DNA from: a virus | Direction: 5' to 3' (one strand) | DNA length: 36,487 nt | Virus record (IMG/VR): IMGVR_UViG_3300009366_001445 | Location: 1 to 36,487 of that record | In this document: positions 1 through 36,487 of the stretch, piece by piece | How the letters are laid out: each line of letters starts with the position of its first letter | How positions within the stretch are numbered: position 1 is the first letter of the stretch | Notes under the pieces: generated by a model | Seen by the model: the letters and a program-made list of their open reading frames with translations, nothing else | What the model was told of the DNA's origin: nothing | Databases searched by the model: none | Translations under genes and position numbers: made by a program

Positions 1-471
1 TCAAAACGGGGGCACCGGCTGAGCGACGCCGAACACAACTTGCCACGTCTGCCAGTAGGAAACCATTGCGCTGTCGATGCCTCCTACTCGCTCTATCCCA
101 TAGACCAGCATCCCTCGCTCATCGACCCAGAGGATTTCTGGGTTCAGTAGTACCAGGAGCCTCCTCGGGAAATATCGAAGCTGCTGGCTGTCGCTACCAT
201 CGAAGTCCAGCACTTCAGCTATGGATCGATATTCCGACCTCCGCTCGCTCACCTGGCGGATCTTCAATTCCCCTACCACCGCCTGAGTGCGCTTCCTCTC
301 ATCAGGAGACAGGTTTACACCCTGGTGCTTAAGTCGCCTAACGCTAACCAGTATCCCTCGCCGAGGCGGACGCCCCATTGAACCCTGACCATGGCCAGGC
401 CTTTCCGGCTGCGGAAGGCCAATATCGTCCGGCTGCGGATGCGGGTCCATTTGATCGAGACTGATAGGCAT
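1..471 (-). CDS. Unknown protein under a LexA box (SOS-regulated accessory gene)
   Basis: A 156-aa soluble protein that I do not recognise. I start it at the ATG at 471 (MPISLDQMDP...). An upstream in-frame ATG at 501 would begin inside the promoter and LexA box, so it is unlikely. The ribosome site is weak (AAAAAGC). The N-terminal third is rich in Pro, Gly and Arg. The C-terminal half alternates hydrophobic and charged residues and looks folded (RRLLVLLNPEILWVDERG). No signal peptide, membrane segment or catalytic motif is visible. It is the last minus-strand gene of the window, separated from the methylase by about 800 bases, and has its own promoter, so it looks like an independently expressed cargo gene. 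The LexA box implies induction by DNA damage, together with prophage induction. That it is a real gene rests on the placed LexA box and the long open frame. Confidence 0.6.
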   Translation of the reverse strand: MPISLDQMDPHPQPDDIGLPQPERPGHGQGSMGRPPRRGILVSVRRLKHQGVNLSPDERKRTQAVVGELKIRQVSERRSEYRSIAEVLDFDGSDSQQLRYFPRRLLVLLNPEILWVDERGMLVYGIERVGGIDSAMVSYWQTWQVVFGVAQPVPPF

Positions 472-485
472 TGTGCTTTTTAAAA

Positions 486-515
486 TACTGTATATATACA
501 CAGTATTTTAAGCAA
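486..515 (-). promoter_or_regulatory. LexA (SOS) box overlapping a promoter for the gene at 1-471
   Basis: Bases 486-505 read TACTGTATATATACACAGTA, a CTG-N10-CAG site with one base off the enterobacterial consensus TACTGTATATATATACAGTA; flanking A/T runs extend the inverted repeat to about 481-510. On the minus strand a -35 element TTGCTT (515-510), a 17-base spacer and a -10 element TACAGT (492-487) overlap the box, so LexA bound here would block RNA polymerase. The start codon lies about 15 bases downstream of the box. The LexA assignment is by consensus only. Confidence 0.85.
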
Positions 516-527
516 AAAAGAGAGACC

Positions 528-543
528 GTGCAGACGTCTGCAC
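528..543. repeat. Dispersed 16-bp palindrome GTGCAGACGTCTGCAC, copy 1 (perfect)
   Basis: Perfect inverted repeat with GACGTC at its centre. It lies in the gap upstream of the LexA-controlled gene, about 12 bases beyond that promoter's -35 element. Six further copies occur at 4044, 12662, 16064, 23521, 31168 and 32523. Confidence 0.9.
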
Positions 544-1028
544 AGCTCCTCCTTTCCAACTTGAAACAGCTCAGTAGATTCTTTCCAAGATCCCAGGTGC
601 AAAACAAAGCTCGCCGAGCCGAACCGCCTGCTCCTGCAGCGACCGCCTCACTATCGCCATCTGCTTGTGCTAGTCGCGCTTGACAAGACCACAGCAGAAA
701 TCTTTAGGCGAAAATTCATAAGCAAGCATAGGCGCCGCACTTGTAGCAAGAATGCGACAAAGCTACAAAAAAAAGATAAAAAATTGTTCATTCCTTCCAG
801 AACCCAGTCCTAGCGCGGGGCTACGCGGAATCGCACATCGCAAACTGGTTAAGAATTTGGGAAGAAAAGCGCAAGAAAATATTAGGAGGACTTATAAACC
901 GACAAGCAGGAGAAGTCTCTTGAATACTCTGCTCACACTGACTCGAGCTAAGATAGGAGCTGTCGACAATCAGCGACCCCGAATGGCGGGGCTTCGCGAG
1001 GTTCCGACGCTTTTACGGAGGTGTATCT
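544..1028. other. 485-base stretch without a recognisable gene
   Basis: Neither strand holds an open frame with a credible ribosome site and protein-like composition. A TTGACA hexamer at 680-685 has no good -10 at 16-18 bases. An AGGAGG at about 883 is not followed by a usable start codon. A short CCCCG/CGGGG hairpin lies at about 977-990, just before the 37-aa gene. The region is more AT-rich than the structural genes. It may hold the promoter for the small gene at 1029, but I cannot place it. Confidence 0.4.
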
Positions 1029-1142
1029 ATGAAAGTCAAAGTGACTTTTAGGGATGCAGGATTGGAGTTTGAAATCCCTGCTCCAATCCTGCAATTGATG
1101 CTTAGCCAAGCAATATTGATGATCTTAACCACAGCAACTTGA
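1029..1142 (+). CDS. 37-aa small orphan protein
   Basis: Start ATG at 1029 with a strong ribosome site (CGGAGGTG, ending 6 bases upstream) and stop TGA at 1140-1142. The product begins MKVKVTFRDAGLEFEIP and ends with a moderately hydrophobic stretch (LQLMLSQAILMILTTAT). This could be an amphipathic or membrane-associated helix, but it is too short to judge. A 12-bp perfect hairpin follows 9 bases after the stop. A good Shine-Dalgarno, a short frame and an immediate hairpin look like a complete monocistronic unit on the plus strand, facing the minus-strand methylase. I recognise no family. A toxin-like or small regulatory peptide is conceivable but unsupported. Confidence 0.55.
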   Translation: MKVKVTFRDAGLEFEIPAPILQLMLSQAILMILTTAT

Positions 1143-1151
1143 TCATCTAAT

Positions 1152-1182
1152 AGAGGACCAGTGGCGCAAACACTGGTCCTCT
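1152..1182 (+). terminator. Strong hairpin after the 37-aa gene
   Basis: AGAGGACCAGTG (1152-1163) pairs perfectly over 12 bp with CACTGGTCCTCT (1171-1182) around a 7-base loop. Only a short T/C stretch follows, so it is a stable hairpin but not a textbook intrinsic terminator. It could also shield the converging methylase transcript. The next 110 bases (1183-1292) hold nothing I can name. Confidence 0.55.
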
Positions 1183-1292
1183 TCTGACATTACAAGCGGT
1201 CCTCAAAGGAATGTCAATACAAGTTGTAAACATCAATCTCTGGCAAGGCCGGATTTATTTGTCATTATCATTTTTTCATTATCCTCTTCAGC

Positions 1293-2087
1293 CTAAAACA
1301 GTCCGACCGGCTCTTGCTCCCGATCCCAGCTATAAATCAACAACTCACCTCGCCGGGCCGCCTTACCGCCTCCACCGACCGTATAGTCAATGGTCAGCTC
1401 CTCCAACTGGAAGCCCGAGAAAATCTCTCGGATCATCGGGTGATCGTTGATACTGACGATAGCCTTGCCCTGCAGCGACCGCATTATGCACGCCATTTTC
1501 TCGTACTCGCCCACCGGGAATGGCACCCCATAGCCTTCCGTCTCCAGATATGGCGGGTCCATGTAGAAGAACGCATGCGGCCGGTCATAGCGATCAACGC
1601 ACTTTACCCAGTCGAGCCGCTCAATCTGCGCAGCAGCCGGGCGCAAGTGCGCAGCCGAGAGCATCTCCTCGATCCGGAGCAGGTTGACGGGAGGTGCCGT
1701 CGTGGCCGTGCCCCAGGTTTGCCCCTCAACCTTGCCGCCGAAGCAATGCTGCTGCAGGTAGAAGAACCGGGCTGCACGCTGAATGTCGGTCAGGGTCTCT
1801 GGCGGAGTGTCCTGCAGCCACTTGAAAATCTCCCGGCTGGACAGGGACCACTTGAACTGGCGAACGAACTCCTCCAGGTGGTTCTGGACGACGCGGTACA
1901 AATTGACCACATCGCCATTAACATCGTTGATCACTTCGACCTTTGCCGGCGAACGCAGGAAGTACAGCGCTGCACCGCCGGCAAACACTTCGACATAGCA
2001 GGTATGGACGGGGAAACGGGGGATGATGATGTCGGCGAGGCGACGCTTGCCGCCGAGCCAAGGGATGATGGGAGATGGTATTGCCAC
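1293..2087 (-). CDS. DNA adenine methylase (Dam/D12 class)
   Basis: A 264-aa N6-adenine DNA methyltransferase of the D12 class, which transfers a methyl group from S-adenosylmethionine to adenine in a short duplex target (often GATC). Visible motifs: PWLGGKRRL near the N-terminus, the SAM-binding EVFAGGAALYF at about residues 32-42, and the catalytic DPPY at about residues 177-180. I chose the GTG at 2087 because AAGAAAGG lies 6 bases upstream and the family usually begins just before the P-L-GGK motif; an ATG at 2156 would add 23 unconserved residues. It lies downstream of the lysis genes as an orphan, with no restriction endonuclease beside it. This fits an accessory gene protecting phage DNA from host restriction or altering host expression. 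The target specificity cannot be read from the sequence. Confidence 0.93.
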   Translation of the reverse strand: MAIPSPIIPWLGGKRRLADIIIPRFPVHTCYVEVFAGGAALYFLRSPAKVEVINDVNGDVVNLYRVVQNHLEEFVRQFKWSLSSREIFKWLQDTPPETLTDIQRAARFFYLQQHCFGGKVEGQTWGTATTAPPVNLLRIEEMLSAAHLRPAAAQIERLDWVKCVDRYDRPHAFFYMDPPYLETEGYGVPFPVGEYEKMACIMRSLQGKAIVSINDHPMIREIFSGFQLEELTIDYTVGGGGKAARRGELLIYSWDREQEPVGLF

Positions 2088-2176
2088 GGTGAACCTTTCT
2101 TGTTGTGGTAGACTCCTGCCCGCCTCGCGAGGCTGGTAGGGCCTTGCTTGATTCACTGCTAACTCAGTGGATTGAG

Positions 2177-2209
2177 GCCCGGTCCGGTTGCTCCAACAAC
2201 CGGCCGGGC
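2177..2209. terminator. GC-rich hairpin between the lysis genes and the methylase
   Basis: GCCCGGTCCGGTTG (2177-2190) and CAACCGGCCGGGC (2197-2209) form a 13-bp stem with one bulged base around a 6-base loop. No U-tract follows on either strand, so it may act as an mRNA processing or stability element rather than a terminator. Confidence 0.4.
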
Positions 2210-2218
2210 GCTCTACTC

Positions 2219-2722
2219 TTACTGCTGTCCTGCTTCGTTAATCACTTGCTCTGCGCGGTGGTACTTGTCGATGCAGGCGTTGAGATCCCGCACGATGTCA
2301 TCGCCTTCGAGGGCGAAATCGAGAATTCGCCCAGCAGCCGCTGGCAGAAGGTCGGCTCGCGCTTCTCGATCCCCAGCGGCGGCAGCTTGGGCAGCGGCGG
2401 CTGCACTAGCCGCGTCGACGGCGACTGACAGGCGCACAGCGCCAGTGCGCAGCTCACCGCGCAAAACATCCATTTGCTTCTTTGCATTGTCTTTCTCCTG
2501 TTGAGCGGCCGCCGTTATGGCAGCTACGGCCGCCTGGCCGCCACGCTCGGCCTCTCGGTATCGTTCGGCGGCGTTGGCCAAGGCAAGCGCATGCTGCTCA
2601 CTGACCTCAGCCGCCCTGCCCTCGTCGATCAGCGCCTGGCGGTGGCCACCCCATAGGTAGCCGCCAATCAGGCCCAGGCAGAGGGCGAGCACGACAGCGC
2701 CGAAGCTCTGAATTCGGGTCAT
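2219..2722 (-). CDS. Rz: Rz-type inner-membrane spanin
   Basis: A 167-aa i-spanin. Residues about 6-25 are a single N-terminal membrane anchor (FGAVVLALCLGLIGGYLWGG). The rest is a long Ala/Glu/Lys/Gln-rich helix predicted to form a periplasmic coiled coil. In the family, Rz binds the outer-membrane lipoprotein Rz1 and fuses inner and outer membranes as the last step of lysis in Gram-negative hosts. Its start ATG overlaps the endolysin stop (ATGA), so the two are translationally coupled. The Rz1 frame is nested within it, which makes the assignment firm despite low sequence conservation in spanins. Confidence 0.88.
   Translation of the reverse strand: MTRIQSFGAVVLALCLGLIGGYLWGGHRQALIDEGRAAEVSEQHALALANAAERYREAERGGQAAVAAITAAAQQEKDNAKKQMDVLRGELRTGAVRLSVAVDAASAAAAAQAAAAGDREARADLLPAAAGRILDFALEGDDIVRDLNACIDKYHRAEQVINEAGQQ
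2242..2487 (-). CDS. Rz1: Rz1-type outer-membrane lipoprotein spanin, nested in Rz
   Basis: An 81-aa frame lying wholly inside Rz in another reading frame. ATG at 2487 follows AGGAGA by 6 bases. The N-terminus is a lipoprotein signal: two basic residues, a hydrophobic stretch and the lipobox LCAC with the modified cysteine at residue 20. The mature part starts QSPSTRLVQPPLPKLPPL, proline-rich as is typical of Rz1. After signal peptidase II cleavage it should sit in the inner leaflet of the outer membrane and pair with Rz. At about 60 residues the mature protein is within the usual o-spanin size. Confidence 0.85.
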   Translation of the reverse strand: MQRSKWMFCAVSCALALCACQSPSTRLVQPPLPKLPPLGIEKREPTFCQRLLGEFSISPSKAMTSCGISTPASTSTTAQSK

Positions 2723-3294
2723 GGGATCACCTCCAGCGCACGCTCATAGATGGCCTTACGCTCCGCAAAACCATTGGCGTCACCGATGGCCACCGTCTTC
2801 TTGCCCCGGTTGACCAGGTCGCTCACGCCATCGATGTCACCAGCATCCGCCCAACTGGCCAGGCCATTGACCGACCAGAACCAGCCGGCAGCACGGCACC
2901 CGTGGACCGGCTCGCACAGCAGACGCGGCTGCTCCACGCAATCCACGTGCAGCGCCAGCATCGCGGCCAGATGGTTGAGGTAGCCGGTGATCTGGATCGG
3001 GCCATGCCCTTTCCAGAACCGGCCGGGCGTCGAGCCGTGGGCAGCCGCTATCCGGATCGCCTCCGGATTGGTGTTACCGAGGTCCGCGCGATTGTCATAG
3101 GCAGCACCGCTGGCCAGTTCCTCCATGAACCGGAATTGCCCCGATTCATGACCGATCTGCGCGAGGAAGGCCGCCATGCGCAGGCGCGTATCAATCCCGA
3201 ACTCCTGCATGGCTGCATTGAGGGGCTCCAAAAACAACGATGCCCGCGTAGAAGCGGGCATGATGCGCTGGAGCTGGGCAAGCGTGAGAATCAT
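2719..3294 (-). CDS. Endolysin, glycoside hydrolase family 19 (chitinase-like)
   Basis: A 191-aa GH19 enzyme, the fold used by many phages to cut the glycan strands of peptidoglycan. Seen: AAFLAQIGHESGQF with the likely catalytic Glu at residue 50 and a second acidic pair (EE) at 58-59, and the substrate-cleft motif GHGPIQITGYLNH. ATG at 3294 (MILTLAQLQ) follows AGGAGAG and overlaps the stop of the preceding membrane protein (ATGA). A longer frame upstream is only the antisense-like extension of another gene. No signal peptide or SAR segment is visible, so export should depend on a holin, consistent with the two membrane proteins directly upstream. Confidence 0.92.
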   Translation of the reverse strand: MILTLAQLQRIMPASTRASLFLEPLNAAMQEFGIDTRLRMAAFLAQIGHESGQFRFMEELASGAAYDNRADLGNTNPEAIRIAAAHGSTPGRFWKGHGPIQITGYLNHLAAMLALHVDCVEQPRLLCEPVHGCRAAGWFWSVNGLASWADAGDIDGVSDLVNRGKKTVAIGDANGFAERKAIYERALEVIP

Positions 3295-3590
3295 CTCGGC
3301 TCTCCTATATCGGTTGCACGACGGTTGCGGTAGAGCCACCCACCGGCCAGCAGGCCGGCCACCCCGACGTTCGAGATCACCTCGGCCGGCTGCGGGCTGA
3401 TGTAGCCATACACAGGCCCTGTGATCACTCCAAACGCACCCAACGCCGAAATGACGTACCACGCACGCACCAGATGATTGCTGCGGTGGTTCATACGGTT
3501 CAGCGCGAAGACGCAATGGAGGAAGAGCGCGAGGCTGGCCAGCAAGTTGACGACCAGCAGATAGTCGGTTGCGAGCAGGATCTTGATCAT
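3291..3590 (-). CDS. Small three-helix membrane protein, holin/antiholin candidate
   Basis: A 99-aa protein with three hydrophobic segments: residues about 5-30 (LLATDYLLVVNLLASLALF), about 44-64 and about 71-87. A basic tail follows (YRNRRATDIGEPR). Size and topology fit a class I holin or its antagonist. ATG at 3590 overlaps the stop of the upstream membrane gene and its own stop overlaps the endolysin start, both as ATGA, so the three are stop-start coupled. The holin role is inferred from position and topology. Which of the two membrane proteins forms the hole and which sets the timing cannot be decided here. Confidence 0.7.
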   Translation of the reverse strand: MIKILLATDYLLVVNLLASLALFLHCVFALNRMNHRSNHLVRAWYVISALGAFGVITGPVYGYISPQPAEVISNVGVAGLLAGGWLYRNRRATDIGEPR

Positions 3591-3991
3591 TTGGATGGCT
3601 CCTGGTTGATGTTGCCCCCTCCGAATTTGGTACGCATCCACCCCAGTGCCAGCGGAATGACCGTCTGCGAACTTGCCCCGATCAGGAAGCCGCTGCAGAG
3701 GCGCGTGGCCTCGGAATATTTCCCGGACCAGGCGAACGCATCCGACTGGATCGCCCAGGCGTGCAGCATGGGGCCGACGTAGCCTCCCATGAGTGCGCTG
3801 GTGATCAGGATCATGACCGCCCGAGGGCGAGATACTGAAGGCAGGCTGGAGAGCATGGCCAGGCCACCGGCCAGCCCTGCCAGCAGCATCTCGTACTGCA
3901 GTCCCAGGAATGACCCTGTAATGGTGATGGTGCCGACGGCAAACGCCCCTGAGCCGGCGCCGATCACTGCCCCTGTTGTTGGTTCTGGCAT
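3587..3991 (-). CDS. Small hydrophobic membrane protein, holin candidate
   Basis: A 134-aa protein, first gene of the lysis cassette. ATG at 3991 (MPEPTTGAVIGAG) follows GGGGA. Hydrophobic segments lie at about residues 6-28 (GAVIGAGSGAFAVGTITITG), 33-50, 57-80 and 100-120, so three or four membrane helices; the first is glycine-rich. The last residues are charged (KFGGGNINQEPSK). An intrinsic terminator for the tail genes lies just upstream, so the cassette may have its own promoter, or be reached by antiterminated late transcription. The holin role is inferred from the endolysin neighbour; I do not recognise a named family. Confidence 0.7.
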   Translation of the reverse strand: MPEPTTGAVIGAGSGAFAVGTITITGSFLGLQYEMLLAGLAGGLAMLSSLPSVSRPRAVMILITSALMGGYVGPMLHAWAIQSDAFAWSGKYSEATRLCSGFLIGASSQTVIPLALGWMRTKFGGGNINQEPSK

Positions 3992-4008
3992 GTATGTCCC
4001 CGATGGAT

Positions 4009-4034
4009 AAAAAAATAGCCGCACGGTGGCGGCT
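4009..4034 (-). terminator. Intrinsic terminator after the tail-fibre genes
   Basis: Read on the minus strand, AGCCGC (4034-4029) pairs with GCGGCT (4022-4017) around a 6-base loop and is followed by A and seven T residues (4015-4009). It lies between the fibre-associated gene at 4080 and the lysis cassette, so leftward late transcription must pass it to reach the lysis genes. Confidence 0.75.
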
Positions 4035-4043
4035 GTGTGTCAT

Positions 4044-4059
4044 GTGCAGACGTCTGCAC
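4044..4059. repeat. Dispersed 16-bp palindrome, copy 2 (perfect)
   Basis: GTGCAGACGTCTGCAC in the short gap between the stop of the small fibre-linked gene (4080) and the terminator at 4009-4034. Not within any gene I support. Confidence 0.9.
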
Positions 4060-4079
4060 GGGATCGCTGCAAACTCATG

Positions 4080-4259
4080 TCACGGAAGTGGATCGCTTGC
4101 TTCGACCTCCTGCCATTGCCCATCAGCGAAGCGCCATTTCCCCGCTTCGTAGTTGAAATCCGAATCAACAGGTATCGAAGTGAAAGCCGCATCCGTCTCG
4201 GCCTCAATGCCGATATAGCTCAGCACTCCCTGTGCATTAATGATGGCGAACAGTTGCAT
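4080..4259 (-). CDS. 59-aa protein downstream of the tail fibre
   Basis: ATG at 4259 lies 2 bases after the fibre stop codon; stop TGA at 4080-4082. The product begins MQLFAIINAQGVLSYIG and ends with an acidic stretch. It contains an aromatic repeat-like pair, W-R-F-A-D-G and Q-W-Q, resembling small proteins found after fibres in Mu-like phages. A role in fibre assembly or as a small fibre accessory is a guess from position. The composition is clearly protein-like and codon use matches the fibre gene, so I regard it as real although very short. Confidence 0.65.
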   Translation of the reverse strand: MQLFAIINAQGVLSYIGIEAETDAAFTSIPVDSDFNYEAGKWRFADGQWQEVEASDPLP

Positions 4260-4261
4260 AG

Positions 4262-5200
4262 TTAAATCTCGTATGAAGTTACAGTGATTACGGCGCTGCC
4301 ACTCGCCGTATTGAGGTAATAGAGAAGTTGATCAACAGCCAGATCGAGCGCATAAGGAGCCGCAGAGCCCGGGCCACCAGCAACCGGATTCACGATTGCG
4401 CACATCCCTGTTCCACTCGCATCAGCTGCAATAAAAACACCATTTCCACCCACCGTGGTCACGGGCGTAACGTTGCCCGCAACCCGTACCGCACCCTTGG
4501 GTACCGCAGGGCTCAGCGACACCCCCGTGTAAGCCGTCGCAGTACCGGCGTTTAATACGTTGATCACCGGGAAGGAAATCCTTCTACGCCGCTGCACACA
4601 GAGTTTAAATTTACTGGCTGGATCAGTCGGGACGATACTAATCAGGGCACTCTCGGTGAAGCCCGCCGGCATGTTGGCTCCCGAATAAACTTGGGTAGGA
4701 GCCGCAGCACCCACAGACTGCCCCAAGCACCGCGCCAACTTCGCCGTCGGGTTGTAAATCGCATATGCGGCTAGAAAGCCTGATGCCGGGGCGGTCCCGA
4801 CGTCCATACCGCCAGCCCCGACCACGCCGGTATTGAGCGACTGATTAAAATTTGTCAGCGAATGAGGCCGCCCGCCTAATGCCGACTTCACGACGACCTC
4901 ATCAGCTGTCCAGGTAGCGATGGTTGCACCCGACGAGATGGTCGCCCTCATATTTACCGCATCACCAACTCCTCCACCGAACATGCTCTGCAGGGCCGTC
5001 AGCAACTGGGTATAAGAGCTACCGTCCGGCACCTGTCCATCGGCCTCGACTACATTCGCAACCTCCTCCTGAAGATGGTCAAACCAGTCCGCCTCCAAAT
5101 CGGTAGATGCGAGGCCTGTAACAGCGTTGCCATTGGTGAAGCCAGGCTTGCCGGCACCAAACTTGTCGACCACCTTCGTAGCCGTGGAAATTCTCTTCAT
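4262..5200 (-). CDS. Tail fibre protein
   Basis: A 312-aa probable fibre or fibre tip. ATG at 5200 (MKRISTATKVVDKFGAGKPG) overlaps the stop of the gp48-like gene (ATGA). The first about 60 residues resemble the baseplate-binding start of Mu-like fibres (FTNGNAVTG, then an aspartate-rich WFDHLQEEVANVVEADG). The rest is Gly/Ala/Thr/Val-rich with few charges (GAGGMDVGTAPASGFLAAYAIYNP), typical of beta-structured trimeric fibre shafts. It should set receptor recognition, so it is expected to vary quickly between relatives. No chaperone gene with a recognised family follows; only the 59-aa gene does. Confidence 0.78.
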   Translation of the reverse strand: MKRISTATKVVDKFGAGKPGFTNGNAVTGLASTDLEADWFDHLQEEVANVVEADGQVPDGSSYTQLLTALQSMFGGGVGDAVNMRATISSGATIATWTADEVVVKSALGGRPHSLTNFNQSLNTGVVGAGGMDVGTAPASGFLAAYAIYNPTAKLARCLGQSVGAAAPTQVYSGANMPAGFTESALISIVPTDPASKFKLCVQRRRRISFPVINVLNAGTATAYTGVSLSPAVPKGAVRVAGNVTPVTTVGGNGVFIAADASGTGMCAIVNPVAGGPGSAAPYALDLAVDQLLYYLNTASGSAVITVTSYEI

Positions 5201-5793
5201 GCTGCAGCTCCATATGAGATGTACAAAACGGTATGCGCGGGCCGATAGCGCGCAAGAATGCAGGCCAGCGACGAATCGCCCCACCGACGAATCGGCACGT
5301 TGCAGGGGCTGGTCGCAGTCATGTTGCGGATGGTGACGCTACCAGGAACGTTGATACGCCAGGCGTATCGCCACCCGCCCTGATTGAGGGAGGCATTGCA
5401 CTTCGAATTTGCCCGGAACGGTCGAAATTCACTGATCGTGCAGCCGGGATAGCCCAGCACCTCCAACAGGTTGATGAAGAAGCTCATCGATTGACCGCCC
5501 TGCCATGCCAGCTTCTGATGTAGCCGCTGCCTCCGCTCATCAGGGGTCGGGGCCAGATCCATGCATTCGTCCGGCAGGCCTACCACGCGCTCCCAGTCGG
5601 ACAGCATCTCCGAGGTGGTCCGAGGGTCTGCCTCCTCGATCAACTGGTCGGCCCGTCCATCCACCCTGGCGAATTCATCCGCCTTGGCCAAGAGGAGCTT
5701 CGCCAGCCCAGTATCCAGATCGCGTGGCCACACTGCGCCGAGAGGCAGGAGCTCCAGGAGCTGGGACTGATACTGCTCAGCGGTCAGGGCCAT
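5197..5793 (-). CDS. Baseplate/tail protein, Mu gp48-like (DUF2313/YmfQ)
   Basis: A 198-aa protein of the YmfQ/DUF2313 type, found in Mu-like phages between the J-like baseplate wedge protein and the fibre. N-terminus: MALTAEQYQSQLLELLPLGAVWPRD, with the characteristic LLPLGAVWPRD turn, followed by a helical acidic segment (ADEFARVDGRADQLIEEADPRTTSEML) and PDEC. It is thought to link the fibre to the baseplate wedge. Its start overlaps the end of the gp47-like gene by 10 bases and its stop overlaps the fibre start by 4. Confidence 0.88.
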   Translation of the reverse strand: MALTAEQYQSQLLELLPLGAVWPRDLDTGLAKLLLAKADEFARVDGRADQLIEEADPRTTSEMLSDWERVVGLPDECMDLAPTPDERRQRLHQKLAWQGGQSMSFFINLLEVLGYPGCTISEFRPFRANSKCNASLNQGGWRYAWRINVPGSVTIRNMTATSPCNVPIRRWGDSSLACILARYRPAHTVLYISYGAAA

Positions 5794-6839
5794 AGGAAAC
5801 CTCCCAGGGTGCTGATGCTTCCAACTGGGTTGACGACGTTGGCCGCCGGCGCAGTCAGCACATAATCGTCCTCTCCTGCCGCTGCGCTGATTGCTGCTCG
5901 GATATGCGACAGCTTGATGGTGCCCCCAGGTATAGCCTCCCTTCGCAAGAGGTCGGCCAATTCCGCCTTGATCGCTTCGCGGGTGGCCGACGTATTAGGG
6001 TTCAGCTGGGCGAATTGGAAATTGATTGGTGCAGCAGTAGGTGCAGTCACGATCAACTCCGCCGTGACCGGTCTCAGGGTTTCAAGATGGGCCGCCACCG
6101 CCGAGACTGCTGCAGCGTCAGGAATAGGGTTGGTATCGTTGTCCCGCATAAAACGGACAGTCACTGTTCCTGCACCCATCTCGTTCGGGTAGACCCATGC
6201 CCGCGTCACGCCCTGCACCTCCAGGGCCCAAGCCGCGTAGTCCGACTTGGTGCCACCGTTGGGCGGCTCCTGGATACGCTCCAGCAGCCGGGCGCGCCAC
6301 GCATCAACAGTCTCTTGTTCCGCACCGTCGGTAATACCAGCAGGCCCCACCGTCATGCTGCTATCAAGGCCATCGATGGGCGTGACCAGATTGAGCGCGA
6401 TGCCGGCAGCGGCATTGCCTGTGGTACCTGCAACCACGGCGACGACTGGCAGCGCACCTGCGCCCACGGCAAGATTGGTCGCGGCGGTGGTTTTGTACTG
6501 CACACCGTCCTGACGCTGAATCAACGTTCCCGCATCGACCGTCAGCGCTGCAAAGGCATTTACTGCGGCGAAGCCGGCGGACGGTGCCGCCGCTTTTCTC
6601 GGTACCTTCCAGATGCTGGCGTATCGTGCGAGGTGATCCTCATCACAGCGGTCGATCATCAACTGATCTGCGAGCCAGTCGAGATGGCCGTGCAGCCCGT
6701 CGACCGCACCGGATTGCACCACGGCCAGCACATTGAGCGTGGCTACCGAAAGCCTGGCCTCGGCGCCGGTGAGCCGGCCGTTGATATCGGCAAGCGCTCG
6801 CGTTACCAGCTCTCTCAGATTTGGCCTGTCAAATGGCAT
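5784..6839 (-). CDS. Baseplate wedge protein J-like (Mu gp47)
   Basis: A 351-aa protein of the baseplate J family, a structural component of the baseplate wedge of contractile tails. ATG at 6839 (MPFDRPNLRELVTRALADI) overlaps the preceding stop by one base (TAATG). Seen: an N-terminal helical domain, then the beta-rich centre (AALTVDAGTLIQRQDGVQYKTT), the acidic helix EQETVDAWRARLLERIQEPPNGGTKSDYAAWAL, which is close to the family signature, and a C-terminal domain for assembly. Length is as usual for Mu gp47 homologues. Confidence 0.93.
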   Translation of the reverse strand: MPFDRPNLRELVTRALADINGRLTGAEARLSVATLNVLAVVQSGAVDGLHGHLDWLADQLMIDRCDEDHLARYASIWKVPRKAAAPSAGFAAVNAFAALTVDAGTLIQRQDGVQYKTTAATNLAVGAGALPVVAVVAGTTGNAAAGIALNLVTPIDGLDSSMTVGPAGITDGAEQETVDAWRARLLERIQEPPNGGTKSDYAAWALEVQGVTRAWVYPNEMGAGTVTVRFMRDNDTNPIPDAAAVSAVAAHLETLRPVTAELIVTAPTAAPINFQFAQLNPNTSATREAIKAELADLLRREAIPGGTIKLSHIRAAISAAAGEDDYVLTAPAANVVNPVGSISTLGGFLWP

Positions 6840-7306
6840 TACATCCTCCCTTGATTGATATTCGACCAGGCGAAGTCGAAGCGATACTTGGCCGGCGCCT
6901 TCTTCGGCCGGGTGACCGTGACGCCAAGCCCAAGCCAGCCCTGGCGCACGATCTGCGCATCGACCTGGACAGAATCGACGACACCATCCTGGACGAGCCA
7001 GAGCAGTGCCTCCTGCCCGTATTCCCTCGCCTTCGCTACCACCTCGGCCAGCTGCTTTTCCCGCGCCAGCAGCCAGAGGCGCGATCCAATCCGCCGGCCT
7101 TCGCCGGCACCGCCGAGGGCGTCCCCCCACCAGCCGCGCTTCGACGAGCTGGCATCGGGCAAGGGGTCGTCGTCCTCTGCACGCCGGTCGCTGAAGAGCG
7201 AGATCAGGATTGCTGTCTTGATGTCGTGATCCGTGGCCAGGTCGCCATTGAGCAAAGCGATGTCGCCGCGATGATTGGCGGCGTCCCAAAAGATCTCGAT
7301 GTCCAT
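6839..7306 (-). CDS. Baseplate protein gp46-like (GP46 family)
   Basis: A 155-aa baseplate wedge component of the Mu gp46 family (the P2 gpW / T4 gp25 position). N-terminus MDIEIFWDAANHRGDIALLNGDL, then the family motif ILISLFSDRRAEDDDPLPDASSSKRGWWGDA, which is very similar across Mu-like phages. The final part is a beta-hairpin-rich tail (RYRFDFAWSNI-like). It sits between the gp45- and gp47-like genes with one-base overlaps on both sides, so the wedge subunits are made as a coupled set. Confidence 0.92.
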   Translation of the reverse strand: MDIEIFWDAANHRGDIALLNGDLATDHDIKTAILISLFSDRRAEDDDPLPDASSSKRGWWGDALGGAGEGRRIGSRLWLLAREKQLAEVVAKAREYGQEALLWLVQDGVVDSVQVDAQIVRQGWLGLGVTVTRPKKAPAKYRFDFAWSNINQGRM

Positions 7307-7899
7307 TACATTTGGCCCTGATCCTTCCCGACCCGACCACCTTCCGGGTTGCTGTGGTCGTGGTTGTTGTAGACGGCGCGCATCGAGGACATCTTCTTGT
7401 TTCCGTGATCGCTGATATCACCGTCGGCAGAGACGCTGCCGGTCACCTTGAGATCTCCGGCCATCTTGACCAGCGGCGTGTTCATGTCGATCTCAGGCGT
7501 GTTCTGGATGGTGATCGGCTTATTTCCACCATCAATCACGATGCCAGCGCGAGTGAGATGGACCTTTTGCCCCTGGTCGTCGTAGATCGCCATCTCTCCA
7601 TCCTGCAGTCCGCGCAGGCGATATCGGCGGTCACCGACTACTACGATGACTGGATGATCTCGGTTACCACCGATAAAGGTGGAGAGCAGCTCCGCTCCCG
7701 CCTTCGGTACCGAGGTAAAACCATATGGCTGCAGATTCTCCATCTGGTCGTAATCCTCACCATCCATCAACTTGCCGCGGATGAGCTGAATCGCGCCCCC
7801 ATCGGTGACCTTGCTGACGATGCCCCGACCCAGCATGAGGTTGATCTTTCCCTTCATGTCAGCAGTTGCTTCTCTGACCAATGCCAAGATATCCATCAT
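7306..7899 (-). CDS. Baseplate spike protein, gpV-like (Mu gp45)
   Basis: A 197-aa tail spike/baseplate assembly protein of the Mu gp45 family; a trimer with a needle tip that pierces the outer membrane on contraction. ATG at 7899 overlaps the preceding stop (ATGA). Seen: an N-terminal helix, an OB-fold-like region (GIVSKVTDGGAIQLIRGKL), the segment PYGFTSVPKAGAELLSTFIGGNRDHPVIV typical of gp45, then a beta-helix-like C-terminus (NTPEIDMNTPLVKMAGDLKV). It ends with HDH near the terminus (NNHDHSNPEGG), which may bind metal ions, as in other spikes. Confidence 0.92.
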   Translation of the reverse strand: MMDILALVREATADMKGKINLMLGRGIVSKVTDGGAIQLIRGKLMDGEDYDQMENLQPYGFTSVPKAGAELLSTFIGGNRDHPVIVVVGDRRYRLRGLQDGEMAIYDDQGQKVHLTRAGIVIDGGNKPITIQNTPEIDMNTPLVKMAGDLKVTGSVSADGDISDHGNKKMSSMRAVYNNHDHSNPEGGRVGKDQGQM

Positions 7900-9068
7900 T
7901 TCCCCAATACGTTGAATCGACCTGCGCCCGCCACACCGGAGGGTTCCGGGATCTCGGGCAATTGGTCGAACGCGTTGCGCGACACCAGCTGCAGCACCGT
8001 CGTAGAACCACCTTCGTCGAGCTTGAACGCGGCCGAGGAGATCAACCACCAGTCATCCAGGCGCATCCAGGGACAGCGAATCCGGACCATCTTGTTGATT
8101 TCCCACAGCTCGCCGGTTGCCTCCTCCCGCCAACCCTGCACCGTCACGGTCACCTTGCGCGCCTTCGCCTCCCGATTGGAGGCTTCCCACTCAGCGCGCT
8201 TCTGGCACCGTGCGGCATCGGCCTGCGTCTCAGCCACAATGATCAGCGGACGATATCGGCCGATCTGGCTGTTTCCGGTTTTGCTGGAAGGCGCCCGCTT
8301 GATCATGCCCTTCGGCGCGGAATGCACGACATCGAACCGGTCCGCACCGGGCGCGCCGGTCTGGCCTTGGACCGTGATTTCACTGAAGAGCGCGGCATGG
8401 CTGTTCTCGAAAGAGGCCTGCAGGATGTTCTTGCCGTGCTGCAGAACCGTCTCGCAATCACCACCCAAGCCTGCCCGCGTGATGACCAGGCCGCCTTCTC
8501 GGTCGGATACGAACAACACGCCCTCGCCCCTGGCCAGCTTGTCCAGGGTTCGGAAGACGGTCTCGCCAGCCTGGCAGGATTGGCGCGGCACCTTGCCGCT
8601 GACGCGGGTCTTCTTCGGCGGTGTTCCCTTCTTCCCGGCTTTTTTCTGCTTGGTGGAGAGCCTCTTGCCGTTCACGGTTTCATCGAAAACAGTGATACCG
8701 AAAGGCTTGCAGAGCGCCTCGGCAATCTGCTCCAACGTCTGGCCAGCGAATGATGTGGTCGGCGCCGAGCAATCCACCAGGTCGCCAGCCTTGTCTCGAC
8801 CGGTCACCTTGATCTCATGGCTATTCTGGTCATAGGTCACCGCCACCACATCGACATACCCGGTGATCACCACGTCGTCCCCGATCAGGATCTCGCAAAG
8901 TTCTCCTGGCGCGATCACCCAGTCCACCGGCTGTTCTGGCCAGCGCTCGGTAAGCGCCAGCTCAAAGTTACCGGCCAGCTGCTCGATGCTGGTCCGCACC
9001 GAGACAGCCTTCCAACCGCCATAGATCTGGCCGCCCACCCGCAGGGTGAGCAAGTTCGAATCCGCCAT
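7896..9068 (-). CDS. Baseplate hub protein, gpP-like (Mu gp44)
   Basis: A 390-aa baseplate hub subunit of the Mu gp44 / T4 gp27 type, forming the ring that carries the spike. I start at the ATG at 9068 (MADSNLLTLRVGGQIYGGW) because GGAG lies 5 bases upstream; the GTG at 9074 overlaps the preceding stop but has no ribosome site. Seen: WTAVSVRTSIEQLAGNFELALTERWP-like start, the domain GDDVVITGYVDVVAVTYDQNSHEIKVTGRDKAGDLVDCS, and the later segment ASNREAKARKVTVTVQGW before WMRLDDWWLISS. A lysine-rich loop (TKQKKAGKKGTPPKK) at about 140-155 is unusually charged for the family. Confidence 0.9.
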   Translation of the reverse strand: MADSNLLTLRVGGQIYGGWKAVSVRTSIEQLAGNFELALTERWPEQPVDWVIAPGELCEILIGDDVVITGYVDVVAVTYDQNSHEIKVTGRDKAGDLVDCSAPTTSFAGQTLEQIAEALCKPFGITVFDETVNGKRLSTKQKKAGKKGTPPKKTRVSGKVPRQSCQAGETVFRTLDKLARGEGVLFVSDREGGLVITRAGLGGDCETVLQHGKNILQASFENSHAALFSEITVQGQTGAPGADRFDVVHSAPKGMIKRAPSSKTGNSQIGRYRPLIIVAETQADAARCQKRAEWEASNREAKARKVTVTVQGWREEATGELWEINKMVRIRCPWMRLDDWWLISSAAFKLDEGGSTTVLQLVSRNAFDQLPEIPEPSGVAGAGRFNVLGK

Positions 9069-9070
9069 CG

Positions 9071-10270
9071 TCACTCCGAAACAAATTGAAGGGGCTGGCC
9101 TGCAGGAACGAAGCCAGGATGCGCGACCGAGTTGCGACTCACCAGGTCATCCGCCCTGCCCTGCGCATACCACGCATCCCCGTAGAAGTCATGGGCCAGC
9201 ACGACCGCCGGCCGCACCTGCTGCTGCGTCACGGATACGAGACTTGGCAGCGCCACCGTGTTGCTGGCGAGGTGCTGGAGTGCCACCGTGCGCAGCTGTA
9301 CCACCGCTTGGCTGGTGCCCTGGCTGACCTTGTCAGAAAATAAAATGGCGTCCGCGCGCTGGACGATCTCCCAGCGCAGGGCGTGCGCCTCGACGCTCGT
9401 GGACGGCTGTGTGGTGGCCAGCTCATAGATGCGATTAGATGTTGCCCCACCACGCACCAGGTCACTGAAGGCCGTCTGATTGTTCACCATCGCGACCCGT
9501 GAGGCCGTGGTGGCTGTGACCGCCGAGGCCGAGTCGGCCAGCCCTTCCGAAAAGGTGAAAAGTGACAGCCACCTTTGTGCCCCGCTAATCAGGCCCAGCA
9601 CGCCCTGGGCCAAGGCCAGCGGCGCGTCCAGGCTATTACGCAGGTTCTCCGGTAGCAGCCCCGTGAGTACCGACGTGGGATCAGCCCTGATCCAATCCAG
9701 CGACCCGAGATCGAGATCTGGTAATGCCGTGAGATCATCCACCTGTTCGAGCGCATCATCGACCGCGAAGTCGGGCAGGCCATCGACCGAAAACTTCTCC
9801 GAGAAGTCCTTTGCGAAGGAGGCGTCGCAGGCCCCCTTCTGCTCAGCCAACTTCGCCTCGGTATCGTCCGATGTCTTGGGCTCCTCCTGCTTGCCGGCCT
9901 CCAGGAAGGTGATGGTGAACTTCGCCATGCCACCCTCGCGGGTGGATTCAGAAAGCGTCACCTCGCCGAACACAGTCACCGCGACCGTGCCGTAGTAAGG
10001 ATGGACCAGCTGGCCAGGGCCAGCCTTCTCGATGGCTTCGATCAGCGCATCGCGTGGCACCATGTAGTCGTTGTCGCCAGCCGGGTCGCCAAGGACAAAA
10101 GCCTCGACCTTATACTCACGCGCTCGACGGCCCATATCCTCGGGATAGGGAATATCACGCTGCGGATACTCATGCCGGGCAATGCGCCGGCCGATGCTCA
10201 GGCCGGAGCTATCGACGTTGAATTTCACGCCACGGAAGCTCGCTTGACGCAGGTTGTCTCGCCATGCCAT
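9071..10270 (-). CDS. DNA circularisation / baseplate protein gpN-like (Mu gp43)
   Basis: A 399-aa protein of the Mu gp43 family (annotated as DNA circularisation protein N). In Mu-like tails it is placed next to the tape measure and hub. N-terminus MAWRDNLRQASFRGVKFNVDSSG, with the family motif GRRIARHEYPQRDIPYPEDMGRRAREY, then PGDNDYM-like and GPGQLVHPYYGTVAV sequences. The middle is acidic and probably disordered (residues about 130-190), and the C-terminal part is helical and Ala/Leu/Ser-rich. Head-to-tail order with the tape measure upstream and gp44 downstream matches Mu. Confidence 0.9.
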   Translation of the reverse strand: MAWRDNLRQASFRGVKFNVDSSGLSIGRRIARHEYPQRDIPYPEDMGRRAREYKVEAFVLGDPAGDNDYMVPRDALIEAIEKAGPGQLVHPYYGTVAVTVFGEVTLSESTREGGMAKFTITFLEAGKQEEPKTSDDTEAKLAEQKGACDASFAKDFSEKFSVDGLPDFAVDDALEQVDDLTALPDLDLGSLDWIRADPTSVLTGLLPENLRNSLDAPLALAQGVLGLISGAQRWLSLFTFSEGLADSASAVTATTASRVAMVNNQTAFSDLVRGGATSNRIYELATTQPSTSVEAHALRWEIVQRADAILFSDKVSQGTSQAVVQLRTVALQHLASNTVALPSLVSVTQQQVRPAVVLAHDFYGDAWYAQGRADDLVSRNSVAHPGFVPAGQPLQFVSE

Positions 10271-10281
10271 GCGTCTCTCCT

Positions 10282-11880
10282 TTACATCATGGCCAGACCG
10301 GCCGTGACATCAATGTCCATCGCATTGCCGGCGCGTGTCAGCTCCGTCACCTTCGCGCCCGCACCTTCCACCTGGATCTTCAGCGTGCCGCCGACTTCGG
10401 TTTTACCCGCGCTGGCGGCTTTTGCTGCAGTGAGGTTGTTGGCACGGTCGGTGGCAAACGAGAACTTGAAATCCTTCATCGCGTCCGGCATCAGTTTGTC
10501 CGGAAGGATCGTCTTGATGATCCCAAGGATGCCGTTGGCAAGGCCCTGCCAGCTCTCCAGCCATACCTGGATCATGCCGTCGAAGAACCCGACATCAAAA
10601 ACGCTCTTGATCCGATCCCAGGCACCGCCGACGTAAGAAACGATGTTGTCCCAGTTTTTATAGATGATCACGCCGAAGGCCACCACGCCAGCGATCAGCA
10701 GACCGATGGGATTGGCCAACATCACACCCCACAGTGCCTGCAGGCCGCTCATCGCTGCCGGCAACATAGTCCAGGCGAAGACGCTCAGCTTCACCGTCGC
10801 CACCCCGAGCGCCCAGCCCAGCTGCCCGAAGGCCAGCAGCACCGGCGACATCAGGCCGCCCAGCATGATGAGCGTGGACACCGTCGGGCCGAAGGCGCTA
10901 TTCATGGCCTTGAAAACGGAGCCCACTTTCTGCGCCACTTGCCATAGCCCTTGGAACAACTGCACACCGATATCGATGATGGCTGGCAGCTTCTCCAGGA
11001 ACGCGTCGAATTTGCTCTCGATCAAGCCGCGGTTGGCGACGGTCCATTTCTGGATGTTCTCAAACATGGGCTGGATCTTTTCGGCCAGCTTCAGGCCGAG
11101 GAAGTTCTTGATGCCCTCGAAGGTGCCTTGCAGCCGCTTCCACATCTTGTCAAAGGAGTCGGCCTGCTGCAGCTGGTCGTCGGTAAAGATCCGACCGTCC
11201 GCCGTCATCTGCTCATACTTCTCGCGGATACCATCAGCACCACGGTTCATGGTGCCCATCATGATCTCGCCGCTCTTGCCCATCAGCTCCAGCAGCACGG
11301 CTTGCTTCGCGATGTCCTTGTTGGAGCCCTTGAAGGCATCGGCCATGCGCTCAATCACCTCTTCGGGCTTCAGGCCCTTGAGCTGGGCCATCGAAATCCC
11401 GACGCCGGCAAATGCCTGCTGCTGTTCCTTCCCACCGGCCAGGGCCAGGCCCATGGCCTTCTTCAGCTTACCCATGGCAGAAGCGGCATCTTCCATGGTG
11501 CCGCCGTCCTCCTTTACCAGCTCACCGAAGACCTGCAGCTTCTGTGCGTTGATCTGGTATTTCTCAGCCAGATCTCCGACGCTATCAGCGGCCTCGGCGG
11601 CAGCGATACCGAAGTGCAGGATCTCGCCGACCGTACCGGCATACACGCCGCCGATGCCCACCGTGGTGACGGCCAGCCCTACCAGCGACTTGGACAGCGC
11701 CCCGACCGCCGATTTCACTTTGCCAAGACCAGTGGCGTCATACAGCTTGCCCAGCGATGCATGCAGATCACCGGCAGGCTTGATCAATCCCTCGAGCTTG
11801 GTGCCGATCTCGTTCAACGTGGCCGACGCCTTGTCGATGGCCGAGATCACCAGCTCGGATTTTGTTTGTTGAGTTCCCAT
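10282..11880 (-). CDS. Tail tape-measure protein
   Basis: A 532-aa tape measure that sets tail length and passes into the host envelope on injection. ATG at 11880 (MGTQQTKSELVISAIDKASATLNEI). The N-terminal 130 residues are helical and Ala/Lys-rich; residues about 65-95 are hydrophobic (VGLAVTTVGIGGVYAGT). Two or three strong membrane-prone helices lie between about residues 340 and 420 (STLIMLGGLMSPVLLAFGQLG, LMLANPIGLLIAGVVAFGVIIYKNW-like). The C-terminal 110 residues are more polar. The length suggests a fairly short tail; I give no number. A terminator-like hairpin lies 23 bases upstream of the start. Confidence 0.92.
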   Translation of the reverse strand: MGTQQTKSELVISAIDKASATLNEIGTKLEGLIKPAGDLHASLGKLYDATGLGKVKSAVGALSKSLVGLAVTTVGIGGVYAGTVGEILHFGIAAAEAADSVGDLAEKYQINAQKLQVFGELVKEDGGTMEDAASAMGKLKKAMGLALAGGKEQQQAFAGVGISMAQLKGLKPEEVIERMADAFKGSNKDIAKQAVLLELMGKSGEIMMGTMNRGADGIREKYEQMTADGRIFTDDQLQQADSFDKMWKRLQGTFEGIKNFLGLKLAEKIQPMFENIQKWTVANRGLIESKFDAFLEKLPAIIDIGVQLFQGLWQVAQKVGSVFKAMNSAFGPTVSTLIMLGGLMSPVLLAFGQLGWALGVATVKLSVFAWTMLPAAMSGLQALWGVMLANPIGLLIAGVVAFGVIIYKNWDNIVSYVGGAWDRIKSVFDVGFFDGMIQVWLESWQGLANGILGIIKTILPDKLMPDAMKDFKFSFATDRANNLTAAKAASAGKTEVGGTLKIQVEGAGAKVTELTRAGNAMDIDVTAGLAMM

Positions 11881-11902
11881 ACGAATCTCCCGGGCAAAAG
11901 AA

Positions 11903-11932
11903 AAGCCCCGCCAGGTTTCCCAGGCGGGGCTT
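11903..11932 (-). terminator. Intrinsic terminator just before the tape measure
   Basis: Minus strand: AAGCCCCGCC (11932-11923) and GGCGGGGCTT (11912-11903) form a perfect 10-bp stem around a 10-base loop and are followed by TTCTTTTG. It lies inside the late operon, between the 61-aa gene and the tape measure, so it must be attenuated or overridden. Confidence 0.7.
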
Positions 11933-11949
11933 GTCAAAGTTGCGTTACG

Positions 11950-12135
11950 TTAGGAGAAGAGGATGCCGAAGAGGCCGATCACAAAGCGCAGGCCGATCCA
12001 GGCGATACTGGCAATCAGGATCAGACCGAGCACTGCCGGAACAAGAGCAATGCCACCAGCACCGAAGGCCAAAAGGCCGATCAGGCCCGTCTTGAGGTCC
12101 GGCTTCGCTTTGGGAGATTGAGTGGAGTCATCCAT
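11950..12135 (-). CDS. 61-aa membrane protein between chaperone and tape measure
   Basis: A short protein with a charged N-terminus (MDDSTQSPKAKPDLKTG) and two hydrophobic segments at residues about 18-38 (LIGLLAFGAGGIALVPAVLGL) and 40-60 (IASIAWIGLRFVIGLFGILF). The ribosome site is weak (the best purine-rich stretch is far upstream), so translation may be coupled or low. It sits exactly between the frameshifted chaperone and the tape measure, where Mu has no gene. I do not recognise the family. A role in envelope passage or superinfection exclusion is possible but unsupported. The composition is convincing for a membrane protein. Confidence 0.6.
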   Translation of the reverse strand: MDDSTQSPKAKPDLKTGLIGLLAFGAGGIALVPAVLGLILIASIAWIGLRFVIGLFGILFS

Positions 12136-12165
12136 GCGCCCATTCTAGCAAAGCTCCCCCGACCG

Positions 12166-12731
12166 TCAAGATGAACCTTGCAGCCGCTGTTGCGCCTTGA
12201 TCACCTCACTGGCCTCATTGGCCCAGAAGTCCAACTCCCAGCTATCCATTTCCCACATCTCGCTCGGCGGAAAGTGGTAGAAGTGCGCGATCAGGCCGAT
12301 GGCGTCACGCCAGTGCCACGTCCCAAAAAAGGCGTCACCTTCCCCACCAGCTCGATCACATCGAATGCATCCAGCTCATCGAGCGTCTCCGCCGGCAAGC
12401 CATTCATCTCCGCGACGAACTTCAGCATACCGCCGAACTTACCGTCCGACGGCGTGGGATCGATGCCCTTCATCTCTTTCCCCTTCAGCCGGCGCAGTTT
12501 CAGGAAGGTAATGTCGGAGCCGTCCGCCGCCTTGATCGGGAACGCCAGGTCATAGCGGTCTTCCAGCGCCACCTTGATGCCGGCAGCCGGGACCGGAGCG
12601 GCACCGTCGCCCACCGGAGCGGCTACCGGCGTTCCCATGTTGGGCGGCAGAGTGGGCGATGGTGCAGACGTCTGCACAGGGACGGCGGTCGGTCCGTTCA
12701 GTTGGGGTTCGTAGAATTGATCGTAACTCAT
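12166..12731 (-). CDS. Tail assembly chaperone, -1 frameshift product (gpE+E'-like)
   Basis: About 188 aa. The first 136 codons are shared with the shorter form, then -1 slippage on T_TTT_TTG (12330-12324) moves ribosomes into a frame that runs 52 more codons to the TGA at 12166-12168. The added part begins GTWHWRDAIGLIAHFYHFPP and continues S-E-M-W-E-M-D-S-W-E-L-D-F-W. This is the classic pattern of the second domain of P2/Mu tail chaperones, where PPSE and an aromatic acidic segment bind the tape measure. The frame has no start codon with a ribosome site of its own, so it only makes sense as an extension. Phage P2 uses the same heptamer. Confidence 0.88.
12291..12731 (-). CDS. Tail assembly chaperone, zero-frame product (Mu gp41 / P2 gpE-like)
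   Basis: A 146-aa protein ending 11 codons after the slippery site. The first about 55 residues are a low-complexity Pro/Ala/Val/Thr linker (PTAVPVQTSAPSPTLPPN). The folded part begins about IKVALEDRYDLAFPIKAADGSD, with KLRRLKGKEMKGIDPTPSDG and the end DELDAFDVIELVGKVTPFLG, as in tail assembly chaperones of the gp41/gpE type. It should bind the tape measure before the tube polymerises, the longer frameshift form being a minor component. ATG at 12731 overlaps the tube stop (ATGA). The linker contains one copy of the dispersed palindrome. Confidence 0.88.
   Translation of the reverse strand: MSYDQFYEPQLNGPTAVPVQTSAPSPTLPPNMGTPVAAPVGDGAAPVPAAGIKVALEDRYDLAFPIKAADGSDITFLKLRRLKGKEMKGIDPTPSDGKFGGMLKFVAEMNGLPAETLDELDAFDVIELVGKVTPFLGRGTGVTPSA
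12324..12330 (-). other. Programmed -1 ribosomal frameshift site T_TTT_TTG
   Basis: In the zero frame the codons read CCT TTT TTG GGA, so the heptamer T TTT TTG is exactly placed for tandem slippage. The -1 frame continues open with a conserved chaperone domain. I did not identify a firm downstream pseudoknot. Confidence 0.85.
12662..12677. repeat. Dispersed 16-bp palindrome, copy 3 (perfect), inside the chaperone gene
   Basis: GTGCAGACGTCTGCAC encodes PVQTSAP in the disordered linker of the chaperone, a place where protein constraint should be weak. Confidence 0.9.
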
Positions 12732-13090
12732 GCTTGCTCCGCAGGTGCGCCGATGAATTTGAGCGATGCCTTGCCGTCACCAGCTTGCGGGCCAATCGGC
12801 GTAGCGAGGCTGGCACCACGCTGAATGTACTGCTGCCCGGAATCGCATTTGAAGACCACCGTACCATTCTGAATGGCATTGATGGCAGCAATGTCGGTCT
12901 TGCCACTGACAGCGATATCGAATTCGATCTCGCTATGCACCGGCTTCTCGGTCCAGCCGAGATAACCAAAGTCCCCGGTCACGGGCGTGCGCTCAACCCC
13001 GCCGGGGTTGATCTTTGCCGTGCCGGGCAGACTGGCGATGCTCTCGCCATTGACGCGGATGAATGCGCGTCCGAAATACAGATCTGCCAT
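12728..13090 (-). CDS. Tail tube protein (Mu gp40-like)
   Basis: A 120-aa tube subunit. N-terminus MADLYFGRAFIRVNGESIASLPG, then TPVTGDFGYLGWTEKPVHSEIEFDIAVS and the C-terminal KASLKFIG beta-strand, matching the Mu/P2-like tube family. Hexameric rings of it build the inner tube around the tape measure. It lies 12 bases after the sheath stop and overlaps the chaperone start (ATGA), so chaperone and tube are made from one coupled message. Confidence 0.92.
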   Translation of the reverse strand: MADLYFGRAFIRVNGESIASLPGTAKINPGGVERTPVTGDFGYLGWTEKPVHSEIEFDIAVSGKTDIAAINAIQNGTVVFKCDSGQQYIQRGASLATPIGPQAGDGKASLKFIGAPAEQA

Positions 13091-13102
13091 GTTTCTCTCC
13101 TG

Positions 13103-14593
13103 TTACAGACGGAACTGAATCTGCGCCGCAAAGATGCGGAACTGATTGACCAGGTTGGGCGGCAGGCGCACGTCGACGCGGTTCACGTCGGCCGCGTTGC
13201 GTGCCACCAGCAAGTCAGATTTGAACTGATCGATGTCTTCCATCAGCCCAGCGTCCACCCAATCCAGCGCGAGAGCGATCAGCTCGGCACGGATGTCCTG
13301 CGGCGTCACCAGCGCCTGGCCCGGCGCTGCCTGCGTGCCATCGTTGGCCAGCTTGTAGCGCGGGAAGCGCTGCGCGATACGTGCCCGAACCTGGTAGCGC
13401 ATCAGCGACAGGGTGTACATCGTCTCCACGTCGCGATAGCTCGGATCTACCAGGCCGGCCGCATTGGTCTTGTAGTTCGTCACCGCGCGCTCGATCACCA
13501 CATTGCCGCCATTGTCGACCACCGTGGTGGCACCGCCGTACGACAAAATGTTATTGCGCTCGGCGCGGGTGAAGCGCTTGTTTGCCGGTGCCGGCAGACG
13601 GTTCGGCAAAGCCAGCGTCTGCAGCGGGCGGGCCGGGTCAATGCCCAGGTAGTACGCCGCCAGCGCGCCAGCCAGTGCTGCCTTCTCCCATACCGGACCT
13701 GGTTCACCACCAGTCTCGCAAGTCCAGGTGGCGATGTGCGAGTTGTTACGCGCACTCAATGCCGCATTGAGCGAGCCCACCGTACCGCGCAGACCGTTAT
13801 GGCACTGGCCGTCGTTCTGCAGCAGCGGGCCCCAGCGGTTATTCAGTTCGTTCTCCATCAATGCCATATTGGGGGCATCGTTGAAGCACATGATGATGTT
13901 GTTGTACTGCGTGGCACCGATGTTGGACAGCGCGGTAGCAATGCTAGGGTCTGCCGTGCCACCGGAGAGCTGTACCAGTGCCACACCCAAACCTGCCGGC
14001 GTCTGCTGGCTCAACGGGTAATAGTTGAGCTGCATCATGAGATCGTTCGTCAGGGCACCTTTGTGGCGTGCCGTGACGGTCACCACACCGACGTTGCTGG
14101 AGGCTGTCACAACCAGGTCCGGCATCGCGTTGATCGCTGCCGCCAGTGCGGCGGCAATGGTGGTCGGCGTGTCAGTGGTAGAAACCGCGACCTGCACCGC
14201 GTCTTCGCCAATGTACAGATTCAGCGTACCGCCCTGCGTAGCCGCGCCGGTAATGGTGATGGTGCCGGAGGCAGCCGTGCCGGCACCGTTGTCGGGCACT
14301 GCCACCACCCAGGTCTCGATGGTATCGGTCACATCGAAGATGCTGCCCACCATCGAGGCACCGATGGAGCCGCGTCCGAATGCAGCAACGCCACCATCCT
14401 TGGAGCTGATCTGATACGGCGCGTTGGCCGGCGCGATGCCAGTGGCCAGCGACTGCGCGATCAGCAGGATGCGCTGCGGCATGTTGACGGGCGCGTTGAT
14501 GGCCTTACTGTTGTCGAACTCGACATACTGACCGGGGGTCAGCAAGTTGACCGGAATCTGGTTGAAGGAAATGGAAGCGGCAGCGGCCATCAT
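13103..14593 (-). CDS. Tail sheath protein (Mu gp39-like)
   Basis: A 496-aa contractile sheath subunit that wraps the tube and drives injection. N-terminus MMAAAASISFNQIPVNLLTPGQYVEFDNS, then MPQRILLIAQSLA. The C-terminal polymerisation domain is intact (TMYTLSLMRYQVRARIAQRFPRYKLAND, GQALVTPQDIRAELIALALDW, ending RIFAAQIQFRL). The insertion domain at about residues 120-230 is Ala/Thr/Val-rich, as in Mu. ATG at 14593 overlaps the preceding stop (ATGA). Its presence shows the virion is a myovirus type. Confidence 0.95.
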   Translation of the reverse strand: MMAAAASISFNQIPVNLLTPGQYVEFDNSKAINAPVNMPQRILLIAQSLATGIAPANAPYQISSKDGGVAAFGRGSIGASMVGSIFDVTDTIETWVVAVPDNGAGTAASGTITITGAATQGGTLNLYIGEDAVQVAVSTTDTPTTIAAALAAAINAMPDLVVTASSNVGVVTVTARHKGALTNDLMMQLNYYPLSQQTPAGLGVALVQLSGGTADPSIATALSNIGATQYNNIIMCFNDAPNMALMENELNNRWGPLLQNDGQCHNGLRGTVGSLNAALSARNNSHIATWTCETGGEPGPVWEKAALAGALAAYYLGIDPARPLQTLALPNRLPAPANKRFTRAERNNILSYGGATTVVDNGGNVVIERAVTNYKTNAAGLVDPSYRDVETMYTLSLMRYQVRARIAQRFPRYKLANDGTQAAPGQALVTPQDIRAELIALALDWVDAGLMEDIDQFKSDLLVARNAADVNRVDVRLPPNLVNQFRIFAAQIQFRL

Positions 14594-14808
14594 GCACCTC
14601 CTTCTTCATGCTGAGCCGAAGCCTGGTTCTGGCCAGCGGCATCTTCAGCTTCTTCTTCCGCCGGTTCTTCTTCGGTCACGTCGCCATCGGCCAGGCGTCG
14701 CAGCCAGAAAGAATCGTTCTCGTCCACGTTGATACCGGCGTTGGTCAATTCACGGCCGGTCACGGGGTCGCGCACGATCCTCCCTTCTACGGGATAGATC
14801 AGTTTCAT
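14590..14808 (-). CDS. Small Mu gp38-like protein (DUF2635)
   Basis: A 72-aa protein beginning MKLIYPVEGRIVRDPVTGRELTN. The core GRIVRDPVTG...DSFWLRRLADGDV is the DUF2635 signature and occurs just before the sheath gene in Mu-like phages. The C-terminal 25 residues are an acidic tail (EEEPAEEEAEDAAGQNQASA). Function is unknown in the family; the position suggests a role in tail sheath or tail terminator assembly. Confidence 0.85.
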   Translation of the reverse strand: MKLIYPVEGRIVRDPVTGRELTNAGINVDENDSFWLRRLADGDVTEEEPAEEEAEDAAGQNQASAQHEEGGA

Positions 14809-14818
14809 TGTTTTGCTC

Positions 14819-15358
14819 CTATTGAGGAAGGGTGATTCTTGCGGATGCGTCGATCTGGCCATCCGGCGTGGCCGGCAGCGGCGGATCATTGCGTGGCGAG
14901 GACATGTCGATCTCCACCGAGACCACGGTCAGATCATCTGCGACTGGCTGCGGCTCCCAGATATATTTGGCCTCGTAGTTCATGGTCAGCATTGCCGCTT
15001 CGCTGGAAGCGGCCCCGGTGTAATCCGGATCGCTTCCTTTGTAACGGAATGCCACCGTCAAGCCTCCCAGGCGCTGATCGACCGCCAGCAGCGCCTCGAT
15101 GGGCGCCGCCAACTCATCCAGCCGGTCGACCACGTCATGACCGTCCTGGACATAGACCTGCACCATGAACATCACCGTACGCAGCTCCTGCCACTGGTCG
15201 CTCAGATCTTCAGCTGTCTCGGCCCCGTTGATCACGTTGGCGAAGGGCAACTTTCTATTCGACAGAGGCTTCGTCCTGGCCTCGAAGAGATTGACCAGGG
15301 CAGGATGCGGCTCCAAGAGCTGGTAGATCTTCTCGCGGATTTGCTTGCGGATATGCAT
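14819..15358 (-). CDS. Probable tail terminator (Mu gp37 position)
   Basis: A 179-aa protein, MHIRKQIREKIYQLLEPHPAL at its start, followed by NRKLPFANVINGAETAEDLSDQ and a beta-strand-rich centre (LRTVMFMVQVYVQDGHDVVDRLDEL). The fold pattern (helix, then alternating strands, then ADDLTVVSVEI) resembles gpU/gp37-type proteins that cap the tail and join it to the head. Position between the FII-like joiner and the DUF2635 gene supports this. Certain family membership needs a profile search. Confidence 0.68.
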   Translation of the reverse strand: MHIRKQIREKIYQLLEPHPALVNLFEARTKPLSNRKLPFANVINGAETAEDLSDQWQELRTVMFMVQVYVQDGHDVVDRLDELAAPIEALLAVDQRLGGLTVAFRYKGSDPDYTGAASSEAAMLTMNYEAKYIWEPQPVADDLTVVSVEIDMSSPRNDPPLPATPDGQIDASARITLPQ

Positions 15359-15360
15359 GG

Positions 15361-15663
15361 TCAGGCCTCGATGATCTGTGCGATGGTGAGCTTGCCGTCT
15401 TCGACTGCCTTCGGTGGCTGCTGCACGCGCCACTGGACTCCGTTGATCGTCAGGACCTCCTCTTCCGCCAAGCCCGGCAGCGAGCCGGTGATATACATGA
15501 TGGTGGAGGTGTTCTGCACAATCAGCTGATCGCCAAGCACCAGATCATCCGGGTTATCGAAGATAACCAGAACGTCTAGTGCCTGGCCGCCCGTGGACGG
15601 TTGCCAGTGAGCGTTGTCGCCGAAGTCCCGGAAGAACATAGCCAGGTCTTCAGCCAGCCTCAT
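15361..15663 (-). CDS. Head-tail joining protein, lambda FII-like
   Basis: A 100-aa protein: MRLAEDLAMFFRDFGDNAHWQ, then VLVIFDNPDDLVLGDQLIVQNTSTIMYITGSLPGLAEEEVLTI-type strands ending in NGVQWRV. In siphovirus lambda, gpFII completes the head and receives the tail. Here a homologue connects a lambda-type head with a Mu-type tail, so it lies at the junction of two modules. Its start overlaps the preceding stop (TGATG). Similarity is from pattern and length; no search was run. Confidence 0.72.
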   Translation of the reverse strand: MRLAEDLAMFFRDFGDNAHWQPSTGGQALDVLVIFDNPDDLVLGDQLIVQNTSTIMYITGSLPGLAEEEVLTINGVQWRVQQPPKAVEDGKLTIAQIIEA

Positions 15664-16034
15664 CAGCTGGCCTTACCGGCATCGCCCGCGTTTCCGACAG
15701 CGGGGGCTGGCGCGGCGGCCTCATCCTGCTGAGCCTGGAACGCGGCGGCGATGCCGTTGGCGATCGCCGCAGCCAGCGCTTCGTGATCCAGCGCCACCGA
15801 GGCGGTTGCTGCAGCGGCCGGCAGCTCCACCTTCAGCGCGCGGCTGCGCGCCTCTTCGACCTTCAGAGCCGCAGCGCGGTCCTTGTCTTCCGCATATTCC
15901 AGCTGGTGCGCAGCATCGCCGACTTCCTGCTCCAGCGTGATGACGTCGCCCTCGCTGTAGACCTTTTCACTTCCCTTGCCGTCCGTGGTGCGATAGATGA
16001 AGCCCTCGCGGACGATGTAACGTTTGGCTGCCAT
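15663..16034 (-). CDS. Small protein between capsid and FII-like gene
   Basis: A 123-aa protein. N-terminal 35 residues form a compact beta segment (MAAKRYIVREGFIYRTTDGKGSEKVYSEGDVITL), followed by helices (EQEVGDAAHQLEYAEDKDRAAALKV) and an Ala/Pro-rich C-terminus. Its position matches lambda FI or a decoration/stabilisation protein. The KVYSEGDVITLEQEVG strand-turn-helix is common in small head proteins of other phages. The function is not certain. Thirty bases upstream lies palindrome copy 4. Confidence 0.6.
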   Translation of the reverse strand: MAAKRYIVREGFIYRTTDGKGSEKVYSEGDVITLEQEVGDAAHQLEYAEDKDRAAALKVEEARSRALKVELPAAAATASVALDHEALAAAIANGIAAAFQAQQDEAAAPAPAVGNAGDAGKAS

Positions 16035-16063
16035 TTTGGCTTTCCTTTCAGAGATTCATGGAT

Positions 16064-16079
16064 GTGCAGACGTCTGCAC
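16064..16079. repeat. Dispersed 16-bp palindrome, copy 4 (perfect)
   Basis: GTGCAGACGTCTGCAC in the 89-base gap between the capsid stop (16124) and the next gene start (16034), one of the few gaps in the late operon. Confidence 0.9.
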
Positions 16080-16123
16080 CGACGCCACCCCATGCTTGGG
16101 CCGGCGGTACTCAGCTCAGCCGA

Positions 16124-18112
16124 TTACTGCGGCAGAGCGTCGGACATGACAGAGAAGCTGGCGGCGTGGCGGGCAGCGATATCGACCGACTGCATGGCGC
16201 GCAGCAGCACACCGCCTTGCTTGAAGGCGTTGCTGTCATACGGGTTGGGCATGATTTCCAGAGCGCCCCACTCGCCGATCAGCAGCTCGGACCAGTTGCC
16301 GAAGAAGAGCTCGGAGCAGACGCCGGCCGAGGTGCCCTTCGTCAACGTCGAGCGCACCTGGTTGGAACGCGCGACCGGGTAACCGTTGATCTCACCGGGC
16401 GTGCCCGAACGCTGGCCACCAGGGCTGTTCGTCCACAGGTACTGGCCGGTGGTCGCTTTCAGCTTCTTCAGCCAGCCGACCGACTTGGCATTGGCCAGAT
16501 AGGACATCGAGTCGACATCGGCATTGGCTGTGGCAACGGCGGTTTCCATGTCGATCAGGTGATCGATGGTCAGCTGGGCACCATTGGTGCCGCCGACAAC
16601 CGAGCCGACGCCCGACATGTTGGCAATGCCCAGCGGCATACCACCGGTACCGGTGCCGGACAGCGCGGCCAGGTCGATACCCAGCGCCATTTGTGCGATC
16701 AGGTCCGCACGGGCCAGCATCTCAATGTCAGGCGTGGCCTGGATCAACATCTGGCGAGTGATGGCCGAATAGGTACCCAGGCTTTTCAGCGTCAGGCTGA
16801 CCTTGTCGAAGGTGGCTTCGGACTCGGTCAAGTTGCCGCCTTCAGTCACCCAGAAGGTACTGGAGGCACCGTTCTGGCGCGGGATATCCACGTTGCCCAC
16901 CAGGCCCGAGAGAATGGTGGCACCGAGCTGGAAGACACGGGCGCGGTTGCGCAGGATGTCGATGAAGCTGCCCGACAGCAGATTGGTGGCAACCATCACG
17001 CCACCAGTAGCCGCAGCGCCGGCTGCATACTGGGCACGCTGCGCGAAGGGAACGTTGGTCGGCATGAAGAAACCGCTGGTCGGCTTGCCCATGCGCTTGC
17101 TGATATCGGTCGAGACCTCCAGTTCGAAGCCTGCCTTCTTCCAGTCGTTCGACAGAACAGCGTTGATCGCGCGCAGCATCGAGTAGCCAGCCTTTTCCTT
17201 CTCGGTCAAGTCCGGCGAGTAGCCGTCGCCCATGTTGGCCACCGGGGAGGCCTTGCTCTTGAGCTGCAGATCCAGGACCGCGCCGCGCGCTTCCGAGATC
17301 GAGGCGCCCTTCTGGATCAAGCCACGGCGGACCTCATCAGGCACGCCGTGCTGACGGCACATACTGTCGATCTCGTCGATGCGCTTGCGCTCTTCTTCGG
17401 CGCCCTGGCTGCGTGCCGCGCTATGGTCGACCGGGTTAGCGACGCCAACGCCACCGGCACCTCCGCCGGTCGCGCCATCGTCCGCCTGGTTGCGCAGAAC
17501 GCGCGGGGAGTGACGGTGCTTATACATATCTTGTTGCTCCATGTTGTCGGCCGGGGCCGGTTGGGATTGATGGGTCTGCGCTGCAGCCCGGGGATCGCTG
17601 GCATTGAGACTGCGACCGACACCCACAGTCGGGTCGGCCGGCACCGTTACCAGCGAGATCTCGTACGGTTCCCAGTCGGTCGCCGTATAGATTTCGTTCT
17701 CCACGTCATCCTCGAATTTGAAGACGCGGTATTGAAAGGAGGCATTGACCAGGATGCCGTCGTCGCACTGGTTCAAAGCCCAGTCGCCACGCTCATCCTT
17801 GCCGAAGCGAACCGTCACATAGCCGCGACGGTCCGTGCCCAGTTCGAGCGATTCCACGATACCCAGCAGGTCGTCGCGGTTGTGGTTGAAGAGGAGCGGC
17901 ATGCTGCCCTGGCGCACGCCGGTGCGCATGGCGCCGGGGGCATGACTCAGGATCTCGGTGCCGTACCACATGTCGCAGGGCTCCTCCGAGCTGAAGGGGA
18001 AGCGCACGGTCCGCGCTTCCATATCCACTGCCAAGGGTCCATCTGCCCGCAGAGTCAGCAGCCGCAACTGCGACGCGCCGACCACGGGCGGTTTTCTCGT
18101 TTTCGTTCCCAT
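16124..18112 (-). CDS. Prohead protease fused to major capsid protein (HK97 type)
   Basis: A 662-aa single polypeptide. Residues about 1-180 are a U35/HK97-type prohead protease, with the likely catalytic His in LLFNHNRDD (residue 77) and Ser in VNASFQYR (residue 125). Residues about 180-300 form a linker and scaffold-like helix (EEERKRIDEIDSMCRQHG). From about 350 on is the HK97-fold capsid (VMVATNLLSGSFIDILRNRARV, the E-loop-like WVTEGGNL, the A-domain, ending LPQ). Start at ATG 18112 because GGAG is 5 bases upstream; GTG at 18115 is next to it. The protease presumably cuts itself and the linker away during maturation. No separate protease gene or scaffold is present. Confidence 0.92.
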   Translation of the reverse strand: MGTKTRKPPVVGASQLRLLTLRADGPLAVDMEARTVRFPFSSEEPCDMWYGTEILSHAPGAMRTGVRQGSMPLLFNHNRDDLLGIVESLELGTDRRGYVTVRFGKDERGDWALNQCDDGILVNASFQYRVFKFEDDVENEIYTATDWEPYEISLVTVPADPTVGVGRSLNASDPRAAAQTHQSQPAPADNMEQQDMYKHRHSPRVLRNQADDGATGGGAGGVGVANPVDHSAARSQGAEEERKRIDEIDSMCRQHGVPDEVRRGLIQKGASISEARGAVLDLQLKSKASPVANMGDGYSPDLTEKEKAGYSMLRAINAVLSNDWKKAGFELEVSTDISKRMGKPTSGFFMPTNVPFAQRAQYAAGAAATGGVMVATNLLSGSFIDILRNRARVFQLGATILSGLVGNVDIPRQNGASSTFWVTEGGNLTESEATFDKVSLTLKSLGTYSAITRQMLIQATPDIEMLARADLIAQMALGIDLAALSGTGTGGMPLGIANMSGVGSVVGGTNGAQLTIDHLIDMETAVATANADVDSMSYLANAKSVGWLKKLKATTGQYLWTNSPGGQRSGTPGEINGYPVARSNQVRSTLTKGTSAGVCSELFFGNWSELLIGEWGALEIMPNPYDSNAFKQGGVLLRAMQSVDIAARHAASFSVMSDALPQ

Positions 18113-18130
18113 CACGACTCCAAAAAGAAA

Positions 18131-18158
18131 AACCCGCCCAGGTAGCCCTGGACGGGTT
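18131..18158 (-). terminator. Intrinsic terminator between portal and protease-capsid
   Basis: Minus strand: AACCCG-T-CCAGG (18158-18147) pairs with CCTGG-G-CGGGTT (18142-18131), a 12-bp stem with one mismatch and a 4-base loop, followed by TTTCTTTTTG. It lies in the 67-base gap between the two genes, so leftward transcription of the late operon must cross it. Confidence 0.7.
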
Positions 18159-18179
18159 CGTTGTTTCCGATGCTGGCGG

Positions 18180-19784
18180 TCAGTCTTCGCTGGCGGCCGG
18201 GTCTTCTCCCTCTACCCCGGCTTCTGCCGGGGGATCGGGTTGCGGGTCGTCGGCGCCGCCCACGGCCTTGTCCTTCTCGTCGACCTTGGCCGGATCAGTA
18301 TCAAAGACCAGGCCCATGTCGTCGGCCATATCCAGCTCGGCGCGGCGGGCGCGGTACGTATCCTCGATGTCGGCGCCGCCGTTCGTCTGCGCGATCACAT
18401 CGCTGGCCGACATGAAGCCAGAACGCACGGCCATCTTGTACGCCAGCACTTCCTTCGTCGGGTCAATCCAGCTCCAGCCGCGCGGCTTCCAGCGCTCGCG
18501 CTGATATTTACGCTGCTTGCTGTAGAAGTCAGGAATGTTCACCTGGCCGGCCAACACTGCGGCATTGAGCCACTCGCGCTTGATCGGGCTGCAGAGATTG
18601 CGGATCAGCCAGCCCTGGAGCAGTCGCCACAGATCTCTGTCATCCAGCAGCGACAGGCGTGAGCTGCTGTAGTTGCTCTGCGAATAGTCGCGGGAGAGAG
18701 ATTCGTAGCTCACCCCAATACCAGCGGAGATCTCGCGCAGCATGAACCGCATGAACGGCTCCAGCGCCGCATTCGGCCGCGACGGATTGAAGCCCACGAA
18801 ATCTTCGCCCGGCGCCAGGTAACGGAAGGTGCCTGGCTCCGCATCCATCACCTGACGATTGGCAACGACAGCATCAGGGACAGGATTCTCCTGGGCCTTG
18901 ATGAAGCCGACGATGTTGGCGGATGCGCGGGCAGCGACAATCTCGGCCTCGCCATAGCCCTTCATGTCGTTCAGCCGTCGCAGCACCGTGTGCATCCATG
19001 GCACACCGCGCGTCTGCGGCCAGCGGTCCACCAGGTAGAGGTGGATGATTTCGTCGGCCGGCACCCGGATGTAATTGCTCGCCTGGAAGGTCCGGAACTG
19101 GAAATCGCCGGGGTGCGACGGGTACAGCCAGTAAGCAGCCGGCCTGCCCCACTGATCGACCTCGACGCCCATGCGGATAGCGTTACCGTTCGGTGCCATC
19201 GCGGTCTGCCAGTTGTCCAGCAGGCGATCCGCCTCCAATACCTCCAGGGCCAGTGGAGCCTTGCCACCACCAAAGGGCTGGCGCACCTTCCTTACCAGCA
19301 CCTCTCCATCCTCTGCAACGCGGCCAATGGCGAAGCGCAGCAGATCGGGCATATGGAGCAGGCCGCCCGTATGGCAGATCTTCGCATCACACCACTCGGC
19401 GTACTCTTCCTCGATGGCATCGTTGAGGGAAGTGAGTAGCTTTCCTCGCGAGTCTGCCACCTGTGCCTGGAAGCCTACGCCAGTGCCGACCACATTGTTC
19501 TGGATGATCCGGATCGCATTCTTGGCATGGCCGTTGTCGCGCACAAGCTCACGCGAGCGAGCGCGCAGCAAGCGCAGGCTGGTCAGGATCTCGGAATCAG
19601 CCGTGGTATTCAAGGCCGTCCAATCCGATGTGAGGCGATTGAACTGGGCGCCGGCGTACATCCGCTGGGCTTCAGCCGCTGCTGCGCGCTTGCGCTGCGC
19701 TTCGCGCTCGGCGGTCCATTGCCGCAGCACCACCGAGCCCCTCTGCGCCACGCGCTCTTCGTTATACCAACTGGTCGAGGTCAT
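18180..19784 (-). CDS. Portal protein, lambda gpB family
   Basis: A 534-aa portal of the lambda B type, a dodecameric ring through which DNA enters and leaves. ATG at 19784 (MTSTSWYNEERVAQRGSVVLRQW) overlaps the preceding stop (ATGA). Typical signatures: LRARSRELVRDNGHAKNAIRIIQNNVVGTG, EEEYAEWCD, VEDGEVLVRK-like AEDGEVLVRKV, then IIHLYLVDRWPQTRGVPWMHTVLRRLNDMKGY, and SYESLSRDYSQSNYSSSRLSLLDD. The tail is acidic and repetitive (EDPAASED). All conserved regions are present and the length is normal. Confidence 0.95.
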   Translation of the reverse strand: MTSTSWYNEERVAQRGSVVLRQWTAEREAQRKRAAAAEAQRMYAGAQFNRLTSDWTALNTTADSEILTSLRLLRARSRELVRDNGHAKNAIRIIQNNVVGTGVGFQAQVADSRGKLLTSLNDAIEEEYAEWCDAKICHTGGLLHMPDLLRFAIGRVAEDGEVLVRKVRQPFGGGKAPLALEVLEADRLLDNWQTAMAPNGNAIRMGVEVDQWGRPAAYWLYPSHPGDFQFRTFQASNYIRVPADEIIHLYLVDRWPQTRGVPWMHTVLRRLNDMKGYGEAEIVAARASANIVGFIKAQENPVPDAVVANRQVMDAEPGTFRYLAPGEDFVGFNPSRPNAALEPFMRFMLREISAGIGVSYESLSRDYSQSNYSSSRLSLLDDRDLWRLLQGWLIRNLCSPIKREWLNAAVLAGQVNIPDFYSKQRKYQRERWKPRGWSWIDPTKEVLAYKMAVRSGFMSASDVIAQTNGGADIEDTYRARRAELDMADDMGLVFDTDPAKVDEKDKAVGGADDPQPDPPAEAGVEGEDPAASED

Positions 19785-20347
19785 GACGTAAACCTTACGT
19801 AGTAGTTTCTCGGGTTCGGGCCGCCCGTGGCAGCGGCCCTCTCTTCCTTCTCCCGCAGGACACGGCCACGCCAATAGTTCACCGCCTCGATCAGCTCTGC
19901 TGCGGTGAAATACTCGGCGTTGCGTGGCCCGATTGCATACTTCTTCGTCTTCTGGCCGCTGCCGGTCAGGTCGGCCAGCGCCTTCTCAGCATCGGCCAGC
20001 GCTCGCTGCGCCATGCTGCGCCCGTCGAACCCATCCGCCGTGATGGCTGCCAGGTTCGCCAGCACCTGCACCTGACCGCTGCCGGCGGTCACCCGCTCGG
20101 CACCCTTGGTCAGCACCGCTTGCCACCAGTAGGGGCCGGCCTGCAGGCCCTGACTGGCGGCAGCGGTCAGTGCAAATGCCCACCCGCCTGATCCGTCTGC
20201 TGCGCCTGGAAGGTCCAGCTTGGTCGGACCGCGCAGCGCAAACTGCAGCGTCCAGGCAGCACTGCTGTAGTCGGTGCCGCGCACGGCCAGCGCCGGTTCC
20301 TTCCACTGGAGCGAGTCGCCGGCCGTGAGTTCGGTTGGAATATTCAT
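19781..20347 (-). CDS. Head-tail joining protein gpW-like with an extra N-terminal domain
   Basis: A 188-aa protein between terminase and portal, the place of W in lambda. The last about 75 residues match the gpW plan: a helix (AQRALADAEKALADLTGSG), a beta hairpin (KKYAIGPRNAEYFTAAEL), a second helix (IEAVNYWRGRVLREKEER) and an aromatic end (YYVRF). Lambda W is about 68 residues. Here about 110 residues precede it, with alternating strands (SLQWKEPALAVRGTDYSSAAWTLQFALRG, GPYWWQAVLTKG) like an immunoglobulin-type beta sandwich. The extra domain is the odd feature. The gpW assignment is by pattern and position. Confidence 0.7.
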   Translation of the reverse strand: MNIPTELTAGDSLQWKEPALAVRGTDYSSAAWTLQFALRGPTKLDLPGAADGSGGWAFALTAAASQGLQAGPYWWQAVLTKGAERVTAGSGQVQVLANLAAITADGFDGRSMAQRALADAEKALADLTGSGQKTKKYAIGPRNAEYFTAAELIEAVNYWRGRVLREKEERAAATGGPNPRNYYVRFTS

Positions 20348-20349
20348 GG

Positions 20350-22419
20350 TTACCAGCTCGATGCTTTGAACCCGCCACCAGGACGGGGGAGATTAAATGA
20401 ACGTGGCTTCTTGGACGCCTGCGGTTGAGCTGGAGCCGACGCGGCCACAGGTTGCGCCGCCGGTACTGCTGACGGCGCCTCGAAGATGTCCTTCTGACGC
20501 ACGGCATCTTCCAACATCGCCCAGTGAGATTCCTTGTACAGATGAATCTTGAGCGACCTGGCCGCGTGCAGGGCGTACACCTCACAGTCCAGCGCCTCGT
20601 TGCGCACGCCCGACTTCTTCTGCCACACCTTCTTGTTGCGCAGCGTCCGGTGAGGCGCCTTGACCTCGCTGGTGATCTGCTCGTAGTAGTCCGGACGAAC
20701 AGCCTTGTACCAGTGCATCCGCCCCGGCCCCTTGCCCTGCAGACGAATCCGCCCAGCACCTGAGTCCTGCCCCAGCAGCAGATCCTTCGCCCGCTCGGTA
20801 CCGACCATGAAGGGCTTCACGCCAAACTTCGCCGCCTTGTTCTGCCGGTTCGTATCGATGGACGGACGTGGCGGCGCGAAGATCTCCCGACCATCGTCGG
20901 ATGAGGCCCCCTTCACCGCCAGATACCCACGGTTCAGCCGGTCACGGACGAAGGCATACACCGCGTCTGAAGTCTGGCCATCCGAGGAGTCGATGGACAC
21001 GGCACGAATCGACAACTGACTTCCGCCTTCGTGCGGGATCGGCTTGGACAACAGCTGATCCAGGTCAACCCACGCCCCCTCATTCGGGATCAGGGTCTTG
21101 CCATGGATCTCGCCCCAATAGAGCAGCCAGCTTTCCTCCCCGCGCCCCCAGACACGGATCACCACCGCGATCCGGTCATGCTGCACGTCGCAACCTGCCG
21201 TGACAACAAGGCCGCCCCATGGGACAACCAGTTCCTCGTAATCCTCGGCCCGGTCCTTCAGTGCGTCCAGATCGGGCAGCTCGCTGGCGTATTCATACGA
21301 CTTGCCCTCGGTGTTGTTGCGGAAGACGCGCATCTTCGTATCGTCACCCTGCGCCAGCGCATGTTTCGCCGACAGATACTTCTCCACCAGGTGCGGCATG
21401 GTCGAGCCAGGGAACGGTGAGTACACCTCGTTCAACCAAAAGCCGGCCACGCCGTGGAAGGTAGCGGTCGCCCGCCACATTCCCTTGCGCACGTTGCGGT
21501 TCTTCTCGGCATCGGTCCATAGCGCACCACAGTGCGGGCAACGGTACCGGGCCGATGATGGGACGGCATGGCCGAAGACTTCATGGTGAATCTCCGGGTT
21601 GTCCAGCCAGACGACGTTTTCCCACTCTAGGACATGCGCCTCGCCGCACTCATGGCAGGGAATAAAGAACTTGCGCTGGTCCGACAGCAGGTAGGCCTGC
21701 TCGATCTTGCTGACGCCGGCAATCGTCGGCGTGCCGCCGAAGATGATCTTGCGGCGAGCGAAGGTCTTGGTCCGCTCCTCCAGGGAAGAGATCGTGTCGC
21801 CCTGCTCCTTCACGTTGTCGTTACAGTCGTCCGGCTCTTCCACCGCAACAACGGGCGCCGGCGTCGACTTGACCGAGGCCGGCGAATTCGAGCCGACGAA
21901 CTTGAGGAAGCCACCCGGGAACTGCTTGAAGTCGACTCGGTTTTCCTTATCCCGCTTCTTCGAGACCGGGATCTTGTCCATCAGCCGAGGCGTAGCCTCG
22001 ACCATGGGCACGAACTTTTCGTCGTTGTATTCCTTCGCCGCCTTGTCCTTCGAGAACATGACGATGATCGGGCAAGGATCGATATCGATCCGCTTGCCCA
22101 GGTAGTTGTTGAGCACGCCATCGGTCCAGGCGATCTGCGACGATTTCTGTGCGACCACCTTGAAGACGGTCGGATCGTCCAGCGCCTGATGGATGCCATG
22201 CACCCAGGGCGTGATGTCCGGGTTGTACCGGCCAGGCTTGGCCGATGCTTTAGCCGACAGCCCCCGATGGCGCCGCGCCCACTCGGTCGTCGTCAACTTC
22301 TCTGGCGGCACCAGCGTGGCCACCAGGCGCGTCAGCAAATCGCCCACCGCCTGGGTCGTATCGGGCGAGCTGGCCGAGGGCGGCAAACGTGTGTTCATTG
22401 AGGAGAGAGACATCGACAT
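20350..22419 (-). CDS. Large terminase subunit, lambda gpA family
   Basis: A 689-aa packaging motor and cos-cleaving nuclease. ATPase: Walker A-like KSSQIAWTD (residues about 92-100, the lambda-type form with SSQ instead of GKT) and Walker B VVAVEEPDD. A zinc ribbon follows (CHECGEAH ... RYRCPHCGALW). The nuclease domain starts about residue 400 (VTAGCDVQHDRIAVVIRVWGRG). C-terminal: YKAVRPDYYEQITSEV, EALDCEVYALHAARSL. The start is unclear: ATG at 22419 and 22398 both lie inside the small terminase gene, and family similarity begins near DLLTRLVATLVPP. Terminases of this class usually make cohesive ends, so the virion genome is probably cos-ended. Confidence 0.94.
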   Translation of the reverse strand: MSMSLSSMNTRLPPSASSPDTTQAVGDLLTRLVATLVPPEKLTTTEWARRHRGLSAKASAKPGRYNPDITPWVHGIHQALDDPTVFKVVAQKSSQIAWTDGVLNNYLGKRIDIDPCPIIVMFSKDKAAKEYNDEKFVPMVEATPRLMDKIPVSKKRDKENRVDFKQFPGGFLKFVGSNSPASVKSTPAPVVAVEEPDDCNDNVKEQGDTISSLEERTKTFARRKIIFGGTPTIAGVSKIEQAYLLSDQRKFFIPCHECGEAHVLEWENVVWLDNPEIHHEVFGHAVPSSARYRCPHCGALWTDAEKNRNVRKGMWRATATFHGVAGFWLNEVYSPFPGSTMPHLVEKYLSAKHALAQGDDTKMRVFRNNTEGKSYEYASELPDLDALKDRAEDYEELVVPWGGLVVTAGCDVQHDRIAVVIRVWGRGEESWLLYWGEIHGKTLIPNEGAWVDLDQLLSKPIPHEGGSQLSIRAVSIDSSDGQTSDAVYAFVRDRLNRGYLAVKGASSDDGREIFAPPRPSIDTNRQNKAAKFGVKPFMVGTERAKDLLLGQDSGAGRIRLQGKGPGRMHWYKAVRPDYYEQITSEVKAPHRTLRNKKVWQKKSGVRNEALDCEVYALHAARSLKIHLYKESHWAMLEDAVRQKDIFEAPSAVPAAQPVAASAPAQPQASKKPRSFNLPRPGGGFKASSW

Positions 22420-22792
22420 TCACTTCATACAAGGTGGACAGCTCGGACGCCAGCTTGTCGTCACGTGCCAGCAGCTCGGAGCGGAATGCCCCGACCATGT
22501 TCATCAACTGCCCCTCCAGCTGCTCGACGTTGATCAGCAGGCCGCGCTTCTCGGCGACCTGCAGCAGCTTCAGCTCCCGGTCAACCCGCTCGGTCAGCAC
22601 GCGCTCGCGCACCAGATCGAGACCGTCTTCCGACTTGTGGCCGGAGGCCTGCGCGCGCAGCTGGCGGATGTACGCCTTACGGATCTCATCCATGTCCGCC
22701 GTCTGCCAGACCACGCCCAGTTTTTCGAGCATGCGACTTACGGCCGACTGGTCCAGATCCAGATGGTCGGCAATTTGTTGCTGTGTGGGCAT
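22250..22792 (-). CDS. Small terminase subunit (DNA recognition)
   Basis: A 180-aa protein with an N-terminal winged helix-turn-helix (MPTQQQIADHLDLDQSAVSRMLEKLGV), as in Nu1-type small terminases that bind cos. A helical middle follows (ERVDRELKLLQVAEKRGLLINVEQLEGQLM) for self-assembly. The C-terminal 45 residues (from about LARYDPGGGRFADAPGG) lie in the overlap with the large-subunit gene and have an unusual Gly/Ala/Asp/Arg composition that looks imposed by the other frame. ATG at 22792; no strong ribosome site is seen. The nearest possible cos sequence is 60-90 bases upstream. Confidence 0.85.
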   Translation of the reverse strand: MPTQQQIADHLDLDQSAVSRMLEKLGVVWQTADMDEIRKAYIRQLRAQASGHKSEDGLDLVRERVLTERVDRELKLLQVAEKRGLLINVEQLEGQLMNMVGAFRSELLARDDKLASELSTLYEVNVDVSLLNEHTFAALGQLARYDPGGGRFADAPGGHAGAAREVDDDRVGAAPSGAVG

Positions 22793-22845
22793 GGAAAATA
22801 TGACCCCCTTAGGCGGGCCAAAAGTAGAGAAAAATCGCGATGCAT

Positions 22846-22878
22846 ACGCCCGTACGCGCAGGTCGCGGGGAGGACCCG
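22846..22878. other. Possible cos region upstream of the small terminase
   Basis: This GC-rich stretch between the gpZ-like gene and the small terminase reads, on the minus strand, CCGCGACCTGCGCG and then GTACGGGCG. Lambda cosN contains GGCGACCTCGCG, so the shared core GCGACCT-CGCG and the position just upstream of terminase make it a candidate. The likeness is over few bases and the region could equally be a regulatory element. Confidence 0.3.
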
Positions 22879-22880
22879 GC

Positions 22881-22932
22881 CCTGATTATTTTTTAAGCAA
22901 CACGGGTCGACCTGCTTATTTTTTAAGCAACA
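22881..22932. repeat. 22-bp imperfect tandem repeat at the 3' end of the gpZ-like gene
   Basis: Two copies (22881-22902 and 22911-22932), 30 bases apart, differ at one base. Each contains TTATTTTTTAAGCAACA. The second copy spans the last codons and the stop of the gpZ-like gene; the first lies just after the stop. It looks like a duplication of the 3' end, and each copy contains an A/T-run and a short stop codon. Confidence 0.7.
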
Positions 22933-23509
22933 GGTAGTTGATCTCCTGCGCCAAGACCTTCGGGAACTGCTCCTGCACCCTGGCCATCACCTTGTCCTGC
23001 ACGGTTTTGTTGCTGAAGCCCTTGGGCACGCTGACTGTGAAGAGCTCACCGATAGGCAGGCGACCACGACCGAACTTGAAGCGACCGAACGCTTGCCCTG
23101 TCTGCTGGAACGAGCCCTTGTATCCACCACGGGCGAACACACCACGGTGGCCGGATCGCATCGTCCGGATAAACGCATGGGGAACGGTGATCGTCTTGCC
23201 CTTGATCCTGACAGTGACACCGGCCTTGGACTGGCGCGCATTGAAGGCGATCATCGGCAGCGGCTTACCTTCTGCGGTGACAACCGCCTGCAGCGATCCA
23301 CGTGCAGCCCGGCGGATCGAGATGCTCTTGCTGATAACGCGGGAGCTGATCTGGTATTGATCCTTGATCTCCCGAGCCGCCGCAGTCTTACCTTGGGCCG
23401 CGACCTTATTGATCGCGCGGGTGGTGGCCTTATCACGGACGCCCGAGGCAAGCTTGGTCATCTGCGCCGCAGCCTTACCAATATCGGTCCGGACATCGAA
23501 GCGGAACAT
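22916..23509 (-). CDS. Minor tail protein Z-like (tail completion)
   Basis: A 197-aa basic protein of the lambda gpZ type, which joins or completes tails. ATG at 23509 (MFRFDVRTDIGKAAAQM) follows GGAG by 7 bases. An upstream GTG at 23536 overlaps the palindrome and has no ribosome site. Seen: ATTRAINKVAAQGKTAAAREIKDQYQISSRVI, typical of gpZ, then IKGKTITVPHAFIRTMRSGHRGVFAR, PIGELFTVSVPKGF and the C-terminal EQFPKVLAQEINYLLLKK. It is the first gene of the late operon, ahead of the terminase. That is far from the other tail genes and unusual compared with lambda, where Z is in the tail block. Confidence 0.8.
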   Translation of the reverse strand: MFRFDVRTDIGKAAAQMTKLASGVRDKATTRAINKVAAQGKTAAAREIKDQYQISSRVISKSISIRRAARGSLQAVVTAEGKPLPMIAFNARQSKAGVTVRIKGKTITVPHAFIRTMRSGHRGVFARGGYKGSFQQTGQAFGRFKFGRGRLPIGELFTVSVPKGFSNKTVQDKVMARVQEQFPKVLAQEINYLLLKK

Positions 23510-23520
23510 TTCATTCTCCA

Positions 23521-23536
23521 GTGCAGACGTTTGCAC
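23521..23536. repeat. Dispersed 16-bp palindrome, copy 5 (one mismatch)
   Basis: GTGCAGACGTTTGCAC: one base off the palindrome. It lies in the leader of the late operon, between the terminator hairpin (23594-23625) and the ribosome site of the gpZ-like gene. Confidence 0.85.
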
Positions 23537-23593
23537 GTTGGTGGCGGCATATGGCAGCCGCCTCGCCCTTCCTTCTGTGAAGCCGAAAAAGCA

Positions 23594-23625
23594 AAAGCCC
23601 CAGAAAATTTCTTTTCCAGGGCTTT
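23594..23625 (-). terminator. Terminator in the late leader (tR'-like)
   Basis: Minus strand: AAAGCCC (23625-23619) pairs with GGGCTTT (23600-23594), and the inner segment CCAGAAAA/TTTTCTGG-like bases extend the stem with two wobble pairs around a GAAA tetraloop. It is followed by TGCTTTTTC. It lies about 20-50 bases downstream of the start of the late promoter at 23653-23682, exactly where lambda has tR' after pR'. Confidence 0.7.
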
Positions 23626-23652
23626 AAGCGCAACTGCGTCGAGTGTGGCGAA

Positions 23653-23682
23653 AATATAAGGCAACTGTCCCAGACGCGTCAA
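23653..23682 (-). promoter_or_regulatory. Sigma70-type promoter for the late operon (pR'-like)
   Basis: Minus strand: -35 TTGACG (23682-23677, 5 of 6), an 18-base spacer, -10 TATATT (23658-23653, 5 of 6). Transcription should start about 23646. It sits immediately after the stop of the regulator gene (23679) and upstream of the terminator and the whole late block. This is the best promoter match found in the window. Confidence 0.7.
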
Positions 23683-24380
23683 CTGCTTTTTCCGGCTGTG
23701 GATAATTCCACCGGTGCGGGGATGATCCCCTGCTCAATAAAGTGCCGCGCCAGCCGCTGGAGCGCTGCCGCCTCCAACTGCCGCACATGACTGCGAACTA
23801 CGGCGCTCGCACGATGGTATGTGGACTTGGAACACCCAAACGCCGCTGCGAGGTCACGTACCGAAATCTTAGTCTTGATGTGATTCGCAAACTGACGGGC
23901 CAACAATCCATCTACCGCCATGGCGGGAACATTCTGGAGAGCCGGACGCAGCCAGTCCGAGAGTTCCCTTATCGCAGCAGCTCGCTCATGTGAGAAAGCA
24001 TATCGACGCGCGCCATTAACATCCTCGTATTCCGTCGAACCAAAACGCGCACGTACGACCATCGCCTCAATCCTGGGCAGATGGTGATTCACAGCGGCCA
24101 CGATCATCGCGCACTGAGCACGGATCTCATCGTCGGTCAGCCCAGAGAAATCGATGCTACCAGCAGGTGTCCCCTTCAATGCCGAGAACCATTCTGCTTG
24201 CCCAGGTGTCAACTGGCGACCCGGCGCGTCCAGATCGATGGTCGCCATCATCTGCAAGAGCATGGAACGCGTCACACATCCTTGACGCGGCTCATTCGAG
24301 ATCACCAGGAACGCTGTGTGTAGTGCGTGGCCGACATCACGGAAGATCGCACCCTTATTTGCCTCAATTGCTACCAGCAT
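23679..24380 (-). CDS. Helix-turn-helix regulator, candidate late-gene regulator (Q-like)
   Basis: A 233-aa protein. The C-terminal part holds a helix-turn-helix (ISVRDLAAAFGCSKSTYHRASAVVRSHVR), of the sort found in sigma-factor-like and antitermination-type phage regulators. The rest is helical with no recognised catalytic motif (DIDLDAPGRQLTP, AIVAAVNHHLPRIEAMVVRARFG). It lies between the replication genes and the late operon. Its stop overlaps the -35 of the late promoter, where lambda has Q. Hence it is probably the late activator or antiterminator; which of the two cannot be told from sequence. ATG at 24380 with GAGG about 9 bases upstream. No named family is claimed. Confidence 0.72.
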   Translation of the reverse strand: MLVAIEANKGAIFRDVGHALHTAFLVISNEPRQGCVTRSMLLQMMATIDLDAPGRQLTPGQAEWFSALKGTPAGSIDFSGLTDDEIRAQCAMIVAAVNHHLPRIEAMVVRARFGSTEYEDVNGARRYAFSHERAAAIRELSDWLRPALQNVPAMAVDGLLARQFANHIKTKISVRDLAAAFGCSKSTYHRASAVVRSHVRQLEAAALQRLARHFIEQGIIPAPVELSTAGKSS

Positions 24381-24390
24381 AATTTTTCCC

Positions 24391-24735
24391 TCACTTGTTG
24401 CTGTTATTGCCGGTCAATGCCGGCGGCTGTTGCTTGCCAGGACACCGATTCATGACGCGCAGCTCTTTGCCGCTCGATTCGATGACGATTTCGATATAGA
24501 CGGGAGGTAGCACTATCTCGCGTTCCTGACTGATCCCGCGTTCGTCCCAGTAGATCTCAACGGTTCCGCGCTTCTGTGGGGTCCCAATGTGCGAGCCATT
24601 CTCCTGGGCGTAAAAGACCGCTTCCCCTCGGAGCGACCGCCTTATCTGGCGATCCACCGGAAGCAGGCCATGCTCCCTTCGTAGGTCGTCAATCATGCTG
24701 GCGACCATTGGCATTTCCTGACGCAGATTGCTCAT
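24391..24735 (-). CDS. 114-aa phage protein before the late regulator
   Basis: ATG at 24735 (MSNLRQEMPMVASMIDDLRREHG) with GGGGAGG 8 bases upstream. Seen: SMIDDLRREHGLLPVDRQIRRSLRGEAVFYAQENG, then a beta-rich acidic region (VEIYWDERGISQEREIVLPPVYIEIVIE) and a basic end (KQQPPALTGNNSNK). An unrecognised small cytosolic protein. It lies immediately downstream of the putative origin and 10 bases upstream of the regulator gene, so it should be made with the replication or late-control proteins. Confidence 0.65.
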   Translation of the reverse strand: MSNLRQEMPMVASMIDDLRREHGLLPVDRQIRRSLRGEAVFYAQENGSHIGTPQKRGTVEIYWDERGISQEREIVLPPVYIEIVIESSGKELRVMNRCPGKQQPPALTGNNSNK

Positions 24736-24739
24736 CCGA

Positions 24740-25006
24740 CTAACCTCCCCTCGGACAAAAAAAGGTTGGCGGCAAGGTTGGACGGCGCAAAGCCAATACC
24801 CATGCGGCTTTGCCAACCTCCTAACCTCGCTAACCTACTTTTGAATGGATTTGAAAATAAAAAAAGGGAAAAGAAGTCCCTACGCGTGCGCGCGTATGCG
24901 CACGTGTGCGTGAGAATGTGTAAAAAAGGTTGGGAGGTTGGCGAAGCCGCTATGGTGGCGGCTTTCAGCCGTCCAACCTTCAAAATGAAGGGTTGGACGA
25001 GGTTGG
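24740..25006. other. Putative replication origin: iterons, AT-rich block and Z-DNA tract
   Basis: This 267-base non-coding stretch holds 11 copies of the heptamer RGGTTRG in either orientation: 24740, 24763, 24775, 24813, 24821, 24830, 24927, 24935, 24973, 24990 and 25000. Six lie left and five right of an AT-rich block (about 24838-24876) and an alternating tract (24881-24912). The repeats are nested in hairpins: CAAAGCC/GGCTTTG (24788-24812), AAGCCGC/GCGGCTT (24944-24967) and GTCCAACC/GGTTGGAC (24971-24998). It lies just downstream of the primase-helicase, as a dispersed set of iterons with an AT-rich element would in a phage origin. No origin activity is proven. Confidence 0.5.
24881..24912. 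other. 32-base perfectly alternating purine-pyrimidine tract (Z-DNA-prone)
   Basis: All 32 bases alternate pyrimidine and purine, beginning TACGCGTGCGCG. Such runs readily become left-handed under negative supercoiling. It lies in the middle of the repeat-rich region. Confidence 0.85.
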
Positions 25007-25095
25007 GAGGTGAGACGAGAATCATCGCCTTTTCCGCACGCGCAACTTGCGCGCACGATCCCTGGCAGGATGATACTCGGCAACACATCACAACG

Positions 25096-27603
25096 CTAGA
25101 AGGGGATCGCATAATCGCCCTCCTCCGCCATCTTTGGCTCGACAACAGCCGGCTTCGGACGCACGTAAAAATACTCCCGCGCCCCGTTCGGATCACGCTC
25201 CTTCTCCCACCCCAGCTTGCGCATACACGCCGAGATGCGCATGGTCTCGTTCTTCGACTGCGAGAGCTTGCCAATCTCGATGTGCAAGGCCCGCGTAAGT
25301 AGCTCACGCGCAGTCACACGATCCAGCTTCCGAACACTCAGGGACTTACCATCGGCATCAATTCCCTCTACGTAGTCGTACAGCCGCCCAATCCATTGGT
25401 CCGGAATCTCGCGGTCATCCTGCGCCGGCATGATCAAATGGACATCCTGGTCACGTGTGGCATACCACTTAACACCTTTGCGCCACATTGCGACGGCTTC
25501 GCCGAACAACTGGTCCCTCACCTCGGCCAGGCCTACCGTATCGACGCGGCCACATTTGACGGGCCAGAATCGGCGGCTACCGGTCGGGTCTTTAAAGTAC
25601 TGCCCCTCGTTCGTCGTCGCTGCAAACAGCGTGCGGCGAGGAAGGTTGCGCATACGCCTGCCATATGGCTCGCGGAATCGGTCCTTCTTACTCGACATGA
25701 ATGCCTTGACTGCTGTCACTTCAGACCGGTTGAACTGCTCCAGCTCAGCCACCTCGTACAGCAAGATGCCCTGGATCGAGAGATAGCCATCCTTCTCCCC
25801 CATCCGGAAGGGGGTGTCTGCATACCAGGCACCACCCAGCACCTCCAGGGCGGTAGACTTACCGGCGCCCTGCCCCCCCTCAAACACCGGTGCGCAGTCG
25901 TGCTTGATGCCGGGCACGTAAGCGCGCGCAGCAAGGCCGACAAGGAACATCGTAGAGACCAGCCGAATGTAGTCAGAGTCTTCGGCACCCCAATAACGAT
26001 GGAAGGCATCAGCCACGCGAGGCTGGCCATCCCACTTCGCCTCACACTCAGACATGTAGTCCGTAACCGGGTTGAATGCATGGCGGCGAGCAACCTGCGC
26101 CACTGCCTTCTCGATTTCACCGATGCTCGACACGATCAGGCCGTAGTGCTGCCCGAGGAACAGGCCCAGGAAGAAGTCGTCACTTTCCGTCCACTCACCG
26201 GGCTCAGACTCCCAGGGAGGATCGCGCCGCTTCATCAGCAGTTCGGAAAACTTGTCGAAGGCCACAATTCCCTGTAGATCGGGATCGTGGGTCAGCGCCA
26301 AGAAGACGTTTTCTCGGCAGGGCTTCACGCCGGTCGCCCCGTAGAGCATCATCGCCTTGATCTGCGTACGGTCCATGCTGCCTGCGCCAGCCGGGCGATG
26401 GGGTACATCCTCTGGCGTAGGCGCATCGACCCAAGCCGGCACGCCGTCATCGCTGACTGCTGCTGGTGATGCAGGCACGCCCCCCGGTTTCGAAGGCTCG
26501 ACTACCCAGAGAGGCCGCACGTGGGCAAGCCACGCGCACACGTCCTCCCTCGTTCCGCCCGCAGCAATCAGATCGGCTACATCCCAACCATCCTCGACCT
26601 GGCCCGGAGGAGGAATATCGACGAACTGGATTGAGCAGCCCTGGGCGAAATTCACCTCAGCCACCGCTTGCATCGCTACCATGCCCGGCTGCTCGACTTC
26701 TGGCTTTATCTCGCCAGCCTTCGCGTGGTTCTCTTTGTAGCGCTGCGCATCGGCATCTGCCCATAAGAGCAACGAACGGCCGGCCAGCAGCGACCAATCA
26801 ACTTTCTTGACCGCCTTCCCACCACCAGGCCAGGACACGACATCCCAGGCATCCCCCACAGCGGCCCTCGCAGCATCAGCGCACTTCTCCCCCTCAACCA
26901 CCAAAACAGGGAAGCCTTCCCTGAGCGGTTGAGGAAGGTACAGGGGACGTGGCTCACGCCACTGAATCCAATGCCATTTCCTGTTGCCGGTGTTCTCATC
27001 CTGAGCGTAGACGCATGGCAAAACTTCCTTGCCACCATCCGATGTGACAAACCGGCAAACGATCCCTAAAAGCTGCCGCTGCTGATCCCGATATTCCCAA
27101 ACCATCTGCGGCCGCCCTCGCACTGGATGAGCGACGGGATACGGTAGCGCCGCCTCGGGAATAGGCAGAATAGGGCACCAGGAACTAGTGGACTTCTTCT
27201 CTCTCGGAGGTGCTCCTACCCCTTTGCCGGCTTGCGCAGGCGCTGATTTCTGTGGCAAATGAGGAGTTCCGTTGGGAATCCTCTTAACTTTATCTGCGCC
27301 GTGAATAGCGATACCCAGCTCGCGAGCGAGGTGGGCACAAGCTTTCCCTTGGGAGATGGATTCCTTCGCAGCGTAGAGCGAAATAGGGTCACGGCCGGCT
27401 TCGCCGTCCATGGAAAAATCGGACCAAAATCCAGCTTTGTCGCCTTTCAGGCGAACACGCAAAGATTTTCCGGCTTCGCCGGAAAGGGAACCAATGCAGA
27501 ACTCAGCGCCATCAACAACGCCATTTGGAAACCATTGAGCCAGCAGGGAATCCAGCGAGGCCAGCGCAGCCGCATTGACCGCATCGAAATCCTCAAGCTC
27601 CAC
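25096..27603 (-). CDS. Primase-helicase: TOPRIM domain plus VapE/VirE-type helicase
   Basis: An 835-aa replication protein. Residues about 20-110 are a leading domain with no zinc finger visible. A TOPRIM-like primase core follows, with VEGEK (236-240) and WADAD (281-285) as the catalytic acids. From about 420 is a VapE/virulence-associated-E-type ATPase helicase, with Walker A GGQGAGKST (576-584) and a Walker B-like LLYEVAE (615-620), then a conserved arginine-rich stretch (REPYGRRMRNLPRRT). GTG start at 27603 with AGGAG 7 bases upstream; it overlaps the CII-like gene by 11 bases. Primase and helicase are in one chain, as in P4-type proteins. It should open and prime the phage origin, which may lie just beyond its stop. 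Confidence 0.9.
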   Translation of the reverse strand: MELEDFDAVNAAALASLDSLLAQWFPNGVVDGAEFCIGSLSGEAGKSLRVRLKGDKAGFWSDFSMDGEAGRDPISLYAAKESISQGKACAHLARELGIAIHGADKVKRIPNGTPHLPQKSAPAQAGKGVGAPPREKKSTSSWCPILPIPEAALPYPVAHPVRGRPQMVWEYRDQQRQLLGIVCRFVTSDGGKEVLPCVYAQDENTGNRKWHWIQWREPRPLYLPQPLREGFPVLVVEGEKCADAARAAVGDAWDVVSWPGGGKAVKKVDWSLLAGRSLLLWADADAQRYKENHAKAGEIKPEVEQPGMVAMQAVAEVNFAQGCSIQFVDIPPPGQVEDGWDVADLIAAGGTREDVCAWLAHVRPLWVVEPSKPGGVPASPAAVSDDGVPAWVDAPTPEDVPHRPAGAGSMDRTQIKAMMLYGATGVKPCRENVFLALTHDPDLQGIVAFDKFSELLMKRRDPPWESEPGEWTESDDFFLGLFLGQHYGLIVSSIGEIEKAVAQVARRHAFNPVTDYMSECEAKWDGQPRVADAFHRYWGAEDSDYIRLVSTMFLVGLAARAYVPGIKHDCAPVFEGGQGAGKSTALEVLGGAWYADTPFRMGEKDGYLSIQGILLYEVAELEQFNRSEVTAVKAFMSSKKDRFREPYGRRMRNLPRRTLFAATTNEGQYFKDPTGSRRFWPVKCGRVDTVGLAEVRDQLFGEAVAMWRKGVKWYATRDQDVHLIMPAQDDREIPDQWIGRLYDYVEGIDADGKSLSVRKLDRVTARELLTRALHIEIGKLSQSKNETMRISACMRKLGWEKERDPNGAREYFYVRPKPAVVEPKMAEEGDYAIPF

Positions 27604-28060
27604 TCACCGACTCCTGCTCGTGGCTGCAATAGATCTGGAACATAAGTGCCATGAGTTCCTGCATAGTGCGCTGAATTTCATTAGATATGCGCTGCAGGTC
27701 TGCCTTCTCACGGGCATCGATGTGATTGTCATCCGTATATTCGGTGTAGGCACGAGACAATTCGCCGAGGCGTGCCCACAGCTCCTGGAACTTCGAGTGC
27801 AGGTCTTCGCGATCAACGCTACCAGGCGTGATCAGCTTGACGAATACGCCGCCGCTCGAGGCCGCAATGGCTTCCGCGAAGAGCGTAGTGTTAGTGAATG
27901 CCTGCATCTCCAGCGAGTGCTGTGTGCGGACCGCCTGGCCCTTGCGCTCATAGACGCGATTTGAGAGCGCATCGCGCGTCATGCCCAACGCTGCGGCCAT
28001 GGCGTCCCATCCTCCGGGGAATGCATCAATCATTCCCTGATGTGCCTGACGTAAATTCAC
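27593..28060 (-). CDS. CII-like phage regulator (CP76 family)
   Basis: A 155-aa protein of the CP76/YmfL type. N-terminus MNLRQAHQGMIDAFPGGWDAMAAALGMTRDALSNRVYERKGQ is a helix-turn-helix with the family's diagnostic GWDAMAAALGMTRDALxNRVYE. A helical C-terminal part (DLQRISNEIQRTMQELMALMFQIYC) is probably for oligomerisation. GTG at 28060 follows GGGAG by 6-7 bases. In other phages this group sits in the early operon and controls the lysis-lysogeny decision. It precedes the primase with an 11-base overlap. Confidence 0.85.
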   Translation of the reverse strand: MNLRQAHQGMIDAFPGGWDAMAAALGMTRDALSNRVYERKGQAVRTQHSLEMQAFTNTTLFAEAIAASSGGVFVKLITPGSVDREDLHSKFQELWARLGELSRAYTEYTDDNHIDAREKADLQRISNEIQRTMQELMALMFQIYCSHEQESVSGA

Positions 28061-28142
28061 CTGTACTCCCTCATATTTAGGCGGGAAGCCCCTCTGTCGT
28101 ATGATTGAAGCCCCACAGCGTCAACCAAAGAAGAGACTTCCC

Positions 28143-28376
28143 ATGAAACTTATTTATAGCCACCGTACTCACAAAGGCACGGCATCAATTGCCTTTAATC
28201 CAAACAACCGCCGATTTCACGTGTTCTTTAATGGCGAAGATTTGGGTAGCTACGACACGGCCCAACAAGCCGCCGACGATATCGCCGGCGGTCACACCTA
28301 CAGTCATTCTTCCGGTGTCGATACCGGACTACTCGGCATTCCCGAGGATGTATCGGAATGGGTTCGGCACGCATAG
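28143..28376 (+). CDS. 77-aa protein of unknown function, plus strand
   Basis: MKLIYSHRTHKGTASIAFNPNNRRFHVFFNGEDLGSYDTAQQAAD is a compact alternating strand-helix protein, with an acidic and glycine-rich body and C-terminal PEDVSEWVRHA. I recognise the type as a small phage protein of unknown role, though with no firm family name. ATG at 28143 follows AAGAAGAGA by 8 bases. It points the opposite way to the early operon and its last 73 bases overlap the minus-strand gene 28304-28732. A TATGAT at 28100-28105 could be a -10 of its own promoter, but the -35 is poor. Confidence 0.62.
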   Translation: MKLIYSHRTHKGTASIAFNPNNRRFHVFFNGEDLGSYDTAQQAADDIAGGHTYSHSSGVDTGLLGIPEDVSEWVRHA

Positions 28377-28732
28377 CTATTGATGTAGTCAGTAACGCTG
28401 CCGGCAAGTCGTATCGCTGAATGCACGCTCAGGCGCAATCGGACAATGCCGTCGCGAGTCTCGAACCCGATACCGATTTCATCGGCGCTATCGTCTACAG
28501 GCGTCGTATTGCGCCAGGATGCAGTCACATAGATATCTGGTACTCGGGATTCACAGTCAGCAGCCCTGTGAAGGCGATATTGCTTGTCATCGACGTTGAT
28601 AGCGAGCCTCGGTTGCAACACCTGGAAGAGACGCGCCACCTCGGCCATACCGTCATTAAATTGACTGGAGGAGACTGCGGTCCCACCAGCCATACGCCAG
28701 AATTTGCGTTCGTGCTTCGGCTTGAATTTCAC
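28304..28732 (-). CDS. 142-aa protein of unknown function in the early operon
   Basis: MKFKPKHERKFWRMAGGTAVSSSQFNDGMAEVARLFQVLQPRLAINV is basic at first, then mixed alpha-beta (AADCESRVPDIYVTASWRN, GIGFETRDGIVRLRLSVHS). GTG at 28732 has AGGGA 9-10 bases upstream. It is co-oriented with the Cro-like gene and the CII-like gene, so it probably belongs to the leftward early transcript. Its C-terminal 24 codons overlap the plus-strand 77-aa gene, and that part looks less protein-like. One of the two frames may be shorter than given. No function is assigned. Confidence 0.5.
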   Translation of the reverse strand: MKFKPKHERKFWRMAGGTAVSSSQFNDGMAEVARLFQVLQPRLAINVDDKQYRLHRAADCESRVPDIYVTASWRNTTPVDDSADEIGIGFETRDGIVRLRLSVHSAIRLAGSVTDYINSYACRTHSDTSSGMPSSPVSTPEE

Positions 28733-28818
28733 AATCCATTCCCTTTCTGTGTGGTTTTCTCGATTGCCTGGCAGTCATATGCTTCGCCCCATCATTCAAA
28801 AAACACGAGGGAACTGGC

Positions 28819-29151
28819 ATGAAGGCCGATAGATACTTAGTTCTCATCCACTTCGCGGCCAAGGTCACCAGGACCAACCTGCCCGAGGTCGCTGTGCAGG
28901 TAACGCGAGCAATCCGTACCACGCTGCAGAGCAGTGAAGCGATTTGCTCGACATCTTCATCCGTCGCTTTCGTGGGCGAGTCCCGTGCATCGGCAGACTC
29001 CCTATTCCGCTTACTGGCAAGCGATCTCCGGCCTGGCGACAACCTGAGTATTTTTTCGCTGGGGCAAGGCATTGCCACCTCGCACTCAGGCTTGCATAAA
29101 TGGGCGACGCGCCAGGGAGTGATTCAAGCAGCGGAAACCGGCGACCCGTAA
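28819..29151 (+). CDS. 110-aa protein of unknown function, plus strand
   Basis: MKADRYLVLIHFAAKVTRTNLPEVAVQVTRAIRTTLQSSE has a strand-helix pattern; further CSTSSSVAFVGESRASADSLFRLLASDLRPGDNLSIFSLGQGIA and a C-terminal HSGLHKWATRQGV give a ferredoxin-like alternation. ATG at 28819 follows GAGGGA. It lies opposite the leftward early operon, and its last 28 bases overlap the end of the Cro-like gene. It may come from an independent promoter, perhaps active in the lysogen. I do not assign a function. The protein composition and ribosome site support a real gene. Confidence 0.55.
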   Translation: MKADRYLVLIHFAAKVTRTNLPEVAVQVTRAIRTTLQSSEAICSTSSSVAFVGESRASADSLFRLLASDLRPGDNLSIFSLGQGIATSHSGLHKWATRQGVIQAAETGDP

Positions 29152-29339
29152 ATATCCGGCCGCAGTTCAAAGCGAGAAACCTCGCCGCCAGTTGCTCGTT
29201 CGATTGAAAGACACCGTTCGGCGGGAGCGGATTTCCTCGCAACCCATTGTTGGACGGCCTGAGGAGTCACACCGACCTTCTCGGCAAGCTCTGTTTGTCC
29301 GCCCACCAAGCGGCAGGCTTTCTCAATTGAAGTTTCCAT
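29124..29339 (-). CDS. Cro-like repressor (YdaS type)
   Basis: A 71-aa helix-turn-helix protein: CRLVGGQTELAEKVGVTPQAVQQWVARKSAPAERCL. The same recognition helix words (VTPQAVQQW) occur in the CI repressor on the other side, which suggests that both read the same operators. YdaS proteins are the Cro-like partners in many lambdoid prophages. It starts at 29339, divergent from CI across an 82-base region that holds three operator candidates. A weak ribosome site is seen. It should act early to shut off the repressor gene and to limit leftward early transcription. Confidence 0.85.
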   Translation of the reverse strand: METSIEKACRLVGGQTELAEKVGVTPQAVQQWVARKSAPAERCLSIERATGGEVSRFELRPDIYGSPVSAA

Positions 29340-29348
29340 GCGCCGAGT

Positions 29349-29411
29349 TTAAAGGCTAACTTGTATGAATACAAGTATTTCTTCAAGAGACAATTACAAG
29401 CCCAGCTTGTA
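29349..29411. promoter_or_regulatory. Three-site operator between the Cro-like and CI genes
   Basis: Three 17-bp sites of the form TACAAG-N5-CTTGTA: TTAAAG-gctaa-CTTGTA (29349-29365), TACAAG-tattt-CTTCAA (29370-29386) and TACAAG-cccag-CTTGTA (29395-29411, perfect). Centres are about 21 and 25 bases apart, as in lambda OR1-3. The inner halves of the first two also make ACTTGTA-tgaa-TACAAGT. The half-site matches sites at 30264. No promoter in either direction is clear enough to call. Confidence 0.7.
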
Positions 29412-29421
29412 CCATCGCGCG

Positions 29422-30132
29422 ATGGAATTCAAAAACCGATTACAGCAATTACTCCAAGCAAAAGACGGTGGGAACATGTCTGCCCTTGCGTCTTTCTGCG
29501 GAGTCACGCCTCAGGCGGTCCAGCAGTGGATCGCGCAGGGTCGAACACCCCGCGCGCATCGCCTGCAGCAAATTGCGGAATATTTTGGAATTACCGAAAA
29601 GGATCTTCTCTTTGGAGAAGATGTGCCAAACGTTGCGTTTGACACGCCGGAAGCTCCTGGCCTTCTTCCAGACTCCTACATTCAAGTTCGTGCATACGAA
29701 CCCGGTGATGACGATTTTGTGACAATTAAAACAGTAAGACTCAAACTTTCAGCGGGCATAAGTGGGTACTCGACCGAACCCGAGCGCGGTGAGGGAATGC
29801 CGATTGTTTTTCAGAAGGAATGGCTGGAAAAGCACGGTTATTTCCCGGACAACCTTATCGCACTGAAGATCCGGGGTGAAAGCATGCGCCCCAAACTGGA
29901 TGATGGCGACCTGGTAGTGATCAATACCGCAGACCGCATCCCGAAAGATAACCAGATATATGCCGTAAATTTTGATGGCGAGGACGTGATAAAACGCCTG
30001 CGTCGAGAGAATCGAGAATGGTGGCTTGTCTCTGATAATCCGGACCAAAAGAACTATCCAAAACAGATCTGCAGGGGCGCTAATTGCATCATCATTGGGC
30101 ACGTGATTTACATGCAAAGCAGAGCCCTCTAA
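29422..30132 (+). CDS. CI-like repressor, LexA/S24 self-cleaving type
   Basis: A 236-aa lysogeny repressor. Residues 1-60 form a helix-turn-helix (MSALASFCGVTPQAVQQWIAQ). Residues about 100-236 are an S24 peptidase domain with the cleavage pair Ala111-Gly112 (LSAGISG), catalytic Ser154 (RGESMRP) and Lys191 (DVIKRL). All are present, so RecA-stimulated self-cleavage after DNA damage should work and the prophage should be SOS-inducible. I start at ATG 29422 because the HTH begins there; ATG 29365 would start within the operator, though AAAGG lies upstream. An intrinsic terminator follows 46 bases after the stop. Confidence 0.92.
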   Translation: MEFKNRLQQLLQAKDGGNMSALASFCGVTPQAVQQWIAQGRTPRAHRLQQIAEYFGITEKDLLFGEDVPNVAFDTPEAPGLLPDSYIQVRAYEPGDDDFVTIKTVRLKLSAGISGYSTEPERGEGMPIVFQKEWLEKHGYFPDNLIALKIRGESMRPKLDDGDLVVINTADRIPKDNQIYAVNFDGEDVIKRLRRENREWWLVSDNPDQKNYPKQICRGANCIIIGHVIYMQSRAL

Positions 30133-30173
30133 CAACGTTACGGTAAGCCATTCACCAGTCACTAAACCGCGCT

Positions 30174-30210
30174 CCAGAAACCGCCTCTCAGGCGGTTTTT
30201 TTGTTTCTGG
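30174..30210. terminator. Intrinsic terminator after the repressor gene
   Basis: AACCGCC (30179-30185) and GGCGGTT (30191-30197) form a 7-bp stem around TCTCA, followed by seven T residues (30196-30202). Outer CCAGAAA/TTTCTGG arms (30174-30180, 30204-30210) also pair, so it may also stop leftward transcripts. Confidence 0.9.
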
Positions 30211-30263
30211 CACCCCGAAAAAAATAGGCGCTTAACTTAAACTTTAAAAACAACACTCTTTAA

Positions 30264-30304
30264 TACAAGTTTTGCTTGTCGCATTACAAGTTTAACTTTA
30301 TTAT
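30264..30304 (+). promoter_or_regulatory. Second operator region with promoter for the plus-strand operon
   Basis: TACAAG-ttttg-CTTGTC (30264-30280) matches the switch operators with one mismatch, and TACAAG-tttaa-CTTTAT (30285-30301) matches more weakly, with 21 bases between centres. A promoter TTGTCG (30276-30281) - 17 bases - TATTAT (30299-30304) overlaps both. A CI- or Cro-like protein bound here would block it, so the right-hand operon is probably repressor-controlled. Confidence 0.55.
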
Positions 30305-30342
30305 CCGTCCATCTGTGCCGTGCACCCTAGATGGAGGATTAG

Positions 30343-30507
30343 ATGCAATCAGTCCGAAAAAAAGCCGCAACCACTCAGCTGCCAGCCAAGTTCAACTTCC
30401 TTGCCGGTCGCCGAGCACCCTCTCGCCGCGAGTGGCCCCTTGGCCACACTCCAGCGGATGCGAAAGCCATTGCTGCCGACGCCACCAGCCAGCGAGGTGC
30501 GAAGTGA
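30343..30507 (+). CDS. 54-aa small basic protein, first gene of the right operon
   Basis: ATG at 30343 follows GGAGGA by 4 bases, in the first message after the operator-promoter. It begins MQSVRKKAATTQLPAKFNFL and ends RGAK: highly basic, with no clear fold beyond a short helix. Its stop overlaps the next start (GTGA). It may be a small DNA-binding or leader peptide; I do not recognise it. Confidence 0.6.
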   Translation: MQSVRKKAATTQLPAKFNFLAGRRAPSRREWPLGHTPADAKAIAADATSQRGAK

Positions 30508-30788
30508 CTCACTTCTACCTCGCCCCTGAATCCGAGGAACGCTTCCGCGCCGTCACTAACAAGACGCTCCACGTCTCTCACGTGCGACATAAGTGCGCGT
30601 GCGGCAAGCAGGCTACGGCAAAAGCCCTGACGCAGTACGGTCGCTGCATGTCTTGCCAGAAGGCAGCCGAGAAGCAGTCGGCCAAGTACGCGCTCACCAC
30701 CAGTCTCCCGGACAGGCTGCTGCCTGACGATAGTGACCGGCGCTTCGTTGCTTTCCCGTCCACGTGGACGAAAGCGAGTGAGGCATGA
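30504..30788 (+). CDS. 94-aa zinc-ribbon-like phage protein
   Basis: GTG at 30504, with GAGG upstream and a GTGA overlap with the preceding gene. Residues about 30-55 hold a cysteine set, HKCACGKQATAKALTQYGRC and then M-S-C-Q-K, of the C-x-C ... C-x2-C type. This suggests a small zinc-binding module. The rest is basic with a proline-rich end. A longer frame opened at 30276 adds an upstream part that overlaps the operator and is not credible. Nothing else is known. Confidence 0.6.
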   Translation: MTHFYLAPESEERFRAVTNKTLHVSHVRHKCACGKQATAKALTQYGRCMSCQKAAEKQSAKYALTTSLPDRLLPDDSDRRFVAFPSTWTKASEA

Positions 30789-31090
30789 GCCATCCCATCA
30801 TCAAGAAGATCCAAAGGCAGACCTTTACCACGCTCGTGCGGAACGTAAAGCTTAACGTCTGGACTGATGGGCAATCTTGCGCCGCCCACCTGTTCTTCCA
30901 GCGCGGCGACCAGACTCCAACGCCTGTCGCCTACGCGATCTCGCACACTTCGGACCGATGCCGCTTGCAGAAGGCGCAAGACCAATGGTCACTCTGGATA
31001 GGGTCCGCTGCCTTCGAAATCAGCGAGAAGGATTACCAGGCTATCGCCGACCTTCTCGGCTGCGCTGTCGTGCAGGAGGTGGCAGCGTGA
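30785..31090 (+). CDS. 101-aa phage protein of unknown function
   Basis: Begins MSHPIIKKIQRQTFTTLVRNVKLNVWTDGQSCAAHLFFQ; ATGA overlap with the preceding gene. It has an alternating strand pattern to about residue 75 and a helix near the end (EKDYQAIADLLGCAV). No motif or membrane segment. It is part of a run of stop-start-coupled small genes. Confidence 0.58.
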   Translation: MSHPIIKKIQRQTFTTLVRNVKLNVWTDGQSCAAHLFFQRGDQTPTPVAYAISHTSDRCRLQKAQDQWSLWIGSAAFEISEKDYQAIADLLGCAVVQEVAA

Positions 31091-31227
31091 AAGCTTTCCT
31101 GCTGACAGTCACCCGCGAGAGCGGCGTTCCGCTGACCCTGACCATCATCGCGCACTCCTCTTTCGATGTGCATACGTCTGCACTCGATATGTTTGGCGTC
31201 TGCAAGATCTCAGTGAGGCCAGCATGA
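31087..31227 (+). CDS. 46-aa small phage protein containing a palindrome copy
   Basis: GTG at 31087 (GTGA overlap) and a TGA that overlaps the next ATG. It begins MKAFLLTVTRESGVPLTLTI and ends C-K-I-S-V-R-P-A, a beta-rich short protein. Its middle (SSFDVHTSALD) is encoded by palindrome copy 6. Unrecognised; the coupling on both sides is the best evidence that it is translated. Confidence 0.5.
   Translation: MKAFLLTVTRESGVPLTLTIIAHSSFDVHTSALDMFGVCKISVRPA
31168..31183. repeat. Dispersed 16-bp palindrome, copy 6 (one mismatch)
   Basis: GTGCATACGTCTGCAC, one base off the perfect palindrome, in the coding part of the 46-aa gene. Confidence 0.8.
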
Positions 31228-31475
31228 TCCGCACCGCCCTCACCCGCCTCATTGCCGCCATTGCGGCCGTCTATCTCCTGCTGATTGCCCAGGCATTCAC
31301 CAAGAACGGCCCTGAGCTGGAGGCCTTCGTAGATCTCGGCCGCGAGACGGCTATCGAGGACCTGCCGCCGGTCGATCAGCTGCGCTCACTGTGTTCGGTC
31401 GAATGGCCGACAGAGGTGGCTGGCATCAAGACAGCAGAGGCCCGCCGTAAGGCCTGCCGCGTATTCGGGGAGTGA
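31224..31475 (+). CDS. 83-aa secreted or membrane-anchored small protein
   Basis: MIRTALTRLIAAIAAVYLLLIAQAFTKN: two basic residues and a 20-residue hydrophobic stretch that reads as a signal anchor or signal peptide. After it come an acidic part (ELEAFVDLGRETAIEDLPP) and two cysteines (C-S-V-E-W and RRKACRVF) that might form a disulphide. It should lie in the periplasm or be tethered to the inner membrane. Possibly a superinfection-exclusion protein, but there is no family evidence. Confidence 0.55.
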   Translation: MIRTALTRLIAAIAAVYLLLIAQAFTKNGPELEAFVDLGRETAIEDLPPVDQLRSLCSVEWPTEVAGIKTAEARRKACRVFGE

Positions 31476-31479
31476 CCAC

Positions 31480-31758
31480 ATGCGCCACCTACCCAAGACA
31501 GTCGCCCCACAGATGACGCTCCAGGAGCTGGGGCTTGCGCTCACTTCTAAGGCCGGCTGCTCCCCGCTACTCGGCCAGCACGTTGCTCGCACGCTCCTGG
31601 ACGAATTCAACTCAATGCTCGCTGCAGGCTACCAGCTCAGCGTCCCACAACTTTGCCGGCCGACCAGGCCGGGCCACACCTCCTGGCGCATCGATGTCGC
31701 GAACCCGGTTCTCGGCTTCGCTGGTGCGCTGCTCTTCACCGTCCCCATCATTCACTAA
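31480..31758 (+). CDS. 92-aa protein of unknown function before the ParB-like gene
   Basis: ATG at 31480 follows GGGGAG by 7 bases. MTLQELGLALTSKAGCSPLLGQHVARTLLDEFNSMLAAGYQLSVPQL looks like a helical DNA-binding or HU-like region, but no motif is firm. The C-terminal VLGFAGALLFTVPIIH is hydrophobic. It is separated from the ParB-like start by 13 bases. Confidence 0.5.
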   Translation: MRHLPKTVAPQMTLQELGLALTSKAGCSPLLGQHVARTLLDEFNSMLAAGYQLSVPQLCRPTRPGHTSWRIDVANPVLGFAGALLFTVPIIH

Positions 31759-31771
31759 TCCGGAGATGACC

Positions 31772-33592
31772 ATGAATCAAGTCACCCAAGCGCAGTTCGG
31801 AATGATCCCGCTGCAATTTATCGAGACCGACCCCAACCAGCCAAGACGGACGTTTGACGAAAACGCCCTGCAGGAACTGGCGGACAGCATCAAGGTCAGC
31901 GGCGTTATCCAGCCCATCCTATTGCGCACCATCGAGGATAGCGATACGCGCCTGCAGCTGGTCGCAGGAGAGCGCCGCTACCGGGCGTCTCAGCTCGCCG
32001 GGCTTACCGAGATCCCCGGCATCGTGCGTCAGTTGACCGATGCCGAGGTGGCCATCATCCAGCTGGTCGAAAACCACCAGCGTGCCGGCGTGCCTCCGCT
32101 CGAAGAAGCCGAAGCCATGGATCGCGCTATGCGTGACCACGGCCTGAAGATCGACGATATTTGCGCCGAGCTGGGAGTGAAGCGCCGCTGGGCCTATTCC
32201 CGCTTGCAGCTGCTCGATCTTTGCACAGAGGCACGCATCGGTTTAAATGATGGCCGCCTGGCACCGTCGACGGCACTGCTCATCGCACGCATTCCTGTAG
32301 CCAGCCTCCAGGAGCGAGCTGCAACTGAAGTGCTGACAAACAACGGAACAGGCTCCCCCATGTCCTACCGGCAGGCCAAGACCTGGATCGAGCAACGTTA
32401 TACCCTGGACATCAATCGGGCTGTATTCAGCCTTGTGGACGCGAAGCTCTGCAAGGCAGCAGGATCGTGCGCCGAATGCCCGAAGCGCACCGCAAATGAC
32501 CCTGACAAATTCCCCGACATCAGTGCAGACGTCTGCACTGATCCCGACTGCTTTGAAATGAAGACCGAGGCGCACAATGCGGCTGAAATCGCTAAAGCCG
32601 CAAAGAAGAAAATCCGCTTCTACGAATCCTGGGAGCAATGCAAGACGGAACGCAACGGTGATCTGAGCACGGACTTCGTTCTAGCGCGCACCTTCGACCG
32701 GCTTATCAACGCCGATCACCAGAACATGCCTGTCGACGATTTGCTCGGCACCGACCGAATGCCCAAGCCTATTGGAATATTCAAGAATCTATCTGGACAC
32801 ATCACGAACATCTACTCGAAGAGCGATATCCAGTATGCGCTCGAGAAGGCCGGCTTGGCCAGGACCGAAGCAGAAGAAGAGGAATTCGATAAGCAGGAAG
32901 AGCAACAGCGCACCGAACTGGCGAAGGAGAAGAATGCGACGGAACAGGAAGACCCCGCCGCCGTTCTGCGCAAACGTCTTGTTGAGATCAACTGGAAGAT
33001 CGCCAAGGCCTATAACGCTTTCCATGAAGAGCTCTTGGAGGAGATCAAGGATCTCGTCGATCAGCAGACCTTACTGCCGATCTACCGGACTCTGGCTGTC
33101 TTCTCAGCAGGACAGGCAGCGCGCTCCGAACAACTCAGTTTTTCGCAGAAAGTGGATGAGTCCTATAACGTCGACTTTATGGAGGCAGCCGCCGTCGAGG
33201 AGTTGGTCGAGCACGCCTCCGATGAGGATGTATGCCGCCTGCACCTCGACGCGGTGCTCAGCAACATTCCGAGTGTCTACGGCGGCGCCATTGATGGTGG
33301 CCTGATCAAGTTCGAGGACGAATGGGAAGAATGGAATTATCAGCACTATCAGACCCTCATCAAGCTCGGAAACATCTGCGGCATCGACATTGACCTGCTG
33401 CGAGACAAGCACCTCGCTGAGCCGCTGCAAGAGCTTGCCGAGGCAATGACACCTGCCAAGGAAGAACCGGCCGAGACACCCAAGCCCGAGGCCCTGAAGA
33501 AGCAGCCTAACCGGGCAAAGAAAGCCCCGTCAGCGCCGGATGCTGATCCCGCCGCAGCCTGGCCCTTCCCGAAGTCGAAGGAGGGATCGTGA
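31772..33592 (+). CDS. ParB/KorB-like DNA-binding protein with a cysteine cluster
   Basis: A 606-aa protein. Residues about 5-100 are a ParB N-terminal domain (FIETDPNQPRRTFDENALQELADSIKVSGVIQPILLR, VAGERRYRASQLAG, VENHQR). Residues about 110-185 are a KorB/Spo0J-type helix-turn-helix (LKIDDICAELGVKRRWAYSRLQLL). A cysteine group follows at about 227-270 (CKAAGSCAECPKR ... ADVCTDPDC). Then comes a coiled-coil region, and the C-terminus is a Lys/Pro/Glu-rich tail. ATG at 31772 has GGAG 6 bases upstream. No ParA is visible nearby. This is longer than most ParB (about 300 aa) and is a phage/plasmid-type relative. Such proteins are seen as partition factors, nucleases or DNA modifiers. The gene carries palindrome copy 7. 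Confidence 0.88.
   Translation: MNQVTQAQFGMIPLQFIETDPNQPRRTFDENALQELADSIKVSGVIQPILLRTIEDSDTRLQLVAGERRYRASQLAGLTEIPGIVRQLTDAEVAIIQLVENHQRAGVPPLEEAEAMDRAMRDHGLKIDDICAELGVKRRWAYSRLQLLDLCTEARIGLNDGRLAPSTALLIARIPVASLQERAATEVLTNNGTGSPMSYRQAKTWIEQRYTLDINRAVFSLVDAKLCKAAGSCAECPKRTANDPDKFPDISADVCTDPDCFEMKTEAHNAAEIAKAAKKKIRFYESWEQCKTERNGDLSTDFVLARTFDRLINADHQNMPVDDLLGTDRMPKPIGIFKNLSGHITNIYSKSDIQYALEKAGLARTEAEEEEFDKQEEQQRTELAKEKNATEQEDPAAVLRKRLVEINWKIAKAYNAFHEELLEEIKDLVDQQTLLPIYRTLAVFSAGQAARSEQLSFSQKVDESYNVDFMEAAAVEELVEHASDEDVCRLHLDAVLSNIPSVYGGAIDGGLIKFEDEWEEWNYQHYQTLIKLGNICGIDIDLLRDKHLAEPLQELAEAMTPAKEEPAETPKPEALKKQPNRAKKAPSAPDADPAAAWPFPKSKEGS
32519..32542. repeat. Dispersed palindrome copy 7, extended to 24 bp, in the parB-like gene
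   Basis: The 16-bp core is at 32523-32538 and is perfect; the palindrome continues perfectly to 32519-32542, the longest of all copies. The bases encode SADVCTD in the cysteine cluster of the ParB-like protein. Confidence 0.88.
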
Positions 33593-34053
33593 GAGGCCAT
33601 CTGCGCAGCAGGGCGAAGCGCGCAGCCCGTAAGCACAAGCACCAGGTCGTCCGCGACCACGGCGGCCTCATGATGGCTCAGATGCCCTGGCGGATGCGCG
33701 CCACCTTCGGCCCGGTCGAAGATATCCTGACGACGCTGGAGACCACCGGCGACATCGATGCTGACAAGGATGGTGCCGTATATCGCGCCCCCAGCAGCCA
33801 CGTTTGGTACGACCTTGCCGGCGCCATTGAGGGCTTCGCCGAGTTCTACGAGGCGCACGCCCGCATCAGCGGTCGAGAGATGCCCACTAGGTCACTCCGC
33901 CAGTTGGCGAACAAGTTTGCCTATGGCGTGATGATCTTCCAGTCCGATGTCGACGCTGTGCGCCGCGACCTGGCCATCCTCAAGCAAGAGACGCTCCCGA
34001 TGACGGAGCACTACACCACGACCATCATTCAAAGCATGACGGAGGAAGCATGA
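33589..34053 (+). CDS. 154-aa phage protein of unknown function
   Basis: GTG at 33589 (GTGA overlap with the ParB-like stop). N-terminus very basic (MRGHLRSRAKRAARKHKHQ), followed by a helical body (AGAIEGFAEFYEAHARISGREMPT, FQSDVDAVRRDLAILKQET). The basic start could bind nucleic acid. No family recognised; coupled to both neighbours. Confidence 0.6.
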   Translation: MRGHLRSRAKRAARKHKHQVVRDHGGLMMAQMPWRMRATFGPVEDILTTLETTGDIDADKDGAVYRAPSSHVWYDLAGAIEGFAEFYEAHARISGREMPTRSLRQLANKFAYGVMIFQSDVDAVRRDLAILKQETLPMTEHYTTTIIQSMTEEA

Positions 34054-34859
34054 CCAATATCATTTTTCTGTTCGTTGCTTGCGCCCTCGGCGGCTACCTC
34101 ATTGGCATTTTCATCGGGACCAAGCGCGCCTTCAAGGCTGAAGACCGGGCAGATCGCTATCTTTTCGCAGTCCTGGACGTTGACCGGTGGTGCGGCCAAC
34201 CCTTCCCTGCAGCCAGGATCATCGCCCGCCACCTTAAAGCCATTGGAGAAGGCCTGCCACTAAATGCCGGCGCTCCCTGCGGCGAGGAGGCTTGCACGGT
34301 CATGGGCCTGCGCCAACAACTGACACGCGTGAAGGAGCAGCAGGCCGCAATCTCCGACCGCAGCAATCAAGGCGAAGAAGGCCGGCCGGCTTGCTATATC
34401 TTGCCATCCGCATTGGAATGGATGCGAGAAATTGGCAAAGTAAGCACGCGCCTTCACGCCAGCCCTACAGCCGTAACTTCGTTGGCGCTCTACACCCGTC
34501 CGCCAGCACCAGAGGCCGTCGAACTGGACGCGGCAGCACGCGATGTCCTGGCCGAGCGGCGGAGGCAGCAGGAAGTAGAGGGATGGACGCCGGAGCACGA
34601 TGATGAGCACCTGTCCGGCGAGATCTCCGCGCTGGCAGCGTTCTATGCGATGCCACCGGCTGCGCGTGACTGGGACGCCAGCAGCACAGGCTATGGCGAA
34701 ACGCTCGGGGAAGCGATGCTTCCGCCTGACTGGCTGGCGAAGCCCGGTGAACGCCGCGAGGAGCTGAAGAAGGCCGGTGCCCTCATCCTGGCCGAAATCG
34801 AGCGCCTCGACCGCGCCGCGCTTTGCCGGCCAGCAGCGGAAGAAGGAGACAGGGTATGA
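34050..34859 (+). CDS. 269-aa phage protein with membrane anchor and a conserved C-terminal domain
   Basis: ATGA overlap. Residues 4-23 are one membrane segment (IIFLFVACALGGYLIGIFIG) with a basic inner side. The C-terminal domain from about residue 160 (DVLAERRRQQEVEGWTPEHDDEHLSGEISALAAFYAM) through PPDWLAKPGERREELKKAGALILAEIERLDR is a known small phage domain (single copies are common in lambdoid phages). Its function is unknown. The fusion of the domain with a membrane anchor is not something I have seen often. I give no function. Confidence 0.68.
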   Translation: MTNIIFLFVACALGGYLIGIFIGTKRAFKAEDRADRYLFAVLDVDRWCGQPFPAARIIARHLKAIGEGLPLNAGAPCGEEACTVMGLRQQLTRVKEQQAAISDRSNQGEEGRPACYILPSALEWMREIGKVSTRLHASPTAVTSLALYTRPPAPEAVELDAAARDVLAERRRQQEVEGWTPEHDDEHLSGEISALAAFYAMPPAARDWDASSTGYGETLGEAMLPPDWLAKPGERREELKKAGALILAEIERLDRAALCRPAAEEGDRV

Positions 34860-35077
34860 GCGCAGTGAAATGCCCGAAATGTGGTTCTGATTCCGGCTAC
34901 TACACAAAGCGCCGCGTCACGCTCAACACTGCCTATGACTTCTCCGGCGAGGCTTGGGATTCGGAAGTTCATAACGACAGCAACAATGGCGGCAAAATCA
35001 AGCGCTGCTGCGACTGCCGCAAGAACATCACGGCTTTCGTTGACGGTCTGCCAGCAGAAGCAGGAGGGAAGTCGTGA
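34856..35077 (+). CDS. 73-aa zinc-ribbon protein
   Basis: MSAVKCPKCGSDSGYYTKRRV ... KRCCDCRKNITAFV: two C-x2-C pairs, 45 residues apart, make a zinc ribbon. ATGA overlap with the preceding gene. Such proteins are common in phage early regions. The role is unknown. Confidence 0.7.
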   Translation: MSAVKCPKCGSDSGYYTKRRVTLNTAYDFSGEAWDSEVHNDSNNGGKIKRCCDCRKNITAFVDGLPAEAGGKS

Positions 35078-35346
35078 ACGCACCGATGAAGATCTATTTC
35101 GACATGCCCGAGCTGTGCGCCGCGACGACACTTAGCGAGACGACGATCCAGAAGATGATTCGTGAGCAGCAATTTCCTGCACCCCGCCACCTCGGCGGCC
35201 GCCGAGTTGGCTGGCTGGTAAAAGAGATTCTGGAGTGGGCAGAAAACCGTCCGGTCTCAGATCTGGCTCCTCCACCCAACACCGGCGCTAAGAAGCCTGG
35301 TCGCCGCCAGCAGCAATCTGCTCCAGCCGCTCAGACAGGCGCGTGA
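35074..35346 (+). CDS. AlpA-type small regulator, probable excisionase
   Basis: A 90-aa protein of the AlpA/MerR-like winged helix group: KIYFDMPELCAATTLSETTIQKMIREQQFPAPRHLGGRRVGWLVKEILEWAENRP. Members regulate or direct excision next to a phage integrase. GTG at 35074 (GTGA). Its 3' end overlaps the integrase 3' end by 59 bases in opposite orientation. This fits a recombination directionality factor: the two are on different strands, so the balance of Int and Xis would depend on different promoters. Confidence 0.82.
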   Translation: MNAPMKIYFDMPELCAATTLSETTIQKMIREQQFPAPRHLGGRRVGWLVKEILEWAENRPVSDLAPPPNTGAKKPGRRQQQSAPAAQTGA

Positions 35347-36487
35347 GCCACTCGCGCCTTTCTTTGTCGTATTTGTGGCGATTGTAGACTCCCCGCACGC
35401 CTTCCAACATATGCCCGAGGATCATTTCAGCGATGTCCTCCGGGCACCCCATCGCAGCCAGCAGCGTCCGGGATGTTCGGCGCAAATCATGGGGCGCCCA
35501 GCCTGATACCGGCAGGCGCTTGCGCACCGCTTCTGGCCTACTCTCGTTCTCGGGCCGGTGATAATGCACTGCCACCCCGACGTTCTTCTGCTCCCACACC
35601 TCGCCCTTCCGTCCCGTGAACAGATAGCCGTTCACCGGCTCCTGCAGCCGGCGTTTGACGATTGTTAGAGCTCGGCCGACCAGCGGGATGCGATGGTCAG
35701 TGGCGCCACCCTGGCGCCGATTCTTCGTCTTGGCCTTTGGTATCGTCCACCACCAGCCGTCGCCCTCTTCCGTTATCTCGCTCGCGTGGATCTGACAGAT
35801 CTCAGTGCCCCGAGCGCATGTCCATAGATACATAGTCAGGATGTCTTCATTGGTGCCAGTGAAGTTTGGCAACCATGGGATCAGAAGAGCCAGCTCGGCC
35901 TCAGACAAGACCCGCTTGTCCGTTCCTCGGTATTCACCGCGCACCTGGTGGCCACGGCTCCGGAACTGGCCACGCATGATGTCGCGCCAAAAATTCGGGG
36001 TATCGTCCGGAAGGTTGCCGGCGTCAAGGCTGTACGACCAGGCGGCACCAAGCTCGCGCCGGAGGTTAGCGCCCTGGACCGGGATATGCAGGAACTGCTG
36101 CAGGAAAGCAAATGCATCGCGCCGGCTGACCGATATTGCGGCCCGATCTCCGAACTCTCCGAGCATGGTATCGAAGGTCCGCTTCACCTCACGGTAGCCC
36201 TTATCCATCCGGTTCACTCGGATGTGGCCCTCGAGGTAGAAGCGGCAGACTTCCGTGACGGAGAGGCTGGCCAGCCTTTCCGACTCCTTCATCGAATCAG
36301 CCAACTCCTGCGCCTGCTTGCGACCGTCTCGGCGTTGCACCGCCAGGTCGACGCCGGCATCGCGCTCGACCTTGAGCTCTTCCCAACGTACAATCGCGGC
36401 CGCGACTGACATTGCTGGCCATGAACCGATCTTCACCTGGCGCATCTTCCCGTCGACGGGACTCTTATAGCGATAGACCCAAGTCCG
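35288..36487 (-). CDS. int: Tyrosine-recombinase integrase (5' end beyond window)
   Basis: 399 residues are seen; the frame stays open to the right edge and starts inside a domain (RTWVYRYKSPVDGKMRQVKIGSW), the Arm-binding/DUF4102-like start, so the true start lies outside. An internal ATG at 36445 is not the start. Catalytic elements: R in CARGTEICQIHASE, a lysine/beta-hairpin (WWWTIPKAKTKNRR), H-x-x-R in HDLRRTSRT, H in LGHMLEGV and the nucleophile Y in GVYNRH. All are present. It should integrate and, with AlpA, excise the phage. Attachment sites would be just right of the integrase, out of view. Confidence 0.94.
   Translation of the reverse strand, partial: RTWVYRYKSPVDGKMRQVKIGSWPAMSVAAAIVRWEELKVERDAGVDLAVQRRDGRKQAQELADSMKESERLASLSVTEVCRFYLEGHIRVNRMDKGYREVKRTFDTMLGEFGDRAAISVSRRDAFAFLQQFLHIPVQGANLRRELGAAWSYSLDAGNLPDDTPNFWRDIMRGQFRSRGHQVRGEYRGTDKRVLSEAELALLIPWLPNFTGTNEDILTMYLWTCARGTEICQIHASEITEEGDGWWWTIPKAKTKNRRQGGATDHRIPLVGRALTIVKRRLQEPVNGYLFTGRKGEVWEQKNVGVAVHYHRPENESRPEAVRKRLPVSGWAPHDLRRTSRTLLAAMGCPEDIAEMILGHMLEGVRGVYNRHKYDKERREWLTRLSERLEQIAAGGDQAS

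Follow-up and report, generated by a model that had tools for sequence, protein, structure and literature searches.

A predicted AlpA-type antiterminator gene and its candidate loading site ahead of a phage late operon

The phage analysed here appears to switch on its structural and lysis genes by reading through a terminator that lies close to the promoter. From the sequence, a structure model and analogy with a described system, we consider it very probable that a 233-aa protein encoded in the window (the whole stretch of viral DNA that was analysed, 36,487 nucleotides) is a processive antiterminator of the AlpA type, and that positions 23682-23594 hold its loading promoter and a terminator for a late operon of about 22 kb. 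The sequence and the predicted fold together reveal the layout of this region, its conservation, the homology of the protein to AlpA, the site, and the co-variation between recognition helix and site.

The minus strand of the window carries, in order, a gene for a CII-like activator (28060-27593), a gene for a VapE-type helicase/primase (27603-25096), a 141-aa ORF, the gene for the 233-aa protein (an ORF at 23679..24380), a short gap, and then genes for packaging, head, tail and lysis as far as about 1.3 kb. The plus strand has a CI-like repressor (29365-30132), and an integrase lies on the minus strand (35288-36445). The first gene past the terminator (22916..23509, minus strand) encodes a protein like minor tail protein Z or neck1 (PF06763, E 2.8e-11; phrog_27, E 1.9e-29), and its start, an ATG at about 23509 with GGAGA before it, was read from the sequence. 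The remainder of the predicted late operon (1293..22792, minus strand) comprises the small and large terminase subunits, portal, head/protease, tail sheath, tape measure, baseplate, fibre, endolysin, spanin and a DNA methyltransferase.

The methyltransferase gene (1293-2156, minus strand) sits at the far end of this predicted operon, past endolysin and spanin. Beyond the CI-like repressor lies a ParB-like ORF of 685 aa (31535-33592, plus strand). Between the helicase gene and the 141-aa ORF there is an inverted repeat with 54-nt arms (24774-24827/24927-24980), 81% complementary, 99 nt apart and rich in AGGTTGG; it is possibly a replication origin or a regulatory hairpin. A similar-looking AACCTCCC/GGTTGG repeat occurs upstream of the regulator gene in one related locus (L034).

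The end of the 233-aa gene and the start of the promoter share bases. That is, the TGA stop codon (23681-23679) falls inside the -35 element TTGACG (23677..23682, minus strand), which is kept in relatives. On the same strand, an 18-bp spacer separates this element from a -10 element, TATATT, at 23653..23658 (TTGACG-N18-TATATT, 23682-23653), read from the sequence. Setting the -10 element at -12 to -7 gives a predicted start at 23646, and the positions below are counted from it. Within the spacer lies TGGGACA (23666..23672), a predicted counterpart of the AlpA-binding element with GGGACA at -25 to -20, and over the predicted start lies CACACT (23642..23647, -1 to +5), a -10-like sequence that family conservation suggests is a sigma-pause element. 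An intrinsic terminator hairpin of the tR'/tB kind follows at 23594..23625 (+22 to +53), with a 14-bp stem, a 4-nt loop, then TGCTTTTTC, and a T-rich tail that runs to about 23585. Folding of the terminator stretch gives -18.5 kcal/mol (z -3.65), and none of 200 shuffles was as good. An earlier note on this DNA had described a stop codon overlapping the -35 element, a good promoter at 23682-23653, and a hairpin with T-tract just past it and ahead of any gene; each of these is borne out by the letters, the next gene starting only at about 23509.

We collected about 100 relatives of the 233-aa protein, mostly from Burkholderiales phages. Clustered at 80% identity, the 103 proteins with 190 or more residues form 47 groups, 46 of them usable; from a profile search of IMG/VR, 80 of the 147 contigs found were retained. 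Among genomes of Burkholderiaceae, the family of a Herbaspirillum frisingense MAG, a profile search found carriers in 23 of 393, whereas a class-level sample held one in 369, the starting genome itself; the family thus looks centred on Burkholderiaceae, as far as such thin sampling goes. No close DNA relative of the window was found among named phages. Databases label the relatives as hypothetical or of function unknown, and the 233-aa protein matches phrog_17923 (E 9.6e-46), a PHROG without known function.

The protein is, judged by sequence and predicted fold, a homologue of AlpA, the regulator of a programmed cell death pathway in Pseudomonas aeruginosa. With the single 233-aa sequence as phmmer query against all PDB sequences, AlpA is matched at E 1e-5; with profiles of 7, 14 and 45 relatives, it is matched at E 9.3e-9, 2.9e-11 and 1.1e-10, and AlpA (7xya/7xyb) is the sole significant PDB match of these profiles. 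The full-length alignment has 51 of 173 positions identical. In cryo-EM structures, the N-terminal part of AlpA forms a ring within the RNA exit channel, and its C-terminal helix-turn-helix sits on the DNA (PMC7969949, PMC9371919). Its DNA contacts R128, K138, S139, T140 and H142, which have been probed by mutation (PMC7969949, PMC9371919), correspond to R175, K185, S186, T187 and H189 in the 233-aa protein, identical in all five cases. The polymerase contacts E53 and M60 are kept as E85 and M92, and R34 aligns to M45 and is not kept. On every feature tested, this one polymerase contact excepted, the 233-aa protein falls within the AlpA family.

Membership of the lambda-type Q families was rejected for lack of any profile match: no Q or antitermination family appears among the Pfam, NCBIfam and PHROGs matches of the 233-aa protein at E up to 1. 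The impression in the earlier note that the protein does not look like lambda Q is thus upheld by the profile search, while its suggestion of an independent family stands only in part: the protein is separate from lambda Q by sequence, but it is not wholly independent, since it groups with Pseudomonas AlpA in both sequence and fold.

The fold was modelled from 45 sequences (pLDDT 79), after a model from six sequences (pLDDT 68) had been discarded because its N-terminal half was poor. The N-terminal part, which would form the nozzle, is less confident in the new model as well, with block pLDDT of 52-63 over residues 31-80. A Foldseek search returned both AlpA complexes as its top two and only significant matches (probability 1.00, TM 0.76-0.79 by target). 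Alignment of the model to 7xya_G by VIA-align gives Z 15.9 over 151 residues at an rmsd of 4.5; the two AlpA complexes score 15.9 and 15.0, and the next unrelated fold 5.7. Phage 21 Q, at Z 5.1 and an rmsd of 8.0 over 108 residues, lies within the unrelated background. TFIIB, cyclins and sigma factors, with VIA-align Z of 4-6, were set aside as common helical arrangements.

The DNA site resembles that of AlpA as well. AlpA recognises GGGACG (-25 to -20), each base pair of which counts, and its target has CACGAT (-1 to +5) as pause element, in which A(+1) and T(+5) are important (PMC9371919). GGGACA of the window, also at -25 to -20, is identical to the AlpA element at five of six bases. Just past alpA, the alpA-PalpB locus reads TTGACG-N3-TGGGACGATAAAGGTATAAATTCTCCACGATTG; at the same place the window reads TTGACG-N4-TGGGACAGTTGCCTTATATTTTCGCCACACTCG, which aligns to PalpB without gaps from TGGGAC to the pause element. 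The AlpA locus, fetched by way of the AlpA protein, has TTGACGACATGGGACGATAAAGGTATAAATTCTCCACGATTG shortly after alpA and then a hairpin. When a phage-family profile that contained no Pseudomonas sequence was run over the alpA contig, PalpB came out best, at 14.3 bits, and the next place scored 0.0. Almost fixed within the phage family, at about 89-93%, are the bases -26 T, -25 G, -21 C, -20 A, +1 A and +5 T, with A(+1) and T(+5) at about 93% each; the variable positions of the element are -24 to -22.

A site within the promoter, as predicted here, is also what a classical activator would have, one that binds the spacer so as to increase initiation from the late promoter while the hairpin merely insulates the early operon; the helix-turn-helix of the 233-aa protein, which weakly matches models of sigma region 4, would suit such a role. 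We nevertheless think activation unlikely. Both the -35 and the -10 element are near consensus unaided, a hairpin past the start would halt activated transcription too, and the conservation of A(+1) and T(+5) would be left without a role. Moreover, the homologue AlpA acts as a processive antiterminator and not as an activator (PMC7969949).

The element takes several forms at one fixed place in the family (GGGACA, GTTACA, GTTCCA, GCGACA, GTCCCA and others), which can be compared with the proteins beside it. Across 44 clusters we ranked all protein columns by their mutual information with each element base, taking z-values from plain shuffles that ignore the kinship of clusters; it is the ranking of the columns that is informative, because all columns share one tree. 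The best-coupled column for -24 is window residue 186 (S139 of AlpA), those for -23 are, tied, residues 186 (S139) and 185 (K138), and that for -22 is residue 189 (H142). Most other spacer positions couple best elsewhere. Proteins with K-S-T at 185-187 go with GGGACA in every case, including one (L110) that is distant from the window in sequence; another GGGACA protein (L018) has R-M-T in place of K-S-T. Proteins with H-M mostly go with GTTACA/G, and those with H-T-[KQ] with GTTCCA. This co-variation ties the 233-aa protein to the promoter site without any assumption about function.

The same result bears on the idea that the promoter and hairpin make up a stand-alone small RNA with a function of its own, the late genes being driven otherwise. 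A predicted leader RNA of 55-60 nt and the fair conservation of the transcript from +6 to +16 in the family would agree with that idea, to which we give very little weight: the co-variation between helix and site links the promoter-hairpin unit to the protein, by eye there is no family-wide RNA structure beyond the terminator, and the window holds no other match to the late-promoter profile. For that profile, a 44-nt model from the other family clusters with the window's own cluster left out, positions 23672-23629 (minus strand) score 45.4 bits, as against 0.4 bits for the second-best place in the window and a maximum of 13 in 30 Markov-simulated windows.

It is by comparison across the family, and not by the window itself, that the promoter-terminator layout rises above chance. 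In a 4-kb region of the window alone, promoter-like sites number 2 against 1.6 expected from shuffles, and terminator-like sites 4 against 3.6. In 44 of the 46 usable clusters, by contrast, a terminator follows a gapless 44-nt motif that is embedded in the promoter and lies near the regulator stop codon. With a folding-based terminator detector, promoter and terminator occur jointly beside the stop in 41, 37 and 35 of the 46 clusters when 8, 9 and 10 of 12 promoter matches are demanded; for control ORF ends in the same loci the figures are 11, 4 and 2 of 388. A stricter detector, restricted to perfect stems and small loops, finds the joint layout in 24 of the 46 clusters, versus 1 of 388 ORF ends and 2 of 1153 random stretches. 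Nearly all relatives show this arrangement, even where protein identity has fallen to about 35%. For example, five loci whose regulators are 72-98% identical have nearly the same letters from TTGACG to the hairpin, and in most of them the sequence past the hairpin differs. A regulator with 72% identity was found in the Herbaspirillum frisingense MAG, and in the named Burkholderia gladioli phage BgManors32, with a protein of about 34% identity, a promoter-like stretch (TTGCAA-N17-TAAATT) and a strong hairpin occupy the equivalent position. That the regulator's own terminator merely happens to follow a promoter-like sequence, as the shuffle-like signal counts in the 4-kb region would allow, has a negligible probability, contradicted as it is by this comparison, in which the arrangement is found in nearly all relatives and is about 100-fold commoner than at other gene ends.

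Some members of the family depart from the common form. In two loci, L026 and L107, neither a site nor a terminator can be recognised past the gene, and the C-terminus of the L026 protein is altered as well; both loci may have decayed or been rewired. An insert of about 100 aa occurs in the middle of the regulator in L114, L116, L117, L119-L123, L125-L127 and L129-L135, near a beta-hairpin (window residues 116-129) that AlpA and members of the L035/L110 type lack. The family may be wider still: L057 (1501-1911; E 1e-6), a distant relative in a genome of the genus group to which the Herbaspirillum frisingense MAG belongs, likewise has a promoter-like stretch after it and then a strong hairpin. 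Around AlpA itself, relatives 71-93% identical to it (L164-L174) lie on virus-classified contigs of 17-50 kb, and all have TGGGAC[GA]ATAAAGGTA after the gene. With an AlpA fragment as query, no match was found among named phages, and class-level genomes gave weak matches only.

Start site, termination, loading, read-through and timing in the window phage can be drawn by analogy with AlpA and Q. RNA polymerase would start by itself at about 23646 and, without the regulator, would end at the hairpin after 55-60 nt, and a leader RNA of this size would be expected in the lysogen. Early transcription would make the regulator, and late expression would come only afterwards. With polymerase held by sigma region 2 at the -10-like CACACT (-1 to +5), the C-terminal helix-turn-helix of the regulator would bind GGGACA (-25 to -20). 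The N-terminal part of the regulator would enter the RNA exit channel as a nozzle, in which terminator hairpins could not form, and polymerase would then read through into the late operon of about 22 kb. A single site would serve this whole operon, because the window has no second profile match.

We lean towards the broader view that Burkholderiales phages carry a large, unannotated family of AlpA-type late regulators, which reaches many mutually distinct DNA specificities through three or four residues of the recognition helix, and that AlpA with PalpB-tB in P. aeruginosa is a domesticated copy of such a phage module. If this is true, related phages would be shielded from one another's late regulators. 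In view of the behaviour of AlpA and its control of holin-like genes, the authors who described the Alp system suggested a prophage source (PMC7969949). The window family is what such a source would look like and supports the suspected origin: a phage counterpart with the same DNA contacts, a site that differs as GGGACA from GGGACG, and a pause element in the same position, ahead of real phage late genes. The regulator is new to the AlpA family and apparently unannotated; the mode of antitermination was already known. AlpA has been described as having no sequence relatives among antiterminators, and our search of the open-access literature (subscription papers and preprints lying outside it) found no paper on AlpA-type regulators of phage late genes. 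The result puts a name to the likely late switch in a large phage group where the regulator has so far been listed as hypothetical or of unknown function, and it makes about 44 natural pairs of protein and site available for probing a possible recognition code of Q-type antiterminators.

Known systems share parts of this arrangement. In phage lambda, the Q gene lies at the end of an early operon and is followed by the self-starting late promoter pR', with a Q element between -10 and -35, a sigma pause and the early terminator tR'. The window is predicted to match this layout in the end of the early operon, the self-starting promoter, the spacer element, the pause element and the early terminator. 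The earlier note had proposed a layout of the pR'-tR' kind, and the proposal gains strong support from the conserved layout, the spacer element, the element at -1 to +5, the terminator at about +22 and the homology to AlpA. By analogy the regulator resembles lambda Q with pR'/tR' in its probable mode of action, but by sequence it is outside that family, with no Q-family match and with its only strong PHROG match to a group without known function. To our knowledge, the excisionase-type AlpA of prophages and satellites is an unrelated protein that has the name alone in common, which can mislead a search. GafZ of the Caulobacter GTA, which we liken to the regulator by description only, is an antiterminator that acts via an element located, in a late-type promoter, between -10 and -35, but its element is palindromic and it works with GafY and IHF (PMC11150451). 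Phage 21 Q (PDB 6P1B, 6P18) uses a nozzle-type mechanism and has been published as similar in fold to AlpA (PMC9371919), but it loads two protomers where AlpA loads one. The closest likeness is to AlpA/PalpB-tB-alpB, with a homologous protein and a target promoter right after the regulator gene (PMC7969949, PMC9371919), a spacer element in the same position (-25 to -20; GGGACG for AlpA, GGGACA in the window), a -10-like element over -1 to +5, the same DNA-contact residues, and an intrinsic terminator before the first target gene. The two differ in that AlpA governs a chromosomal holin and cell-death operon, whereas the window regulator stands before the structural and lysis operon of a tailed phage; in the length of the protein, 233 aa with a beta-hairpin insert against 176 aa in AlpA; and in the start of the hairpin, at +22 in the window and at +54 (alpB) and +26 (PA0807) in the targets of AlpA.
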